This document shows positions 1 through 64,000 of a stretch of DNA of 64,000 nucleotides, one piece after another. The number at the start of each line of letters is the position of its first letter. Position 1 is the stretch's first letter. The notes under the pieces were generated by a model. That model searched no databases, was not told the origin of the DNA, and was given only the letters and a program-made list of their open reading frames with translations. Both the position numbers and the translations under genes were made by a program. Source of the DNA: Synechococcus sp. AG-670-F04 (GTDB taxonomy: Bacteria > Cyanobacteriota > Cyanobacteriia > PCC-6307 > Cyanobiaceae); NCBI GenBank assembly GCA_003211515.1, contig QCSN01000007.1, positions 1 through 64,000 of the forward strand, written 5' to 3'.

Positions 1-46
1 TCGCAGAATTTCTTCACCTCGACTGAAAAGAATTGAGTCAAATTGC

Positions 47-1633
47 TCATGCCTTGTAGTGCGCTTTTGCGTCATACAGCGTCTCGCTGCTGATCTTGTG
101 GCACCCCACTTGCCGTGCATAGGCTTCGGCGTTTCGTCGGACTTTGCCGCGCACGAAGAACGGGATCTTTTTCAGTTCTGCTTCTCCATCATCGGTCCAG
201 ACGACTGCATCGGGATCCACACTTGCTTGGGTTGAAGCAGGGGTGTTGGGACTGGATTTGGAGCTGGCTCCAGAGCCTCCCGCGTGGCCGAGATGGCTTT
301 GATGCCCATCCACGAATTCAAAGTCATGGCGGAACATTCCGATCAGGTGTTCCTCCAATCCCATCATCAGCGGGTGGACCCAGCTGTCAAAAATCACGTT
401 GGCTCCCTCCCAGCCCATCTGAGGGCTGGTTCGGGCAGGAACGTCCTGAACATGCATCGGCGTGCTGATCACTGCGCAAGGGATGCCAAGACGTTTGGCG
501 CTGTGCCGCTCCATCTGCGTTCCCAACACCAGTTCCGGTGCGGCCTCCGCCATCGCTGCTTCAACGGCCAGATAGTCATCGCTGATCAACGCCTCAAGGC
601 CCAAGGCTTTGGCTGCTGCTCGCACCGGCCTGGCCATCTCCCGGCTGTAGGTACCAAGCCCTACCACTGAAAAGCCGAGCTCCTCCTCGCAGATTCTCGC
701 TGCGGCAAGGGCATGGGTCCCGTCCCCGAAAATGAACACGCGCTTGCCCGTCAGGTAGGTGGAATCGACGGATTCCGAATACCAGGGCAGCCGGGAGCGT
801 TGGTGTCCCTCGCGACGGTCCGGTGCCTCCAGCCCCAGCAGACCGTGAACTTCAACGAGGAAATCGTGGGTGGCACCGATTCCGATCGGAACTGTTCGGC
901 TGAATGGGATGCCGAAATGGCGTTCCAGCCAGCTGCAGGTTGATTCCGCGACCTCGGGGTAAAGGCACACGTTGATGTCGGCGCTGGGGAGCCTCTGGAT
1001 ATCCGCAACACCGGCGCCCAATGGGGCGACCACGCTCACATCGATCCCATGCATCGTCAGGAGACGTTGCACTTCCAGCACGTCGTCACGGCAGCGAAAT
1101 CCCAGGAGCGACGGCCCCAGCAGGTTCACCCTCGGGCGACGTCCTTCGGCTTTCCAGGCCAGCGGGTCATGGTTGACCTGTTCCGGAAGCTGCTGTTTGA
1201 GCAGTCCGCGCACCAGTTGATAGAAGGTCTCTGCAGCCCCCCAGTTCTCCTTTTTGCTGTAAGCCGGCAGCTCCAGGCTCACCACCGGCAGGTTCAGGCC
1301 CATGCCGTTGGCCAGGGCACCCGGTTGGTCTTGGATCAGCTCGGCTGTGCAGCTCTCGCCTACGAGCAGGGCATCCGGTTGAAACCGGTCAACAGCCTCC
1401 TGCACGTGGCGCTTCACCAGCTCGGCGGTGTCACCGCCAAGATCACGGGCCTGGAAAGTGGTATAGGTCACCGGCGGTCGCTGTCCGCGACGCTCGATCA
1501 TCGTGAACAGCAGATCGGCGTAGGTGTCTCCTTGAGGCGCATGGAGCACGTAATGCACCCCGTTCATGGAGGCGGCGATGCGCATGGCGCCCACATGGGG
1601 GGGGCCTTCGTAGGTCCAGAGTGTGAGTTGCAT
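47..1633 (-). CDS. chlB: Light-independent protochlorophyllide reductase subunit B
   Basis: ChlB pairs with ChlN to form the catalytic NB component that reduces protochlorophyllide to chlorophyllide with electrons from the ChlL iron protein; it acts in the dark step of chlorophyll synthesis. The protein begins [18 protein letters not shown], the usual ChlB N-terminus, and contains the motif [15 protein letters not shown] longer frame runs 23 codons further upstream, but that start would overlap the end of chlN; the ATG at 1633 leaves a 4-base gap after the chlN stop and fits the family length (528 residues). The C-terminus carries the small helical domain typical of ChlB after a Ser/Thr-rich linker. 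It is co-transcribed behind chlN. The partner chlL is not in the window and may lie just beyond the left edge (inference). Confidence 0.96.
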
Positions 1634-1637
1634 GGGC

Positions 1638-3724
<2,087 letters not shown>

Positions 3725-4114
3725 TCAGAGGCGCCTACGGAAACCGTCTTGCTTGAACCCGGATGCTTCGTTGCCCGTCTCCTCCACTCGGCTGAGTCTC
3801 CAGACATTGCGACTGACACGCTTGGCGAGCAGACCACCGCGTTCGACCCGCTCTTTGCCAGGTCGGGCGCCAAGCAGGGTGGTCACTTCAGCTGTGCTTA
3901 AGGGTGCGCCCGTGTCGATCGCAAGTGCCGTGAGTTCCAGGCGCTGCTTCAAGGCACGCAGGCCATCGGCGTTACCCCCAGCTGTGGTTTCAAGCCAAGG
4001 AAGATCCATCTTCCCTTCTTCGGCGAGGCGCTGCATCAGACCAAAACTCACCATCCCCAAGGCCTGATCGGCATTCATTGGAACGGGAGGCGGGGACTGA
4101 TCAGAGAGCGCCAT
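3725..4114 (-). CDS. Conserved hypothetical protein next to csoS1D
   Basis: A 129-residue protein if it starts at the ATG at 4114; a longer frame to 4219 exists but its extra N-terminus is Arg-rich and overlaps the region upstream of csoS1D. I do not recognise the family. The middle is helical (Ala/Leu/Glu-rich) and the stretch [15 protein letters not shown] followed by a basic segment ending in RNVWRLSRV looks like a helix-turn-helix plus wing, so a DNA-binding role is possible. It is divergent from csoS1D, with about 110 bases between the two starts, and could share a control region with it. No clear ribosome-binding site marks the start. Confidence 0.6.
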
Positions 4115-4227
4115 GGTCGCCGGGGTGGATGGCCGGACGGTATCGGCTCTCCTCGGGAGCGCAAGACTTCGCCGGTTGTGGGGGCATTCGTTCAAAAGTT
4201 CATAAATCCTCCGGTACACTCCCCGCC

Positions 4228-5013
4228 ATGACCCGATTCGCCAGCTTCGAGGCCCGGGAGAGGCGGCGCGGTGGAAGCGCTCTCGTGACCGGCACTGAGG
4301 TGCACCCGATGCCGGGTGGTGCGAGTTGTGTTGTCACAACGGATTCAGAATCCCCTCGGCTCAAGCGTCAGAACAGTCACGTTCAGTCGATTGAGCTCCG
4401 AACCCATGTGTTCATCGATTCCCTCCAGCCGCAACTAGCGGCCTACATGGGTTCGGTCAGTCAGGGGTTCCTGCCGATCCCAGGAGACGCTTGTCTCTGG
4501 ATGGAGGTCTCCCCTGGCATGGCAGTGCACCGTGTCACCGATATCGCTTTGAAGGCCAGCAATGTGCGCCTCGGTCAGATGGTCGTTGAGCGCGCTTTTG
4601 GATCAATGGCGCTCTATCACAGGGATCAGAGCACTGTCCTGCATTCCGGCGATGTCGTCCTAGAGGCGATTGGAAGTTCGATCGATCAGCGCAGTCCTGC
4701 GGAGGTGAGCTGGACAGAGGTGATTCGAGCAATCACCCCCGATCATGCCGTTCTTATTAATCGGCAGAACCGGCGTGGCTCGATGATCGAAGCCGGTATG
4801 AGCATGTTCATTCTTGAAACGGAGCCAGCCGGCTACGTGCTGATCGCAGCCAACGAAGCTGAAAAAGCATCGAACATCACTCTTGTGGATGTGAAGGCCG
4901 TTGGTGCCTTCGGACGGCTCACCCTGGCCGGCCGGGAAGGTGATGTTGAAGAAGCTGCGGCAGCAGCCATGCGAGCAATCGACATCATCAATCGCCAATC
5001 GTTTCCCGGCTGA
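4228..5013 (+). CDS. csoS1D: Carboxysome shell protein CsoS1D (tandem BMC-T)
   Basis: CsoS1D forms pseudohexameric trimers of a two-domain BMC protein; in its known structure two trimers stack and gate a large pore in the alpha-carboxysome shell, thought to pass larger metabolites such as RuBP. The 261-residue product starts [20 protein letters not shown] and contains two BMC-like halves after a basic N-terminal tail of about 50 residues; the second half ends [20 protein letters not shown]. The longest frame begins 50 codons earlier in sequence that does not resemble the family, so the ATG at 4228 is chosen. It lies upstream of the main cso operon, separated by rdgB on the other strand, as is typical of marine picocyanobacteria. 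Confidence 0.93.
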
Positions 5014-5040
5014 ACACCCTTGCGTTGAACGGAGCGTGTT

Positions 5041-5057
5041 GCTGAACTCAGTTCAGC
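5041..5057. terminator. Hairpin between convergent csoS1D and rdgB
   Basis: GCTGAAC, a three-base loop and GTTCAGC form a perfect 7-bp stem that covers the stop codon of rdgB. On the plus strand it is followed by only three Ts, so it is a weak bidirectional terminator at best. Confidence 0.35.
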
Positions 5058-5629
5058 TTTAGAAGTCTGCGCAGGTCAGCGGCCAGTGCTCTTGCTGCTT
5101 TGCCTCGGCTCCCCAGTCGCGTCAACTGGGCGTGGTTCATTTCTCCATAGGTGCACTGCGCTTCGCGAACCCACAGCAGTGATTCATAGCAGCCGTTGGG
5201 ATAGGCAGGGCTGCTCAGGAGTTCACCCCAGCAGACGCCTTCGGCGCTTGCGACGCACTGACCGCTTGGATCACTGATCACCATGGTGCTTCTGAAGCAG
5301 GCGCTTCGGTAAGGAGTATCTCCAAGCTCTGAAAGCAAGCGCTGGATTTTGGCGGCATCGCTGTCTGCAAAGCGCGCTGAGAAGAGGCCAGGAGCGCCTC
5401 CAAGGGCGTCGACTTCCAGCCCTGAGTCATCAGCAAGGGCCCAGCCATTCGTTCGCTGTGCAGCTGCTACGGCTTTTAAAGCTGCATTCTCGGCGTAGGT
5501 CGCGCCTGTTTCCTCCACATCCAGGTCGGCAGGCTGCCGACAAACGTGGATCGGCAGGGGGCCGAGCATCGCTTCTATTTCGGCAACCTTGACTTGATTG
5601 CCGGTTGCGATGGTCAACAGTGGACGCAA
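5048..5629 (-). CDS. rdgB: Non-canonical purine NTP pyrophosphatase (RdgB/HAM1 family)
   Basis: Hydrolyses dITP, XTP and ITP to monophosphates, cleaning the nucleotide pool. Family motifs are visible: LTIATGNQVKVAEIEAM near the N-terminus (nucleotide loop with the Lys and Glu), EETGATYAENAALKA, ALADDSGLEVDALGGAPG and the C-terminal SRGKAARAL. The longest frame starts at 5764, but its first 45 codons are unlike the family. The TTG at 5629, preceded by AGGTAAG, gives a normal 193-residue enzyme starting MRPLLTIATGN, so I use that start. The gene sits on the opposite strand within the carboxysome locus, a conserved arrangement in these cyanobacteria without an obvious functional reason. Confidence 0.92.
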   Translation of the reverse strand: MRPLLTIATGNQVKVAEIEAMLGPLPIHVCRQPADLDVEETGATYAENAALKAVAAAQRTNGWALADDSGLEVDALGGAPGLFSARFADSDAAKIQRLLSELGDTPYRSACFRSTMVISDPSGQCVASAEGVCWGELLSSPAYPNGCYESLLWVREAQCTYGEMNHAQLTRLGSRGKAARALAADLRRLLKLN

Positions 5630-5856
5630 GGACTTACCTGAACTAGCCGGCCATTGTGATGGGTTGGGGTCGTTAAGGACTAATGAATATGACGGCGAGT
5701 GGTGTGAAACGGGATGGGTTGAACATTCCACACCTCGGCAAAGCCTCGGGCCCGTTTCACGCATGGAAGTTATGCAGTACGAGCCAGTACGACAACCTTC
5801 TGTTTGCAGCTCATCACAGGAATTCCCACAGCAGTTCAGAACAGTTGACGACTGGG

Positions 5857-5875
5857 TGATAAGCCCTGCTTATCA
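5857..5875. promoter_or_regulatory. Inverted repeat in the csoS1A-rbcL operon promoter region
   Basis: TGATAAG and CTTATCA form a perfect 7-bp inverted repeat with a 5-base spacer. It lies about 110 bases before csoS1A, in the only long spacer ahead of the main carboxysome operon (5630-5982). LysR-type regulators such as CbbR/CcmR bind repeats of this form, so it is a candidate operator; that is inference from position and symmetry. The rest of the spacer holds no gene. Confidence 0.4.
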
Positions 5876-5982
5876 TGTTCACTATGGACAGTGATTGAGG
5901 GATCTTGCCAAATCGCTTGACGGGAGAGGGTGTCGCAGACCAATCTCTGCGGCGAACATTCCACCCCTTTCCCCGGTAGGCA

Positions 5983-6294
5983 ATGGCTAACGAAACCATG
6001 GGCATCGCCCTCGGCATGATCGAGACCCGCGGTCTGGTCCCCGCCATCGAGGCAGCTGATGCCATGACCAAGGCTGCTGAAGTGCGCTTAATTGGTCGTG
6101 AGTTCGTCGGCGGCGGCTACGTCACCGTTCTGGTCCGTGGAGAGACTGGCGCTGTCAACGCTGCTGTCCGTGCCGGAGCTGACGCCTGTGAGCGTGTGGG
6201 CGACGGCCTTGTGGCTGCCCACATCATTGCTCGCCCTCACCGTGAGGTTGAGCCTGCTCTGGGCAATGGCAACTTCCTCGGTCAGAAGGACTGA
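5983..6294 (+). CDS. csoS1A: Carboxysome shell hexamer protein CsoS1A
   Basis: A single BMC-domain protein of 103 residues that tiles the facets of the alpha-carboxysome shell as cyclic hexamers with a small central pore. The sequence starts MANETMGIALGMIETRGLVP and holds the signature AADAMTKAAEV and GAVNAAVRAGADACERVGDG. It is the first gene of the operon csoS1A-rbcL-rbcS-csoS2-csoSCA-csoS4AB-csoS1E. Its core is nearly identical to that of csoS1E in this window, pointing to a gene duplication. Confidence 0.96.
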   Translation: MANETMGIALGMIETRGLVPAIEAADAMTKAAEVRLIGREFVGGGYVTVLVRGETGAVNAAVRAGADACERVGDGLVAAHIIARPHREVEPALGNGNFLGQKD

Positions 6295-6368
6295 GATCTT
6301 CCGCTGAGCCTCTAAAGACGAGGCACGCGAACGTCTCACCCCCCTCACCGACCTAACGGAATTAACCC

Positions 6369-7784
6369 ATGAGCAAGAAGTACGACGCTGGGGTCAAGGA
6401 GTACAGGGACACGTACTGGACTCCTGATTATGTTCCCCTAGATACAGATCTCCTGGCCTGCTTTAAGTGCACCGGCCAGGAAGGTGTTCCCAAGGAAGAA
6501 GTGGCCGCCGCTGTGGCTGCTGAATCGTCCACTGGCACCTGGTCCACTGTGTGGTCCGAGCTCCTCACCGACCTCGATTTCTACAAGGGCCGTTGCTACC
6601 GCATCGAGGATGTCCCTGGAGACAAGGAATCCTTCTATGCCTTCATTGCCTACCCCCTCGACCTGTTCGAAGAGGGATCGATCACCAACGTTCTGACCTC
6701 ACTTGTCGGCAACGTTTTTGGTTTTAAAGCTCTAAGGCACCTGCGCCTGGAAGACCTGCGCTTCCCGCTGGCCTTCATCAAGACCTGCTACGGCCCGCCG
6801 AACGGTATCCAGGTCGAGCGCGACCGGATGAACAAGTACGGCCGTCCTCTGCTGGGTTGCACCATCAAGCCGAAGCTCGGCCTGAGCGGTAAGAACTATG
6901 GCCGTGTCGTTTATGAGTGCCTTCGCGGCGGTCTGGACTTCACAAAGGACGACGAAAACATCAACTCCCAGCCGTTCCAGCGCTGGCAGAACCGCTTCGA
7001 ATTCGTTGCGGAAGCCATCAAGCTGTCCGAACAGGAGACCGGTGAGAAGAAGGGTCACTACCTGAATGTGACCGCCAACACACCGGAAGAGATGTACGAG
7101 CGCGCTGAGTTCGCCAAGGAACTCGGCATGCCGATCGTGATGCACGACTTCATCACCGGCGGTTTCACGGCCAACACCGGTCTGTCGAAGTGGTGCCGCA
7201 AGAACGGCATGCTCCTGCACATCCACCGTGCCATGCACGCGGTGATCGACCGTCATCCCAAGCACGGCATCCACTTCCGCGTCCTCGCCAAGTGTCTGCG
7301 CCTGTCCGGTGGTGACCAACTCCACACCGGCACCGTGGTCGGAAAGCTGGAAGGTGATCGTCAGACCACCCTCGGCTACATCGACCAGCTACGCGAATCC
7401 TTCGTTCCTGAAGATCGCAGCCGCGGCAATTTCTTCGATCAGGACTGGGGTTCCATGCCTGGTGTGTTCGCTGTTGCCTCCGGCGGTATCCACGTCTGGC
7501 ACATGCCAGCCCTGGTTGCGATCTTCGGCGACGACTCCGTTCTCCAGTTCGGTGGTGGTACCCACGGTCACCCCTGGGGTTCTGCCGCAGGTGCTGCTGC
7601 CAACCGTGTGGCCCTCGAGGCCTGCGTCAAGGCCCGCAATGCTGGTCGCGAGATCGAGAAAGAAAGCCGCGACATCCTCATGGAAGCCGCGAAGCACAGC
7701 CCTGAGCTGGCGATCGCCCTCGAGACCTGGAAGGAGATCAAGTTCGAGTTCGACACCGTCGACAAGCTCGACGTTCAGAACTGA
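6369..7784 (+). CDS. rbcL: RuBisCO large subunit, form IA
   Basis: Carboxylates RuBP inside the carboxysome. The 471-residue protein has the form IA N-terminus [20 protein letters not shown] and the active-site motifs [17 protein letters not shown] (catalytic Lys), [12 protein letters not shown] (the lysine carbamylated on activation, with Asp and Glu metal ligands), [12 protein letters not shown] and the loop-6 segment GKLEGDR. The C-terminus is normal in length. It sits 74 bases after csoS1A and is followed by a hairpin before rbcS. Form IA RuBisCO next to csoS2 is a hallmark of alpha-cyanobacteria, which acquired it from a proteobacterial source. Confidence 0.99.
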
Positions 7785-7802
7785 TCAGCTGATCGTCTCA
7801 AC

Positions 7803-7829
7803 GGCCGATTGATGCAATCGGCCACCCCT
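7803..7829 (+). terminator. Hairpin between rbcL and rbcS
   Basis: GGCCGATT and AATCGGCC form a perfect 8-bp stem with loop GATGC, followed by ACCCCTTTTT. It resembles an intrinsic terminator but rbcS must be made in equal amount, so it more likely stabilises or processes the rbcL transcript or allows readthrough. Confidence 0.5.
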
Positions 7830-7852
7830 TTTTCCTTACACCCAGGATCCCC

Positions 7853-8194
7853 ATGCCTTTCCAGAGCACCGTGGGTGACTATCAAACAGTCGCCACCCTG
7901 GAGACCTTCGGCTTTCTCCCGCCGATGACCCAGGACGAGATCTATGACCAGATCTCCTACATCATTGCCCAGGGTTGGAGCCCGCTCATCGAGCACGTTC
8001 ACCCCAGCAATTCCATGGCCTCTTACTGGTCGTATTGGAAGCTTCCCTTCTTTGGTGAGAAGGATCTCAACCTGATCGTCAGTGAGCTTGAGGCTTGCCA
8101 TCGCGCTTACCCCGATCACCACGTGCGCATGGTCGGCTACGACGCCTACACCCAGAGCCAGGGTTCCTGCTTCGTGGTCTTCGAGGGGCGCTGA
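7853..8194 (+). CDS. rbcS: RuBisCO small subunit, form IA
   Basis: A 113-residue small subunit that caps the RbcL octamer. It starts MPFQSTVGDYQTVATLETFG and has the conserved YWSYWKLPFFGE stretch and the C-terminal VGYDAYTQSQGSCFVVFEGR. It begins 68 bases after rbcL, on the far side of a hairpin, and is followed by another hairpin before csoS2. Size and ends match form IA small subunits. Confidence 0.98.
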   Translation: MPFQSTVGDYQTVATLETFGFLPPMTQDEIYDQISYIIAQGWSPLIEHVHPSNSMASYWSYWKLPFFGEKDLNLIVSELEACHRAYPDHHVRMVGYDAYTQSQGSCFVVFEGR

Positions 8195-8215
8195 TCCCTC
8201 GACCTAATTGGTTCT

Positions 8216-8250
8216 GAGCCCTGACTTCAGTTCAGGGCTCCAGCTTTTTT
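8216..8250 (+). terminator. Hairpin with T-run between rbcS and csoS2
   Basis: GAGCCCTGA and TCAGGGCTC form a perfect 9-bp stem with a 7-base loop, followed within four bases by six Ts. It has the shape of a Rho-independent terminator inside the operon. Partial termination here would keep RuBisCO transcripts in excess over scaffold and shell transcripts. Confidence 0.65.
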
Positions 8251-8297
8251 CGAAGGGCAGGAGTCCCTTCACTTCACGACGACACCCCTGGGCGGAC

Positions 8298-10703
8298 ATG
8301 GCAAGACTTTCCAGTCGCGAACTCGCACTCGAGCGCCGCAAGGCACTGACCACTTCCGGTAAGAAGTCGACTGCTGCCGCAGCTGTCAGCGCCAACCGTG
8401 TGCGCACAGCGGCTGACGCTCGTCCGACGCGCACCAATGCGAACCCTACTGACGAACCGGTTACGCGGGCGTCGACCGCATCCGTTGCTGTAGCTCCGCA
8501 ACGACCGGTCGCTCCCCATCGCACCGTCAGTTTCACCACAACTGCTGTGTCTCGCTCCTCCACGGTGAAGCCCCAGAAACATCCCAGCCGAGAGCTTGTT
8601 CTGGCTCGTCGTGACGCCTTGTCCCGCCGTGGAAAGACGGCCGATACCAGTCGAGATCGAAATCGTGCCGATGTGGCGCGACACGCCAAAGCAGCACCAC
8701 AATCCTCAGCGACCTCAGACGACAAAAAGGGTTGCGGTTGTGGTGGTTCACGCGCGGCTGAAAAATCCGCTCTCAGTTCCAGAGCACCGCAACTGAGCCT
8801 GCGCATTGATCGTGCACCAGCCGGTGAGCGCCGATCGGCATCCCCCAAGCGCCGGGCGATCGAAAATCCAAGTCGAGCCCTTGTTCTGGCTCGTCGCGTG
8901 GCGATGTCCAAGCACGGCAAAACAGCTGGTAAGCAACCCACCAGCGCAGCCGCCGTTGCACGGCAAGCCAATCCAGACCTCACCAGTCGCGAATTGGCTC
9001 AACAGGTGCGCGAGCTGCGCGCCAAGGCGGGTGCTCGCAACAAGCAGAGCGCCGGTATTACACGTCCAAGCGGACCCAATCGCCATGGTGCCAAGCAGGC
9101 TGCTGCGGCAGATGCTCACTGGAAAGTTGGTGAGAGCACCACGTCATCCGGGCAGACGGTGACCGGTACCCAGGCCAACAGGTCTGTGAAGACCACCGGC
9201 AACGAAGCCAGCACTTGCCGTTCAATCACCGGTACTGAATATCTCGGGTCGGAAGTCTTCCAGACGTTCTGCCAGTCTCCGCCCGAACTCACCACACCAG
9301 CGAAGGTGCGCGTCAGTTCCACCAGTCATGGAAACCGTGTCACCGGCAATGAAGTTGGACGTTCAAGCAAGGTCACAGGTGATGAGCCAGGCACCTGTAA
9401 GACGGTGACCGGCACGGAATACATCTCCGCGAATCAGGCAGCGAACTACTGCGGAGGTGGCAATCTCTCCCCCCGCAAAGTCGGCCACAGCCTCACTGAG
9501 CAGGGACGCCCCGTCAGTGGTGTGATGGTTGGTCGCTCTTCCAGCGTGACCGGCGATGAAGCCGGTGCAAACCGCGCTTTAACAGGTGATCAATATCTAG
9601 GTTCCGATCCCTTGCCCGATGGTCGACCAGCGGCCAAGGTCGGTTTGTCAGCCACCCTGTCCGGCTCCGGCGTCACCGGCACCATGGTGGGCCGTTCCTC
9701 CAGCGTCACCGGTGATGAGTTCGGCTCATGCCACCGTGTCACCGGCGACCAGTACATCAGCGCCGAGCAGGTCAATGCCTTCTGCGGCGGCAAGACTGAG
9801 CCTGAGGCCGCCAAGGTTGGTTTCAGCATTACCAATCGCAACCAGGTGGTGAGCGGTACACGCACCGGGCGTTCCGAGCGTGTCACCGGTGATGAGCCAG
9901 GAACCTGCAAGGCGGTCACAGGCACTCCCTATGCAGGACTCGAGGATGCTGGTCAGCATTGCGGCACCCCTGCAGTGCAGGCGATCCGAGAGCGCACTCC
10001 AGTGCGTCCTGGTACACCTGCAGCGCCAATGACCGGTCTTCAGCCTGGTATTGGTGGTGTGATGACCGGTGCCGAACGCGGTGCCTGCGAAGCGGTAACC
10101 GGTACGCCTTATGTGGGTGCTGATCAACTCGCATCCACTTGCGGTGCTGATGCACCTGCCGGTACTGAGACTCACGCTGAAGTCCCTGAAGGGGCTGCCT
10201 GGACGCGTTTCAGCGTGATGTCACCAGCCCGTGCAGCCCAGCAGCAGCGCGACACACGAAATGGTGTCACCGGAACCACCTATGAGCAGGGGAATCGCAT
10301 CACCGGCCCTTTTGACATGGCGGGCGGCAAGGTGACCGGCACCGAGCAGTTCCGCTTCGACAATCGCGAGTTCCAGAACCGGCAATCCCGTCAGTTTCAG
10401 CCAACACCACCCGTCGCTGTTGCAGAACCTTCTGACGCCACTCCTGCATCCCGGGTTACGGGTGAGGGCTCGTCCACCAAGGTCACAGGTGATGACTGGG
10501 ACCGCGGTGAACACGTCACCGGCACAGAAGGAGCATCCGCCCGTCGTCGTAATCCCTCCCGTCCAGGCCCGATGAGCGCGATGGCCCCCTATGAGCGCAA
10601 GCGCAATGAAGAGATCGAGTGGCCCGTCAGCCGTGTCACCGGTTCCAGTGGAAACACGGAGAAGGGATCGCTGATCACGGTTTCTGGCGGCGCACGGGGT
10701 TGA
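8298..10703 (+). CDS. csoS2: Carboxysome scaffold protein CsoS2
   Basis: An intrinsically disordered scaffold that links RuBisCO to the shell. The 801-residue protein starts MARLSSRELALERRKAL (a longer frame exists, but this ATG begins the known N-terminus). Four N-repeats are visible: SRELALERRKAL, SRELVLARRDAL, SRALVLARRVAM and SRELAQQVREL; the family's N-repeats bind RuBisCO. The middle region carries about six M-repeats with VTGxxxGRSxxVTGDE and CxxVTGTxY motifs, most with a Cys pair; the third (residues ~410-460) lacks both cysteines. The C-terminal region has further VTGT motifs and ends with a short basic tail expected to contact the shell. GC-rich, like its neighbours. Whether it uses the frameshift known in Halothiobacillus cannot be told from reading alone. 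Confidence 0.97.
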   Translation: MARLSSRELALERRKALTTSGKKSTAAAAVSANRVRTAADARPTRTNANPTDEPVTRASTASVAVAPQRPVAPHRTVSFTTTAVSRSSTVKPQKHPSRELVLARRDALSRRGKTADTSRDRNRADVARHAKAAPQSSATSDDKKGCGCGGSRAAEKSALSSRAPQLSLRIDRAPAGERRSASPKRRAIENPSRALVLARRVAMSKHGKTAGKQPTSAAAVARQANPDLTSRELAQQVRELRAKAGARNKQSAGITRPSGPNRHGAKQAAAADAHWKVGESTTSSGQTVTGTQANRSVKTTGNEASTCRSITGTEYLGSEVFQTFCQSPPELTTPAKVRVSSTSHGNRVTGNEVGRSSKVTGDEPGTCKTVTGTEYISANQAANYCGGGNLSPRKVGHSLTEQGRPVSGVMVGRSSSVTGDEAGANRALTGDQYLGSDPLPDGRPAAKVGLSATLSGSGVTGTMVGRSSSVTGDEFGSCHRVTGDQYISAEQVNAFCGGKTEPEAAKVGFSITNRNQVVSGTRTGRSERVTGDEPGTCKAVTGTPYAGLEDAGQHCGTPAVQAIRERTPVRPGTPAAPMTGLQPGIGGVMTGAERGACEAVTGTPYVGADQLASTCGADAPAGTETHAEVPEGAAWTRFSVMSPARAAQQQRDTRNGVTGTTYEQGNRITGPFDMAGGKVTGTEQFRFDNREFQNRQSRQFQPTPPVAVAEPSDATPASRVTGEGSSTKVTGDDWDRGEHVTGTEGASARRRNPSRPGPMSAMAPYERKRNEEIEWPVSRVTGSSGNTEKGSLITVSGGARG

Positions 10704-10710
10704 TCGGCTG

Positions 10711-12474
10711 ATGGTTCGCTCCATGCCCTTTTCCGGCGGGCGAGCACAGGCCCCCACCGCTCCGTCCCGTCGACAGCGCTTCCAATCTGAATCGCGCGCT
10801 GATCAAGCTGATCAAGATTCCACAGCGGCCACTTCGTCAACGATGAGCCCGCGCGAACTCGCCCTTGAGCGCCGTCGTGCCCTCACCAGTGCTGGAAAGG
10901 CTGCGGTGCTTGCTTCAGGCACCGTTGCTGGTGGCCGAATTCGCACCAGTCAGGACAATCGACGTCCGGTTCCTCAGCAACCCGGCTGGGTGCGACGTGA
11001 CAGCAAACGATCGGTGTCGCGTCCAGTTCCGTTCAACCTGAGCCGATCATCTCTGCCGATCACGCATCGGCAGCATCCGCTCACGGACGCGACAGCGAAT
11101 GGTGTTCTTCGGGCTTACGAAGATGAGGTGAAGGGCCGCTTTGATCGGATTGTGCCCTTGTTGCAGAAGGTGTCTGCTCTCCAGCACGACACTGATTTCA
11201 TCGAGCAGGCCCAGCGCATGACCCGGGCCGAACTGGGTTTCGACCTGCCACAGCATGTGCTCGACAAATCATGGGTTCGGCCACTGGACATGCGTGCCCT
11301 GTTCGCATGGTGCGTGTTTGAGTCCCACCGCTTGTTCAGTGATCGATTTTTTCAGGACGATCCCCTCTGTGGTGCCTCAGGCAGTGAAGCTGCTCATCGG
11401 TTCGAGCAGTTTCTGCTCGAGTGCGGAATTCATCTTCTCGATGTGAGTCCCTGTGCTGATGGTCGTCTGGCGCACAGCGTCGCTTACGCCCTGAGGATTC
11501 CTTTCAGTGCAGTTCGTCGCCGCTCCCATGCCGGAGCGATGTTCGATGTGGAGAACACCGTCAACCGTTGGGTGAAAACCGAGCACCGCCGCTATCGCGA
11601 GGGGGTACCCAACCCCGCAACGGAACCCACTCGATATTTGAAGGTGGTGACCTACCACTTCAGTTCCCTCGATCCCCTTCACCAGGGATGTGCTGCCCAT
11701 GGAAGCAATGATGAACTCGCCGCTTCCGCAGGCCTTCAGAGACTTCTTGATTTTCGTGAGACGGTTGAGAACAGTTTCTGTTGTGGTGCCTCGGTTGACC
11801 TGCTCCTGATCGGTCTCGACACCGACACGGACGCCATCCGGGTGCATTCCCCGAATCGTGACAGCGAGATGGTTCTTGATCAGTGGGTGTGTGCCCGCGA
11901 TCTGCATTCCGCAACGGCATCGATGACAGCGGATCAAGCCCAGCAGGTGGTCAGTGATGCGGTTGCATCCGCGGCTCCAGGACCGATGGAACAAGGCATG
12001 CAACGGTTCATCACGCAGCTCCTGACCAACAATTTTTCCCAGATCGACTACGTGCAGGATCTGCATCAGGGCCCTTACCCCGATGCAGGCCACGCCGAGC
12101 GTTTCATTGGGGTTGGCATTGGTTTCAAGGAGGTTCATCTGCGCAACCTCACCTATTTCGCCCATCTCGACACGGTTGAAGAGGGCGCACCCGATCTGGA
12201 TGTTGGCGTCAAGATTTTCAAGGGGCTCAACGTCTCCCGCGATCTACCCATCCCCATCGTGGTTCGCTTCGATTACTCGGGTCGTGTGCCCGGAGCCCGG
12301 GAGCGGGCGATCGCCGACTGCCAACGGGTCAATGAAGCGATTGCAGCTCGCTATTCCGAGCTCGTTAAAGATGGTCTGCTTCATACCTGTCTCACGATCC
12401 GGGACCGCCATCAGACCGCACCAGCCGAAGTCGTTGGTTCCACTCTCGACCCTCAGATCCAGGAGGCTCACTGA
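10711..12474 (+). CDS. csoSCA: Carboxysomal carbonic anhydrase CsoSCA
   Basis: Converts bicarbonate to CO2 inside the carboxysome. The 587-residue protein has a disordered N-terminal region (~160 residues), then the epsilon/beta-like carbonic anhydrase domain with the zinc-site motifs SPCADGRLAHS (Cys and the Asp-Arg pair) and TYHFSSLDPLHQGCAAH (His and Cys). Also called CsoS3. It begins 7 bases after the csoS2 stop. Residues 45-60 read MSPRELALERRRALTS, nearly the same as the first N-repeat of CsoS2 next door, so this tail probably docks on RuBisCO in the same way. Confidence 0.96.
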   Translation: MVRSMPFSGGRAQAPTAPSRRQRFQSESRADQADQDSTAATSSTMSPRELALERRRALTSAGKAAVLASGTVAGGRIRTSQDNRRPVPQQPGWVRRDSKRSVSRPVPFNLSRSSLPITHRQHPLTDATANGVLRAYEDEVKGRFDRIVPLLQKVSALQHDTDFIEQAQRMTRAELGFDLPQHVLDKSWVRPLDMRALFAWCVFESHRLFSDRFFQDDPLCGASGSEAAHRFEQFLLECGIHLLDVSPCADGRLAHSVAYALRIPFSAVRRRSHAGAMFDVENTVNRWVKTEHRRYREGVPNPATEPTRYLKVVTYHFSSLDPLHQGCAAHGSNDELAASAGLQRLLDFRETVENSFCCGASVDLLLIGLDTDTDAIRVHSPNRDSEMVLDQWVCARDLHSATASMTADQAQQVVSDAVASAAPGPMEQGMQRFITQLLTNNFSQIDYVQDLHQGPYPDAGHAERFIGVGIGFKEVHLRNLTYFAHLDTVEEGAPDLDVGVKIFKGLNVSRDLPIPIVVRFDYSGRVPGARERAIADCQRVNEAIAARYSELVKDGLLHTCLTIRDRHQTAPAEVVGSTLDPQIQEAH

Positions 12475-12476
12475 TC

Positions 12477-12845
12477 ATGCTGATTGTCAAGGTCATCAAG
12501 CCACTTGTCTCCACCAACCGGATTCCGGATTTTGAACACAAACACCTGCAGGTGGTTCAGGATGGCAGTGCCAAGAAGGTCGCGGTGGATGCCGTCGGTG
12601 CCAAACCCGGCGATTGGGTGATCTGCGTCAGCAGTTCAGCTGCCCGGGAAGCAGCCGGCAGCAAGTCTTATCCCAGTGATCTCACCATTGTTGGGATCAT
12701 CGATCACTGGGAACCTGATCCGCCCAAGACCGCAGCTCCTGCCGCGACGCCCACCGCTGCACCCGTTGCGCCTCCGAAGGCTGCACAATCTCCGCCTTCC
12801 CAGGCCGCGCCTGCGAGTCAACCACCAGGAGGCAGTACCAGCTGA
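12477..12845 (+). CDS. csoS4A: Carboxysome vertex protein CsoS4A with long tail
   Basis: A BMC-P (EutN/CcmL) family pentamer that closes shell vertices. The first ~82 residues form the domain, starting MLIVKVIKPLVSTNRIPDFE and ending TIVGIIDHWEP. They are followed by about 40 residues rich in Pro, Ala, Thr, Ser and Gln, which the basic domain does not need. The total of 122 residues is clearly longer than the 80-90 residue form of this family. The reading frame overlaps csoS4B by one base, so the tail is a genuine translated extension. The tail's role is unknown; it could project from the vertex. Confidence 0.93.
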   Translation: MLIVKVIKPLVSTNRIPDFEHKHLQVVQDGSAKKVAVDAVGAKPGDWVICVSSSAAREAAGSKSYPSDLTIVGIIDHWEPDPPKTAAPAATPTAAPVAPPKAAQSPPSQAAPASQPPGGSTS

Positions 12846-13096
12846 TGGAAATCATGCAGGTGATGGGAACTCTCGTGTGCACCTATCGGGTTGCAGGACT
12901 CGATCACATGCACCTGCGCATTCTCCGCAACAACAAAGGCAAGAAGCTCGTTGCAGTGGATCCTGTTGGTGCCCGTGAAGGCAACTGGGTGTTCACAGCG
13001 AGTGGTTCTGCTGCACGCCATGCCTGTCCCGACAACACCGTCCTGACCGATCTGACGATCGGCGGAATCATCGACTTCTGGACGCCGGACGGATAA
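12845..13096 (+). CDS. csoS4B: Carboxysome vertex protein CsoS4B
   Basis: The second BMC-P vertex pentamer of the alpha-carboxysome, 83 residues, starting MEIMQVMGTLVCTYRVAGLD and ending GGIIDFWTPDG. It has the conserved KKLVAVDPVGAREGNWV core. Its ATG overlaps the csoS4A stop codon by one base, which suggests coupled translation. Unlike csoS4A it has no tail. Confidence 0.95.
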   Translation: MEIMQVMGTLVCTYRVAGLDHMHLRILRNNKGKKLVAVDPVGAREGNWVFTASGSAARHACPDNTVLTDLTIGGIIDFWTPDG

Positions 13097-13148
13097 GGAT
13101 CTCCACTCCTGTTCCTCCGCTTCCGTTCCGCATCCACCTCTTCTTTTT

Positions 13149-13682
13149 ATGGCTACTCCATCACCCACACCAAGGCGCCGCACAACCCGCAGCTCCGCTG
13201 CCGCCAAGACGGTCAATGTGACCCCGGTCAGCAGCGGTTCCAGTGATGGAGCTTCTTCCCAAACGAAGTCTTCTGCGCCCAGCTCATCACGTCCGACCGC
13301 GTCCCGAGGCAGGCCGTCTCAAGCAGGCAAGGGTGGTGCCATCGCCAAACCATCAGGGAGCTCCGCGGCGATCGCTCCATCTCCGGTCAGCGGCATTGCC
13401 CTCGGCATGATCGAAACCCGCGGAATGGTTCCGGCGATTGAAGCGGCGGATGCGATGACGAAAGCGGCAGAGGTGACCCTGATCTGCCGTGAGTATGTCG
13501 GTGGTGGGTACGTCACCGTCATGGTCCGTGGAGAAACGGGAGCCGTCAACGCCGCTGTCCGTGCTGGTGCCGATGCCTGTGAGCGCGTAGGAGATGGCTT
13601 GGTTGCTGCTCATATCATTGCTCGGCCTCATCAGGAGGTGGAGCCTGCCCTGGAACCCAGCGGAGCCCTGCGTCGCAGCTGA
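13149..13682 (+). CDS. csoS1E: Shell hexamer paralogue with disordered N-terminus, CsoS1E-like
   Basis: A BMC-H shell protein of 177 residues. Residues 1-82 are low-complexity (Ser, Ala, Pro, Thr, Arg), begin MATPSPTPRRRTTRSSAAAK and look disordered. Residues from ~82 form a BMC domain nearly identical to CsoS1A (SGIALGMIETRGMVPAIEAA), ending in a short tail. A similar extended BMC-H protein, CsoS1E, has been described in low-light Prochlorococcus and Synechococcus; I use that name because of the architecture and position after csoS4B. The basic extension may contact nucleic acid, RuBisCO or CsoS2, which is inference. Confidence 0.88.
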   Translation: MATPSPTPRRRTTRSSAAAKTVNVTPVSSGSSDGASSQTKSSAPSSSRPTASRGRPSQAGKGGAIAKPSGSSAAIAPSPVSGIALGMIETRGMVPAIEAADAMTKAAEVTLICREYVGGGYVTVMVRGETGAVNAAVRAGADACERVGDGLVAAHIIARPHQEVEPALEPSGALRRS

Positions 13683-13700
13683 GTTGTTCAGACCAAATCA

Positions 13701-13721
13701 AGCGCTTTGACATAAAGCGCT
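13701..13721. promoter_or_regulatory. Perfect inverted repeat upstream of ndhF4
   Basis: AGCGCTTT and AAAGCGCT form an 8-bp perfect inverted repeat with spacer GACAT, in the 111-base gap between csoS1E and ndhF4. It has no T-run on either side, so it is more likely an operator or RNA hairpin than a terminator. A TTGACA overlaps its centre (13707-13712), and could be a -35 element, but I see no -10 at good spacing. Confidence 0.4.
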
Positions 13722-13793
13722 GCAAAACGCAAACACCCGCTTAGATTCGCCGGCCAGTACAGGACAGGCCCGATCCCAACCCTGCTTGATGTT

Positions 13794-15638
13794 GTGACTC
13801 CGGAGCTCTCTCTCCCGACCCAAACAGCCTGGTTGATCCCTCTCTATGGGTTCGCAGGCATGGTCGTTTCCCTGCCATGGGCTTCAGGTTGGTTCCGTCG
13901 TCAGGCCCACCGTCCTGCGGCTTACCTGAACATCCTCCTGACCCTGCTTGCTTTCGTGCACGGCAGTCTCCTGCTGCAGGAAGTGTTTCTTCAAGGTCCT
14001 GTGGATCTCAGCTACCCCTGGCTCACGGTGGCTGATCTCGAATTGGACATCAGCTTCAGCCTGACGCTGAACAACCTTGTTGCCCTTGAGCTGATCACGG
14101 GCCTGAGTCTGTTCTCTCAGGTGTATTCACTTGGATACATGGATAAGGAATGGGCTTTGGCCCGTTTCTTTGCGCTTCTTGGTTTTTTCGAGGGAGCGAT
14201 GAGTGGTGTGGTGCTGAGCGATTCACTGTTTCAGAGCTACTTCCTGCTGGAGATGCTCACACTCTCCACCTACTTATTGGTCGGTTTTTGGTATGCCCAG
14301 CCGCTGGTCGTCACCGCCGCGCGGGATGCCTTCCTCACCAAACGCGTGGGTGATGTTCTTCTGCTGATGGGCGTTGTCGCTCTTTGCAGCTTTTCGGGTG
14401 TGATGGGATTCGGCGATCTCTATGCCTGGGCTGCTCAGAACAACCTCACATCCTTCGCCGCGACGTTGCTTGGTCTTGGCTTGATTGCCGGACCTACTGG
14501 GAAATGTGCCCAATTTCCAATGCACCTCTGGCTGGATGAAGCGATGGAAGGTCCGAATCCGGCCTCGATCCTTCGCAATTCTGTCGTTGTCACCTGTGGA
14601 GCCATCGTGCTTCTGAAAGTGATGCCGATCCTTCAGCTTTCGCCAGTGGCCCTAGCGGTACTGCTGGTGATCGGCAGCATCAGCGCCATCGGTGGTTCCC
14701 TCGTCGCCATCGCTCAAGTGGATATCAAGCGGACCCTGTCGTACTCAACAACGGCCCACCTTGGTTTGGTGTTTATCGCGATCGCGTTGCAGATTCCTGT
14801 TCTTGCTTTGCTTCTCCTATACACCCACGCCGTCTCCAAGGCTTTGTTGTCGATGAGCGTTGGAGGGGTGATCGCTTCCACAAACTGTCAAGACATCACA
14901 GAGCTTGGTGGACTTGGTAGTCGAATGCCAGCCACGACGACCTCCTATTTGGTCGGTGGTGCCGGGCTGGTTGCCTTCCTTCCTCTGGGTGGGTTTCTGG
15001 CCATGGCGCAAGGCATCGAGTTGCTGAGTGTCCGCTCCGTTCCCTTCATGGCGGTGTTCCTGCTCACCAATGCACTGACTGCCCTCAATCTTGTGCGGGT
15101 GTTCCGCCACGTCTTCCTTGGCGATGTCCTGATCAAATCCCGCCGTGCTGCTGAAGTGAACTGGCAGATGGCCCTTCCGATGGTGGCGCTGTCTGTGGTG
15201 GTGGTGCTGACCCCGGTCCTGCTGGTTCGTCTCGAGTCGCTTGATGGTTTGCTGGCGTTCCCTCTCTGGGCTGCAGCTCTGGTCGTTGGCAGTGGGCTGA
15301 TCGGTCTTGTCGCCGGGGCTGTTCTGCCGTTGAGCAAAGCCTGGTCCCGTTCCCTGAACCCGCTTTTGCGCTGGTTCCAGGATCTTCTCGCTTACGACTT
15401 CTACACCGAGCGCTTCTACAGAATCACGATCGTCAACGTGGTGGCTGGATTCTCGCGGCTTGCGTTCTGGTTTGATCGCAATGTTGTCGATGGGGTGCTC
15501 CATGGGGTGGCCCGCCTGTCGATGCAGAGCGCCGAAGGCCTGAAGCTGAGTGTGAGTGGCCAAAGCCAGTCGTATGTGCTCACGGTGCTTGTGGCGATTG
15601 TTCTTTTCCTCACCTCGGTGAGCTGGTTCCTCACCTGA
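13794..15638 (+). CDS. ndhF4: NDH-1 subunit NdhF4 (CO2-uptake type)
   Basis: A proton-pumping membrane subunit of the NDH-1MS' complex, in which electron flow drives CO2 hydration to bicarbonate at the thylakoid membrane. The 614-residue protein has many membrane helices and the family motifs AGPTGKCAQFPMHLWLDEAM and EGPNPASILRNS. The start is a GTG at 13794 (an ATG five bases earlier ends at once). It leads an operon with ndhD4 and chpX. That set and the location after the cso genes identify the constitutive CO2-uptake isoform (F4/D4) rather than respiratory NdhF1. Confidence 0.93.
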   Translation: MTPELSLPTQTAWLIPLYGFAGMVVSLPWASGWFRRQAHRPAAYLNILLTLLAFVHGSLLLQEVFLQGPVDLSYPWLTVADLELDISFSLTLNNLVALELITGLSLFSQVYSLGYMDKEWALARFFALLGFFEGAMSGVVLSDSLFQSYFLLEMLTLSTYLLVGFWYAQPLVVTAARDAFLTKRVGDVLLLMGVVALCSFSGVMGFGDLYAWAAQNNLTSFAATLLGLGLIAGPTGKCAQFPMHLWLDEAMEGPNPASILRNSVVVTCGAIVLLKVMPILQLSPVALAVLLVIGSISAIGGSLVAIAQVDIKRTLSYSTTAHLGLVFIAIALQIPVLALLLLYTHAVSKALLSMSVGGVIASTNCQDITELGGLGSRMPATTTSYLVGGAGLVAFLPLGGFLAMAQGIELLSVRSVPFMAVFLLTNALTALNLVRVFRHVFLGDVLIKSRRAAEVNWQMALPMVALSVVVVLTPVLLVRLESLDGLLAFPLWAAALVVGSGLIGLVAGAVLPLSKAWSRSLNPLLRWFQDLLAYDFYTERFYRITIVNVVAGFSRLAFWFDRNVVDGVLHGVARLSMQSAEGLKLSVSGQSQSYVLTVLVAIVLFLTSVSWFLT

Positions 15639-15647
15639 TCACCTGAG

Positions 15648-17138
15648 ATGTATTTGTCGCTCCTGCTTCTCATTCCCTTCCTCGGAGCTCTTGCTCTGAT
15701 TATTTGGCCGGGCTCAGCCTCCAGCGCAAGGTTGCGTGAGCTGACCATCGTGTTGCTTGCCGTGCAATGCGTGGCCAGCTTTGCGCTGCTTTTGCCCTTT
15801 GATCCTGATCAGGCAGGGCTTCAGCTGGTGGAGCAAGCCCGCTGGGTCCATGTGATCGGCCTGGACTATGCCCTTGCGGTGGATGGTCTGTCCCTGCCCC
15901 TGGTGCTGATGAACGGGGTGCTCTGTTTGGTGGCGGCCGTTGCCTCCAGGGAAATCACGAACAGACCCCGCATCTATTTCGCCTTGCTTTTGGTGATCAG
16001 CGGCGCTGTGAATGGAGCCTTTCTTGCCCAGAACCTCCTGCTCTTCTTCCTGTTCTACGAGCTGGAACTGATTCCTCTCTGGTTGCTCATCGCTGTCTGG
16101 GGAGGTGCGAATCGTGCCTATGCCGCCACCAAGTTCCTGATTGTGACGGCGGTGTCAGGGGTGTTGATCCTGTTGGCTTTTCTTGGGCTGGCCTTGGTGA
16201 CCGGCACGATGGATTTCAGCCTGCGGCCGATCCTCTCCGGAGAGATGGGCATGACCAGTCAGTTGGTGTTGATGGGTGCTCTCCTGATCGGCTTCGGGAT
16301 CAAAATTCCGCTGTTCCCCTTCCACACTTGGTTGCCTGATGCCCACACCGAAGCCTCAACCCCTGTTTCGGTGTTGTTAGCTGGGGTCTTGCTCAAGCTT
16401 GGAACCTATGGCTTGCTGCGCTTCTGTCTTGGCTTGTTTCCAGAGGCCTGGCAGGTTGCATCCCCATGGCTGGCTGGTTGGGCGGCGATTTCAGTGCTGT
16501 ATGGATCTCTTGCTGCTATCGCTCAAACCGACATGAAGCGGATGGTGGCCTACAGCTCTGTGGGCCACATGGGTTATGTGCTCCTGGCTGCGGCCGCGGC
16601 CACTCCGCTCGGCTTGATGGGTGCCCTCTTTCAGATGGTCAGTCATGGCTTGATCTCAGGTGTTCTCTTCCTGGCGGTGGGCGTTGTCTACGCGCGCACC
16701 GGAACCCGTGATCTCAATGTGCTGCGTGGGCTGCTGAATCCCGAACGGGGTTTGCCACTGACGGGGTCGTTGATGATCATCGGCGTTATGGCCAGTGCAG
16801 GTATTCCTGGTATGGCTGGATTCATTTCGGAATTTCTGATCTTTCGTGGCAGTCTCCAACCGTTCCCACTGGCCACACTGCTCTCGATGGTTGGCTCTGG
16901 GTTGACGGCGGTTTATTTCCTGCTGCTCGTAAATCGTGCTTTCTTCGGGCGTCTGGCCATTGCTGCCGGTGCTGTTGTCAATCCCCGTATCCTCCAGAGC
17001 GTCCCGTTGCGTGAACAGGTGCCAGCCATCGCACTCACCCTTGGCGTTCTTGTTCTCGGCCTGGCACCTGAACTGCTCTCTGGCCTCAGTGAAGCGGCCA
17101 CCACAAGCCTCAGTCAGCTCAGCGGAGGGCTCTCATGA
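15648..17138 (+). CDS. ndhD4: NDH-1 subunit NdhD4 (CO2-uptake type)
   Basis: A second antiporter-like membrane subunit of the same NDH-1 variant; 496 residues, about 14 membrane helices. Motifs include FYELELIPLWLLI (the conserved Glu in helix 5), FPFHTWLPDAHTEASTPVSVLLAG and the AYSSVGHMGYVLL helix. It follows ndhF4 after 9 bases and overlaps chpX by 4 bases, so the three genes are surely one transcript. Confidence 0.94.
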   Translation: MYLSLLLLIPFLGALALIIWPGSASSARLRELTIVLLAVQCVASFALLLPFDPDQAGLQLVEQARWVHVIGLDYALAVDGLSLPLVLMNGVLCLVAAVASREITNRPRIYFALLLVISGAVNGAFLAQNLLLFFLFYELELIPLWLLIAVWGGANRAYAATKFLIVTAVSGVLILLAFLGLALVTGTMDFSLRPILSGEMGMTSQLVLMGALLIGFGIKIPLFPFHTWLPDAHTEASTPVSVLLAGVLLKLGTYGLLRFCLGLFPEAWQVASPWLAGWAAISVLYGSLAAIAQTDMKRMVAYSSVGHMGYVLLAAAAATPLGLMGALFQMVSHGLISGVLFLAVGVVYARTGTRDLNVLRGLLNPERGLPLTGSLMIIGVMASAGIPGMAGFISEFLIFRGSLQPFPLATLLSMVGSGLTAVYFLLLVNRAFFGRLAIAAGAVVNPRILQSVPLREQVPAIALTLGVLVLGLAPELLSGLSEAATTSLSQLSGGLS

Positions 17139-18280
17139 CCACCACAACCACTCGACCCCTCCAGGTGGAAGCTCCAACTCTTCCCGATCAGGAAGAGCTG
17201 ATCCGGCGTCTGCTCAGTGACACGCCGCTCTTGAAAGACACACCAGATCACCTTCTCCAGGTGGTCAATGTGCTTGAGAGTTATGGGCTTGTTTTGGATG
17301 CGTACAGCCGAAACCTTGTGGATCAAGGTGAGAAGCAACTTCTCAACCCTTTCCCGGTGATGCGCTTCTTCCATGAGGGCATCACGGTCCAGAGAATCTG
17401 GGACCATCTCCTCGGTGACCGCATCAATTTCGAATACGCCGAGTACTGCCAGAAGGCGATGTTCTGGCATGGCACTGGTGGCCTGGATGCCTATCTGGAC
17501 AGCGAGGCATTTCAGCAGGCCTGCCGAACGATCATCCAACGCAAATCCCGGCATGATCCTTTGCTGGCGATGACCAATCGCCTCTATCCAGGTTTCGCAC
17601 CGGAGTCGATACGTTCCCTCACCACGATTTATTGCCTGGGGCTGTTCTGGCGGGTGATGAGCGATCTGTTCATCGACTTGGCCCGCCGTTACAGAATCAA
17701 GGAAGTGGTCAGTGTGAAAGATGTGGTGCATCACATCCGAGACGGCCTGGTGGCGGCAGCCGCTCATCCGATCACTTACAAAGTGTCGATCGCCGGAGAG
17801 GAGATCTGGGTGTTGCCACCGGAGGCAGGACTCACCTTCTTGGTGGATGTGGCCGTGCCGTATGTGGAAGCGGTCTTTTTCAGAGGAATGCCGTTTCTTG
17901 GCACGGTGTCGTACAACGCACAGGCACGTCAGATTTCACCGGACATCAGCGATTTCAAGTACGGCGCGCTCTATGCCGATCCGATCCCCAGCATGGGTGC
18001 TGGTATCCCTCCAAGTTTGTGCATGAAAGATATGTACAGAAATCTGCCGGCGGAGTTGAATCGTTGGTACGACGATCATGAGCGCGGTCAGGTTGATGTT
18101 CACGTGCAGATCTGCGTGAGTTTTCAGAAGTCGATGTTTTGTGTCACCAATGGTGCGATCGCTGGCACTATGCCCCATGTGCTGGATACGACGGATCCGG
18201 AGGAGCAACAGGCGAATCGTGCCTATGCCGAACATTGGACGAGTCGATTGATGGGTTGCAGAAGGGAAGCGTTGTTATAA
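17135..18280 (+). CDS. chpX: CO2 hydration protein ChpX/CupB
   Basis: A soluble partner of NdhF4/D4 that carries the CO2-hydrating activity, using a zinc site thought to lie at the membrane antenna arm. The 381-residue product has the Cup-family segments LLNPFPVMRFFHEG, AMFWHGTGGLDAYL and the C-terminal NGAIAGTMPHVLDTTDPEEQ, with several conserved His and Cys. The ATG overlaps the ndhD4 stop by four bases. It is the last gene of the carbon-uptake block before the AT-rich accessory region; no clear terminator follows in the 132 bases to the next (convergent) gene. Confidence 0.93.
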   Translation: MTTTTTRPLQVEAPTLPDQEELIRRLLSDTPLLKDTPDHLLQVVNVLESYGLVLDAYSRNLVDQGEKQLLNPFPVMRFFHEGITVQRIWDHLLGDRINFEYAEYCQKAMFWHGTGGLDAYLDSEAFQQACRTIIQRKSRHDPLLAMTNRLYPGFAPESIRSLTTIYCLGLFWRVMSDLFIDLARRYRIKEVVSVKDVVHHIRDGLVAAAAHPITYKVSIAGEEIWVLPPEAGLTFLVDVAVPYVEAVFFRGMPFLGTVSYNAQARQISPDISDFKYGALYADPIPSMGAGIPPSLCMKDMYRNLPAELNRWYDDHERGQVDVHVQICVSFQKSMFCVTNGAIAGTMPHVLDTTDPEEQQANRAYAEHWTSRLMGCRREALL

Positions 18281-18412
18281 AAGCCTTGATTATGTCGGCA
18301 ACGATTATTGAGGTAAGAAGAAACGAATCCAATTTTCTACAATATCTACCAATAACTTCTCTATCTGAATGAACCCTGGATCAAAATTTCAAATTAATTT
18401 CACTTAAAATAG

Positions 18413-20374
18413 TTAAGCGTCGATAACCTTGATTTGGTCAGGCGCTGAGAAGATATTGCTGTCAAGCTGGAGCAATTCCTGCGTATTTGCTGTGAAGTTT
18501 CCAGCCGGAGCATACACCAACTTACTGGTATCTGTTGCAAAGGCCAACAGCCCTTGATTACCAGTCGGGAAGACTTGGCTTTTGATCTCAGCATCAAGAC
18601 CTACGATCAAAATGTTGGCCATTGAAGGTGAAGCCCCTGCCTCAATGATAGTTTTTTGCTGAACAGTCGCACCTGCGGTGTAATTTGGGAATGCCCCATC
18701 GTTGATCTGAATCAGGTCAAAGGAGCCAGCCTGTTTTGTGGCTGCATTTGCGCCCACATACCCAGTAATCGTATCCCTGCTAGTCGTCGTTGTTTGACCC
18801 GTTAAATCAATCGTGTTTTGCACATTCTGATTGGGAAAAGTGATGATGTCCTGGCCAGTTCCTCCTGCAATCGTAGATTGTCCCGCTGTGGAACCCCTGA
18901 GGTTGTCAATGCCAGGGCCACCGAGGAGATGGGAATCACCAGACAATCCTTCCACGGTGTCAGGGCCAAGAGTGCCCTCAATTTTTATACGGTCTCGATT
19001 TGTTGGCAGGCCTGAGTCAGCATTGTTTAAATTGATGCCGTGTTGAGATCTGATTTCGGAAAAATCATAATTTGCGATCCCAGGTGTACCCCAATTCTGA
19101 TACGTTGTTGCGGCAGTGAAAGTGCTTGGTGAAAAAATGAATGATTTTCCATTTGCGATTCCACTCAGATCCAACTCAGCGCTTCCATCATTTGATGCTT
19201 CAATTTTAAAATCTTCAATATTGATAAACTTGGCACCAAAAGCAGTAAATATGCTATCCAGCTTGTTGAACTGGTTGCTTTTGATTACGATGGTGTCTTT
19301 GTCTGAGGGAGAAGGATCTTGAATGGTGTCATTGTTAATCGTTCCAATCTCACATGAAATCGAATCGCTAAAGGTTGTAGTTTCGGGTGGGAGAATGTCT
19401 TTCCTGACAATTTTTGTAAGGGTGGCTCCTGCTTTGGTGATATTCAGGGTTAATGGAAGTGACGTTTGTTGTTTTTTATCCCCACTTTCAGTGGCAACAA
19501 CGGTGAAACTATAGCTATCTTTGCTAGCGATGTTGAAATCATCCTGGGTGCTCACAGCGCCAGATGTGGCATCAATCTTGAATGAAGCTGCATCTGTTCC
19601 ACTTAGTGAGAAGGTGACTTCCCCACTGTTATCTGTTGCAGATGCGTTATAAATTATGGATCCTAGTGGACTATCCTCTTTAATAGGGGTCACCGTTATT
19701 GGTGAAGTGAAGCTAGGAGGCAGGTCTTTATTGATTGAAAGAGTTAGCGGACTGCTTGTTGTTGAATGTCCTTCGCTGTCTGTGGCGATAATATTAAAGA
19801 GATAACTTGATTTTGCGCCATGATCAGTATTCTCCATAATCGCCACCTCACCATTATTGGGATTGATGGCTAAAAAATTGGCATCTTGTCCAGTTAATGA
19901 ATAGATAAGGGGAGTATTGTTACCTGTGGCAGCGGCCAGATAGATGGCTGTGCCAGAGGTTGAGCCTTCAGTGATGGAATCAACTGATGTTGGCGAAGTA
20001 AAAACAGGACCAGTAGTCTCCTGGGTAATCAGAGTTCCTTGGGTAAAGAAAGAACGGGAGGAATTCTTCTTTTTTTTGGCAAGTCGAAATCTCTTAAATT
20101 GTTTGAGAGGAGAAAATGTAAATTCTTCTCCGCCTGTGAACAAATTAGCCTCATTGCTATCGTTGAGACTTTCAAGGGTGATTTTCAGGCTAGCTTTTTT
20201 CCTCTTTCTCTTGCCTGGTAGCTCACCTTTCTCAAATCTAAAAACAAATCTCCCGTTGAAATCACCAGTATGTGTAATTGTATCTAATATTTGATTTCCT
20301 TTTTTGTTGGAAAGCGTTGCTTTAAGGTCCGAATAATCTTTAAAGCCTTTCAGTTTTGCGACAAGTTTCATCAT
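18413..20374 (-). CDS. Surface/secreted protein with two cadherin-like repeats and RTX-like region
   Basis: A 653-residue protein without an N-terminal signal peptide. Residues ~1-110 are basic and unrecognised. Residues ~123-217 and ~219-312 are two cadherin-like beta domains, each starting FTSP and with SL(T/S)GxDAxxFxI and VVATES/IIATDS motifs. Residues ~480-530 have degenerate glycine/aspartate calcium-binding turns (LLGGPGIDNLRGS, AGGTGQDIITF). The last ~120 residues resemble the C-terminal domain often found on picocyanobacterial RTX surface proteins, possibly a 'bluetail'-type domain (from memory, not checked). Together these point to type I secretion and calcium-dependent adhesion. 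AT-richer than the neighbouring carboxysome genes. It converges on chpX and opens the accessory block. Confidence 0.75.
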   Translation of the reverse strand: MMKLVAKLKGFKDYSDLKATLSNKKGNQILDTITHTGDFNGRFVFRFEKGELPGKRKRKKASLKITLESLNDSNEANLFTGGEEFTFSPLKQFKRFRLAKKKKNSSRSFFTQGTLITQETTGPVFTSPTSVDSITEGSTSGTAIYLAAATGNNTPLIYSLTGQDANFLAINPNNGEVAIMENTDHGAKSSYLFNIIATDSEGHSTTSSPLTLSINKDLPPSFTSPITVTPIKEDSPLGSIIYNASATDNSGEVTFSLSGTDAASFKIDATSGAVSTQDDFNIASKDSYSFTVVATESGDKKQQTSLPLTLNITKAGATLTKIVRKDILPPETTTFSDSISCEIGTINNDTIQDPSPSDKDTIVIKSNQFNKLDSIFTAFGAKFINIEDFKIEASNDGSAELDLSGIANGKSFIFSPSTFTAATTYQNWGTPGIANYDFSEIRSQHGINLNNADSGLPTNRDRIKIEGTLGPDTVEGLSGDSHLLGGPGIDNLRGSTAGQSTIAGGTGQDIITFPNQNVQNTIDLTGQTTTTSRDTITGYVGANAATKQAGSFDLIQINDGAFPNYTAGATVQQKTIIEAGASPSMANILIVGLDAEIKSQVFPTGNQGLLAFATDTSKLVYAPAGNFTANTQELLQLDSNIFSAPDQIKVIDA

Positions 20375-20882
20375 TTTTCAAGTTTCTAGAACCTTGCTCC
20401 TTTTTAGCTGTGAAACGAGCTTGTGTCCTCTGCTCTTAAGAATCAATAGCGATCAATTCTGAACTTGTTCTACTCGTTACAGAGTAGTCGTTCCTTCAGG
20501 GGTGGAGAGTGACCACAAAGGATCAAATCAGCGACTTGTTCGTCAGCCAGGAGGTATGACGGGTATGGATGAAATCTCATGACGCGGACTCGGATTGTTT
20601 CAAGGGGTCGGATCTCTGTTGAAAGTCACGTTCCACGGCAGATTTGAGAAGCTTCTTTGCACTTTTCTATCTGAAGCGATGGCTCTGCTGCGTTACGCCA
20701 TCGTTATGAGCATCCGGCTAAACTGATCACTCCCAGTTGATTTTGGTAGCAAATTTCGAATCAACCTTCGACGCAAATATGATGAATAAAATAAGAAGCC
20801 AACGAGGTTGCACGAATTTGTATCATATGACAAAGGCAGCGATTATTTTTTTGTCAAAATAATAATCTATTGAAATGAGGCC
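20375..20882. other. Divergent control region of the surface protein and TonB receptor
   Basis: No gene is visible in these 508 bases. A 6-bp hairpin (CTACTC/GAGTAG) lies near 20468-20485. The right end, next to the receptor, is very AT-rich and contains GATTATT (20841-20847) and AATAATC (20861-20867), a perfect inverted repeat spaced by 13 bases. This is a candidate operator; an iron regulator such as Fur would be expected for the neighbour gene, but the sequence is not a good Fur-box match. Confidence 0.4.
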
Positions 20883-23099
20883 TTGGGTAATAATTTACTT
20901 CGCTTGATTTTAGCTTTTTTTCAGTCCTCTTCTTCGTTGTCGATTGCCTTTGCCTATCTCTGTATTGTTTTTACTCCAATCCCTTCATTCGCAGAAGAAG
21001 AATTGAGAATTATCACCGTTGGCGAAGAGCTTGATGACCCTAGTTACGAGCAACCTTCCAGTTTTACGGTGATTGATCGTGAAGAAATGGACCGGCGAGG
21101 GGTGATTAATTTTAAGGATTTGTTTCGCTACCAACCTGGGATTGAGGTGCGCCGAAGTAGGCGGTATGGAATCGAAGATATCAATATTCGCGGTTTGGAT
21201 GTCAATCGCATTCTCTATGAGCTGAATGGTGTTCGCTTGCCGGAACGGTTTGAGTTTGGCCCTTTCCGTCAGACGCGAGGCCAGTGGATTGACTTATTGA
21301 ATATTGGTGACGTTGATATTATCCAAGGCCCTGCATCAGTCCTGTATGGAGATGGGGCCCTTGGTGGTGTTGTCTCTTTTTCATCCCTTCATCCAGAAGT
21401 ATTTTTAGGAGAGGATGATCGTGCTGCTCAAGCGGTTGTCATGCTCAGCTCAGAGAACAACAGCGTGTCTGAACTTGTTCGATTTGCAGCTGAGGATTCA
21501 AACGGAATTATGGGTTTGTTGAGTGTCAGTCGTTCTGACTCAGAAGAGCCCCATCCGATCGCTGATTCTGATTTGGTTAATCGCCAAAACAATGACGGTG
21601 CTGGTTTTAATGCACAAATCATGATTCCATTTTCCGAAGATTTGAAATTTCGATTAAATACAGTTGGTTCCAGGCAAATTACAAGAACAACAATTGGCCA
21701 AGGTAATTTGCCATCAGGAGAATGGGGCTACGTCGTGAATCAAGATGAGGAAACAATCACAAATCAACTTTGGCAACTCGTCGCTTCGTTGGAATTTGAT
21801 TCCTTGATGGAGAATCCACTTTTTTCAGGGATGAAGTTTGATATCTATTTTCAAGATGCCTCTCAAGTGGATCAGAGGTTTGAGCATCGCACGACCACGT
21901 CTGCAGAGTTGGAGCGGAATGCAAAGACCACGGCAGTGAGTCAAGTTTCTGGTTTTAATCTTTCACGGAAACAGGAAGTGTTATTTGGCGACCTGATTCA
22001 CGAGCTAAATTATGGAGTTGATTATTCAAGAACCTTCAATTCGCGCCGCAGAGATCGCATTCAGACAAATGTAGAAGATGGTTCGAAGACCAGAGAGTTG
22101 CCGCTTGGCAACTTTCCGGTCAAAGATTATCCTGACTCACTGACGAATCGTCTTGGAGCATTTTTACAAGACACGTTGATAATTGACTCCCTAAAATTGA
22201 TTGCAGGGCTTCGTTATGAATCATATTTGATGAATCCACTGTCAGATTCAACTTTTGAAAAAAATGGAGCATTGGCTGGTAGCTCCGATGCAATCACTCC
22301 AACTTGGCGCTTGGCTGCACTATGGAGTTTGGATGAATCACATGTTATTTGGATGAATTATAATCGATCATTCAGAATGCCTCTTTATAGTGAAATTAAC
22401 AGTGGATTTACGAATTTGAATTCAGGGTATCAGACAATCAGTAATCCAGATCTTAAACCTGAAACTGGCGATGGACTTGAATTAGGTTTGAGAGCGCATT
22501 ATGAGTATTTTAAATACAGTTTAACTGGGTATTACAACAGATACAGTAATTTCATCGAAGCAGGGCGATTTGTTGGCACGAATTGTGAATTTGAGCAAGG
22601 CCGATGTGTTGCACAATATCAAACTGTCAACGCAGAGCAAGCTGTTACCTATGGTGTTGAGGGTAGTGCTGAGTACTCAACTGTTCCGGATGGCTATGGC
22701 TTGAAGATTCGATCAGGGTTCAATTATACGGTTGGCAATGATCTGGAGATCAACCAGCCACTTACAAGCATTGATCCTCCCAAGGCAATCGTTGCTGTTG
22801 GATATCATGAGCCTGATGATGGCTGGTCGGCTGAGTTGATTGGCACAGCATTCGCACGTGCCCGGGTTCCCGCTGATAGTGAACTTTTCATACCTTCTTC
22901 TTATATCCGCTGGGATTTGTTGGCATCTTGGGCCGTCGGCTCAAACTTTAAAATAAACTTTGGAGTTCTCAATCTATTTGATCACAGGCAGTATTCATAT
23001 GCTGATACAAAGTATATCTTAGATACTGGATATCGAGATATGAGCGGGTTTTCATTACCAGGTCGTGCCTATCAAGTTGGTTTCACTCTGCGCTTGTAG
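20883..23099 (+). CDS. TonB-dependent outer-membrane receptor
   Basis: A ligand-gated outer-membrane barrel that imports iron-siderophore, heme or a cobalamin-type ligand using TonB. The 738-residue frame starts with a rare TTG at 20883; another TTG lies 7 codons on. A signal peptide is visible (hydrophobic to ~IPSFA, cleavage before EEELRIITVGEE, which can serve as TonB box). The plug domain follows, with RRGVINFKDLFRYQPGIEVR, NIRGLDVNRILYELNGVRLP and DIIQGPASVLYGDGALGGVV. The C-terminus ends in the expected aromatic-type strand GRAYQVGFTLRL. It meets tonB tail to tail, overlapping by 17 bases. The substrate cannot be told; the plug resembles heme/siderophore receptors. Confidence 0.93.
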   Translation: MGNNLLRLILAFFQSSSSLSIAFAYLCIVFTPIPSFAEEELRIITVGEELDDPSYEQPSSFTVIDREEMDRRGVINFKDLFRYQPGIEVRRSRRYGIEDINIRGLDVNRILYELNGVRLPERFEFGPFRQTRGQWIDLLNIGDVDIIQGPASVLYGDGALGGVVSFSSLHPEVFLGEDDRAAQAVVMLSSENNSVSELVRFAAEDSNGIMGLLSVSRSDSEEPHPIADSDLVNRQNNDGAGFNAQIMIPFSEDLKFRLNTVGSRQITRTTIGQGNLPSGEWGYVVNQDEETITNQLWQLVASLEFDSLMENPLFSGMKFDIYFQDASQVDQRFEHRTTTSAELERNAKTTAVSQVSGFNLSRKQEVLFGDLIHELNYGVDYSRTFNSRRRDRIQTNVEDGSKTRELPLGNFPVKDYPDSLTNRLGAFLQDTLIIDSLKLIAGLRYESYLMNPLSDSTFEKNGALAGSSDAITPTWRLAALWSLDESHVIWMNYNRSFRMPLYSEINSGFTNLNSGYQTISNPDLKPETGDGLELGLRAHYEYFKYSLTGYYNRYSNFIEAGRFVGTNCEFEQGRCVAQYQTVNAEQAVTYGVEGSAEYSTVPDGYGLKIRSGFNYTVGNDLEINQPLTSIDPPKAIVAVGYHEPDDGWSAELIGTAFARARVPADSELFIPSSYIRWDLLASWAVGSNFKINFGVLNLFDHRQYSYADTKYILDTGYRDMSGFSLPGRAYQVGFTLRL

Positions 23100-24024
23100 T
23101 TGTTGGCTGTTTCTGCGCGCCTGTCTGAGCCGGCAAGGTGTAACGCTGCTTTTCTTGTTTCTCAATTGCTTTTTGGTGCTTGTCACTCCCTTTGATCACG
23201 ATGCTGTAACTGACTGGTACCCGCGCACCACCGTCGATGGCTTTGAATCGTGATCGACGTCCAGCATCCAACGCTGCATTGTCGATTTCAGGATTACCGC
23301 TCGATCGTTCCAGTTGTACGTTTTGCACCCGTCCATTGCTGTTGATTGTGATCAGAACTCTGGGTTCTCCTTCAATGCCTCGTCGCAGTGCACGTTTGGG
23401 GTATCGAGGTTTTGGGCACGACAGACATTCCACAACGCGGCGAGGTTTGACCTTGCTTGTTTCCCCCACCTGGATTGACGACGTCTGCGGCGAGTGTTGC
23501 TGTCCAGTGGTCATCCCCTGCTTGACATTGTTGGATTGTTCTTGATCCTGTTTCCTCTTAGAGCTGGATGGCTTCTCACGGGTCGACGCGATGGCCGAGG
23601 GTTGTTGTTCCTGAAGTGGTTTGGTATCTGAACCATGGCGCTTGCTGGAATGTTTGGGCGACTGTCTCAGGATTGGAGCTGGGGTCCGGCTAAGTTGCGG
23701 GGCTGCAGTGGACGTGGGCGCAGGAGTTGGTTGTTCAGCGTTGGGTGGTTGTATCCGATCAGATAACGCAACAGCCTTTTGTTGGATCGGTTCGTCTTGC
23801 TCATTCTCTTGGGGATTGGCTTGCTCGGTGATGGCCTGATCTTCTGGTCGTTGCTTCGCCTCCTTCGTACTCGGTAAAGCAGCCAACTCAATGATCACGA
23901 CGTTGGATTGGTTTTTCGGGAGCAAGGCATACTCTTTTTTTTCTCTGATCAAGAAGAGCAGAAGCGCATGAATGGAAATTGAAATGATTAAATAAAAGAT
24001 TACATTGGATTTTAAATGTTTCAT
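23083..24024 (-). CDS. tonB: Energy transducer TonB
   Basis: Spans the periplasm and passes inner-membrane proton-motive energy to the receptor. The 313-residue protein has one membrane helix near residues 9-25, a long Pro/Gln/Ser/Lys-rich disordered span (~60-195), then a TonB_C domain starting PKPRYPKRALRRGIEGEP and including RVLITINSNGRVQNVQLERS. About 30 residues beyond the domain are Lys/Gln/Thr-rich and unusual. It is the last gene of the operon with exbB and exbD (10-base gap to exbD). Confidence 0.93.
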   Translation of the reverse strand: MKHLKSNVIFYLIISISIHALLLFLIREKKEYALLPKNQSNVVIIELAALPSTKEAKQRPEDQAITEQANPQENEQDEPIQQKAVALSDRIQPPNAEQPTPAPTSTAAPQLSRTPAPILRQSPKHSSKRHGSDTKPLQEQQPSAIASTREKPSSSKRKQDQEQSNNVKQGMTTGQQHSPQTSSIQVGETSKVKPRRVVECLSCPKPRYPKRALRRGIEGEPRVLITINSNGRVQNVQLERSSGNPEIDNAALDAGRRSRFKAIDGGARVPVSYSIVIKGSDKHQKAIEKQEKQRYTLPAQTGAQKQPTTTSAE

Positions 24025-24034
24025 TATTTGGCGG

Positions 24035-24457
24035 TCATTTTCTGGCTTTTGTCTGAGGGCTTGTGACTAGGCCAATGGATTCAAATTCTGCTAATTTAGC
24101 CTTTTCAATGATACTGAAAATGACACCATATTCAATGGTCTGCTCGGCATCAATGAGTAGTTTCTTTGATGCATTTTGCTGCGTGATGATGCTGAGATCG
24201 TTGAGGAGTGTGGTTTGATTGCTTGGTTCGCTATTGATAAAGAGCTCTCCATTCTTTTTGATGCTGACAATGACGTCATCCGAGCCGATCGTTGTGGTAG
24301 TCGTCGCCTTTGGTCGATTGATCTCCACTACTCTGTTGCTACTGAGTATCAGGCTGGAAAGAACAAAAAAAAGAAGTATGGCGAAAAGTACGTCAATCAT
24401 GGGAAGAATATTGATGGTCAGATCGTTCTCCTGGTCAAATTCGTTGCCAAAATCCAT
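24035..24457 (-). CDS. exbD: Biopolymer transport protein ExbD
   Basis: Part of the ExbB-ExbD proton channel that energises TonB. The 140-residue protein has a cytoplasmic N-terminus, the single membrane helix with the essential aspartate in INILPMIDVLFAILLFFVL, and a periplasmic domain ending before PQTKARK. Six bases separate it from exbB and ten from tonB. Confidence 0.94.
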   Translation of the reverse strand: MDFGNEFDQENDLTINILPMIDVLFAILLFFVLSSLILSSNRVVEINRPKATTTTTIGSDDVIVSIKKNGELFINSEPSNQTTLLNDLSIITQQNASKKLLIDAEQTIEYGVIFSIIEKAKLAEFESIGLVTSPQTKARK

Positions 24458-24463
24458 GGTGAG

Positions 24464-25105
24464 TTAATGTTGAATTAAAAACTGTTCTTCAAGGCTGGTT
24501 GCAAACAATTGAAGTTCGTATTTTTGCGTTCGACTGAAACTTCGAAATAAGTTAGTAAAAGCAAGCGTAATCATTGCAATCACCAATCCAATTGCAGTTG
24601 AAACAAGAGCCTCACTGATCCCGGATATTACTACCTCTGCATTCTCCAAAGGTTGTTCAAGCCCCAGCCCTTCGAAGGAACGTATCAGACCCAGAACGGT
24701 ACCCAGGAGACCCAGTAATGGCGAAATCGCGACGATGGTTGACAACGCTGTGTCGTATCGACGCAACGGAGGACTTACACGTTGAAAACCAATTTTGATA
24801 CGCCGCTGAAACGATTCAAAATCTCTTGCTTTGGTTTGAATGACAGAGCGATAGAAGATCACCAACGGATGATTGCGTGGCTCAAAATTCAATACCGTTT
24901 CCTCTGGATAAGAAGTATGGAAATGGGCCAAGAGATTTTCTCTGACGGCTGTTTGCCTGGTAAGAGTCGTCATCCAGAAGACGAGTCGTTCAAGAATCAA
25001 TGCCAGTGCAATGATGGAAACGAATCCCAGGGGGATCGAAACTACGCCGCCGATGTTGCTGAGATCCATTGCGGATGCAAAATAAAGAGCCTCAGACCAA
25101 TACAT
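24464..25105 (-). CDS. exbB: MotA/TolQ/ExbB family proton channel protein
   Basis: A 213-residue membrane protein with three helices and the family core ISPLLGLLGTVLGLIRSFEG followed by ISEALVSTAIGLVIAM. It partners ExbD. The start MYWSEALYFASAMDLSNIGG fits the family; an internal methionine (SAMDL) is an alternative start. It follows the histidine-phosphatase-domain gene after 38 bases in the same direction. Confidence 0.94.
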   Translation of the reverse strand: MYWSEALYFASAMDLSNIGGVVSIPLGFVSIIALALILERLVFWMTTLTRQTAVRENLLAHFHTSYPEETVLNFEPRNHPLVIFYRSVIQTKARDFESFQRRIKIGFQRVSPPLRRYDTALSTIVAISPLLGLLGTVLGLIRSFEGLGLEQPLENAEVVISGISEALVSTAIGLVIAMITLAFTNLFRSFSRTQKYELQLFATSLEEQFLIQH

Positions 25106-25143
25106 GTCCTGAGGCGCCTGGATGCAGAGACTATCTGCCTATT

Positions 25144-26430
25144 TTAGATGTCGGCTCCAAATGCCCAATCACTGGGAGATAATTTAGCCACGATGTCGTA
25201 GCTGTCTCCATGAGGCTTAATGATATAAGCCGTTCCTTGAGGATCAGGGTAGATATTTGTGGTGCCTTCAAAGGGATCGTCATGACCGACAAGAACAGTA
25301 TTTTTCTTTTTTGGTGTTTTTGATAACATCGGTGCAATTCTGTCGTGATATATATCTAATTGCTCGTCAGTATAGTCTTCGTAAGGCAAGAAGTTTAAAT
25401 CATCAATGGCTTTCCCTTTGCCGAATGCTATTTTCGCTGTGTCGATGGCTCGTTGATATTGACTATTGCGAACGTTTCCGATTACAATGTCGTTGGCTTT
25501 GATGCCTTTTTTAATGTCGTTTGCTTCTTGAATCCCCTGGGCGCTCAGATTCCTTTGGGTTGATGGATCATTCAAATCCAGATTTGGATCAGCTTGATCG
25601 GCATAATCCGTTTCTGTTGTGGTATGTCGTAGATAGATTACATGGCCCCCTTTTTTCAATTTCTTAAGCAATTTCTTATCGCTCAACTTGTTCTCGAAGG
25701 CATTGTTGTTGAACTCCGCTTCTGAGAAATTATTGGGTTTGCTCTTGGGACTGCCAAAAATATCGTCTCCATTCAGATCGATGGAATGTTTCTTTTCCAT
25801 CTTATGAATCCATTTGTTTGATGCTGCTTCCTCTTGTGCAGAAGCCATTCCTTCTTCCTCGCTCATTGCGAAGGCTTGCTTTCTGAATTTGTTTTTTTCA
25901 TCCTTAAAAACAACGTATGTTGTCCTTTTGTTTTTGATAATACCGGTCACTTCACCTTCCCTTGATCCACCCGGACGCGGAGCGTCGAACAGGCTGGTAT
26001 AGATATTTTTCTCGTCATTCATCCACAGTGGCTTGAACGTTTTGGGTTCTGCCATGCGTGCAAGACCGTATTCGGCTAGGCCGATGCGATGGGTTCCACC
26101 CAGGTAGTACAGGCCCATTCCTGAGTTACCGCGTCGACCGTCGTGATAAGTGACGTAGACAGGATCTCCATCACCAGCGCCTGGAGCCCCCCCAGCACCT
26201 GGAGGCCCCCCAGCACCTGGAGGCCCTCCAGCACTTGGAGATTCTCCACCCGAATTTCCAGCCGCTGGAGGTCCTGCAGAGGGAGGAGTGGATTCATCGT
26301 CTTTTTCGTCGTCTTCAGTTGCATTACAGAACTCGAAGCCATCCACAGGAGGATGTCCATCTGGAAGGCAACCACCTCCATCAGATGAAACGGGTGGATG
26401 GCCTTCAGGTAATGTGATGCCTGTAGACAT
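25144..26430 (-). CDS. Histidine-phosphatase-domain protein at the head of the exbB-exbD-tonB operon
   Basis: A 428-residue protein without signal peptide. Residues 7-14 (LPEGHPPV) and 22-29 (LPDGHPPV) are a tandem motif, with Cys at 21 and 35. Residues ~48-88 form a Gly/Pro/Ala linker. Residues ~90-240 are unrecognised, with VYVTYHDGRRG and a basic, charged part. The last ~165 residues are a histidine phosphatase domain: GGHVIYLRHTTTETD (catalytic His after Arg), SAQGIQEANDIKKGIKANDI, RAIDTAKIAFGKG and the second histidine in TVLVGHDDPFEGTTNIYPD. The enzyme type is unknown: it could act on phospho-sugars, nucleotides or a phosphorylated ligand. It seems to be first in the TonB-energising operon, so a role in metal or siderophore use is an inference. 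Confidence 0.72.
   Translation of the reverse strand: MSTGITLPEGHPPVSSDGGGCLPDGHPPVDGFEFCNATEDDEKDDESTPPSAGPPAAGNSGGESPSAGGPPGAGGPPGAGGAPGAGDGDPVYVTYHDGRRGNSGMGLYYLGGTHRIGLAEYGLARMAEPKTFKPLWMNDEKNIYTSLFDAPRPGGSREGEVTGIIKNKRTTYVVFKDEKNKFRKQAFAMSEEEGMASAQEEAASNKWIHKMEKKHSIDLNGDDIFGSPKSKPNNFSEAEFNNNAFENKLSDKKLLKKLKKGGHVIYLRHTTTETDYADQADPNLDLNDPSTQRNLSAQGIQEANDIKKGIKANDIVIGNVRNSQYQRAIDTAKIAFGKGKAIDDLNFLPYEDYTDEQLDIYHDRIAPMLSKTPKKKNTVLVGHDDPFEGTTNIYPDPQGTAYIIKPHGDSYDIVAKLSPSDWAFGADI
26174..26245. repeat. About four 18-bp tandem repeats coding the Gly/Pro linker
   Basis: Imperfect 18-base units of the form CCCAGCACCTGGAGGCCC repeat about four times within the preceding gene and encode GGPPGAGGPPGAG in frame. 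Such repeats can expand or shrink by slippage in whole units without changing the frame, so linker length may differ between strains. Confidence 0.8.
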
Positions 26431-26632
26431 TGAATTGAAAACACTTAGTCATATTTATGCTCAAGGACCCCCAAGAAGAATGCCACACTTTATTTCACAG
26501 CCGCATGTATAAAAATTTACGGATTGAATATTGATTTTGCCTCGAATTGGCTTTTTTGTAGCATGACTCTGGATTGCATTTGCTCTAAGTCAATCAGGTT
26601 GCTCCCTTTATATAAAGAGCCTCTAGCCATCG

Positions 26633-27721
26633 ATGAAATGGTTCCTTTACACTCTTTTCATTGGGTGGGTCTGGTCCAGATTCCTGGAATTGATGATTGA
26701 AATTGCAAAGGATACTCGTAATCACATTGCCGGTTTGTCCATGAAATTCATTTCATTTCTTGGGTTGCTGTGGATATTAGTCATTGTTTTTGTTTTATCA
26801 TTATGTGTCGGTGATTCGCCGATTGGGTTTGAGGACCTGTGGGATTATGTTTCAGGAACTTCCTCCTCAGAGACAACTGTCTTGGTGATTCGTGATATTC
26901 GCTTGCCTCGCACCTTGGCAGCCTTGTTGACGGGATCTGCTCTGGGCGTTTCAGGGGCAATGCTTCAAGGAATGCTTCGTAATCCGTTGGCCAGTCCATT
27001 CCTGCTCGGCATTTCTTCGGGCTCAGGAGTCTGTGTCGTTATTCTTTTTTCCTTGAATAGTTTGGCTTATTGGATCCCACTGGGTGCATGGTTGGGTGCT
27101 GTGGTGTCGGCGTTAATCGTTTTTTGTATTGCTTATGATCAAAAGAGGATTTCCCTGGAACGATTGATTCTCTCAGGAGTCGCTGTCAGTAGTGTTTTGG
27201 GATCTGTGCAAGCTATTTTTCTCTTGCGCTCGGATGATACACGCATTCAGAATTCTTTAACCTGGTTGTCCGGAACACTGGCTGGCCGTGAGTGGGGCGA
27301 TTTAACTTTTACATGGATTCCAATCGTCTTATGTTTATTGTGCTCCTTTGTTTTCGCTAAACAACTTAATTTGGCATTGCTTGATGATGATACCAGCCGA
27401 TCCTTAGGCCTGTCTTTAACACGACTCAGGATTTTGATTGGTGTTTGCGCAACTCTGCTGACAGCCTGTTCTGTATGTATTGCGGGACTGGTCGGTTTTG
27501 TCGGTTTGGTGATTCCTCACATCGCACGTTTACTCTGCGGTGGTAATTTTGTTTATGTTTTGCCATTCTCTGGGGTCTTGGGCGCACTCACTGTTGTAGC
27601 AGGTGATCTGATCGCAAGAATGTATCTCTGGGAGCTTCCAGTCGGTATTGTGACAGCACTATTTGGTTCGCCATTTTTTATCTATCTATTGAGAAAACGC
27701 CGAATGGAAGGGAATGTCTAA
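26633..27721 (+). CDS. FecCD/BtuC-family ABC transporter permease
   Basis: Inner-membrane permease for iron-siderophore, heme or cobalamin uptake; 362 residues with about ten helices. Family motifs: RLPRTLAALLTGSALGVSGA, LQGMLRNPLASPFLLGISSG and VGLVIPHIARLLCG. The N-terminus is longer than usual (~36 residues before LSMKFISFLGLLW); an internal Met start is possible. It is divergent from the histidine-phosphatase gene and is followed by its ATPase with a one-base overlap (TAATGG). Together with the receptor it makes a full TonB-to-cytoplasm import path. Confidence 0.92.
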   Translation: MKWFLYTLFIGWVWSRFLELMIEIAKDTRNHIAGLSMKFISFLGLLWILVIVFVLSLCVGDSPIGFEDLWDYVSGTSSSETTVLVIRDIRLPRTLAALLTGSALGVSGAMLQGMLRNPLASPFLLGISSGSGVCVVILFSLNSLAYWIPLGAWLGAVVSALIVFCIAYDQKRISLERLILSGVAVSSVLGSVQAIFLLRSDDTRIQNSLTWLSGTLAGREWGDLTFTWIPIVLCLLCSFVFAKQLNLALLDDDTSRSLGLSLTRLRILIGVCATLLTACSVCIAGLVGFVGLVIPHIARLLCGGNFVYVLPFSGVLGALTVVAGDLIARMYLWELPVGIVTALFGSPFFIYLLRKRRMEGNV

Positions 27722-28479
27722 TGGAGGATCTATCTTTATCTGACGTCTCTTATTCTATAAATTCTAATTCAATCCTTGAGAAGATTTCGTTTTCTGTTGG
27801 TCCTGGGGATTGGCTTTGTATCGCTGGATGCAATGGTTCAGGAAAGTCCACGTTGTTGAGATTGATGGCAGGTTTAATTGGTCCTAGTCATGGTTGCATT
27901 CAATTTGGGGGCACAGCTTTTAAGGACTTGCCTGATAAAGATAAAAAAATTTCGATTCTCTCCCAGCGTTCCAATGTCAATGCATGCTTGACGGTTCAAG
28001 ATCTTGTGTGTTTAGGACGTTATCCCTATTTGCCGAGCTGGGGTGTCCGTTTTTCCGAGGCTGATTGGGAGCAGGTTAGTTATGCCATCGATTTTGTTGG
28101 TTTGAATGATCTGCGTGATCGTTCGCTTGATTCATTGTCTGGTGGAGAAAGACAGCGAGCTTTTTTAGCCCTTTCTTTGGCTCAGAATGGATCCATTCTG
28201 CTTTTGGACGAACCTACCAATCATCTGGATATTGTTGCACAAAATCAGATTTTGAATCTTTTGGAGAAAATGGCCAATTCCGGAAAAATTATTGTTTCCG
28301 TATTCCATGATCTGAATCATATTTCAAGGTATTCCTCTCATCTTGCCTTGATGCGCCAAGGTCAGTTGCTTGAGTTCGGTCCCACGGATCATGTGTTTCG
28401 TTCACAGTCGTTGAGTGAAACATTTGGTCTGGCTATTCGTGTTGTTGAGCATGAGGGGCAACGGTGCGCTCTGTATTGA
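27721..28479 (+). CDS. ABC transporter ATPase of the iron/heme/cobalamin importer family
   Basis: Cytoplasmic ATPase that drives the FecCD-type permease; 252 residues. Walker A is GCNGSGKST, the signature is LSGGERQRAFLALSLAQ, Walker B is ILLLDEPTNHLD, and the switch His is in VSVFHDLNH. Its ATG overlaps the permease stop by one base. Sequence and gene order fit the FecE/HmuV/BtuD branch. Confidence 0.93.
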   Translation: MEDLSLSDVSYSINSNSILEKISFSVGPGDWLCIAGCNGSGKSTLLRLMAGLIGPSHGCIQFGGTAFKDLPDKDKKISILSQRSNVNACLTVQDLVCLGRYPYLPSWGVRFSEADWEQVSYAIDFVGLNDLRDRSLDSLSGGERQRAFLALSLAQNGSILLLDEPTNHLDIVAQNQILNLLEKMANSGKIIVSVFHDLNHISRYSSHLALMRQGQLLEFGPTDHVFRSQSLSETFGLAIRVVEHEGQRCALY

Positions 28480-28527
28480 GACATCACTTGTTGGATAGCT
28501 CAATCGTGGCTGGTCACGGATGAATAT

Positions 28528-29469
28528 ATGGTGTTGTTTTTATCACGCTGTCATGCTTATTTTGTTCGATCGGGGTCAGTTATTGGTATAAAATTAATTT
28601 CATTGGTTTATGAAATTGTGGCTTATTTGTATCCATTCCTTTCGGTTTTGCTCGTTTTCTTTTGGCTTCCGCCTTTGCCGGCGCAAGGGGAGATCGACAT
28701 CAGTCGTTCTGGCCGACAGGTGAGCCGTGTGGTTGCCTTGACTTCACTGTCTGCTGACATGGTTGTGTCACTGGATCCTGGAGTCCTGGTTGGTGTTCCA
28801 GGCACTTCTCTGACCAACAACGACTCGCGTTTCAAAGGTATGAAGCGTATTTCTTCTGGCAGAAGTCAGCCAAGCCTGGAGGCCATTGTGGCCCTTAAGC
28901 CTGATCTTGTGGTGGGCGCAGATGGTTTCCACTCCAAGATCTTGAGTGGTTTGAATGGCTTAGGAATTGCAACTCTTCCTTTAAGGATTGATCGCTGGAA
29001 TCGTCTGGAGGAAGCGGCTCAGTTGCTGCGTCAGCGTATTTCCAATTCCGATGTTCTCGAACAAAAACTGGCTGACATCTGCCCTGCTGTCTCTGGGGTT
29101 GCGAAGCCGTCGCGATCGCGTGTGTTGATTCTTGTTGGGGTGTCGCCCAAGCTTTCGCCTTCTTCAGATAGTTGGTCTGGGTCTCTGCTTGCCAGGCACG
29201 GTCTAATCAACGTCACACAGGGGCTTTCGGGGGGGAGTGAGTTTTCGGGCTATATCACCATGTCAAACGAGCGTTTGTTGACCGTTGATGCTGACACGGT
29301 TCTTGCTGTAAACCCTTCAGGTGGTGCAAAACAATTGCGACAATCAATTCGGCAATTTTTACCTAAAGTCAAGTCAAAAAATGTTGTCAAAATGGATTAT
29401 TATGGATTGGTCAATCCTGGAAGTTTAGGAAGCATTGCCTCTGCTTGTAAGCGTCTTCGGGCTTTGTAA
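28528..29469 (+). CDS. Periplasmic binding protein of the iron/heme/cobalamin importer
   Basis: A class III (BtuF/FecB/HmuT-like) ligand-binding protein of 313 residues. A long hydrophobic N-terminus ending near FFWLPPLPAQG looks like a signal sequence. The mature part starts RQVSRVVALTSLSADMVVSL, then GRSQPSLEAIVALKPDLVVG and the ILVGVSPKLSPSSDSW segment typical of siderophore/heme binders. It is 48 bases downstream of the ATPase. The ligand cannot be assigned by reading; vitamin B12 is possible but no cobalamin riboswitch was seen upstream. Confidence 0.88.
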   Translation: MVLFLSRCHAYFVRSGSVIGIKLISLVYEIVAYLYPFLSVLLVFFWLPPLPAQGEIDISRSGRQVSRVVALTSLSADMVVSLDPGVLVGVPGTSLTNNDSRFKGMKRISSGRSQPSLEAIVALKPDLVVGADGFHSKILSGLNGLGIATLPLRIDRWNRLEEAAQLLRQRISNSDVLEQKLADICPAVSGVAKPSRSRVLILVGVSPKLSPSSDSWSGSLLARHGLINVTQGLSGGSEFSGYITMSNERLLTVDADTVLAVNPSGGAKQLRQSIRQFLPKVKSKNVVKMDYYGLVNPGSLGSIASACKRLRAL

Positions 29470-29552
29470 ACATATGGCTGGAGGCGGAGTGGATGTTGTT
29501 CAAGCTTGCTCGTCTCACTCTTGTAAGTTAAAGACCAGCGGTATGGCCTCAT

Positions 29553-29801
29553 ATGGGTTGGAAGGAGCGCAGGAGGCCGGTGTGTCTTGAAAGGCGCTAT
29601 GAGTTTGAGAGCTACAACGCGACACGGGATTTCCTGGATCGGCTTGGGCTTCATAGTGAGGCCATGCAGCGCTTTCCTGATATCAGCTTTGGTCGAACAT
29701 ATGTGAACATCACACTCCGTCCTGAGGATGACGGTGATTCCGCCCAGATAACTGATGCGGATCATTCGTTCGCGGCTGAGATCGATGCCCTGCTCGATTG
29801 A
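29553..29801 (+). CDS. acRAF: acRAF, PCD-like RuBisCO assembly factor
   Basis: An 82-residue protein with the pterin-carbinolamine-dehydratase fold but without its enzymatic residues, known to help assemble form IA RuBisCO in alpha-carboxysome organisms. Visible features: [40 protein letters not shown] and [17 protein letters not shown]. It overlaps the start of cbbX by 17 bases. In many picocyanobacteria it lies within the carboxysome locus; here it is about 11 kb from chpX because of the TonB block. Confidence 0.87.
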
Positions 29802-30690
29802 TCTTGCCGCTGCTTATGCCGATTCCGGTGTGGCTGAGGTGCTGGAGCAGCTTGATCGTGAGCTCATCGGCTTGACTCCAGTCAAGACTCGGATCCGCGA
29901 AATCGCAGCCTTATTGCTTGTGGATCAGGTCAGGCAGCAGCTGGATTTGCCCAGCACGGCGCCCAGCCTGCACATGTCATTCACCGGTCGTCCCGGTACG
30001 GGTAAGACGACCGTGGCCCAGAGGATGTCGCAGATTCTGCACCGGCTTGGTTACCTGCGTAAAGGCCACGTGGTCACGGCGACCCGAGATGATCTGGTGG
30101 GGCAGTACGTGGGCCATACAGCTCCAAAGACGAAGGAGGTGCTCAAGCGTGCTCAGGGTGGTGTGCTGTTCATCGATGAGGCCTACTACCTCTACAAACC
30201 AGACAATGAGCGTGACTACGGCGCTGAGGCGATCGAAATCCTCCTGCAGGAAATGGAGAATCAGCGCAGTGATGTGGTGGTGATCTTTGCGGGGTACAAG
30301 GATCGGATGGAGACTTTCTACAGCTCCAATCCGGGCCTTTCCTCACGGGTGACACATCATCTCGATTTCCCTGACTACAGCAATGACGAGCTGATGGCCA
30401 TTGCCGGATTGCTTCTTCAAGCGCAGCACTACCGCTTCAGCCATGAAGCCTGTAACGCGTTCTCCGACTACATCTCGCTCAGGCGAGCATTGCCGTTCTT
30501 CGCCAATGCTCGTTCCATCCGCAATGCCATTGATCGGGCCAGGTTGCGTCAGGCCAACCGCCTTTTCGCTCGGATGGGGGAGGAGCTCACCAAGGAGGAC
30601 CTGATCACGATTGAAGCAGCAGATATCAAGGGGAGTCGGGTGTTTCAGGGGCAGGTTGAGGGGCACCACCCAGTGGCACAAAGTGACTGA
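29785..30690 (+). CDS. cbbX: RuBisCO activase CbbX (AAA+)
   Basis: A AAA+ motor that remodels inhibited RuBisCO active sites by pulling on the large-subunit C-terminus. Starting at the ATG at 29785, the product has 301 residues. Walker A is [10 protein letters not shown], Walker [11 protein letters not shown], and the sensor/pore segment [16 protein letters not shown] is typical of CbbX. An upstream in-frame start at 29755 adds only ten residues. It overlaps acRAF by 17 bases. Its 3' end overlaps the ClC gene on the other strand by 65 bases. Confidence 0.93.
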
Positions 30691-31891
30691 TCATTTCGCC
30701 CACCACCACGCCAACCAAGGCTCCCGTGGCGCCATGACCTTGCAGGAGCAACACAGTCAGAACGAGCACAGAGACCCGGGCCCGCAGCATCACCTTGTAG
30801 AAGGCCGCAGTGAGTCCCCCACACCAACTCCCAAGGGTTCCCACCTCTGGGAACAGTTGATGCAGGGCGCTGCCGAAGGCACAGGCAATCAAAAACACAG
30901 GGAAGAAGATGCCGCCGCGCCAGCCTGTTTCCAGGCAGAGGCCAAGCATCAGCAACTTGATCAGTCCAGACAGCATCAGGACGACCACCTGGCTGCGATT
31001 CACCCCTTCCAGCAATGGACGGAGTTGTTCTTCACCTGCAAATGGCACAAGGGGAAGCCAATGCATCATCGCGCCAAGCAGGAGCCCCGTAATCACCGGC
31101 CACCATCGCCAGTGGGCAAGAAGGTGACGCCGCTGAAGAGTGCCCCGCCAGGACCGCAGTAGAAGGCCCAAAGCACTGCCGATGAGGCCGGCAATGATTG
31201 CCGAGCCCAGCGTTCCAATGTCTTCACCCGGGTCGGTGGGCCACATGTATGGCATGGCCCGGAGCGATCCACCCGTTACCTCATCAATGCCATGGAACAG
31301 CACAAAACCGCCCATACCTCCGATCGTGCCTGGAATCCAGCGTCGGATCAGATCCCCATGCTGCTCACTAACAACGGCCCCACCCAGCAAAGGGGCCCCG
31401 AAGAGGCCAAGGGAGCCGGCAACACTGGCGTTCTGAAGATCCTGATCCCGGCCCTGCCAGATGCGTTGACTGCTGAGAGCTGCGATTCGCGTCATCAACG
31501 CTTCCGGACCGGACACTCCGCCTCCCACCAGCGCCACGATCGCTCCTGCAATCGCCTTCAAGTTGTCTCGCGGTGGAGCGTCTTCGGGGTGATTCAGATC
31601 GTGGAGTGTTTCAGGCAGTTCCGGAAGCAGGGTTTTTTCACCCCCGCGATGGATCAGGGCGAGCAAAGCTCCGAAGCCACCGCACACCCCCAAAGACCAA
31701 GCGAGAGGGATGGTGTAGTCCAGGCCCTGTTCGGTGGGATCCCCCCAAAGCGTTTTGGTGACTATTCCGACGCCTCCCATGATCAGAGCGGTGATTGCGC
31801 CACTGATCGCACCTGTCAAGAGAGCGATCAGTGCCTGCCGGACGACGGGGGGAAGGATTAGAGAACGGCTGCTCACCCGAGATCGAGCCAC
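30626..31891 (-). CDS. ClC-family chloride channel/antiporter
   Basis: A 421-residue membrane protein with about ten or more helices. ClC selectivity motifs are present in modified form: [12 protein letters not shown] near residue 122 (GxSGPE) and [11 protein letters not shown] near residue 330 (GxxFP). It probably moves chloride or related anions in exchange for protons; the exact ion is unknown. The frame ends after a Pro-rich tail (PAPETPDSP) that overlaps cbbX, so the overlap is at the least conserved end of both proteins. Confidence 0.88.
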
Positions 31892-32018
31892 GAAGGATTG
31901 GTGCGTAGTTCACCATGGGCTGCCTTTTTTTTGAAGGGGTTGGTGCCGAATTCCTTCCCTGGGCACCGTGTTGCGGAGTCGCCTTGAACGTGATCTTTCA
32001 ACCAAGGCGCTTGGGATG

Positions 32019-32258
32019 TCACCAGTAGGGATCGCTGGCGAACTCCACCGACAACCTGCTGGATTTGGACGAAGGAACGCTGCTGATGCAAGCCCGCACC
32101 ATGGTGCCGTTCACCTCGATTTCGCATGCTCCGCAGCTGCCTCCCATGCAGCCAGTTGGAATGATCACGCCTGCTGCTGCAGCGGCTCTGAGCCAGTCGG
32201 TTCCGACTGTTTCAATGGTTTTGCGGCCATTGGGCCAATGCACGGAGATGGTGGCCAT
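32019..32258 (-). CDS. Small 2Fe-2S ferredoxin
   Basis: A 79-residue ferredoxin with four cysteines at 37, 42, 45 and 57 (PTGCMGGSCGAC ... VRACISS), a CX4CX2CX11C pattern that is shorter than in photosynthetic ferredoxin PetF and similar to the small 2Fe-2S domains of some oxidoreductases. Its ATG overlaps the cobQ stop by one base, so it is translated as part of the cobQ operon; a role in cobalamin synthesis electron supply would be inference from position only. Confidence 0.85.
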   Translation of the reverse strand: MATISVHWPNGRKTIETVGTDWLRAAAAAGVIIPTGCMGGSCGACEIEVNGTMVRACISSVPSSKSSRLSVEFASDPYW

Positions 32259-33763
32259 CAGTGCAGTAACGGTCTGATGTTCACATGCTGCTCGAATGCA
32301 TCAGCGAGGCGGTTGATGAGTTGATCACGATGCTCTCCGTGATGGGGACGATCGGTGGAGAGGGGCGGCAGTTGTTTCGAGCTGCGCAAAAGATTGATCC
32401 AGTGGCGGCGCCAGGGACCGTTCTCCAGCAATCCGTGCAGGTAGGTGCCGGCGATGTGACCGCCGCTGCCGGTGTTCTTCCACCAACCCAGTTCGGTGTC
32501 TGTGCTGATTGGCTGCAGGTTTGAACCGGCCACGGTGGTTCCGTGGTGCAGCTCGAAACCTGTAATCGTGTTCGCTGTTGGCCAGCAGGCCTCCAACCGC
32601 CTCTGCTGGAGGGTTTTGTCGCCTCCGAAACGGGTTGCAATCTCAAGCAGGCCCAGACCATTCCAGGGGCCTTCCGCATGGCCACCTTCCAACTTGTCAG
32701 GATCCGTCAGGCTTTGTCCGAGCAGTTGCATTCCGCCGCAGATGGCCAGGATCGATCCGCCACGGTGGATGTAGGTCTTGAGTTGCTGCTCCAGATCGCT
32801 GTTGCGGATGGCCTGAAGGTCTCCAAGGGTCTGTTTGCTCCCCGGGAGAATCACCGCATCAGGTCTCCCCAGGTTCTGCCCCGGTTCCACCCAGCGCAGT
32901 TGCACGGTGGACTCCGCTTCGAGGGGATCGAGATCGGAGAAGTTGCTCAACGACGGAAGCCGGAGCACGGCGATTTCAAGATCACAACGGCCGCGGTTGG
33001 GTTTGCGTTCCAGTAGGTCGAGAGAATCCTCCGGAGGGAAAAGCTCATTGAGCCAGGGCATCACCCCCAGCACAGGGATGCCTGTTTGTTGCTCCAGCCA
33101 GCTGCGCCCTTCATCGAACAGTTCCCTTCGGCCGCGGAAGCGATTGATCAGAATGCCTTTGATCAGAGGCCTTTCAACCGGTCGCAGCAGCGCGAGCGTT
33201 CCAATGATTTGGGCGAAGACTCCGCCGCGTTCAATATCGGCCACGAGGATGCAGCGGGCGCGGAGGTACTGAGCGAGTCGCAGGTTGGTGAGGTCCCGTC
33301 GTTGCAGGTTCACCTCGACTGGACTGCCGGCGCCTTCGAGCACCAGACGTCCCTCTGGCCACTGTTTCTGGAGAGTTTGAAGGCTGTTGCGGATGGCTTG
33401 CCAGCCCGGGCGAAACCAGTCGCGGTAGTAATGCTCAGCCCGGGCGATGCCCACACTTCGGCCCGCGTGGATCACCTCGCTGGTGCTGTCGCCACGCGGT
33501 TTGAGCAGCACTGGGTTCATGGCGCAACAGGGCTCAAGTCCGGCTGCCCAGGCCTGCATCGCCTGGGAATACGCCATCTCTCCACCGTTGCGATCAACCC
33601 AGGCGTTGTTGCTCATGTTCTGCCCTTTGAACGGCAGCGGCTGCTCTCCGTGGCGTCGCAACACCCGGCACAGGGCAGCGTTCATCAATGATTTTCCAGC
33701 ACCACTTGAGGTGCCCAGCACCATCAAGGGTTGACGGCTGGCCAGGGTGATTGTGGTGTTCAG
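32258..33763 (-). CDS. cobQ: Cobyric acid synthase CobQ
   Basis: Amidates four side chains of the corrin ring in cobalamin (pseudocobalamin) synthesis. It has an N-terminal dethiobiotin-synthase-like ATP domain ([36 protein letters not shown]) and a C-terminal class I glutaminase domain with the nucleophile in [14 protein letters not shown] and the His of ELHHGTT. The usual start region lacks an ATG or GTG: a TTG at 33727 would cut off the first beta strand, whereas a CTG at 33763, eight bases after GGGGAG, gives [17 protein letters not shown] choose the CTG start but with doubt. Confidence 0.9.
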
Positions 33764-33916
33764 CGGCTGATCTCCCCGCCAGCATGGGCGTCAGAAAGGT
33801 GATTCAGGCTGTTCGTCTTCACGGTTGAATTTCAGAGTTCCGTTGGGGCATTAGCTGATGGTTAACACAGGCGACTGATCTCAGAGGTTGCTGAACAATC
33901 TCTGCTCAGTGCCTGA

Positions 33917-34342
33917 TTAGTGACTGATTAAGCGTCGAATGTGAAAGCGGATCTGATCGCCAAGTGTCGCGGAATGGTCCAGCAACGCTCGATCGTGATC
34001 CAAGAGGTCCCGTCCAAGCGGCGTTAAACGGAAGCGTGAGGTGAGTCCCTGTCCGTCCACTTCGCGTCGCAGAACCCCCACCGCGATCAGCCAGAGCAGA
34101 TCACGTTCGAGGTTTTCAGGGTGGCGGTACCACCGATCGGCGCGTCCGTAGCGCAAACGATCGCCCCACAGGGCTGTTGCATCGAGTCCCTGCTGCTGCA
34201 GATCACGGAAGAGATGCACGCTGAAGGGAAGACATTGCATGGATCGGATCGCTCGCTCGCGGCTGCGACGATCCAGCAGATCATCTGTGGTGGATAGATC
34301 GGGAATGGTCGGCTTGTCCGGCAGTGGCAGCCTACGGAGCAT
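33917..34342 (-). CDS. Conserved hypothetical protein, winged-helix-like
   Basis: A 141-residue protein. The segment [19 protein letters not shown] is followed by [20 protein letters not shown] and [20 protein letters not shown], which looks like a winged helix as in PadR/MarR-like DNA-binding proteins. It may belong to a cyanobacterial family annotated Npun_F0494 (from memory). It is divergent from maf with about 20 bases between the starts, so the two share a promoter region. Confidence 0.7.
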
Positions 34343-34361
34343 TGGCTGGCCATGGATCGGA

Positions 34362-34955
34362 ATGTTGATGCTTGCTTCGGCTTCACTGGCACGTCGCCGC
34401 CTGTTGGTGCAGGCGGCTGTGGATCACCGCGTTCGGGTCAGTGGGGTCGACGAAGCCACCATTCAGAACCCTGATCCGTGTCAGCTCGTTCAACGGCTGG
34501 CTGAGGCGAAAGCCTCTGCGGTGCTGGCGGGCCTTGATCCTGTTCACGATCAGGACATCAGTTGGGTGCTTGGGTGTGACTCGGTGTTTGAGTTTGAAGG
34601 TGAGGTGTTCGGCAAGCCTGCTGATGCGGAGCAGGCTCTCCGACGTTGGCGGCGTATGGCGGGCCGCAGCGGTTCTCTTCACACGGGCCATGTGCTGCTG
34701 AACGTGCCCGCCGAATTGGGTGGGCTGTCGCTGTCGCACCAGGCCTGCATCACAACCGGTGTGCACTTCGCAGCGGTAGGGGAGGCTGTTCTTCAGCGTT
34801 ACGTCGGCAGTGGTGAACCGATGCAGTGCGCCGGTGGTTTTGCACTGGAGGGGCGGGGAGGCTTGTTGATTGCGTCCTTGTCAGGGTGTTATTCGAATGT
34901 GATTGGACTCAGCCTTCCCTGGTTGAGAGCCAAGTTGTTGGACGAGCCCGCTTGA
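34362..34955 (+). CDS. maf: Maf family nucleotide pyrophosphatase
   Basis: Hydrolyses (d)TTP/UTP or modified pyrimidine nucleotides. The 197-residue protein starts [15 protein letters not shown], the typical Maf N-terminus, and has [24 protein letters not shown] and the [29 protein letters not shown]-terminal region (in the family the latter two hold catalytic Asp and Gly-rich loop). A longer frame starts in 34239 inside the divergent gene and is not used. Confidence 0.9.
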
Positions 34956-34995
34956 TCGAAACAGCCTTGATCAAAACAGCCTTGATCGAACCCGC
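34951..34995 (+). repeat. Three perfect-length 15-bp tandem repeats at the maf stop
   Basis: CTTGATCGAAACAGC, CTTGATCAAAACAGC and CTTGATCGAACCCGC follow one another without gap, the first overlapping the maf stop codon (34953-34955). They may be a slippage duplication at the end of the gene; no T-run follows. Confidence 0.8.
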
Positions 34996-35050
34996 GTGAT
35001 TGCGAATCACAATCTTTCGCGGTTTCGATCACATTCACTCAACAATCTTT

Positions 35051-35818
35051 TCAGAGCTTGAGACCTGAGCTGGGAAGAGAACTGATGTTGGCGCAGGTTG
35101 TTTTAATGAATTGGCGCGTGTTACTGGAGCCGGCTTTTTTCCAGTCTCCACGCAATTGACCATTCCAATAATAACCAAGAGTGCGATCTTCGCAGTCATA
35201 AACTACGTTTAAGTTCTGTACGCGTGGACCTCCGGCGCTCCCAGGTTTTCCAGGGACCCAGACGCGTGTTGGAGGCGTGGTTTTGCATATTGTTCTCGGA
35301 TTTTGATTGTAGCCACCGCTCACAAGTTTTCCGCCGCTGTAGATAGCGGGTTTCCAGTCACCCGATTGCGTACATTCGGTTTTCCCGTAGTCCACTGTTT
35401 TATAATAACCTGGAACTGCCGCTATGGGTTGTGCGTAACTGTGCACAATTGAAAGGGACGTAAAATAACGATTTGAGCGATTTTTATGCGGAACTTTTCT
35501 GATTTGTGGATCCAAATATCGAATTGTGTTGTCTGAAGCTAGGTATTTAGATTTCCACCCTTTCTTGCGCGGCAAGCCAAAACGATCGCTACCACCTGTC
35601 GAGATACACCAGCCGTCGTTGTCGCAGCTCTGTTGGCTTGAACTTTTTTCCTTATTGTTTAGCGTGACACATCCTTGATAATCTGCTGCATTCAGGCATT
35701 GTTGATGAATGGCAGGATCAATCGCTGCTATAGCAATATTAGGAGTGAAGAGAAGAGGAACGAAGATTATCCTTAGGGATTTGGCTTTGTGGCGTGAACA
35801 AGCTCCTTCTGCTGCCAT
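35051..35818 (-). CDS. Cysteine-rich secreted protein of unknown function
   Basis: A 255-residue protein with a signal peptide (basic start, hydrophobic LRIIFVPLLFTPNIAIAA, cleavage before IDPAIHQQC). The mature part has eight cysteines in pairs such as QQCLNAADYQGC and SCDNDGWC, so two to four disulfides are likely in the periplasm or outside. Tyr/Trp-rich, with GKPGSAGGPRVQNLNVVYDC and RTLGYYWNGQLRGDW. I do not recognise the family. It is divergent from the sulfhydryl-oxidase gene, 335 bases away, which makes it a plausible substrate of that enzyme (inference). Confidence 0.7.
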   Translation of the reverse strand: MAAEGACSRHKAKSLRIIFVPLLFTPNIAIAAIDPAIHQQCLNAADYQGCVTLNNKEKSSSQQSCDNDGWCISTGGSDRFGLPRKKGWKSKYLASDNTIRYLDPQIRKVPHKNRSNRYFTSLSIVHSYAQPIAAVPGYYKTVDYGKTECTQSGDWKPAIYSGGKLVSGGYNQNPRTICKTTPPTRVWVPGKPGSAGGPRVQNLNVVYDCEDRTLGYYWNGQLRGDWKKAGSSNTRQFIKTTCANISSLPSSGLKL

Positions 35819-36153
35819 TAGGGTTTCATAAGTTACTTTAGCTCTATCCTAATCGAATCCATTGATTTAGCACAGTATCGCTCGAAAATTGTTGGGAACG
35901 CTGATCTCCTATCTTTGTGACTGGGGTTGCAAAACTATGACAAAATCTATCTGACCTGTCTGAATCTGAAGGAGTCCAGGTGATGCTTTGTTCATGAGAG
36001 CCTCTCGTTTGACAATCAGCCCCTACCTTCCTTTTTCGGATCTAGTCTGACAACAGCTTGTTTCGCTCGGACCCGATGGTCCATCCCCAGGTCTTTCGCG
36101 AAAGTCTGGCGGGCTGGTGATGACCCGAGTGAACGAATACCGAGGCTTCATGG
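35819..36153. other. Divergent intergenic region
   Basis: AT-rich spacer between the secreted protein and the oxidase gene. I see no supported small gene, hairpin or clear promoter. Frames on the minus strand crossing into the oxidase start are shadows. Confidence 0.5.
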
Positions 36154-38412
36154 ATGGCTTCCCTGGATTCCAGTTCTTTTGAACAACTGTTCTCAACGTT
36201 GAAGAAGGTGCCGATCAGCGCCGACGTTCTTGTGAAGCAGGTGCAAGAACTCGGTGGAACATTGACGCTCACGGAGCTTGAATCGGTTTTAACGTCAAAT
36301 CGTCTCCAGCCTGATGCGCTGACCGATCAGCAGTGGCGTCAGTTGATGGCGCTGCAGATCGGCACCATTCAAGTGAAGGCCCAAGAAGCCTTCAACCTCT
36401 TGGATTCCAACAAGGATGGGGTGGTTGAGCTCTCGGTTCTGAGGCGATTGTTGCAACTGTTCGACGTGTCTCAGCACACAGCTGAGGCTCTGACCAATGA
36501 ACTCTGCGGGGACGGCTCCGACCGGGTGAACTTTGAAACATTCCTGGCCTATCTCCCAAATCACTTCAGCACGCATCCCAGGGCTTACGTCGGCGCGCAT
36601 CGGCCTGTAAGTGTCCAAGGCCCATCTCAATCTTGTAATCATCGGCAGAGTTCAGGCTCAGGCGGGGAAGGTCTTTCATCTAACGCGGGTACGTCACCGC
36701 TGCAGATGCAGATTGGCTTTTTTCGTTTAATCCAAGGAGCGGCTTATCGAAGCTTCCGTGAAAGTTATTCAGCGCATTCAGAAACACATCTGCGTGCCTA
36801 TGACTTGCCCTATACCATTCCAGATTTCGTCAGTTTTGTGAATGCAGCAATTGATCTCTATCTCTCTCTGGGGATCGTGGAATCCGGGGCAGAAGAACCC
36901 TTTGAAACACTGCGATCGTCCGTGATCCGTGCGGAGCAAGAATTACGTCACCGGATGCAGTACTGGGAAGAGATTCCGCATACTCCGGCCATGCGGGAAG
37001 CGGAAGAGCGGCTCGAGCAGGAATTGATCGAGCTCAATCATCATCATCAAATTCTGGGCGTTGTTCTTGAAGTTCTCTTGACGTCCTCACTGCAGGGGCA
37101 TCAGCCTGAGCAGGTCACCCAGGACGACTTACAAATTCACGAGTTAAATCGCTTGCGTCAGTTGGACGATCATCATGAAATCCATGCTGATCTCGACTTG
37201 GAGCAGTCTGCGATATCGGGCTCCTTTCACGACAGTTGGCAGCGTGTGATTGTTGATTCTGTGGACCGGCGTTTTGCTGGATCGATCATGCCGACAGCGT
37301 ATTGGTATGACGAATTCATGCCGTTGTTGTTGCGTGCCAGTTCTGTTCTCTCTAAGGACGATATTGATGCATGGGATGGTGCTGATCAGGCCACTCTTCA
37401 TACCTGGTTTCAGGAACGCGAGATGGCGGGTGTGTTCAGCCATTACGGCAATGCTCTTCAGACACGCTTTGCGAGCCTGCCGCTTCAAACAAAGAAGATG
37501 TTTCGGCGAGCCTGGGAGCTCACGAGTCACTACCTCAATGGTGTTCAGAAACGACGGGAGCGTGAGGAATTCGGGCGTGAATCAGGTTTCCTATGCCAGT
37601 ACGTCGCTTTTCTCGATCTTCACGTCGGTCGTCACGATGTGCAAGCAAGCCAGATGCGCGTCAGCTTTCCGTATTACATCGGTCCTCCCACGTGGCGATT
37701 GATGCATACCTGTGCAGAGCTGATCGCAGACCAACCACTGGAACAGCAGAAGGATTCGGTGCAATTATTCAGGAGCTTCTTTGAAGCGTTGGCTACGATG
37801 TATCCCTGTCCTTACTGTCGCTTTCATCTCAACCGCTATGTGGTAAAAAATCGCGAGGTGAATATGTATCCAATTGAATATCTGTTTCTGGGCTCAGATC
37901 AGGGCAGTGTCAACCTGGAAGTGTCCTTAAGCGACAAATTTGATGCGGTGATCGATGGAGCATCTCTGCGGCTCTTCCTTTGGAAACTTCACAACACGGT
38001 TTCATCATCTATCGCACGGAGCGAAGCCTGGTATCAGAAGGATTCTGGTGCCTATTACACGTCACGCTACTGGCCAAGCCTTGACTCAGAACTGGAACGA
38101 GCCGAAACGCTGGGTGTGGAGTTGATCCCTCGTGATCGTGTCAGACGGATTTATGGGGTCGTGAAGCAGGCTGCTCATTTATCGGTGTTGCGAGATGAAC
38201 TGCAGCAATCGTTGCATGCTGAGGATCTTCCTCAACAGCAGACCATCCGCAATCGCGCAGTCGTCGTGATTGAAGGTGTTGAAGATGCCGTCACACAATC
38301 GCGCTTTCTGCATGAGAGTTATCGGTATAACCCCACACTTTGTGATGATCCACCGCATTTCACAGATGCGGAAGAGGTCTTGGCACGCAGTGGTCTATTT
38401 ACGGAGAACTAG
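36154..38412 (+). CDS. EF-hand and Erv1/Alr-type sulfhydryl oxidase fusion protein
   Basis: A 752-residue protein. Residues ~75-135 hold an EF-hand pair: the first loop, D84-S-N-K-D-G-V-V-E, has Asp, Asn and Asp at positions 1, 3 and 5 but Val at 12; the second is degenerate (GDGSDRVNFETFL). Residues ~180-500 are mostly helical and unknown, including coiled stretches with EELRHRMQYWEE. Residues ~508-640 match the Erv1/Alr FAD-linked sulfhydryl oxidase fold: PPTWRLMHTC (Trp514, His518), YPCPYC (active-site Cys552 and Cys555), FLWKLHNTVSSSIARSE (His613, Asn614). There is no signal peptide or membrane helix. Erv-type enzymes make disulfides and are mainly eukaryotic or viral, so a cyanobacterial copy with an EF-hand and long helical middle is unusual. 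The start ATG at 36154 gives a plausible N-terminus; no strong SD is seen. Confidence 0.75.
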   Translation: MASLDSSSFEQLFSTLKKVPISADVLVKQVQELGGTLTLTELESVLTSNRLQPDALTDQQWRQLMALQIGTIQVKAQEAFNLLDSNKDGVVELSVLRRLLQLFDVSQHTAEALTNELCGDGSDRVNFETFLAYLPNHFSTHPRAYVGAHRPVSVQGPSQSCNHRQSSGSGGEGLSSNAGTSPLQMQIGFFRLIQGAAYRSFRESYSAHSETHLRAYDLPYTIPDFVSFVNAAIDLYLSLGIVESGAEEPFETLRSSVIRAEQELRHRMQYWEEIPHTPAMREAEERLEQELIELNHHHQILGVVLEVLLTSSLQGHQPEQVTQDDLQIHELNRLRQLDDHHEIHADLDLEQSAISGSFHDSWQRVIVDSVDRRFAGSIMPTAYWYDEFMPLLLRASSVLSKDDIDAWDGADQATLHTWFQEREMAGVFSHYGNALQTRFASLPLQTKKMFRRAWELTSHYLNGVQKRREREEFGRESGFLCQYVAFLDLHVGRHDVQASQMRVSFPYYIGPPTWRLMHTCAELIADQPLEQQKDSVQLFRSFFEALATMYPCPYCRFHLNRYVVKNREVNMYPIEYLFLGSDQGSVNLEVSLSDKFDAVIDGASLRLFLWKLHNTVSSSIARSEAWYQKDSGAYYTSRYWPSLDSELERAETLGVELIPRDRVRRIYGVVKQAAHLSVLRDELQQSLHAEDLPQQQTIRNRAVVVIEGVEDAVTQSRFLHESYRYNPTLCDDPPHFTDAEEVLARSGLFTEN

Positions 38413-38627
38413 CACTGGTTTGCGATTGTAAAGATGCTGTGTTTCCAGTGAATGGCTGGTGTTAATGAAATGCCATCTGTGCTTTGGCTTGTCAATGAGA
38501 ATCTTCTCTGACAGACAATAATGATTTTAATTACAAAATCAATACAATTCTACTTTCTGAAGCGCCTAAGAGCTAATTTAATTATTAAACACGTCAACAA
38601 GCGTTCTGCTTTGCGAAGGAAGCTTAA

Positions 38628-40751
38628 ATGTCTAAAGCGATAGAGAGAACATCACTTGAGAGGATTCAGGCTCAGCTTGATAAATCAATTTATTATGGCG
38701 AGATCTCTGCCAATACCGATTCAGTTGTTAGGCTAAAAGATAGCATCAAGCAATTTCAGGAAGTTATTCTTAAAGTTAATCTATCTGATGGGCCCAATGA
38801 TGTCTATGGGCATCTTTCTGGGTTAAGCCACGATCTTGATTTGTATTTTTTCAGCGATCATCCCTCAAATTCTTTTATAAGCTCAACAGGCTCAGGTCGC
38901 AGAGCAGAGTTATGTTTTACCCAAATTGACTCCAAGAATGATGATCTTTTTGTTAGAATAAGCTCCAATCAGCCTTTAAAGACGACAAAAGATTTAACAT
39001 TTAAGTTCGACCTGAATGTCTATACAACTGGTCTAAATCCATATCTGGCCACTCCTAATGATCCTTTCTATGGTGAACAGTGGTATTTATTTAATGGTGC
39101 AGGGAAAAATGTAGACTCTGAACTTGCTTTTCTTAATTTTGACATTGCTGCGCCTGAAGCATGGACGAAGCATCGTGGCTCCCGTTCAACACCAATTGCT
39201 GTAATTGATTCAGGAATTGATTTAGAGCACCCAGATTTAAACGACAATATATGGGTAAATGAGGGTGAAATACCAGGAAATAATTTAGATGATGACAGCA
39301 ATGGTTTTGTGGATGACGTTCATGGCTGGGATTTCATAACCAACCAACCAGATGGTCGTTATCGGAAGAGTATGCAGGAGAATATTCGCTCTCATGGTAC
39401 ACATGTTGCAGGCATTATTGGCGCTGAAGGTAATAATAAAATAGGCATTACGGGGATTAATTGGGAGTCCCAGTTAATGTCTTTAAATGTGTTTGATGAT
39501 GCGGGACTGGCTGCAGATAGGCACATTATAAATGCAATCGATTATGCGATAAATAATGGGGCGAAAGTTATTAATTTGTCACTAGGAGAGGAATCTAAAA
39601 TTGGCATTGGCCAGGTTAATTCAAAAAAATTAGAAAGCCGTTATTTCAAAGTTAAAAGTATGTATCGTAATATTTTCAGGAAAGCGAGAAACAATGATGT
39701 ACTGATTGTGATGGCTGCTGGCAATGCAGGTTCACCAGGCTCAGAAACTCGACGATGGAATAGAGTTGGTGACTTGAATTCGAATGCAATTTTTCCCTAT
39801 AGCTTTGCCGAAAAAAAAGATAATCTTATTCTTGTTACTTCAGTTGATTCAGATGCCAAAATTGCCCCATATGCAAACTATGGCAATAAAGTTGTTGATA
39901 TCGCTGCCCCAGGCGGAAATATTCAAAAAGCATCATTTAAGACAGATCCCACAACCGGTCAGATCGTAGATGTTTTTGTCAAAAATTATGGTATTTATAG
40001 TACGGTTCCGGATCAAACAATTGGGTCTGATCAAAAAAAACGTGGTGCCTATATGATGAAAAATGGTACATCGATGGCAGCTCCAGTAATCACTGGAGCT
40101 GCCGCATTAATATGGGATTATCATCCAAAATTAGAGGCATCAGATGTTAAAAAAATTCTTATCAATAATTCTATTGAATTGAATTCCCTAGAGCCTTTTG
40201 TCGTTAATAGTCGAGCGCTACGTTTGGAAGATGCTATGGAGAAAGTTGATAAAATAAAAAGCAAAGATGATGCCTTGATCTCCTCAATTGAGCCAAAAGA
40301 CATGCATGAAGCTGTAGTGAATTGCACAAAAAATAGCTGCGAGTATGTTTCAAGCTTGCAATCAACAATACTAAAAGGTTCACCTGGCAAAGACCTTTTT
40401 ATTTTTAACAATATGGCAACTTTTTCGCTGCAAAATATGGATAAAATTATCAATTTTAATCCATCTCAATCAGATCAACTGATTTTGCCATCCAAGCGAT
40501 TCAAAGGATTATCAAATGATCGTTTGACATTGCAAACAGTGGCTTCAACGGAAGAGATCATTGAAGCTGCTAAACAACCTGTTGACATTATCTATTTCAA
40601 GAAATCTGGTCAGCTATTTTACAACGCTAATGGAGACGAACCTCGCTTTGGTGGCGAGCAAATTGGTGGCCTTTTTGCAGAAATTAAAAACACTCCTGAT
40701 CTGACACTTAATGATTTTGCTGTCGTTGAGGATCCAATTGCAACTTTATAA
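38628..40751 (+). CDS. Subtilisin-like serine protease with C-terminal RTX-like domain
   Basis: A 707-residue S8 protease without a classical signal peptide. An N-terminal beta domain (~35-130) resembles a PPC-like prepeptidase fold. The catalytic domain has Asp194 (AVIDSGID), His256 (SHGTHVAGIIG), Asn366 (AAGNAGSPG) and Ser482 (NGTSMAAPVITGAA), so it looks active. Residues ~565-707 start at KGSPGKDLFIFNN and include IINFNPSQSDQLIL, GQLFYNANGDEPRFGGEQIG and a final LTLNDFAVVEDP, typical of RTX-type C-terminal secretion domains. This suggests type I export or surface display. It follows the oxidase gene after 215 bases. AT-rich, unlike core genes of the window. Confidence 0.85.
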   Translation: MSKAIERTSLERIQAQLDKSIYYGEISANTDSVVRLKDSIKQFQEVILKVNLSDGPNDVYGHLSGLSHDLDLYFFSDHPSNSFISSTGSGRRAELCFTQIDSKNDDLFVRISSNQPLKTTKDLTFKFDLNVYTTGLNPYLATPNDPFYGEQWYLFNGAGKNVDSELAFLNFDIAAPEAWTKHRGSRSTPIAVIDSGIDLEHPDLNDNIWVNEGEIPGNNLDDDSNGFVDDVHGWDFITNQPDGRYRKSMQENIRSHGTHVAGIIGAEGNNKIGITGINWESQLMSLNVFDDAGLAADRHIINAIDYAINNGAKVINLSLGEESKIGIGQVNSKKLESRYFKVKSMYRNIFRKARNNDVLIVMAAGNAGSPGSETRRWNRVGDLNSNAIFPYSFAEKKDNLILVTSVDSDAKIAPYANYGNKVVDIAAPGGNIQKASFKTDPTTGQIVDVFVKNYGIYSTVPDQTIGSDQKKRGAYMMKNGTSMAAPVITGAAALIWDYHPKLEASDVKKILINNSIELNSLEPFVVNSRALRLEDAMEKVDKIKSKDDALISSIEPKDMHEAVVNCTKNSCEYVSSLQSTILKGSPGKDLFIFNNMATFSLQNMDKIINFNPSQSDQLILPSKRFKGLSNDRLTLQTVASTEEIIEAAKQPVDIIYFKKSGQLFYNANGDEPRFGGEQIGGLFAEIKNTPDLTLNDFAVVEDPIATL

Positions 40752-40846
40752 TGCGAAGTTACGTCTTTCTATGAACTAGACAGAACTCCTGTTTTTTTTC
40801 TTGACTTCGGCTATGACGGAAGAGTCTATGTGTTGAGCCTGATTGA

Positions 40847-43800
40847 ATGATATTGTCATCCTTATTAAGTATAAAGACTCAATCCAGAAAGCATGTTCTT
40901 GCTCCGAGTGATCTTGTTGAATATTTGTCATTAGATTTCTATTTATCCTCCGATACTTGGAATATTCATGCGGTTGAGCCAGAAACTAATATTGAACAGT
41001 TATTAGAAGTTATCAAAGACTATTCAGATCAAGAAATTCATTTGATCTGCCATGGCGATGGCGTGACTCTTCAGATTGGTGAGGGCCTTCCCTTATCGAG
41101 ATTGTACGAAGTGAGACGAGATTGCTTATCCGTCTCGACCCCTGACCTTGTCCTTTGGTCCTGTTATGGAGGTCTGCACTACGGTTGTTCTGATCGTGTA
41201 AGGGCTCGGATTATCACGACTGACTCCCTTCTCGGTAACAACAAAACTATTGAGGGGTATGCGCCGTTGAGTTCATTAGTGCAGAAAAGTAGTGTGGAAT
41301 TGAATGATAAATCTGCTGGATGGACTTCAAAAAACAAGGAACTTTTTGCGTTACATCCACCTAAACAAAATAAAAAAACTGGTATTTGGCATCTTGATCA
41401 AGACAATAGCGTCAACTTCTTTTCGAAGATTTCCCAAAATAAGCTCATCGTTTTACCTAAACTTAAAGGAATTCGTTCAGAGATCACCTCTGAATACAAA
41501 GATTTTCGTGAATGGACGATTCGTTTTGACGCCGCTGATCCGAAATTAACATTTCGCCTCCCGAAAATATTGCGGTCGAAAGATTCTGGTAAGAGCGACT
41601 TATTGACGACCGAAGTCACCGTTGAAGATGCATCAATTAAATCTTGGCATGTAGAGGCTTCAGCTGATTTACTTGATATCGATAGCCTAAATATTAGTGG
41701 AAAAGTTAATCTTAGCCATGAAATCGGATCGTCACAGTATATACTTGGTGGGGTTGTTGACCTTTTTAGTGATTCGCCTATTGCAGAATATTTTGATTTC
41801 GGCTCTCAAAAATTCGATGGCCAGGTGGTTTTTAATCACTCTGCGCATAAAAATAAGACTCGAGATAGATTTCATGTTGTTAGTTTTGAGGGTAAGACAC
41901 CATTTGATATCGACTTGTTTGGTTTGGGTGGACTAAAAAGTTCAAAGAAATCTTCAATTTCTTATAGTAAATCGCAGAAATCTTCCGATACTGATAATAA
42001 TGTAGATGGTAGATATACTATTTCTCATATTAAAACTACTGGGGGGCGTGGAAGTATCTTTGGTAGGGGCGTTAAATTTCCTGATTTAAATTTTAACCTT
42101 TTGAACGGTGCTTTTAAGATTGGCAAATGGAAGACATCCGGTAAATTATCATTCAATATCCCTGGTCTTAATACGAATAAAAAAATTGATATTAGCTCCC
42201 AGCCTTCGAGTTCAAAACAACAAGAAATTAAGATTAGGAACCTTAAGTTGCCTAATAATCAGCCGTTATTTGAAGATGGAGCAGCTATTAATTCTCTTAC
42301 TGTTACACAGGATGAAAATGGTATTTGGTATCCAAAAGCATGGTCAGCTCGTGGAGATTTTAAACTCCCATTCAATGCGCTTAAGTTTGCGCCAGATCTT
42401 CGCTTGAATTACAAAAAATCAGCTAATGGTGATTTGATCTCTCTTAAAAATGCAAGTATACTTAATGATAATAATCAATTGATAACGTCCGGCTCGATTT
42501 CAAATGCAGATTTATCGAAGGGTCCTAGTAATAAATGGCTGATTTCATCATTAAAAGCCAAAGGTGAACTGACAAATTTGTTAAAGCCACTTGGAATTGA
42601 TTTGAATCCAAGTGTTGCTTTCAGCTACTCCTTTGATCCGAAAAAATCCGAAGAGTTGTATGAACTTTCAGGCAGTTTAGTTTCAAATTCAAAAGCGTCC
42701 TCGTTGCTAGTCAATGGTTCATTGGATCATCTTCACCTTGTAAAACCAAACAAAAATAATGACAGATGGACGATTTCGAATTGGCAAGCTACTGGCTCTT
42801 TAAATGTCAAACCAATAGGGCTTTCTATCGATAAAGCCACTTTGAGATATAACAATGATGATGGAATACCAACATACTCGATTCGTGATCTTGAATTATC
42901 GAAAACAGGTGTTCAATCTAATTTATTGGAGGCGGCTACACTGCGCCACCTTGAATTTCAACCCATTCAAAACGGCCGAGGATGGAAGATATCCGAGTGG
43001 GAAGCAAAGGGAAACTTCAACCAGAATATTGCTGGTCTTGCACTTGATGCAGGACTCACTCTTGCATTCGACCACAACGAGAAAGATTCTTTTTATACAA
43101 TTTCAAATGCTGTTCTGAAAAGCAATGCTTCGGCCACGAATAATAATCTCTTACTTTCTTCTGGTCAATTAGATGAACTTGTATTCAGTTACTTACCTAC
43201 TAACAAGGGAAGAATACTTGATGTCAAGCATTGGAATGCAACCGGACGTCTCAATGTAGATGTGCTGGGTTTGTCCATCGATGGTCTTGTTGATATGGCT
43301 TTTTCGAAAAAGAATAATAAACACCGTTACATTATTGAAAAAGCTCAGTTATCTTCAAAAACAGATTCGTCAGTCACCAATCAATTAATTGGTGATGGAG
43401 AAATTCGAAATTTAATTTTTATCCAGGACAAGAGCATTAAGAAACCAGGTTGGACCATCCAGCAATATGAGGCAGAGGGTTCATTTGCGCTCAATTTACC
43501 TGGATTAAATGTTCAAAGTAAGGCTTTGCTCTCTTATCAGAATACTCGTGGAGCTCAGACTTATCGTGTCGATCGTGCCATGGTCGGCGGTGGCTCAAAA
43601 GAGGATGATTTATTTTCAGAAGGCACGGTCAATGATCTTGTATTTGAATTTGATAATACGAACAACCAATGGGATGTGAAATCATTTGAGGTTGATGGGC
43701 GTATTAATTTACCGGTGAGGGGTGTTGACCTCAATTCAAAATTATCAATGAAATATGATCACAATAAGGGCCGAGCTAAGTATGTTATCGCAGAGGCAGA

Positions 43801-46800
43801 AATTGACGCTTCAAAGGATAAGCAGGGAGCTGATCATATTTTTGCTAAGGCAATGATTAATGATTTGATTTTCATTGATCAATCGAATGATGACGAAGAA
43901 CGCAAGTGGCAGATTCTTTCCTACGCAGCGATTGGCCAACTTGATTTTTCAATAGCTGGCTTACCTCTAGGCTCAAATGTTAATTTAGAATATAAGTCGA
44001 ATAGAACTTCACAACCCCAATATGTTATCAATGCTGATTTTAATGCTGGTCAAGTAAATGCCAGTTCATTGTTTGCCGAGGGTCGTGTTCAAGATTTAAT
44101 ATTGCGTCCGCACTCTGATCAAGTCGAATCTGATTCCACAGACAAACGTTCAGCCTCATGGATTGTTGATAGTTATACTGCAAGTGGTCGATTTAACTTT
44201 GATATCGCCGGCTTGAAATTTAATTCAAATCTGGATCTTGATTATAAACGGGGAGATGATCCCAATTCAATCGACCTCTACCGCGTTTCTGAGGCATCGT
44301 TGCAGGCCAGTAAGGAGGATCAATCAGCATTATTTGCCGAGGCTAAGCTCCGCGATCTTGTTATCCATCACTTACCGAATAAAAGTGGCCGTGATGCCTG
44401 GAAAGTTCAAAAGTATCAAGTTAATGGTTTGCTTAATATTGATATAGCGGGCCTCAATCTCTCTTCAGATGTCGAATTGAAGTATCGCTATGACGCTTTA
44501 AATTCTCGAGATTTTTATTCTGCTAACGCCACGGTTTCAGCTGATACGACCGACTCGGAATCATTATTCACAACAGCAGATATAACCAACCTTCAGTTCA
44601 GCTATGAACAGCAAAATCAGATGAATCCCTGGCAGGTTGATCAATATGATGCATCAGGGATGTTGGCGATGGAGGTGTTGGGTTTAAACCTCTCATCTGG
44701 TGTCGATTTAACATACCGACGTGAATCTTCAGGCCTGGAGCGCTACATAGCGTCTGCCAGTATTACCGCTGCTGGGGGCGATCCCAATAGTTTGTTTGCC
44801 TCGGCTGAAGTTGAGGATATGGAGTTTTCACATCATGCCAATCCTGAGGATGCTGGTGACTCATGGACCGTTGATAAATTTCGTGCTTCTGGACAATTGT
44901 CATTTGAGGTTCCTGGTCTAAATCTTAGTTCTGGTGTTGATGTTAATTATGGTCTTGATGAGTCTGGAGAGCCTCTTTTTATTGTAAATGCCAGTATTAA
45001 AACCAAAGGAATCCAGCCAGATAGTTTATTTGGCAGGGCAGAAGTTAGTGACTTGTTTGTTCGATATCGCGAACCTTTAGAAGGATCATCTGCTTCCTGG
45101 TTCGTTGAGCAATTTGATGCCGAAGGTGAGTTGGAAGTTCCGATATTGGGATTAAATTTTAATGGAAATGTTGCTCTTGAATACCGTCATAATATTACTT
45201 CGGGCATTGATAACTATCGTATTAATGGAAAGGTAAGCGCAGCAAGCCAGGACGCTGAATCTATTTTTGCTAAAGCTACAGTCTCTGATCTTCTGTTAAG
45301 TCGAAATCAGAATTCTCCACCTGGGGCATCTGCTTGGCGAGTTGATCAGTTTGATGCTTCGGGAGAACTTAATTTTCCTGTTGCGGGTCTCAACTTCACG
45401 AGTGATGTGCAACTTTCATATCGTAATCCTCTGGAAGGTTCGGAACAATATATTTTAAATGCCGAAGTTGGTGGTTCAGCCGATTCAGATTCGTTATTTG
45501 CTTCAGCCAAAGTTACTGATATGATCATTGAACCTACTGTCGATCCTTCTGCTCGCAATAGTAGAAAGTGGGCTGTGCGGCAATACAAGGCTTCCGGTGC
45601 ATTGTCATTTAATATATCCGGACTATCATTTGCTTCAGCTGTAAATCTTGAGTATCAAAACGTTGGTAATTTAGAGACATTCACAATACCAGCGGCGTCT
45701 TTAAAATCGTCCGGTTCCAGCTTATTGGCTTCGGGGCGTGTTGAAAATCTTACGTTTACTCGTTCTAGATCCACTCCTTCTCGTTCGGATGATGTCTCAC
45801 TGCCGTCGACGACCACTTGGAGTACTGAACAGTGGGATGCCAGTGGTGCACTAAACATTGCAGCTCCAGGTTTGAATCTCTCTGCTGGTGCTTCCGTTAG
45901 TTATCGCTCAGATTCCCAGCAGTATTTGGTGAGCGCTCAACTTGAATCGGCGTCGGATTTATTGCAAGCTGGAGCTTCACTCGATCAGATGGTTGTTAAA
46001 AAATCAACTGTTGAGGGGGCGACCAAACCCTGGTTGATTGAACAATGGACTGCATCGGGGAGTCTCAATCTTGATACAACTGGTTTTCAGATGGATTCGA
46101 GAATGAGGATCCAGTTCCTCTCTGATCTTCTTTCCCCGACGGGTCGTGATATTTATAAAGTGAGTGGCGGCCTGTCTTTTGAGGCGGGTCTTTTTAATGG
46201 CGATGTGTCGTTGAATGAGATGTTAATAGAACCCACCTCTCAAAATGATTGGGCTATTTCGAGATGGAATGCATCTGGCCTGTTGGATATCAAATTTGGC
46301 GGTCTCTCTGCCTCTGGCTCTATTGCTGTTGATTATCTTGCAGGTGTTGATGGTCAACCTGATTCTTATGTCATTGATGACCTCACATTAGCGTCATCTG
46401 GTGAATTCTTTTCGGGTCAGGTCTCTGCCCAAGATGTAAATCTTACTTATGATCCACAATATGGTTGGATCCCGCTTTCGGCGAAGCTGCGCGGTAGTTT
46501 AGCCGCTGATTTCGACCTTATTGGTTTGCAGGGGGATGTTGCTTTAGATTATTCCTATGATCCTGTTCGTAAAACGACTGTTTGGAAAACCAGTGACGCG
46601 ACGTCGGCGGATTTAAAATTAGCGATAAAAGATTTTGCAGATTTTAAGACTTCAGTCCAGTTTGAAAGAGTGATTCCAGATTCTTCACTTGAAACACCAT
46701 ACTTCAAATCTTTGTCAGCAGGCCTCGATCAAGGCCAAATCAGTATCGGAGATCTTGATTTTGATATCCCCAAGCAAGGTGTTGAATTTGCCTATGCCCA

Positions 46801-48847
46801 GAATCCAATCGTTGTGAATGGTAAAACTGAACTTGAAACGATTTACGGCGTTAATGGGTCTTTTGGTTTTGATCTTGTTGATAATTTTCTAGCGGTTGAT
46901 CTTGAGGCGGGCTCTGGAAGTATTGCATCATCAATGCGTCAAATTATTGATGACGATTACTTTTCATCACTTCGAAATAGTGCTGTAAAAAATAATATTT
47001 GGAATGTTGGAACGATCAGTGGTTCGGCCAGTTTCAATGGTCAATCTGGCTTTGATTTGGGTTTGGCCAAGATTGGATCGCTGGGGGTTTCCAATCAATC
47101 CAAATTGCCTGACGGCAAATCAGTACCATTGGGTTTGTACAAGTACAACGGACCGACACGCGCTGATCAAACAGGTTTGGCATCTGACCTAACAGTTGAA
47201 GCTAAAGATATCACTCTTAGGGTTGGAGCTTTCGCGAATGGGATTCAACCGCTTGCTAAATCTATTTCAAATTTTGTTTCGCCTTTGAAAGAGCCAATTG
47301 ATTATTTGAAGAAGGATATTCTTGGTGGTTTTTACGATGGTATTGATGAGCGTACTTCTTGGATTATTGGCAAAGCCAATTCAGTTTTGAAGTATTTCCC
47401 TTTCGATGCGTCGATCTCTCATCCGTATTTGGGTCGCAAAATTAACTCAAAAATTGGCAATAGTGCGAGTGATATTATTGATTCAGTCTATGAGATTCGT
47501 TACAATAAAAAGTTGCATCTGTCGGACAAGCTGGATGCTGCTAGGACTTTTCTGGATCAGATGGATGCGTTCTCACGTAATTCCTATGTAGACCGCAAAG
47601 TGGATGGTTTGAGTTTTGCATATACAATACCTTCGCATGTTTCTTCGACACAGAATCCAACTCCTTCGTCTTCTGTTGGTGTTCATCAGGCCAGTCAGTC
47701 GCTTCGGCAGACGGTCGGAGCTATTCAGCCAGCTGCGCATCCTGCGCTGAAATCGACCGATTTAGGTTTGTCGCTACCGGTCATGGAGAAACGTTTTGGT
47801 ACATATCTTGAATATCCTGCTTTTGCGTCGTCTGATTCTGTCAAATCGATGCTTAAAACATTTTTTACGCAACCTGATCAGCCGATTGATATTTTTAAGT
47901 TTGGCATGGGTTTAAATATCGATAATCTTAGTTTTGATACACCTAATTTGCTGCCAAATCCATTGTCTCTCAAGCTAGGTGCTGGAATTGGCTTTGATTT
48001 AAAGACTCAGGCTGGAATGCAGATTTCTGGTTCTGATATTTTCGAATTAATGACAGCGGATCAAGTGCCCAGTGTTGTCGCTGATCTTTTCTCCCAGAAT
48101 GTCTACTTAGACCTTGACAATACATCTGCTTCGATTCGTCCTGAATTCAATTTATCAGCCGGTCTTGAACTTGTTCCCGAAGGTCCGGTTCGATCTGCTT
48201 GCGATAATTGGGTTCAAAAAAATGTCATCAAATATTGTGGGGGAACTCCTGGATACGCTTTGGGCGCAAGTTTAGATACAAAGCTTTCGGCCGACCTTAC
48301 TGTGCAATTGGATAATGCTGGTGGCAACCGGGTTTATCTTGATCAGCTTGACTCGATGAAGCTTTCGCCTCGTTTGTCCTTTGATGGTTTGACGTTAAGT
48401 CCGAATTTGCGGTTGAATTACATTGTTGGTACTCAGAATTACCCTTTGGGTCATGTAGAGGTGTTGCCTGCTGTATCGATTGGTTCCAATTCACCACAAA
48501 CCTTCGGTGTTAAACAGGCCTACAGTGATTTCGATCAATATTTCGGTGATCGCCTTACCCTTGCGTCTAGAAGGGTTTTAGGTTCATCAGGGAATGATCG
48601 CTATGTTGGAAAAGATGGAGTCATCGACCATGTGATTGTTTCTGCTGGGAAGGACAAGCTCAGGCGCTTCAATCCCTCTGAAGGTGATCGTTTGATTGTC
48701 TCTAGCGATATCGACTTTTCGGTTGAAAGAGTAAGAAATGGTCTTGTGATTGATCTTGAGGATCTCGGAACCATGAAAATTAATGGCTTGAACTCAAAGA
48801 AAATTAGCATTGACGATTTTATACTTAATCAGTCTGATATTGTCTAA
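40847..48847 (+). CDS. Giant repeat surface protein with DUF4347-like head
   Basis: A 2666-residue protein, the longest in the window. The first ~130 residues match the DUF4347-type head of large cyanobacterial surface proteins (EIHLICHGDGVTLQIGEG, SRLYEV, DLVLWSCYGGLHYG). About 20 repeats of 75-80 residues follow, between residues ~420 and ~1880, each of the form W-x-(V/I)-x-(Q/K)-(F/Y/W)-x-A-S-G-x-L then GLNLSSxVxLxYR and a strand ending FAxAxVxDL, which suggests a long beta-solenoid or beta-groove rod. A unique region of ~650 residues follows. The C-terminus (GSSGNDRYVGKDGVIDHVIV, LRRFNPSEGDRLIVS) is RTX-like. No signal peptide; type I export is inferred. It follows the protease by 95 bases in the same direction. 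Confidence 0.8.
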   Translation: MILSSLLSIKTQSRKHVLAPSDLVEYLSLDFYLSSDTWNIHAVEPETNIEQLLEVIKDYSDQEIHLICHGDGVTLQIGEGLPLSRLYEVRRDCLSVSTPDLVLWSCYGGLHYGCSDRVRARIITTDSLLGNNKTIEGYAPLSSLVQKSSVELNDKSAGWTSKNKELFALHPPKQNKKTGIWHLDQDNSVNFFSKISQNKLIVLPKLKGIRSEITSEYKDFREWTIRFDAADPKLTFRLPKILRSKDSGKSDLLTTEVTVEDASIKSWHVEASADLLDIDSLNISGKVNLSHEIGSSQYILGGVVDLFSDSPIAEYFDFGSQKFDGQVVFNHSAHKNKTRDRFHVVSFEGKTPFDIDLFGLGGLKSSKKSSISYSKSQKSSDTDNNVDGRYTISHIKTTGGRGSIFGRGVKFPDLNFNLLNGAFKIGKWKTSGKLSFNIPGLNTNKKIDISSQPSSSKQQEIKIRNLKLPNNQPLFEDGAAINSLTVTQDENGIWYPKAWSARGDFKLPFNALKFAPDLRLNYKKSANGDLISLKNASILNDNNQLITSGSISNADLSKGPSNKWLISSLKAKGELTNLLKPLGIDLNPSVAFSYSFDPKKSEELYELSGSLVSNSKASSLLVNGSLDHLHLVKPNKNNDRWTISNWQATGSLNVKPIGLSIDKATLRYNNDDGIPTYSIRDLELSKTGVQSNLLEAATLRHLEFQPIQNGRGWKISEWEAKGNFNQNIAGLALDAGLTLAFDHNEKDSFYTISNAVLKSNASATNNNLLLSSGQLDELVFSYLPTNKGRILDVKHWNATGRLNVDVLGLSIDGLVDMAFSKKNNKHRYIIEKAQLSSKTDSSVTNQLIGDGEIRNLIFIQDKSIKKPGWTIQQYEAEGSFALNLPGLNVQSKALLSYQNTRGAQTYRVDRAMVGGGSKEDDLFSEGTVNDLVFEFDNTNNQWDVKSFEVDGRINLPVRGVDLNSKLSMKYDHNKGRAKYVIAEAEIDASKDKQGADHIFAKAMINDLIFIDQSNDDEERKWQILSYAAIGQLDFSIAGLPLGSNVNLEYKSNRTSQPQYVINADFNAGQVNASSLFAEGRVQDLILRPHSDQVESDSTDKRSASWIVDSYTASGRFNFDIAGLKFNSNLDLDYKRGDDPNSIDLYRVSEASLQASKEDQSALFAEAKLRDLVIHHLPNKSGRDAWKVQKYQVNGLLNIDIAGLNLSSDVELKYRYDALNSRDFYSANATVSADTTDSESLFTTADITNLQFSYEQQNQMNPWQVDQYDASGMLAMEVLGLNLSSGVDLTYRRESSGLERYIASASITAAGGDPNSLFASAEVEDMEFSHHANPEDAGDSWTVDKFRASGQLSFEVPGLNLSSGVDVNYGLDESGEPLFIVNASIKTKGIQPDSLFGRAEVSDLFVRYREPLEGSSASWFVEQFDAEGELEVPILGLNFNGNVALEYRHNITSGIDNYRINGKVSAASQDAESIFAKATVSDLLLSRNQNSPPGASAWRVDQFDASGELNFPVAGLNFTSDVQLSYRNPLEGSEQYILNAEVGGSADSDSLFASAKVTDMIIEPTVDPSARNSRKWAVRQYKASGALSFNISGLSFASAVNLEYQNVGNLETFTIPAASLKSSGSSLLASGRVENLTFTRSRSTPSRSDDVSLPSTTTWSTEQWDASGALNIAAPGLNLSAGASVSYRSDSQQYLVSAQLESASDLLQAGASLDQMVVKKSTVEGATKPWLIEQWTASGSLNLDTTGFQMDSRMRIQFLSDLLSPTGRDIYKVSGGLSFEAGLFNGDVSLNEMLIEPTSQNDWAISRWNASGLLDIKFGGLSASGSIAVDYLAGVDGQPDSYVIDDLTLASSGEFFSGQVSAQDVNLTYDPQYGWIPLSAKLRGSLAADFDLIGLQGDVALDYSYDPVRKTTVWKTSDATSADLKLAIKDFADFKTSVQFERVIPDSSLETPYFKSLSAGLDQGQISIGDLDFDIPKQGVEFAYAQNPIVVNGKTELETIYGVNGSFGFDLVDNFLAVDLEAGSGSIASSMRQIIDDDYFSSLRNSAVKNNIWNVGTISGSASFNGQSGFDLGLAKIGSLGVSNQSKLPDGKSVPLGLYKYNGPTRADQTGLASDLTVEAKDITLRVGAFANGIQPLAKSISNFVSPLKEPIDYLKKDILGGFYDGIDERTSWIIGKANSVLKYFPFDASISHPYLGRKINSKIGNSASDIIDSVYEIRYNKKLHLSDKLDAARTFLDQMDAFSRNSYVDRKVDGLSFAYTIPSHVSSTQNPTPSSSVGVHQASQSLRQTVGAIQPAAHPALKSTDLGLSLPVMEKRFGTYLEYPAFASSDSVKSMLKTFFTQPDQPIDIFKFGMGLNIDNLSFDTPNLLPNPLSLKLGAGIGFDLKTQAGMQISGSDIFELMTADQVPSVVADLFSQNVYLDLDNTSASIRPEFNLSAGLELVPEGPVRSACDNWVQKNVIKYCGGTPGYALGASLDTKLSADLTVQLDNAGGNRVYLDQLDSMKLSPRLSFDGLTLSPNLRLNYIVGTQNYPLGHVEVLPAVSIGSNSPQTFGVKQAYSDFDQYFGDRLTLASRRVLGSSGNDRYVGKDGVIDHVIVSAGKDKLRRFNPSEGDRLIVSSDIDFSVERVRNGLVIDLEDLGTMKINGLNSKKISIDDFILNQSDIV
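42108..46520 (+). repeat. Array of about 20 diverged coding repeats
   Basis: Protein-level tandem repeats inside the giant surface-protein gene, about 220-250 bases each. The central copies (about 44,100-45,900) are most alike, for instance WQVDQYDASGMLAMEVLGLN, WTVDKFRASGQLSFEVPGLN and WRVDQFDASGELNFPVAGLN, while the outer copies have drifted. The DNA has diverged too far for exact repeats. This favours old duplication with inner copies more recently homogenised or expanded. Confidence 0.85.
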
Positions 48848-49171
48848 TAAGCTTCGTTCGTGGCATCGTTTTTGTTTTTTAATATTTTGGCCAGATATGT
48901 CTTTTGAGCTTTTTGCTAATCTGATTCTTGGTTTTGCAATTTCGAATTCTATTTTTTGGCCATTTCCTGATCGATTGCGGCACAACGTCTTTCTTTTTGA
49001 TGTTGTGCCAGGCATTTTTATCCGTTGAATTGTTTGATCAGATCGTCGTGTCGGCCCTTCGATCTTCCGGTATCCATTCATCGTTGGCTTTGAGATCGTC
49101 TGTTCCTTTTCTGGTCTTTTGCCCGGATTGGGTGTTCTGTTCTCCCTTGGATCCTCGATTTCGTCTCTGGC
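48848..49171. other. Intergenic region after the giant gene
   Basis: These 324 bases hold no convincing gene. A hairpin with arms GGCACAAC (48979-48986) and GTTGTGCC (49002-49009), 8 bp with a 15-base loop, is followed by ATTTTTA and might be a loose terminator for the giant gene. Frames crossing it, on either strand, look like shadows. Confidence 0.45.
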
Positions 49172-49807
49172 TTAAGTGCCGAACATGTCGTCCAGCATCA
49201 GGTTTCGTGTTCCTGAAATCGCTTGCATCGCCAAGAGCAGGGCTACCACCAGATTGGTTCCAATGTGCAATCGACGGATGGCATGTTCCTTGCCAATCAG
49301 TGGCTGCAGCGCTGTTGAACTCAGCAACAGTCCACTGAGCAGCAGCCCCATCCAAAAGTGCGATTGCCAGAACAATGGGGTCCAGGGCTGATCACTGAGA
49401 CGCTCCACTCCCGGTTGCAGTCCCAAGAGCAACAGTCCACTCCACGAGGCAGCGGCCCACAGCAACCGTTGCCAGATCGATCTGCTTTGGAGCAACCAGC
49501 GGTAGCTCCCCAGTACGGCAACCGACACCATCACCAGCAGCCCCGGTGCGGTGCTGACCAAGCTGTGGCTTAGCGCGATCAGCACAGCCACAAGAACACC
49601 TCCTGAGACCCAGGCACCGTGCTGAGCATGTTCCACCGGCACGGAGGCGGCAATTGGATTGATCTTCAGCCGCCGCTCCCGCGCCAAGATCCCCAGCCGG
49701 ATTGTGGCACCCACCACGGGATACACGAACAGAATCATCAGAACGGGATGCACCAGCCCAATCCATGCCTGGGGGGTGAGGCTCTGCAGTGCTTGGGACT
49801 CAGTCAA
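49172..49807 (-). CDS. DUF4079-family membrane protein
   Basis: A cyanobacterial membrane protein of about 211 residues with six or so helices, related to cytochrome-b561-like DUF4079 proteins, with conserved His in GLVHPVLMILFVYPVVG and RRLHIGTNLVVALLLAMQ. The longest frame starts at an ATG at 49840, but its first codons coincide with the rpsD terminator hairpin and T-run, so a start at the TTG at 49807 (MTESQALQSL) or later is more likely. A paralogue lies at 57210. Redox or membrane-electron function is inferred from the family only. Confidence 0.8.
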   Translation of the reverse strand: MTESQALQSLTPQAWIGLVHPVLMILFVYPVVGATIRLGILARERRLKINPIAASVPVEHAQHGAWVSGGVLVAVLIALSHSLVSTAPGLLVMVSVAVLGSYRWLLQSRSIWQRLLWAAASWSGLLLLGLQPGVERLSDQPWTPLFWQSHFWMGLLLSGLLLSSTALQPLIGKEHAIRRLHIGTNLVVALLLAMQAISGTRNLMLDDMFGT

Positions 49808-49836
49808 AAAAAAAGCAACCCTGAACCCAGGGTTGC
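49806..49836 (-). terminator. Rho-independent terminator of rpsD
   Basis: Read on the minus strand: GCAACCCTG, loop GGTT, CAGGGTTGC, then nine Ts. The 9-bp GC-rich stem and T-run are a textbook intrinsic terminator, 32 bases after the rpsD stop codon. Confidence 0.93.
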
Positions 49837-49867
49837 GCATTGTGGAACAGTGATGGACTGAAGTGGA

Positions 49868-50476
49868 TCAGACCTTTCTGGAGTAATACTCAACCACCAG
49901 CAGTTCGTTAATTTCGAGGGCCACCCACTCACGCTCGCAGCGTCCGGTGACCTTCGCGGTGAGCTTGGTTTTATCCAGCTCAAGATGGGGGGGGATGTTG
50001 GCCAGTCCAGGGAATTCGAGATTGCCTTCGGCGAGTTTCTTGCTGCCCTTGCGTTCGCGGATCGCGATCACATCGCCCACCTTGCACTGGTAACTGGAGA
50101 TATCGGTCACACGGCCGTTCACGGTCACGTGGCCGTGGTTCACCAGCTGGCGGGCACCGGGGACGGTGGGGCCGAAGCCCATTCGGAAACAGACGTTGTC
50201 CAATCTGTTTTCTAGAAGCTTGAGCAGGTTGGTTCCTGTGGAACCGTCCTGGGCACGGGCTTTCTTCACATAGCGCACCAACTGGCGCTCAGAGACCCCG
50301 TAGTTGAAGCGGAGTTTCTGTTTTTCTTCCAAACGGATTGCGTATTCAGAGCGCTTGCGACGGGCTTGGCCGTGCTGACCGGGTGGATAGGACCGCTTTG
50401 CGGACTTCCGGGTGAGACCGGGAAGGTCTCCCAAGCGCCGCGTGATCCTCAGGCGAGGGCCGCGGTATCGAGACAT
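49868..50476 (-). CDS. rpsD: 30S ribosomal protein S4
   Basis: Primary 16S rRNA-binding protein needed for small-subunit assembly and decoding accuracy. The 202-residue protein starts [20 protein letters not shown], has [19 protein letters not shown] and an S4 RNA-binding domain ([36 protein letters not shown]). It ends YYSRKV. It is a single-gene unit with its own terminator and lies divergent from yidD. Confidence 0.98.
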
Positions 50477-50552
50477 GAATTCAGGTGTGGTGGGACCATT
50501 CGTGCACAGATGGAGTCAAGCTGGGAACCGTGATGGGCCCTCCCCCCCACTG

Positions 50553-50831
50553 ATGCACGAATCAACCACTCTATCTGGCGGCTTTCTTCATCCCCTGTTT
50601 AGCGCTGCTAGCCGGAGCGTTGCCTGGTTGATGCTGATGGTGATTAATTTCTACCGCCGCTTCATCTCACCGATGATCGGTCCGCGATGCCGGTTCACTC
50701 CAACCTGCAGCGCCTATGGCCTTGAGGCCATTCAGCGTCACGGCCCCTGGCGGGGAGGCTGGCTCACCATCAAGCGACTGCTGCGATGCCATCCCTTTAC
50801 TCCCTGTGGTTGTGACCCGGTGCCGGACTGA
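50553..50831 (+). CDS. yidD: Membrane protein insertion efficiency factor YidD
   Basis: A small membrane-associated protein that aids YidC-dependent insertion. From the ATG at 50553 the product has 92 residues, with the signature [20 protein letters not shown] (YQ-x-x-SP...CRF-P) and [20 protein letters not shown] longer frame (from 50412) reaches back across rpsD's start and is not used. Its stop overlaps the next start by one base. Confidence 0.92.
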
Positions 50832-51106
50832 TGGCTGAGCTCCGTCTTTACAGCCGTCAGGGCTGCTGCCTTTGCGAGGGGCTTGAGCAACGCCTGCGGA
50901 TGCTTGACCTCACCAAGATGGATCTCCATCTGAAAATTGTCGATATCGATGCTCCCACCACCGCCGAGGCGGTCCGCGCCCGCTACGACTTGGAGGTTCC
51001 TGTGTTGGCCGTCGCTGACCGTGTCCTTCCGCGGGTGTCCCCACGCCTCAGTGGTGATCAGTTGCAGCGATGGTTGCTGAACTGTCTTGTGGTTAGCGGG
51101 GGCTGA
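50831..51106 (+). CDS. Glutaredoxin-like protein (DUF836 type)
   Basis: A 91-residue thioredoxin-fold protein with SRQGCCLCEGLEQ (CCLC, a CxxC with an extra cysteine) and a conserved cis-Pro in EVPVLAVADR. It starts at the ATG that overlaps the yidD stop (TGATGG). Its partner is unknown. Confidence 0.85.
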   Translation: MAELRLYSRQGCCLCEGLEQRLRMLDLTKMDLHLKIVDIDAPTTAEAVRARYDLEVPVLAVADRVLPRVSPRLSGDQLQRWLLNCLVVSGG

Positions 51107-51243
51107 ACAGCTTTTGGCTTGGTCCGAGCTGAGGCCTGTTGGTTCAACAGCCATGTTTGAGATGTCCGTCCACCTTTGGCTGTTCTTCTTTCGTTGATCG
51201 CCTTAGAAAGAACCCATTCACTGAGCTCTTCCAAGGGGGACGG

Positions 51244-52752
51244 ATGGGTCAGACGCTCCATGCACTGCTCCGTGATGCCGGTCTTGAGATCCCAGCGGGC
51301 CTGATCAATCCGGACGTGACGATGATCTCCAGTGATTCCCGCTCCGTTGGACCGGGCTGCCTGTTTCTCGGGTTGCCGGGTGAGCGGGTTGATGGTGGTT
51401 CGTTTTGGCGGCAGGCCCTGGAGTCGGGTGCAGCAGCGGCAGTGATAGGTCCCTCAGCCGCCATGGCTCAGACCCCAGCCGGTGGGGATCCTGTGTTGGT
51501 GGTGCCGGAACCGGTTGCAGGCCACGTCGGAGCATTGTCGTCGGCTTTTTGGGACCACCCCAGTCGCCGTATGGCCCTGATCGGGGTGACCGGCACCAAC
51601 GGAAAGACCACCACCACCCATCTCATCGAACATCTCTCCGCTGGAGCTGGCGTGCCGACAGCGTTGTTCGGCACCCTGGTGAACCGTTGGCCTGGGTGCA
51701 GCATTACGGCGACCCACACCACCGCCTTCGCCGATCGTTTGCAGGCTCAACTGGCGCAAGCCGTCGCCGCGGGCAGTCAACTGGCGGCAATGGAGGTTAG
51801 TTCCCATGCTCTGGCTCAGCAGCGGGTGGCTGGCTGCTGTTTCTCCGGGGCCGTGTTCACCAACCTCACGCAGGACCATCTCGACTATCACCTGTCGATG
51901 GAGGCCTATTTCGAGGCCAAGGCGGCCTTGTTCGCTGAACCGTTGCTTCCTACTGATCGGGCCTCGGCAGTGATCAACGGGGATGACCCCTGGGGTGGGC
52001 AACTGGCCCAGCGGCTTGGCGATCGCTGTTGGCGCAGTTCGCTCACGGATCCAACGGCTGATCTTGTGATGACCGATCTTGAGATGACCGGCAGCGGTGT
52101 GCAAGGCAGGCTTCGCACGCCATTGGGTGAGGGAGCGTTTCAGTCCCCGCTGCTGGGACGGTTCAACCTGATGAACCTGCTGCAGGCGGTGGGTGTCCTG
52201 CAACAGCAGGGGTTACCCCTTCCCAGGCTGTTGAACTCCATCACGAGCTTCCGGGGAGTGCCCGGGCGAATGGAGCGGGTGGCACTGGAGGGTGCTGATT
52301 TAAGTGGTCTCCCCACGGTGCTGGTGGATTACGCCCACACCCCCGATGGCCTGGAGAGTGCTTTGGCGGCGGCCCGTCCCTTCACTGGGGCGCGGCTGAT
52401 CTGTGTGTTCGGTTGCGGAGGTGATCGCGATCGGGGCAAGCGCCCTCAGATGGCGGAGATTGCAGCTCGCCTGGCGGATCGTGTGGTGGTGACCTCGGAT
52501 AACCCGCGCACAGAGGACCCCGAGCAGATCCTGAACGATGTGGTGAGCGGGATCCCCCAGGGCATCGACCTGTTGGTGGAAGGGGATCGCGCTTCAGCGA
52601 TCGCAACCGCAATCGCCGCAGCCTCTCCGGCAGATCTGGTGCTGGTGGCCGGCAAGGGCCATGAGGATTACCAGATTCTCGGCACGGAGAAGATTCACTT
52701 CGACGACCGGGAGGAGGCGGAGAAGGCGCTGCGCTTGCGGCTGTCTGCGTGA
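51244..52752 (+). CDS. murE: UDP-MurNAc-tripeptide ligase MurE
   Basis: Adds the third residue to the peptidoglycan stem peptide in the cytoplasm. From the ATG at 51244 (GGGGGAC upstream) it is 502 residues. Motifs: [23 protein letters not shown] loop [14 protein letters not shown], and [12 protein letters not shown], whose DNPR motif is typical of meso-diaminopimelate-adding enzymes. A longer frame from 51139 adds 35 codons of unrelated sequence. Nothing unusual. Confidence 0.95.
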
Positions 52753-52781
52753 GAATCGTTGCTACCGGCAAAGGTTTCTGA

Positions 52782-53918
52782 ATGGACGGGCTGAATCGGG
52801 CAGCTCTGGTCAGCGATGCCCACTTTTTTCAAACTCCCGAGGGATTGCTCGCCGGCACTCTCCTGCTGATGTTGTTCTGGTTCGTCCTGAAGCTGGCGGA
52901 CCGAATTCCCAATCCTTCGGTGGTGCTTTTGATCCGTGCCCTGCGGCGTCCGCTTGTGTTCGGATTTGGGGTTGCTCTTTATGCCGGTTGGTTGTTCGGG
53001 TTACTGGCCAACAAGATGGTGATCCTGACGGATGTTGAAGTTACAAAAGCCATGGCATCGTTGGTGCTGTTTGTGATTGGCAGGGCCGTAAGTATTGCTG
53101 GATTGAAGATTCTCCATTCGAGCAGTTTTGATCATTGGTTGCAGAAGGAAATTGATGATGATCGTGATCGATCGATGATGATCGCTCTGCTTGATCGCTT
53201 GTATGTGATTGTTGTTTCTCTGATCACGTTTGCCGCAATTATGATTGCGATTGGGGTCTCTGCAACGGCTGTTGGTGCAGTGCTTGGGGGTGCGGGAATT
53301 GGGATCGGCTTCGGTACGCAACAGATCTCTCAGAACTTTTTGTCTGGTTTGATGTTGTTTTTCAACCGTCCCTTCGGTGTCGGTGATTGGATCCAGGTGT
53401 CCACGTTTGAAGGAACAGTGGAGCGGATTGGTTGGTATCACACCCGGATTCGCACCTTTGATCGCCGGCCACTGTTTATCCCGAATTCACTGTTTGCTAC
53501 CACGCCGATTGAGAATCCTGGCCGGATGTATAACCGGCGGATCAAAGTAGAGCTCGGTCTGCGATATGAGGATCTTGATCGGATTGCAGAGGTGACATCA
53601 AAGGTCAAGGCAATGTTGAAAAGCCATGCGGCGATTGATCAGAGGCAAACCATGCTGGTCAACTTCAATCAATGGGACAGTTCATCGATCAATCTGTTGG
53701 TTTACACCTTCACAAAAACGACGGTTTGGTCGGAGTGGTTGGACGTTCAGCAGGATGTTTTTCTGCAGATTGCTGCAATCGTTAAGGAGGCCGGTGCTGA
53801 TTTCGCCTTCCCCTCCACAACGCTCTACCCAGGCACAAATTTCAATGCGAATCAGCCCTTTCTCGCACCGCCACCAGCGGGGGAGGAATCGAGCCCGAGC
53901 CCCGACGCCCCGAATTGA
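52782..53918 (+). CDS. MscS-family mechanosensitive ion channel
   Basis: A 378-residue inner-membrane channel that releases solutes during hypo-osmotic shock. Three or more helices in the first ~180 residues, then the pore-lining Gly/Ala helix TAVGAVLGGAGIGIGFGTQQ followed by SQNFLSGLMLFFNRPFGVGD and the beta domain FEGTVERIGWYHTRIRTFDR, with VPNS-like FIPNSLFAT. C-terminal tail is Pro-rich (ESSPSPDAPN). It lies 29 bases after murE. Confidence 0.93.
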   Translation: MDGLNRAALVSDAHFFQTPEGLLAGTLLLMLFWFVLKLADRIPNPSVVLLIRALRRPLVFGFGVALYAGWLFGLLANKMVILTDVEVTKAMASLVLFVIGRAVSIAGLKILHSSSFDHWLQKEIDDDRDRSMMIALLDRLYVIVVSLITFAAIMIAIGVSATAVGAVLGGAGIGIGFGTQQISQNFLSGLMLFFNRPFGVGDWIQVSTFEGTVERIGWYHTRIRTFDRRPLFIPNSLFATTPIENPGRMYNRRIKVELGLRYEDLDRIAEVTSKVKAMLKSHAAIDQRQTMLVNFNQWDSSSINLLVYTFTKTTVWSEWLDVQQDVFLQIAAIVKEAGADFAFPSTTLYPGTNFNANQPFLAPPPAGEESSPSPDAPN

Positions 53919-53982
53919 ACACGCCCCAGCAGGCGCTTCATCCTTTCAAGATCAATCGCGCATCGTCATGGCCCGGATTGAA

Positions 53983-55197
53983 TTACGGACTGATTCCCTC
54001 GAGTGCTTGCACTAGGGCATCCAATTCAGCGTCCTGGCTCAGCACATGGGTGCAGGCCCGTAGGCAGGGCGGGTCGGCAAGATCGCGAATCCAAAGGCCC
54101 TGGTTTCCCAGTTGTTTCACCAGGTCTGATGGCTCCGGTCCAGACGGCAGCTGAAAGCTCACTAGGCCAGCCGGGGGCGGCACGGTGAGCAGGGGCAAGC
54201 TGCTGCCTTTGTTGTTGAGCTGCTGCCAGAGTCGCCCACTCAGGTGGCGGATCGATTCAAGGCGTTCAGCGGCCGATCCAATCTCCGCCAGCAGCTCCAT
54301 GGAGCGTCGTAAGCCCGCCATTAACGGCACGCAGCTGGTTGCAACTTCAAAACGGCGGCTGTCGTGGTGAAACGGGTCCTCGGGCGTGAGATCTGCAAAG
54401 CGCTCATCCTGGAGGCTGCGCCAGCCAATCAGGGTTGGAGATGCCTCAGCGAGCACACGCTCTGAGAGCGCCACACCCCCCAACCCCTCCGGTCCACAAG
54501 CCCACTTGTGACCGGTAAATCCGTAAATGTCAGAGGCAGTTGCAGCCTCGTCGACAGGGATCTGCCCGAAACTTTGGGCAGCATCCACCAGCAGAAAGGG
54601 TTGTTGTGTGTGCTGTTTGAGGCGTTGGGCAACAGCTGCAACCGGCATGATTTGGCCGGTGTTCCAGAGCAGATGGGACAGCACCACCAGTTGGGTCCGT
54701 GGCCTGAGGCACTGCTCGAGAGCATCGAGAACGCCTTGGTCCGTCTGTTGCTGATCGGCGCGAAGCTGCTTTACCGGCAGGCTGTCAAGGCCGAGGTCAT
54801 GACGTCGGGCCAGCTCGACGCAAGCGGCCACCACACCGGGATGTTCACAATCGCTGATCAGCAGACGATCTCCGCTGCGAAACGGCAGTCCCCACAAGGG
54901 GAGAACGCACCCACTGGTGACGTTCTCTGTCAGGGCTAGTCGATGGGGAGGGATGCCGCATTCCATCGCCAGGCGCCGCCGGGTGCTGTTCACTTCAGCG
55001 GCAATGAAGGGCCAGATCTCTGCTGTGAACGGACCCAGCTCCTGGATGCGCTTCCAGCTGTTAGTGATCGCTTCAAGGGAAGGCGTCGGCAGTGGCCCTT
55101 GGCCGCCGTAATTGAAGTAGGTCTTGTTGGCCAGCGCAGGACACTGCAACCTGATCTCAGTGGCTTGATCGCGGCTCATGCGTTGGTTCAACGTCAT
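53983..55197 (-). CDS. Class V aminotransferase-like PLP enzyme, C-DES-like cysteine/cystine lyase
   Basis: A 404-residue PLP enzyme of the NifS-like fold. The N-terminus has TYFNYGGQGPLPTPSLEAI, typical of cyanobacterial L-cysteine/cystine C-S-lyase (C-DES), which supplies sulfane sulfur for FeS clusters. The Schiff-base lysine is in YGFTGHKWACGPEGLGG, and the PLP pocket includes LVDAAQSFGQIPVD. No conserved cysteine loop of cysteine desulfurases is visible, which favours C-DES over desulfurase. Confidence 0.85.
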   Translation of the reverse strand: MTLNQRMSRDQATEIRLQCPALANKTYFNYGGQGPLPTPSLEAITNSWKRIQELGPFTAEIWPFIAAEVNSTRRRLAMECGIPPHRLALTENVTSGCVLPLWGLPFRSGDRLLISDCEHPGVVAACVELARRHDLGLDSLPVKQLRADQQQTDQGVLDALEQCLRPRTQLVVLSHLLWNTGQIMPVAAVAQRLKQHTQQPFLLVDAAQSFGQIPVDEAATASDIYGFTGHKWACGPEGLGGVALSERVLAEASPTLIGWRSLQDERFADLTPEDPFHHDSRRFEVATSCVPLMAGLRRSMELLAEIGSAAERLESIRHLSGRLWQQLNNKGSSLPLLTVPPPAGLVSFQLPSGPEPSDLVKQLGNQGLWIRDLADPPCLRACTHVLSQDAELDALVQALEGISP

Positions 55198-55701
55198 TGG
55201 CTTTGCTTTTTAGGCAGGGCAGACCGCCGGTGAAGGGTGAGGCCCCAGCCTGGCGCAGCTGTGCCGTGATTTCCTTGATTTGATGGGGCAGATTGATGTT
55301 ATTCGTGCCCTTTCATGTCCTATTGAAGTTTTCCCTGCGGCTACCACATTTTGGTTGACCATTTCAGATGTAACAGAATCAATCCTGCTTGATTTGCAGC
55401 ACGCCATTTTGATGAATCCGCCAAGGGCTGTTGAGGAGTCTTTGGTTCGCTACTGGCCATCATCATTGAGCAGAACGTTGGGTGTTGTTGAACATCTTTT
55501 TTAAGACTCCCTAGAAGTTTGAAGGCTAGAGAGGTTGAACGAATCTATTAAGGATTCAAAAACAGCTTGTTTTTACAAGAGCCGTACATTGATGGTATCC
55601 GCATTTTTTAAGGATAATGGTGCTTGTCTTTCTCATGTCAGAGTGATATGGATGGTTGGCGAAATTTGCGTCAGTATGATTATTGTCGTTGAGATTGTTC
55701 A

Positions 55702-55851
55702 GCGAAAATTCTTATTTTTCTTGCGTCTCTGCTGCTGGTAGGCTCGCCAAGTTTTACTGTTGACTATGATTCTCAGGCTGAGGTTGTTTGCGATCAGAAT
55801 CAGGAGATCTGCATTTGCATGGCGATCAGATTTGGACTTAATACTCTCTGA
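55702..55851 (+). pseudogene. Possible remnant of a small secreted protein gene
   Basis: The frame reads KILIFLASLLLVGSPSF, a signal-peptide-like stretch, then TVDYDSQAEVVCDQNQEICI and CMAIRFGLNTL before a TGA at 55849. An in-frame stop (TGA, 55690) lies 12 bases before it and no ATG, GTG or TTG intervenes, so the start is lost. The other frame from 55535 crosses this site, so a frameshift is also possible. Confidence 0.4.
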
Positions 55852-55880
55852 AGTCTGCATCGTGATGGCGTGATGGCGTT

Positions 55881-56036
55881 ATGAACAATGCGGTATTTAG
55901 CCAATCTTTGAAAGGAATTTGGCAAGGTGTGATGCTTGAGGATCAACGTGGTGCGCATCAAGCTCTTTCAATGGTCCGAACAAAATACAGCTGTGCGGAT
56001 GTTAAAGACTGGGAAGCGTCGTTGCCTCGGAAATGA
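55881..56036 (+). CDS. Small open frame, 51 residues
   Basis: Starts MNNAVFSQSLKGIWQGVMLE and ends in WEASLPRK. Mostly helical and unrecognised, with no clear Shine-Dalgarno site. Kept as a weak candidate because the peptide has a normal amino-acid mix and lies in a region of small genes. Confidence 0.3.
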   Translation: MNNAVFSQSLKGIWQGVMLEDQRGAHQALSMVRTKYSCADVKDWEASLPRK

Positions 56037-56103
56037 TTTCTTCTTGTGATCGATTCTTTGTTGATGTGTCATCCGCGTCTTGTTTCGCAGGTTCTTTTCC
56101 TCT

Positions 56104-56248
56104 ATCCCCCATTTGGGGGATGTGTTGTTGGTTGGAATGATTCACACTGACGATGTCAGATGGTTTTTGCATTGTCCATCTGATTATCCAGCGTGATGTC
56201 TGGGTACACATTGGGTGAATGGAGGAATCAGCTAGTCACTGATTCCTC
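56104..56248 (+). ncRNA. Series of three hairpins, possible small RNA
   Basis: Three perfect stems follow each other: ATCCCCC/GGGGGAT with a 4-base loop (56104-56121), TCAGATGG/CCATCTGA with a 12-base spacer (56156-56183), and GAGGAATCAG/CTGATTCCTC with a 7-base loop (56222-56248). On the plus strand a pyrimidine-rich tail (TTTCTC) follows the last stem, so it could be an intrinsic terminator. I see no clear promoter. The third stem also covers the stop of a minus-strand remnant. Confidence 0.35.
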
Positions 56249-56555
56249 TTTCTCAGTCGAAGCATTGCATTGAGCGATTTTAAAAATTGTTCCACCGATG
56301 TCATCGATTTTGTAGCGAATCAGCTTTTGAATTTGATTTTGTGAATTTTAGACCGGTTGATCTCTAAGCTTCCTTTGTCAAAAAAGTAGCGAAGAATGGC
56401 GCTGAACCCGTTGATTTCTTTTTTGGCCAATGTTTGGTCTTGTGAATATTCGCGTCCCGTTGGTTTCTCTTCTGGGTTGGTGGAATGTTGCTGCTTTTGA
56501 GGTTTAGTATATTTTATGTCTCATCGCTTGATTTTGGAAGACCGGTTAAAATCAT
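56228..56555 (-). pseudogene. Frameshifted small gene remnant
   Basis: Three reading-frame pieces on the minus strand line up head to tail. The first is MILTGLPKSSDET (ATG at 56555). The second includes KPTGREYSQDQTLAKKEING, FSAILRYFFDKGSLEINRSK and IHKIKFKS. The third is KLIRYKIDDIGGTIFKIAQC to SVTS, with a stop at 56228-56230. A one-base shift joins pieces two and three at a run of four As. Together they would make a protein of ~115 residues. The family is not recognised; sequencing error is an alternative explanation. Confidence 0.45.
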
Positions 56556-56686
56556 TCCGCTAGAAGCGCAATTGCTTGAACTTGAATTGAGCTTTACTTT
56601 TCCTCTGCTACTTCCTTTTAATTATGTTTTTGTGTTTATCATTGAATGATCCCAATCGTCCGTGAATTTCTATGGTCGGGTCATGA

Positions 56687-57166
56687 TCACCGGCTGTTGT
56701 TGGTCATTTCAAGAAGGTCTGAGCCATTGACAGGAGCAATGAATCGCGAATTGGCACGGACCACGCAGGTGGTGAACCCAGCCCTACGTTCTGTTCTTGC
56801 GGATGCAATCCGCCAGTTCGGGAGCCGGATGCGCAGCCATGGTCTGCCGTTATGGCGTTCCACTGCTTGTTGCAGACCTCCCTGGGCTGGCGTGTCAGTT
56901 TCCAGAAGATCGCCGTAATACAGCTTGGAGATTGATCCCATCCCATTGCGGGGATTTCGGCAGTTGGTTCCGTTCCTGTCTGGATCCACCACCAGCCAGT
57001 GGCGAACTTCGTACAGCCCACGGTTACCCCTTGTTTGACTGCTGTTGAAGTTGCCTGTGGGATCAGGAAGAGGCGGCTCGGCGCGTTGCGCCAGTGCCTG
57101 CCCTGGTTGGACGAGAAGGGTGAAGACGAGGAATCTTGTGAGATTCCGCTGGAGTCGATCAGTCAT
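56687..57166 (-). CDS. Secreted SH3-like protein
   Basis: From the ATG at 57166 a 159-residue protein with signal peptide (FLVFTLLVQPGQALA, then QRAEPPLP). The rest resembles a bacterial SH3 domain: WLVVDPDRNGTNCRNPRN, ISKLYYGDLL and GRPWLRIRLPN, with Cys in the first and the last part (TTCVV), possibly a disulfide. It is divergent from the second DUF4079 gene, 43 bases apart. Function unknown; SH3-like periplasmic proteins often bind the cell wall. Confidence 0.75.
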   Translation of the reverse strand: MTDRLQRNLTRFLVFTLLVQPGQALAQRAEPPLPDPTGNFNSSQTRGNRGLYEVRHWLVVDPDRNGTNCRNPRNGMGSISKLYYGDLLETDTPAQGGLQQAVERHNGRPWLRIRLPNWRIASARTERRAGFTTCVVRANSRFIAPVNGSDLLEMTNNSR

Positions 57167-57209
57167 CGCAGGGCGCGCCAGGCTGAGCCTGGTCGTCAAC
57201 GCAGAGTCC

Positions 57210-57884
57210 ATGACCAGTCTGGATTGGTTCTGGATCTTGCATCCGGCTCTAGCTGTCGTGCTGATCTATCCCCTGCTCGGCATGGTGGTCCGCCTGGCCT
57301 GGCAGACCCGTCAGCGTCGGGTTTTCAAGGTGAAGCACCCGCCTGTGGTGGGCCGCGACCACAGCGAACTCGCTCGCTGGTTGGCGGGTGGTGTTGTGTT
57401 GATCGTGCTGCTAGCGCTCAGTGTGGTGATTGCCACTAAGGCCTCCATCGGTCAGTTCGAGGGTGGTGTTGCTCGGGCGGCTCTGCTCTCCCTGGTGTTG
57501 CTCGGAACTGTTGTGAGCCTCGTCGCGCTTTGGCGTTGCAGGGATCAGCGCCTGCGTTTGGCTTTTGCTGGGATCACCGGAGGAGGGGTGCTCGGCCTCG
57601 GTGCTCAGCAGGAGGTCTGGCGGCAGGACCATTACTGGGGAGGGGTGGCAGTCACGCTGTTGATGCTCCTGTCACTCGCGGCGCGGCAGGAGATTCTTCG
57701 GGATCTGCGCTGGCGTCGCTTGCACATCACCGCCTCCGTGCTGGCAGCGTTTCTTTTTCTTGCGCAGGGAATCACCGGTAGCAGGGATCTGCTCGAAATT
57801 CCGCTGAGCTGGCAGAAACCGGCGATCGCAGCCTGCGACTTCAACCTGCAGCAGTGTCCCGAGCTGGCTCTGAAGCAGCCGTGA
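57210..57884 (+). CDS. DUF4079-family membrane protein, paralogue
   Basis: A 224-residue membrane protein starting MTSLDWFWILHPALAVVLIY with six or so helices. It shares with the protein at 49172 the early HPxLxVxxxYPLLGxxVRLA, the middle QSHFW/QDHYW and the end WRRLHITASVLAAFLFLAQG(I)TGSRDL. A longer frame from 57045 overlaps the divergent gene and is discarded. The paired His residues could bind heme as in b561-like proteins (inference from family). Confidence 0.82.
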   Translation: MTSLDWFWILHPALAVVLIYPLLGMVVRLAWQTRQRRVFKVKHPPVVGRDHSELARWLAGGVVLIVLLALSVVIATKASIGQFEGGVARAALLSLVLLGTVVSLVALWRCRDQRLRLAFAGITGGGVLGLGAQQEVWRQDHYWGGVAVTLLMLLSLAARQEILRDLRWRRLHITASVLAAFLFLAQGITGSRDLLEIPLSWQKPAIAACDFNLQQCPELALKQP

Positions 57885-57897
57885 ATCCTTGGCACCG

Positions 57898-58476
57898 ATG
57901 TCCCTTTTGCACGCAGCCGTCGGGGTGTTCACAATCTCGAATCCGATTGGCAACCTGCCGATCGTTCTTTCGTTCACCAACGGCAATCGCTGCAAGGATC
58001 TTGCGATCGCCCGCAGCGCTGCCCTTATCTTTTGTGTGGCTCTGCTGCTCTCCACCTGGATCGGCAATGGCTTGCTCGAATTCTTCGGCATCAGCCGCGG
58101 TGCGTTTCGGATCGCAGGAGGGGTGATCGTGGTGTCGATTGGTCTTTCCATGCTGCGCTCCCAGAGCCCGCCGGAGCACCATGCCCCCGAGTCCGTCAGC
58201 CGCGATCAGGATTCTGCTTTCAAGGGTGTGGTTCCACTTGGCATCCCTTTGCTGGCGGGGCCGGGCACCCCCACGGTGGTGATCGCGGATCCAGAAATGT
58301 CCACCCTGATGGGTCGCCTTGGAATTAGCGCGGTGGTGCTGGGGCTTTCGTTGGCGGTGTATCTGATCTTTGCGGCGGGCGACCGATTGGCGAGCGGTAT
58401 CAGCACATCAGCGCAGCAGGTTTTGACCAAGGTGATGGGTTTGCTCCTCACCGCAATCGCCATGGAAATCATTTAA
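57898..58476 (+). CDS. MarC-family integral membrane protein
   Basis: A 192-residue protein with five or six helices. The motif FTISNPIGNLPIVLSFTNGN and FKGVVPLGIPLLAGPGTPTVV are typical of MarC/YchE membrane proteins, whose function is not settled. The ATG at 57898 is preferred over the TTG at 57889. It is the last core gene before the island. Confidence 0.88.
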   Translation: MSLLHAAVGVFTISNPIGNLPIVLSFTNGNRCKDLAIARSAALIFCVALLLSTWIGNGLLEFFGISRGAFRIAGGVIVVSIGLSMLRSQSPPEHHAPESVSRDQDSAFKGVVPLGIPLLAGPGTPTVVIADPEMSTLMGRLGISAVVLGLSLAVYLIFAAGDRLASGISTSAQQVLTKVMGLLLTAIAMEII

Positions 58477-58519
58477 AAGCCAGTCATACCAATGCATCCT
58501 GCAAGGGCAGTGCTAATGT

Positions 58520-59716
58520 GTGACTACCAACGTGAGTACAACCACGCCTTACCTAGTCAGAGTCCCTGGTCGTTCAGGCTGGTACTTCCAGAGAAGAGTT
58601 CCACGTGACTTAGCCAAATCCATTGGCAAGCAGATGTGGAGATGGAAGGCAGGCGACACGCTTGCAGAAGCAAGGCGTACAACTGTTGTGTCACTAGCTA
58701 GAACAGTTGAAATTATCGCTGAACATCGAGGAGAGATAACACCTGAACTAATTCAGTCACTTGATAACAACGTCATCAGAGGACTGCAAGAGGACCTACA
58801 AGAGCAGCAACTGATGCCTCAGGACATATGGCCTAGGCATTCAGCAGAGGACGCTCACAGGCTGATACAAGTGCAGTCTGGTGAAGGTAGTAAGACATTC
58901 AATGAGTTGATTAAACTTGCTGTTCGTCTTAAACAACCAGCGCCATCTACAATCAACAACTGGAATACTACAGTTTCTACCTTCACCAAGGTAATCAAGG
59001 TGAATGACGTAACTGAATTAACAGAAGAACATACAAGAAAATATCGTGATCATTTACTTGATACTGTTTCTGGCTCAACAACTAAAACAAGGATTAATAC
59101 AATGCGTGCGATGATTGAGGTAGCACGTGAAGAAGGATGGATTGAATCTAACCCGTTTGACTGTATTAAACTCAAGTACATAAAGAGTCAACCAAAACAA
59201 AAGAAAGCAACTTCCTTAGATGCTGTTGATATTGAGGTACTGAAACTGTCACCTGATGAACAGGTCTTGTATTGGATTATGCGATACACAGGTACTCATG
59301 TATCTGAAGCTGCAGGGTTAATGCGTGAAGACATTGACCTGAAGAATGGTGTTATCTACATCAGACCTAATACACTACGGCCAATCAAGAACAATTACAG
59401 GCAACGAGAATTACCAATTGTTAAAACCTTGGCAGAGAAACTTGCTGACCTACCTGAAAAGAAAGGTCATCTATTCATAGAGATGTTTGATAGCAGCAAA
59501 CAAAGATGGGGTCATAAGTTGTCTTGGCAGTGGAAGTTAGGCATTAGTCCTAAAGCCTGTAGAGATAATGTAGCTACTGTCTTACGTGATGCTGAGGTAA
59601 ATGAGCGCGTAATTGGTAGCATCCTGGGGCATACACCTCAAAACTCGACTGGTGTCTATGGAAGTGTAAGTCTTGAAGCTAAGTTGAAAGCACTGAATCA
59701 TTTGGTGCGTTTTTGA
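58520..59716 (+). CDS. Tyrosine-recombinase-family integrase with altered active site
   Basis: A 398-residue phage-type integrase starting with GTG at 58520. The N-terminus (VRVPGRSGWYFQRRVPRDLA) matches the DUF6538-type arm; residues ~120-220 are a core-binding domain and ~230-398 the catalytic domain. The usual first Arg of TGxR is His260 here (RYTGTHVSEAAGL), and the H of HxxR is Lys345 (SPKACRDN, Arg348). Lys290, His371 (LGHTPQNSTGVYG) and Tyr380 are present. Two of six catalytic residues are changed, so it may be inactive or use a variant chemistry. It lies at the left edge of the island. Confidence 0.85.
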   Translation: MTTNVSTTTPYLVRVPGRSGWYFQRRVPRDLAKSIGKQMWRWKAGDTLAEARRTTVVSLARTVEIIAEHRGEITPELIQSLDNNVIRGLQEDLQEQQLMPQDIWPRHSAEDAHRLIQVQSGEGSKTFNELIKLAVRLKQPAPSTINNWNTTVSTFTKVIKVNDVTELTEEHTRKYRDHLLDTVSGSTTKTRINTMRAMIEVAREEGWIESNPFDCIKLKYIKSQPKQKKATSLDAVDIEVLKLSPDEQVLYWIMRYTGTHVSEAAGLMREDIDLKNGVIYIRPNTLRPIKNNYRQRELPIVKTLAEKLADLPEKKGHLFIEMFDSSKQRWGHKLSWQWKLGISPKACRDNVATVLRDAEVNERVIGSILGHTPQNSTGVYGSVSLEAKLKALNHLVRF

Positions 59717-59751
59717 GTATAAATAAATAACTCTCTTAAAGTACATTTATT

Positions 59752-59943
59752 GTGAACACTATGCGTCTTAAAAAAAATGAACTAGCGCTGTGCATTTCAA
59801 TGCATGATTCAGGTATTAGCTATTCCATCATTGCAAGTTACTTCAAAGTAACGACCGACACTTTAAGAAAACAAATCAAAAACTATGAGCAGTGCAAAAT
59901 AATTGACATACCCAAAGGATTGATCAAGCCCAAAAAGATCTAA
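59752..59943 (+). CDS. Small helix-turn-helix protein with borrowed tail
   Basis: A 63-residue protein starting with GTG at 59752 (an ATG follows three codons later). Residues ~10-45 form a helix-turn-helix (ALCISMHDSGISYSIIASYF, KVTTDTLRKQI) as in resolvase/transposase-type HTH. The last 17 residues, CKIIDIPKGLIKPKKI, are the same as the end of the next gene's product, and the DNA match continues into the 3' hairpin. The tail therefore appears to be joined by recombination. Confidence 0.7.
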   Translation: MNTMRLKKNELALCISMHDSGISYSIIASYFKVTTDTLRKQIKNYEQCKIIDIPKGLIKPKKI

Positions 59944-59972
59944 ACAACTACCCGCCTACAGCTGGGTTCAGC
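59894..59972 (+). repeat. Direct repeat copy 1 (gene end and terminator)
   Basis: About 75 bases that recur at 60481-60560, from GCAAAATAATTGACATACCC through AGATCTAA to a CCCGC...GGG hairpin. The core AAGGATTGATCAAGCCCAAA and following bases are identical between the copies. In this copy the hairpin is degraded (CCCGC..GCTGGG). Confidence 0.85.
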
Positions 59973-60011
59973 ATTAATGCCCTAAAGTGATCAACAATGA
60001 AATGAAGCACA

Positions 60012-60533
60012 ATGCGAAAAATTCTCATCATCCTGACCCTCCTGCAGATCGGAACTTGCGCTCAGGCAGAAACCCGCATTGTCGCTTTGAAATGTGCGAC
60101 TGAGGGCTCTACTACGTCTTACTCAACGATTACAGGTGAAGAGAAAGGAGGAACATATCAAATCGAAGAGGAGTTCAATTTACTACTGAACTTTGAAACT
60201 CAGCAGGTAATGCGTTGGCTGAATGACGATATCGAAAGCTTTCACACACTGCCTTATAGCTTTTTTGAACCTGACTTCATTGAATGGCCTTTCAAGTTTG
60301 ATGAACCAGGCGAGGATCTACCTGTGAAGAACAAGGATCTACCTGAGAAGAACTTCGTTGTGCTCAATCGTGAGACACTCGAGATAACACACGAGTACTT
60401 ATGGTCTGTTACTCAATATAAGGATGGGACGAAGACACCAGACTGGTGGTATATGGAATCAAGTTTTGCAGAGGGTAAATGCAAAGTAATTGACATACCC
60501 ATTGAAGGATTGATCAAGCCCAAAAAGATCTAA
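60012..60533 (+). CDS. Small secreted protein of unknown function
   Basis: A 173-residue protein with a clear signal peptide (RKILIILTLLQIGTCAQA, cleavage before ETRIV). The mature part is acidic and aromatic, with a short repeat (EDLPVKNKDLPEKN) and DWWYMESSFAEGKCKVIDIP. Two cysteines remain in the mature protein. It ends in the same GLIKPKKI tail as the HTH gene. Function unknown; periplasmic location is expected. Confidence 0.7.
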   Translation: MRKILIILTLLQIGTCAQAETRIVALKCATEGSTTSYSTITGEEKGGTYQIEEEFNLLLNFETQQVMRWLNDDIESFHTLPYSFFEPDFIEWPFKFDEPGEDLPVKNKDLPEKNFVVLNRETLEITHEYLWSVTQYKDGTKTPDWWYMESSFAEGKCKVIDIPIEGLIKPKKI

Positions 60534-60560
60534 TCAACTACCCGCTTATCAGCGGGTTTA
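60481..60560 (+). repeat. Direct repeat copy 2 (gene end and terminator)
   Basis: Second copy of the 3'-end repeat, with three extra bases (ATTG within CCCATTGAAGG) and a better hairpin. It closes the secreted-protein gene. The two copies flank that gene, as in a direct duplication. Confidence 0.85.
60541..60560 (+). terminator. Rho-independent terminator of the secreted-protein gene
   Basis: CCCGCT, loop TATC, AGCGGG, then TTTA. A 6-bp GC stem with a short T-run directly after the stop codon region. Confidence 0.7.
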
Positions 60561-60590
60561 AACGCAGGTGTACTTCATTCATATCAACGA

Positions 60591-60770
60591 ATGACTTCTG
60601 CACCACAAACCAAAGTCCTCAACCCAAACCTGTCAGATCACGGGCGTTTGCTCTTAACTTCTGGCATTCAGCATTGGCTGGAGACTGGATGTGAACCTTA
60701 CGAACACGAGCCCTAGCCTGGCTGCCTTGATGAGAAATGGAGGCGTCACTACCTCAGCGTCGCAGACTAA
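60591..60770 (+). pseudogene. Small frame interrupted by an in-frame amber codon
   Basis: Starts MTSAPQTKVLNPNLSDHGRL with a TAG at 60714-60716, then continues in the same frame as PGCLDEKWRRHYLSVAD to a TAA. The peptide on both sides looks coding, so either the gene was inactivated by a single nonsense mutation or the first 41 codons are the whole protein. Confidence 0.4.
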
Positions 60771-60790
60771 CAACGAAATACATCACGCTA

Positions 60791-60904
60791 ATGAAACAGG
60801 CTGAAGCAACAACCAGTAGAAAAGAAGCAAAGAAGCTTATTAACCAAGCAACAGAGGTAAGAAAAATCTTGGGAATGAGTTTCGTTATGACTATTCCGGG
60901 CTAA
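60791..60904 (+). CDS. Small 37-residue frame
   Basis: Encodes MKQAEATTSRKEAKKLINQA and 17 more residues ending VMTIPG. Lys-rich and helical; no clear ribosome-binding site. It lies 20 bases after the interrupted frame and could be part of the same broken gene. Confidence 0.3.
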   Translation: MKQAEATTSRKEAKKLINQATEVRKILGMSFVMTIPG

Positions 60905-60930
60905 ACTGACAGTGCGTATGTAGTTCCTTT

Positions 60931-60960
60931 TTGAGAATAGGTGTCTTGATTTATTCTCAA
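60931..60960. repeat. 9-bp perfect hairpin
   Basis: TTGAGAATA and TATTCTCAA with a 12-base loop. It lies 26 bases after the 37-residue frame and may end that transcript, but no T-run follows on the plus strand. Confidence 0.5.
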
Positions 60961-61539
60961 CAAGCAGTCTTATCTACGTATCATTCTTGTCTCAATCTCT
61001 ACATATGGTGTCATTGGCTATCAAGCACTACACCTATATTTATATGCATGCGCAACAGCTTGCATTGCTAGGTGAATTAGTCTAAGTTGATGGTTAAGAA
61101 TGCAAGTCCTCTCAGAATCGCCTCAAAGGCCGTTTAAATAGGCTCCCTATGTCATACCATCTAACCGCATATTGAAGCTGCTAGAGAAGCTTCAAGGCAC
61201 CTTAGATGAAGTGTATGGTTCTACCAACCACCCCATTGTTCACAATCAACAGATAAATCAGGGGTAAAATCTCTTACAGCCCCCACAAATAAGGATTGGG
61301 GAGGGAAACCATTAAAGGAAGGGTGGGGCAAACAGCCCAAAAGACAAACCAGTAAAGGTTATTGATTAACTAGCGGAGATTAGCGGAACGTAGTGGAGCT
61401 AATCGTAGCTGTTAAAGCTGGTGCTAAACCAACTGTAACCCTTGACATAACTACCATCTAGACATCTTGATAACATAACCATCTATGTCATCAATAACAT
61501 CATAATAAAAACCAACTAAACCTAGTGAGCAAACAACAT

Positions 61540-61625
61540 CTCATGAATAGATACCGTTGACAAACCACCGTAGCTGGCGCCAGCTAAAGCGGAGGTGTGT
61601 TTGGTAGGTATCGTTAATGAATGAG
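61540..61625. repeat. Long imperfect palindrome centred on a 16-bp perfect palindrome
   Basis: TAGCTGGCGCCAGCTA at 61571-61586 is a perfect palindrome. Outside it the two arms also pair imperfectly: left CTCATGAATAGATACC...AAACCACCG, right ...GGTGTGTTTGGTAGGTATCG and TTAATGAATGAG. Total span about 85 bases. Such a structure could be a recombination or replication site, a regulatory hairpin or a relic of a palindromic element. It lies 185 bases before the RHH gene. Confidence 0.7.
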
Positions 61626-61722
61626 TGTTGGCTTGCGAATAGCTTGTCTCATTCAACGTCTCATACACCATATCTAGTTCTCAATAAGGCTGCATCTGCT
61701 AATGCTATGTATTAACTAAGTA

Positions 61723-61752
61723 TTGACATATCACTACAAAGCGTCTTATAAT
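61723..61752 (+). promoter_or_regulatory. Strong sigma-70-type promoter for the RHH gene
   Basis: TTGACA (61723-61728) and TATAAT (61747-61752) match the consensus exactly, spaced by 18 bases. Transcription would start near 61760 and read the RHH gene at 61810. A perfect consensus is rare in cyanobacteria and suggests strong or unregulated expression. Confidence 0.85.
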
Positions 61753-61809
61753 ATTAGTATAGAGGTAAAGAACCCGACCTGAAAAAACAAAGAACAAACG
61801 ATCAACTAA

Positions 61810-62349
61810 ATGACACTGACAAAAGACCAAAGGTACACAAGGAAAAAGCTAAAAGAATCACGCCAAGACTTCAAGAAAGCCAAGACGGCAGACGGTAAGC
61901 CGTCAGTCCATGCAACTCAAAAGAAGCTATCAGCGAAGATTGGATCAGACGCTTACGAGAAGTTAAAAGCTAGGGCTGCACATGAAGGGATCACACAGTC
62001 GGCACTGATTGAACGGATGCTGATCAACGGGTTGCCTAGCTACGTCTCACATACATCAGAGGTCAACACAACCAACCGCTACTTCTGGATCGAACCCAAT
62101 GAACCACTGACACGAAGCCGGAAAGGTTCAACAGGTAAGCATCAGCTCAATCTTTGGATAGGCTCTACGGCTTGGAGGAAGCTAGAGGTACACGCAGATA
62201 CGATTGGCCAGTCAAAGGCAAGGATCCTCGACAGGCTGATTCGTTCCTACAAGTTCCTTAGTGAAGCCGGTAAGCAACGCAATAAGGACTACGCAGAACG
62301 GATGAAAGAGATAGCGGCTAAGTACAAGTTGAGGCACCTTGGGTTCTGA
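61810..62349 (+). CDS. Tandem ribbon-helix-helix DNA-binding protein
   Basis: A 179-residue basic protein with two ribbon-helix-helix-like segments: KKLSAKIGSDAYEKLKARAA with HEGITQSALIERML, and HQLNLWIGSTAWRKLEVHAD with GQSKARILDRLIR. The first 35 residues are very basic. Two RHH domains in one chain suggest a pseudodimer. RHH proteins repress or mark DNA in plasmids and phages; function here is unknown. It follows the strong promoter and lies upstream of a secreted-protein gene on the other strand. Confidence 0.75.
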   Translation: MTLTKDQRYTRKKLKESRQDFKKAKTADGKPSVHATQKKLSAKIGSDAYEKLKARAAHEGITQSALIERMLINGLPSYVSHTSEVNTTNRYFWIEPNEPLTRSRKGSTGKHQLNLWIGSTAWRKLEVHADTIGQSKARILDRLIRSYKFLSEAGKQRNKDYAERMKEIAAKYKLRHLGF

Positions 62350-62447
62350 CCTAATCGTCTATCACTAATCCCTAAACAACAGATGCAGCAACAGGTTTTA
62401 GCTGCTAATCACACGCCGATACAGGGGAGAAGCTCATTGACGCGCTT

Positions 62448-62822
62448 TCACTTCGCCCATGATTTTTCTGAGCAGGGACCACCTGTGAACCGCCCACCAC
62501 AGATATCGAACTTGTAGGGAGACCCGTCTGGATCACCTTGGTACAGAACCTTGTTGTGGGGAGTGAATCTCACGACCATCTGAGTCGCATATCCACCGAT
62601 ATATTCCGAGTAGCCATATTGCCAACCAAGCTCAGATTCGAAGTGGTTGCCCGCCACTACACTTGAGCATTGCCTTGCAAGCTTCTGTACCTCACATCTG
62701 CCCTTATAGCAGATTTGCATGAGTCCTTCTGCGGGACCACAACCCGCTTGAACAGGAGGCAAAAGAGAAATGGCCAGTCCAGCCAAAGCTGGAGCAGGAA
62801 GAAGCCATTGAAGTACCTTCAT
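62448..62822 (-). CDS. Small secreted cysteine-rich protein
   Basis: Begins MKVLQWLLPAPALAGLAISL (the longer frame has MCF in front) with a signal peptide ending near PPVQA. The mature part, ~100 residues, has six cysteines (AGCGPAEG, MQICYKGRCEV, RQCSSVV, FDICGG, GPCSEK), so three disulfides are likely. Function unknown. The middle part is beta-like (QMVVRFTPHNKVLYQGD). Confidence 0.7.
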   Translation of the reverse strand: MKVLQWLLPAPALAGLAISLLPPVQAGCGPAEGLMQICYKGRCEVQKLARQCSSVVAGNHFESELGWQYGYSEYIGGYATQMVVRFTPHNKVLYQGDPDGSPYKFDICGGRFTGGPCSEKSWAK

Positions 62823-63071
62823 AAAGCACAAGACTGCACTACAAATACAGTATCAATCGTTGTGCAAAAACTGTCATCCCACACCTATACAGGGAGAAAC
62901 AGCCTTCAGGGATAATAGCCACCCTATACAGAAAAAGAGCACCATCCAGACGGATGCATAGCTCACGGCATCTAAATCATCATCACTATTCAGGCATTGG
63001 CATTCCGTCGGGAGATGGTCTGTAAGTCCAATACTTTACTTGTGAAAACTTAATTACCACCGAATTACATC

Positions 63072-63275
63072 ATGACTAGCTTAAAAGAGCAATTGAAATC
63101 ATCAACAAAGCAGCTTAATGACCTCAAAGAATTTCAACGCAAAAACAACATTGCGATGCATCAAGTCGAGGGGCAGATTATGCTGCTTGAACACATGATT
63201 GCCAAAGAAGAAGATATTGAGTTTGATTGTTGTGATGATTGTCGCTACGAAGATGACCTTACTTCAATATTTTAA
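63072..63275 (+). CDS. Small coiled-coil protein with CCxxC motif
   Basis: A 67-residue protein. The first ~48 residues form a coiled coil (LKEQLKSSTKQLNDLKEF, MHQVEGQIMLLEHMIAKEE). The end DCCDDCRYEDD has three cysteines and many acidic residues, and could bind a metal. Unknown family; conserved small proteins of this kind occur in picocyanobacterial islands. Confidence 0.6.
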   Translation: MTSLKEQLKSSTKQLNDLKEFQRKNNIAMHQVEGQIMLLEHMIAKEEDIEFDCCDDCRYEDDLTSIF

Positions 63276-63447
63276 CTTGCTACTTGATTTGAATTGAACT
63301 ATTTGGAGGCTAGCTGTTGGTCTCCATATTCTCCGAACTCCCTGCAACCATTGACTTCTGATGGGGGTGAACGATTGCACGGCACGTATTAATAAGGGGA
63401 CAACACGTTTAACTTAATCACTACACAAACTATCAACAACAACAATT

Positions 63448-63645
63448 ATGTCACGAACAAACTCACGCGCTGAAAATATGGACAAGACGATCATCATGCG
63501 TGCAACAGCAGCAGATAAGGCTGCATTAAAGTTAGCTGCATACAATGAAGGGCTCGATTGTTCAGGGTTTATACGTAAGCTGCTAATTGAAAATAAGGTA
63601 ATCCATCCAAATGGCGTAAGCAGACCAGCAAAACCTAACTTCTAA
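63448..63645 (+). CDS. Small ribbon-helix-helix protein
   Basis: A 65-residue protein whose residues ~12-48 (KTIIMRATAADKAALKLAAY, GLDCSGFIRKLLIE) form an RHH fold similar to MobC or DUF1778 antitoxin-like proteins. No toxin-like partner is next to it in the window. Confidence 0.65.
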   Translation: MSRTNSRAENMDKTIIMRATAADKAALKLAAYNEGLDCSGFIRKLLIENKVIHPNGVSRPAKPNF

Positions 63646-63706
63646 TCACATTATAACGACAAATGATTAACTACAAAACAAGTAAAGCTGCACTTGTCAG
63701 TGACCT

Positions 63707-63949
63707 ATGAAAGAACTCCAATCACGGCATGTCCCACAACGGCAACAATCTGACCCTTTAGCCACAGTCCATTCTGAAATCAAACAGAAGCTTCTAGGTC
63801 AGCAGCGACAGCAACAATCACAGCAAGTTGCATCAGCTACTCCTTTACAAGAATTACCTCAGACCTCAGTAGTAGCAGTCGATCAAACACATCCAATTTT
63901 GTCTGCGGTTAGGAAGGAAGTGAAAGCTAAAGCAATGGGACAATCATAG
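63707..63949 (+). CDS. Small Gln-rich protein with an internal repeat
   Basis: An 80-residue protein. Two helical stretches resemble each other, DPLATVHSEIKQKLLGQ and HPILSAVRKEVKAKAMGQ, joined by a Gln-rich linker (QQRQQQSQQVASA). Family not recognised. The frame ends 51 bases before the window edge. Confidence 0.5.
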   Translation: MKELQSRHVPQRQQSDPLATVHSEIKQKLLGQQRQQQSQQVASATPLQELPQTSVVAVDQTHPILSAVRKEVKAKAMGQS

Positions 63950-64000
63950 CCTCAGATAATTAGTGACAATCAAAAACCTTAGAACCCCGCCATTGCTGAC

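Follow-up and report, generated by a model that had tools for sequence, protein, structure and literature searches.

The closest described system to the locus treated here is the picocyanobacterial siderophore-uptake cluster fecDCAB-tonB-exbBD (PMC9122953; PMC10119275), to which the available text of these papers assigns a TonB-dependent receptor (TBDR), TonB, ExbB, ExbD, a FecCD-type permease, an ATPase and a binding protein. In the accessible part of PMC9122953, such a cluster is defined by at least five of the families PF01497, PF01032, PF00005, PF03544, PF01618 and PF02472 beside a PF00593 receptor, and its substrate is not pinpointed, a siderophore or a novel metallophore being argued for. 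A more distant point of reference is PmrG, which, according to the accessible part of PMC8129183, dephosphorylates heptose II as part of a modification system that is linked with resistance to iron.

The iron island and its added genes

The window analysed is a stretch of 64,000 nucleotides from Synechococcus sp. AG-670-F04 (contig QCSN01000007.1, positions 1 to 64,000), of the marine Synechococcus type. All six families and the receptor score above the Pfam cut-offs at 20883-29469, the seven components named above are all adjacent, and judged by these profile matches the TonB genes of the window are the published cluster, as far as its available description goes. The genes of this island are as follows.

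18413..20374, minus strand: cadherin-domain protein of 653 aa, divergent from the TBDR gene, in the slot that holds an N-dom protein in relatives
20883..23099, plus strand: TBDR with plug and barrel (profile matches)
23083..24024, minus strand: tonB (Pfam)
24035..24457, minus strand: exbD (Pfam)
24464..25069, minus strand: exbB, its start moved from 25105 by comparison with relatives
26633..27721, plus strand: FecCD-type ABC permease (Pfam)
27721..28479, plus strand: ABC ATPase (Pfam)
28528..29469, plus strand: periplasmic binding protein, Peripla_BP_2 (Pfam)

Compared with the published cluster as its available text describes it, two genes are additional here: one for a phosphatase, flanked by exbB and the permease gene, plus the cadherin-type gene beside the TBDR gene. 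Neither is mentioned in the available text of PMC9122953 or PMC10119275; the word phosphatase does not occur in the main text of PMC9122953, to which this count is confined, its supplementary cluster figures lying outside this scope. A literature search joining histidine phosphatase, TonB-dependent and siderophore returned no related paper. The G+C content of the island (0.42-0.51, phosphatase gene 0.465) is lower than that of its flanks (0.55-0.57). Besides its cadherin domains, the 653-aa protein has one RTX-like stretch, and the same slot is occupied by N-dom proteins in six other genomes. Elsewhere in the window, a subtilase (Peptidase_S8, 38628-40748) has a C-terminus resembling that of the exoprotein-like N-dom proteins, and adjoins a giant open reading frame of 2666 aa (40847-48844).

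The phosphatase and its transcription

The phosphatase gene is an intact open reading frame whose parts can be laid out as follows, together with the element that separates it from exbB.

25144..26430, minus strand: gene for a modular histidine phosphatase, 428 aa
26389..26412, minus strand: first motif, LPEGHPPV, residues 7-14 (read in translation)
26344..26367, minus strand: second motif, LPDGHPPV, residues 22-29, with Cys21 directly ahead
26167..26307, minus strand: acidic stretch and Gly/Pro-rich linker, approximately residues 42-88 (read from the sequence)
25717..26166, minus strand: middle region, residues 89-238, common to two relatives, with a DLNGDDIFG motif (profile searches, alignment)
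25147..25716, minus strand: histidine phosphatase domain of the PRK06193/NF004841 type, residues 239-428, with R268-H269, R327 and H383 (NCBIfam)
25079..25119, minus strand: terminator-like hairpin GCCTCAG...CTGAGGC with a T-rich tail, after the phosphatase stop and before the likely start of exbB (RNA fold)

This layout agrees with the sequence-only reading, which had described a GHPPV doublet with adjacent Cys, a Gly/Pro linker, an unmatched middle and a histidine phosphatase domain. A lack of conserved catalytic residues would have counted against that reading; R268, H269, R327 and H383 are the same in all 13 aligned homologues. The roles of the Arg-His pair, the second Arg and the second His are those usual in the superfamily. 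The C-terminal 190 residues match NF004841 (PRK06193.1-1) with 244.8 bits, above the curated cut-off of 178; the score for Pfam PF00300 (His_Phos_1) is 11.7 bits, under its gathering threshold of 21.7 as in two relatives, and that for PmrG is 17.7 bits against a cut-off of 170. In the middle region, neither Pfam nor NCBIfam gave a match; its DLNGDDIFG motif resembles an EF-hand loop. Two structure models reached mean pLDDT values of 34 and 32, too poor for a fold search, and a sequence search of solved structures gave only weak matches. An origin from phage was considered and rejected, as neither a PHROGs match nor a phage record was found.

On which side of the membrane does such an enzyme work? 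No Sec-type leader is visible in the 428-aa protein, just as the sequence-only reading had it, and no export signal was identified; RTX repeats and an exoprotein-type C-terminus or C-terminal secretion domain, looked for as signs of type I secretion, are absent too. Homologues are present in 26 of 59 related genomes by protein search, and 18 of the 34 genomes of the genus carry a stand-alone copy, among them the window genome itself (G000:C73, with a leader peptide). Visual inspection shows a leader at the N-terminus of 22 of 23 stand-alone homologues, lipobox-type in 13 and otherwise hydrophobic in nine, the visible part of the remaining one not reaching that region. From these N-termini the stand-alone family looks extracytoplasmic, and the phosphatase domain probably acts outside the cytoplasm. 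Of 27 sequences, 22 have a pair of Cys residues within the domain, two lack both, one has a single Cys and two were unscored, and such joint presence or absence is as expected for a putative disulfide; the pair is lost in the 428-aa protein and in a 1722-aa fusion of G037. In that fusion, which belongs to another cyanobacterium (L163:3-5168), the PRK06193 domain lies inside a long repeat-rich open frame.

The gene lies upstream of exbB on the same strand, and the sequence-only reading took it to head the TonB operon. Since (V/M/L)DLSxFGG opens the related ExbB proteins encoded in the islands of G011, G012, G013, G016, G017 and G027, the start of exbB is placed at 25069 and not at 25105. The resulting gap of 74 nt contains a G/C-rich stem of 7 bp and, directly behind it, UCUUUAUUUU as a U-rich tail (fold z -2.1); a consensus terminator scan did not list this hairpin because its loop is longer than the scan allows. 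With the corrected exbB start and this hairpin, the phosphatase gene is regarded as probably its own transcription unit, read-through into exbB being possible. Thus, co-transcription with exbB-exbD-tonB could not be confirmed, and the position at the head of the operon finds no support either, given the hairpin and given that the other two copies occupy a different island slot, where they diverge from the TBDR gene. A Fur-like box, sought with a Fur consensus in 13 intergenic regions of the island, was in none of them better than in shuffled sequence (lowest p 0.085). With no such box and with the poor structure models, the choice of an exported accessory enzyme, to which we return below, draws no support from regulation or fold.

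Relatives and their link to TonB genes

In the 59 related genomes searched, the middle region is shared, besides the window genome, only by G016 and G027, the latter being Synechococcus sp. AG-683-C23 of the same genus; in G002, a contig end leaves just a terminal fragment. The relatives, of 566 aa in G016 and 447 aa in G027, are 59-61% identical to the window protein over residues 89-428. Both genes lie between ndhF/ndhD/chpX-like genes and the TBDR gene, from which they diverge, and the chpX-like gene also adjoins the G002 fragment. In G016 and G027, the place of the GHPPV head is taken by a domain of about 80 residues, here called N-dom, of which G027 has one copy and G016 two. The corresponding slot of G011, G012 and G013 is occupied by a protein that carries two N-doms and, at its C-terminus, a domain also present in the window subtilase (E 1e-13 to 1e-17 in a small local database), and two of these three proteins give weak scores for RTX repeats. 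G635, a Prochlorococcus-like genome, likewise has a protein with two N-doms in this slot (L123:1-1116, divergent neighbour of the TBDR gene), preceded by a starting region reminiscent of a C-type lectin domain; Pfam gave no match for this region. A partial N-dom at a contig end of G016 (L111:9922-10815), about 19 kb from the TBDR gene, forms the start of a protein that continues with a PEPEPTPDPQ linker. Both slots, beside the TBDR gene and before exbB, vary in content.

The doublet that replaces N-dom in the window protein is not due to chance. Its two copies are 15 residues apart, with Cys35 following the second, and differ in seven of eight codons although seven of eight residues agree, so that it is the peptide that is repeated and not the DNA. 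The pattern LPxGHPP[VI]DG occurs in one of 386 genomes of the phylum, that of the window, and LP[ED]GHPP[VI]DG has no match in viral contigs. The looser LPxGHPP is met at 54 places in 27 of the 34 genus genomes; loci were given for 30 of these places, and translation of 33 pattern loci yielded, besides the phosphatase gene, only short or unrelated frames. The idea of a widespread GHPPV motif was rejected on these counts. Likewise rejected was a decayed N-dom, since pairwise comparison leaves few and chance-like identities and the N-dom profile matches nothing in the window genome. By such comparisons the GHPPV head is a lineage-specific feature. As it occurs in one genome only, in place of N-dom, conservation gives no clue to its function, and as it is absent from both nearest full-length relatives (G016, G027), it is not essential to the family. 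A literature search for LPEGHPPV gave no match.

How tightly is the architecture bound to TonB genes? All three near-complete copies of middle region plus phosphatase (window, G016 and G027) lie in a TonB/ABC iron island. Among 400 genomes of the family, seven carry N-dom or the middle region, and all seven belong to the 30 with a TBDR plug; the N-dom profile by itself matches six, all with a TBDR, and in each of the six an N-dom gene adjoins the TBDR gene and diverges from it. Within the genus, seven genomes have a close ExbB, and six of these carry N-dom or the middle region, against none of the 27 others (Fisher p 5e-6, or 3.5e-5 when the G002 fragment is scored against the link), but related genomes share one island and the counts are not independent, so that p overstates independence. 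Close ExbB here means the seven genomes with E 3e-39 or better, three weaker ExbB-like matches not being counted, and in the seventh of them, G017, the island is cut by a contig end. The phosphatase domain alone behaves otherwise: it is scattered and found also in genomes without TonB, and only five of the 18 genomes with a stand-alone copy showed a TBDR plug match, in a survey that drew 400 family genomes and need not include all 18. The TonB link proposed in the sequence-only reading, which was to fall if homologues were scattered apart from TonB genes, thus stands for the whole architecture, with three of three copies in the island and N-dom tracking TBDRs, and does not stand for the domain by itself. 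In the ten Prochlorococcus-like islands viewed, the gene order is different and no such phosphatase is a neighbour, from which it follows that the gene is dispensable for TonB uptake.

Possible roles and likeness to known systems

The reading that we prefer, with a little less than even confidence, is that of an exported, modular accessory phosphatase of a siderophore or metallophore uptake island, predicted to work outside the cytoplasm. The presence of the same enzyme, or of proteins sharing its modules, in the cluster of near relatives suggests an accessory to iron uptake that has been undescribed. In such an enzyme, a PRK06193-type phosphatase would be joined through the middle region to an interchangeable N-terminal head, the GHPPV doublet with its flexible linker here and N-dom in relatives, and the head may anchor the enzyme to the cell surface or to its ligand, or orient it there. 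Phosphate would be removed by a two-step phosphohistidine mechanism, with His269 as the nucleophile and Arg268, Arg327 and His383 forming the pocket, roles that we take over from the superfamily. As to the iron role and the substrate, both of which we infer, an iron-binding phosphate ester or a surface phosphate near the TBDR is proposed, whose dephosphorylation would free or convert an iron ligand for import by TBDR, TonB and FecCD; the processing of a phosphorylated ligand or siderophore, as suggested from the sequence at first, is possible. Export would have to proceed without a Sec signal, perhaps by a type I route, as N-dom on exoprotein-like partners may suggest; an HlyB-like half gene is present in the window genome (G000:C40), its score of 276 bits over 366 aa falling short of the cut-off set for the whole protein. 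Several observations count against this exported accessory enzyme: no export signal and no Fur-like box were found, a hairpin precedes exbB, the head occurs in one genome, the gene is dispensable, the domain is scattered, and its Cys pair is lost.

The main rival, somewhat unlikely in our judgment, supposes that the slots beside the TBDR gene and exbB are variable cargo slots, and that a general exported phosphatase, serving phosphate scavenging or exopolymer turnover, merely rides on a mobile island. The changing slot content speaks for such a passenger, being N-dom with exoprotein parts, N-dom with phosphatase, or the cadherin-like 653-aa protein, and so do the commonness of the domain apart from TonB and its occurrence in the 1722-aa repeat protein. 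Random cargo would, however, be expected elsewhere as well, and the middle region or N-dom is in no genome without a TBDR (7/7 carriers of 400).

The two other rivals are less likely than either of these. The enzyme might, in the manner of PmrG, dephosphorylate LPS or another surface glycan and thereby alter Fe3+ binding or access to the receptor. The activity of PmrG on heptose II in an iron-resistance-linked system, as the accessible part of PMC8129183 has it, would fit such a role, as would stand-alone relatives that look like lipoproteins or exported enzymes and sub-threshold NCBIfam matches to PmrG (20.8 bits in the paralogue of the window genome); these scores stay far under the cut-off, and the proposal appears distinctly improbable. 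Very improbable is a cytoplasmic regulator whose His/Cys doublet would bind metal and gate the phosphatase on a cytoplasmic phosphoprotein or metabolite: the missing Sec signal, the His and Cys of the head and the lost Cys pair of the domain agree with it, but the other two full-length copies lack the doublet, the N-termini of the stand-alone relatives are of leader type, and exoprotein-like proteins carry N-dom as well.

If the preferred reading of an exported accessory enzyme is widened, picocyanobacteria may possess a class of TBDR-partner exoproteins, leaderless and modular, whose genes stand back to back with that of the receptor. In them, a small domain for binding the ligand or the receptor, in many cases present twice (N-dom, or the GHPPV doublet in the window genome), would be combined with exchangeable parts, predicted to be a type I secretion domain, a phosphatase or a lectin-like domain, and an iron ligand would thereby be harvested or chemically unlocked before uptake; we consider this unlikely at present. 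The phosphatase and the N-dom proteins would offer a handle on the ligand of the cluster through their binding and enzymatic specificity. If the phosphatase is a true part of it, iron uptake of abundant ocean phototrophs includes a step of ligand or surface processing that is absent from the published cluster descriptions, as far as their text was available.

With PmrG/Ais, the LPS heptose(II)-phosphate phosphatases, the 428-aa protein shares sub-threshold similarity of the catalytic domain, and the PmrG system, by the part of its description available, is likewise iron-related surface modification; the architecture differs, and 17.7 bits stand against 170. To the uncharacterised family NF004841 it is nearer, its domain scoring above the cut-off and keeping the catalytic residues. 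The stand-alone homologues met in this analysis have open frames of 207-314 aa and start with a lipobox or another leader, whereas the 428-aa protein carries the domain at its end, behind a linker and an unmatched middle, and has no leader. Finally, the locus can be likened, by description only, to HasA-type hemophores, which we take to be leaderless exoproteins encoded beside their TonB receptor; what sets the 428-aa phosphatase apart from them is the presence of an enzyme domain.

Follow-up and report, generated by a model that had tools for sequence, protein, structure and literature searches.

A bacterial Erv-superfamily protein with a calmodulin-like N-terminus and a predicted QSOX-like core

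The 64,000-nucleotide stretch of DNA from the marine cyanobacterium Synechococcus sp. AG-670-F04 analysed here (the window) encodes a member of an overlooked bacterial family, which belongs to the Erv superfamily and has a QSOX-like predicted core together with an ancestral calmodulin domain that is decayed in this lineage. The gene is an intact open reading frame (ORF) with a product of 752 aa (Table 1). At most about seven further open codons lie upstream of the ORF start, giving a full open frame of 759 aa.

An initial annotation of this DNA had proposed a fusion of an EF-hand with an Erv1/Alr sulfhydryl oxidase. The Pfam search bears this out: the Evr1_Alr model (PF04777) matches residues 513–622 with 39.3 bits against a cut-off of 27.6 (E 8.9e-10), and EF-hand models match residues 75–133 at 22 bits, below their cut-off. 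The Evr1_Alr match is the single one in the host genome, and the same search matched none of 14 control genomes. The motifs first pointed out, PPTWRLMH (residues in the 510s), YPCPYC (550–555) and KLHNTV (611–616), are all present. The helix with LHNTV had been called final, but ~135 residues come after HNTV.

Neither a transmembrane segment nor a signal peptide is seen in the window protein by Kyte–Doolittle hydropathy (best 19-residue mean 1.49), the lack of a signal peptide agreeing with the initial annotation, and we infer from the sequence that the protein is soluble and cytoplasmic. Just upstream of the gene, the window encodes a 255-aa protein (35051–35818, −) without a Pfam match, which contains several cysteines and may begin with a signal segment.

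Table 1. Position of the gene and its features in the window, with the evidence for each.
Feature	Window position	Strand	Evidence or remark
CaM-psiErv-Erv protein gene	36154–38412	+	752 aa (stop included); intact ORF, orthologues in relatives
Degenerate calmodulin-like domain, residues 1–137	36154–36564	+	Four EF-hand positions, 0 canonical
EF loop 3 DSNKDGVVELSV, residues 84–95	36403–36438	+	Glu12 to Val; sequence, loop table
EF loop 4 CGDGSDRVNFET, residues 118–129	36505–36540	+	Asp1 and Glu12 lost; loop table
Disordered linker, residues 138–178	36565–36687	+	pLDDT <50 at 138–175
Conserved helical region, residues 179–500, with predicted pseudo-Erv (QSOX helix-rich-region-like) half	36688–37653	+	
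Erv domain and following helices, residues 505–725	37666–38328	+	PF04777 at 513–622; Erv1/ALR structure alignment
FAD-site W514...H518, helix 1	37693–37707	+	Invariant (n = 63); aligned with W and H of Erv1/Erv2/ALR
FAD-proximal redox CxxC, C552-P-Y-C555	37807–37818	+	Only Cys in 63/63; aligned with Erv1/Erv2 CxxC
FAD-site helix K611-L-H-N-T-V616	37984–38001	+	K611, H613, N614 and V616 invariant; HNxVN is HNTVS

The Erv domain and its cysteine pair

We show by computation that the protein belongs to the Erv family, that its catalytic residues are invariant and that the family has no other universal cysteine. All 63 aligned members, the lowest identity among which is ~36%, match Evr1_Alr at E ≤ 0.01 and share W514, H518, Y550, C552, C555, W610, K611, H613, N614 and V616. 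When the family profile is aligned with Erv1, Erv2 and ALR, CxxC falls on CxxC and W..H on W..H. Arabidopsis Erv1 HNTVN aligns with HNTVS of the window protein, in which the last Asn of the HNxVN motif is a Ser.

C552 and C555 are the only cysteines present in 63/63 members. No distal shuttle cysteine pair is conserved among them, nor is there a QSOX-type C-terminal CxxC, the commonest cysteine after position 555 being a single one found in 32/63 members. Absence of the shuttle pair is unusual among Erv1/ALR-type enzymes, and because of it we do not place the window protein in the Erv1/ALR/Erv2 subfamily. Pfam finds no Trx-family match in the 63 members and recognises no output domain in the family.

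The calmodulin-like domain and the predicted structure

The N-terminus is homologous to calmodulin, and the EF-hand of the window protein is the remnant of a four-loop domain. Residues 1–137 were modelled as helices and EF β-strands, and match calmodulin at Z 8–10. Filamentous relatives, which align with the window protein N-terminus, carry four canonical EF loops, and the N-terminus of the Kamptonema member (L082) is 49% identical to calmodulin (68/138 residues). By a strict pattern, all four loops are canonical in 34/63 aligned members and none is in 18/63, a group that includes the window protein and its relatives in picocyanobacteria and in Rhizobium/Rhodobacter. The initial remark that position 12 of the EF loop is not acidic was correct, since loop 3 has Val for Glu there. 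Only two state changes between intact and degenerate loops are needed on the tree, so the loss appears to date from an ancestor of the picocyanobacterial-type clade instead of being scattered; the count itself gives no direction. The window protein has no canonical loop left at any of the four positions, so any control of it by calcium is probably weak or gone. The proposal that calcium could tune activity is therefore unlikely to apply to this copy, but is plausible for the filamentous relatives with 4/4 loops. An NCBIfam search also returned weak, sub-cut-off matches to XopAW; this identity was set aside because the EF-hands account for them.

AlphaFold models were built for the whole protein with a 63-sequence alignment (pLDDT 77, pTM 0.75) and for residues 176–752 only (pLDDT 76.8, pTM 0.82), both resting on nearly the same alignment. 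The top VIA-align match for both was the human QSOX1 sulfhydryl-oxidase fragment 3llk (Z 10.6, rmsd 4.5–4.6), a score to be read with VIA-align's own note that helical models can reach Z ~13 by chance. The alignments cover 232 and 226 of the 243 residues of 3llk (93–95% of the chain) and take in the middle region as well as the Erv domain, spanning residues 176–730 of the full model and 1–554 of the 176–752 model. In the search with the latter, single-domain Erv1/ALR structures matched the Erv half (~502–731) over 93–108 residues at Z 5.7–6.1, and non-related chains stayed at Z ≤4.4. An Erv-like fold in the model, alongside the above-cut-off Pfam match, agrees with the initial assignment of an Erv1/Alr domain.

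Plain Foldseek gave no convincing PDB match for the 176–752 model, and QSOX is not among the Foldseek rows listed for either model. PDB sequence matches are all to single-domain Erv1/Erv2/ALR, with none to QSOX. An internal Erv duplication was rejected at the sequence level, as hhalign detects no repeat between the middle region and the Erv domain.

In QSOX, the segment before Erv is a degenerate Erv (psiErv) that forms a pseudo-dimer with Erv (PMC3616962). On the basis of this arrangement and the 3llk match, the middle region, in which many residues are invariant in the 63 members, is read as containing a psiErv half. The models support a psiErv half packed with the Erv half as in QSOX. What had been described as ~330 residues of unknown helical sequence thus looks like a pseudo-Erv domain with additional helices, a likeness that the initial annotation had not noticed.

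The predicted structure of a Yasminevirus protein (A0A5K0UAY3 in BFVD; giant virus, Klosneuvirinae) matches the whole window model over 747 columns (E 7.8e-16, 20% identity), and the next viral match has E 0.1. The viral protein differs in being a 1140-aa protein of a eukaryotic virus, compared by predicted fold. This match to the whole model suggests that the CaM-psiErv-Erv architecture is also present in eukaryotic viruses or their hosts. The label 'Histidine kinase' under which A0A5K0UAY3 is annotated seems incorrect or too narrow, as its predicted fold is that of the complete CaM-psiErv-Erv protein.

Family distribution, transfer and gene context

The family is of one type, ~750–800 aa long, and was found at 105 places in GTDB genomes. 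Among the best 80 of the 105, the cyanobacterial copies are from Nostocales, Oscillatoriales, marine and freshwater Synechococcus, Cyanobium and some Prochlorococcus; the others are from Rhizobiaceae, Rhodobacterales, Jannaschia, Nannocystis, Enhygromyxa and further proteobacterial bins. Homologues occur patchily, in 18/196 related genomes, including 11 of the ~34 of the same genus (the host among them). A search of 386 cyanobacterial genomes gave 16 Evr1_Alr matches, 15 of them in frames of ~760–840 aa and one in a 362-aa frame (G342). Outside cyanobacteria the matches are rare, with 1/297 genomes from the order to which the Rhizobium host belongs and 2/189 from the phylum of Enhygromyxa, one of these two with a different, 284-aa frame. 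In the latter phylum, a 283-aa protein (L122, 1480–2331, −) has an N-terminal part that is sulfotransferase-like by eye and an Evr1_Alr C-terminal part, in which HDQVN is present and CxxC is absent at the expected place.

In a quick tree of the middle and Erv regions, the Rhizobium/Rhodobacter clade is nested among picocyanobacterial copies and a Nannocystaceae clade lies inside the filamentous cyanobacterial ones. This pattern is consistent with gene transfer between phyla. An AU test of the picocyanobacterial copies as monophyletic gave p 0.44. The early suggestion that the gene might be shared with other picocyanobacteria and transferred thus fits both its presence in the same-genus genomes and its patchy, transfer-like spread to other phyla. 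Plasmid spread was discarded, as a single copy, in Gemmobacter aquarius (NCBI name 'ERV1/ALR-related protein'), is on a plasmid. Viral carriage found no backing either: peptide-pattern scans of IMG/VR and a scan of INPHARED phages returned no relative, both being blind to relatives at 20% identity. A divergent copy deposited as 'Klebsiella pneumoniae' (L114) has proteobacterial bins as its closest relatives, which makes a naming error in the deposit probable. Four Prochlorococcus genomes (L040, L050, L053 and L060) retain the gene despite their small size (~1.6 Mb in L040 and L053).

No neighbour within 8 kb is conserved family-wide. The neighbouring families (HisKA, response regulator, HAD, amine oxidase, DUF4079, WD40-kinase, MIP, NACHT) are unrelated and are shared only among close relatives; a conserved operon or partner was therefore rejected, and the gene stands alone. 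Two related Synechococcus genomes (L036, L038) have a DUF4079-type gene directly 3' of the Erv gene. Between these two genes, window 38628–48847 holds a subtilase (707 aa, Peptidase_S8) and a 2666-aa ORF (8-kb) with no Pfam match, a ~10-kb lineage-specific insertion relative to L036 and L038.

VKOR is encoded in the host genome and in 40/41 good-quality genomes searched. Its replacement by the Erv protein was dismissed because VKOR is kept in parallel, and disulfides in the envelope do not necessarily rely on the Erv protein. The initial framing, in which the Erv fold is mainly non-bacterial and bacteria use DsbB/VKOR, is not supported, since PF04777 is found in bacteria (PMC10598087) and VKOR coexists with it here.

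Possible function and relation to known systems

We consider it fairly likely that the protein is a soluble cytoplasmic FAD thiol oxidase of CaM-psiErv-Erv architecture, ancestrally calcium-regulated and served by a separate dithiol protein as donor. The predicted architecture would place a calmodulin-like domain before a catalytically dead pseudo-Erv and a catalytic Erv, the last two packed as in QSOX. C552 and C555, at the N-terminus of an Erv helix, would accept two electrons from a substrate dithiol and pass them to FAD and from there most likely to O2, yielding a disulfide and H2O2. As there is no second conserved cysteine pair, the electrons would come directly from a separate thioredoxin-fold dithiol protein acting in trans (fused in QSOX) or from a small thiol. 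Among filamentous relatives, much as with calredoxin, binding of Ca2+ by all four EF loops would act as a switch on the oxidase or on the access of its partner; in the picocyanobacterium studied here, the decayed loops would leave a mainly structural N-terminal domain. We infer FAD, O2 as acceptor, the partner in trans, and calcium control and its loss. Arguments against this reading are that a cytosolic oxidase must operate against reducing conditions, that the shuttle pair usual in Erv1/ALR-type enzymes is missing, that HNxVN ends in Ser here, and that neither plain Foldseek nor hhalign reveals the QSOX-like arrangement.

The protein might instead be an ordinary Erv1/ALR-like homodimer, with an unrelated helical domain in the middle and a QSOX match that reflects helix packing. 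That PDB sequence matches are all single-domain, that no internal repeat is detectable and that helical folds score a high chance Z would fit such a homodimer. The length aligned with QSOX1, however, is twice that with Erv1/ALR and covers 93–95% of the chain, at Z 10.6 versus ~6, and we regard the homodimer as rather unlikely. A calcium/redox sensor, in which FAD and CxxC report the O2 or thiol state and the calmodulin domain or long helices relay it to a partner, would suit a cytoplasmic protein without shuttle cysteines, encoded by a stand-alone gene without a conserved neighbour, and conservation reaching well past the active site into the middle region. We nevertheless judge a sensor improbable, because the Erv catalytic set is fully conserved and Pfam recognises no output domain. 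The EF-loop decay in 18/63 members and the patchy presence in same-genus genomes could also indicate a decaying remnant, whose Erv domain became non-catalytic in picocyanobacteria along with the EF loops; with invariant catalytic residues, intact frames and near-constant ORF lengths in the picocyanobacterial members, this is very unlikely.

To our knowledge, the calcium effectors of cyanobacteria are poorly known. If the thiol oxidase reading is right, the family is a candidate for coupling Ca2+ directly to the oxidation of thiols in cyanobacteria, and its members form a natural series, with a calcium sensor that decays and an enzyme that remains.

An Erv1/Alr protein in a cyanobacterium is not in itself new, as PF04777 is listed in Nostocales, Oscillatoriophycideae, Rhizobiales and others (PMC10598087) and NCBI already uses the name 'ERV1/ALR-related'. 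No description of the CaM-psiErv-Erv architecture was found in the literature. The family shares with Erv1/Erv2/ALR (PF04777) an above-cut-off profile, W..H, CxxC, the HN motif and the predicted Erv fold, but lacks the distal shuttle pair and lies inside a 750–800 aa chain; those enzymes are mitochondrial, ER or viral, and the window protein is none of these. Cyanobacterial calmodulin-like EF-hands have been described as among the closest to eukaryotic ones and as often fused to redox domains (PMC7016017), as in the present family; the fusions named in the text of that survey are to 7TM, Tic110-like, NOS, NADPH oxidase, thioredoxin and cytochrome domains, with Erv not among them. Chlamydomonas calredoxin (PDB 5e37; PMC4911631), which aligns to the window N-terminal domain at Z 8.5, likewise joins a four-EF-hand calmodulin domain to a thiol redox enzyme. 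Its effector, however, is not an oxidising Erv but a reducing thioredoxin, a domain for which Pfam finds no match after the EF-hands in the present family, and calredoxin is a chloroplast protein.

The closest parallel to the predicted core is QSOX (PDB 3llk; PMC3616962), also a large multidomain enzyme, in which a degenerate Erv half precedes a catalytic Erv with CxxC. QSOX has a Trx domain, a C-terminal CxxC and a signal peptide, whereas the bacterial window protein has none of the three and carries its calmodulin-like domain where QSOX has Trx. The psiErv/Erv module is regarded as strongly characteristic of QSOX, of unknown origin and with no evidence of working alone (PMC3616962). The present family offers testable soluble bacterial proteins for this question, in which a real calmodulin replaces thioredoxin in the same predicted arrangement. 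Speculatively, the bacterial proteins, their giant-virus counterpart and eukaryotic QSOX might derive from one common ancestral psiErv/Erv module, a scenario we hold to be doubtful. If true, psiErv/Erv would once have functioned in the cytoplasm as an oxidase gated by calcium, with no thioredoxin fused to it, giving a lead to the origin of QSOX.
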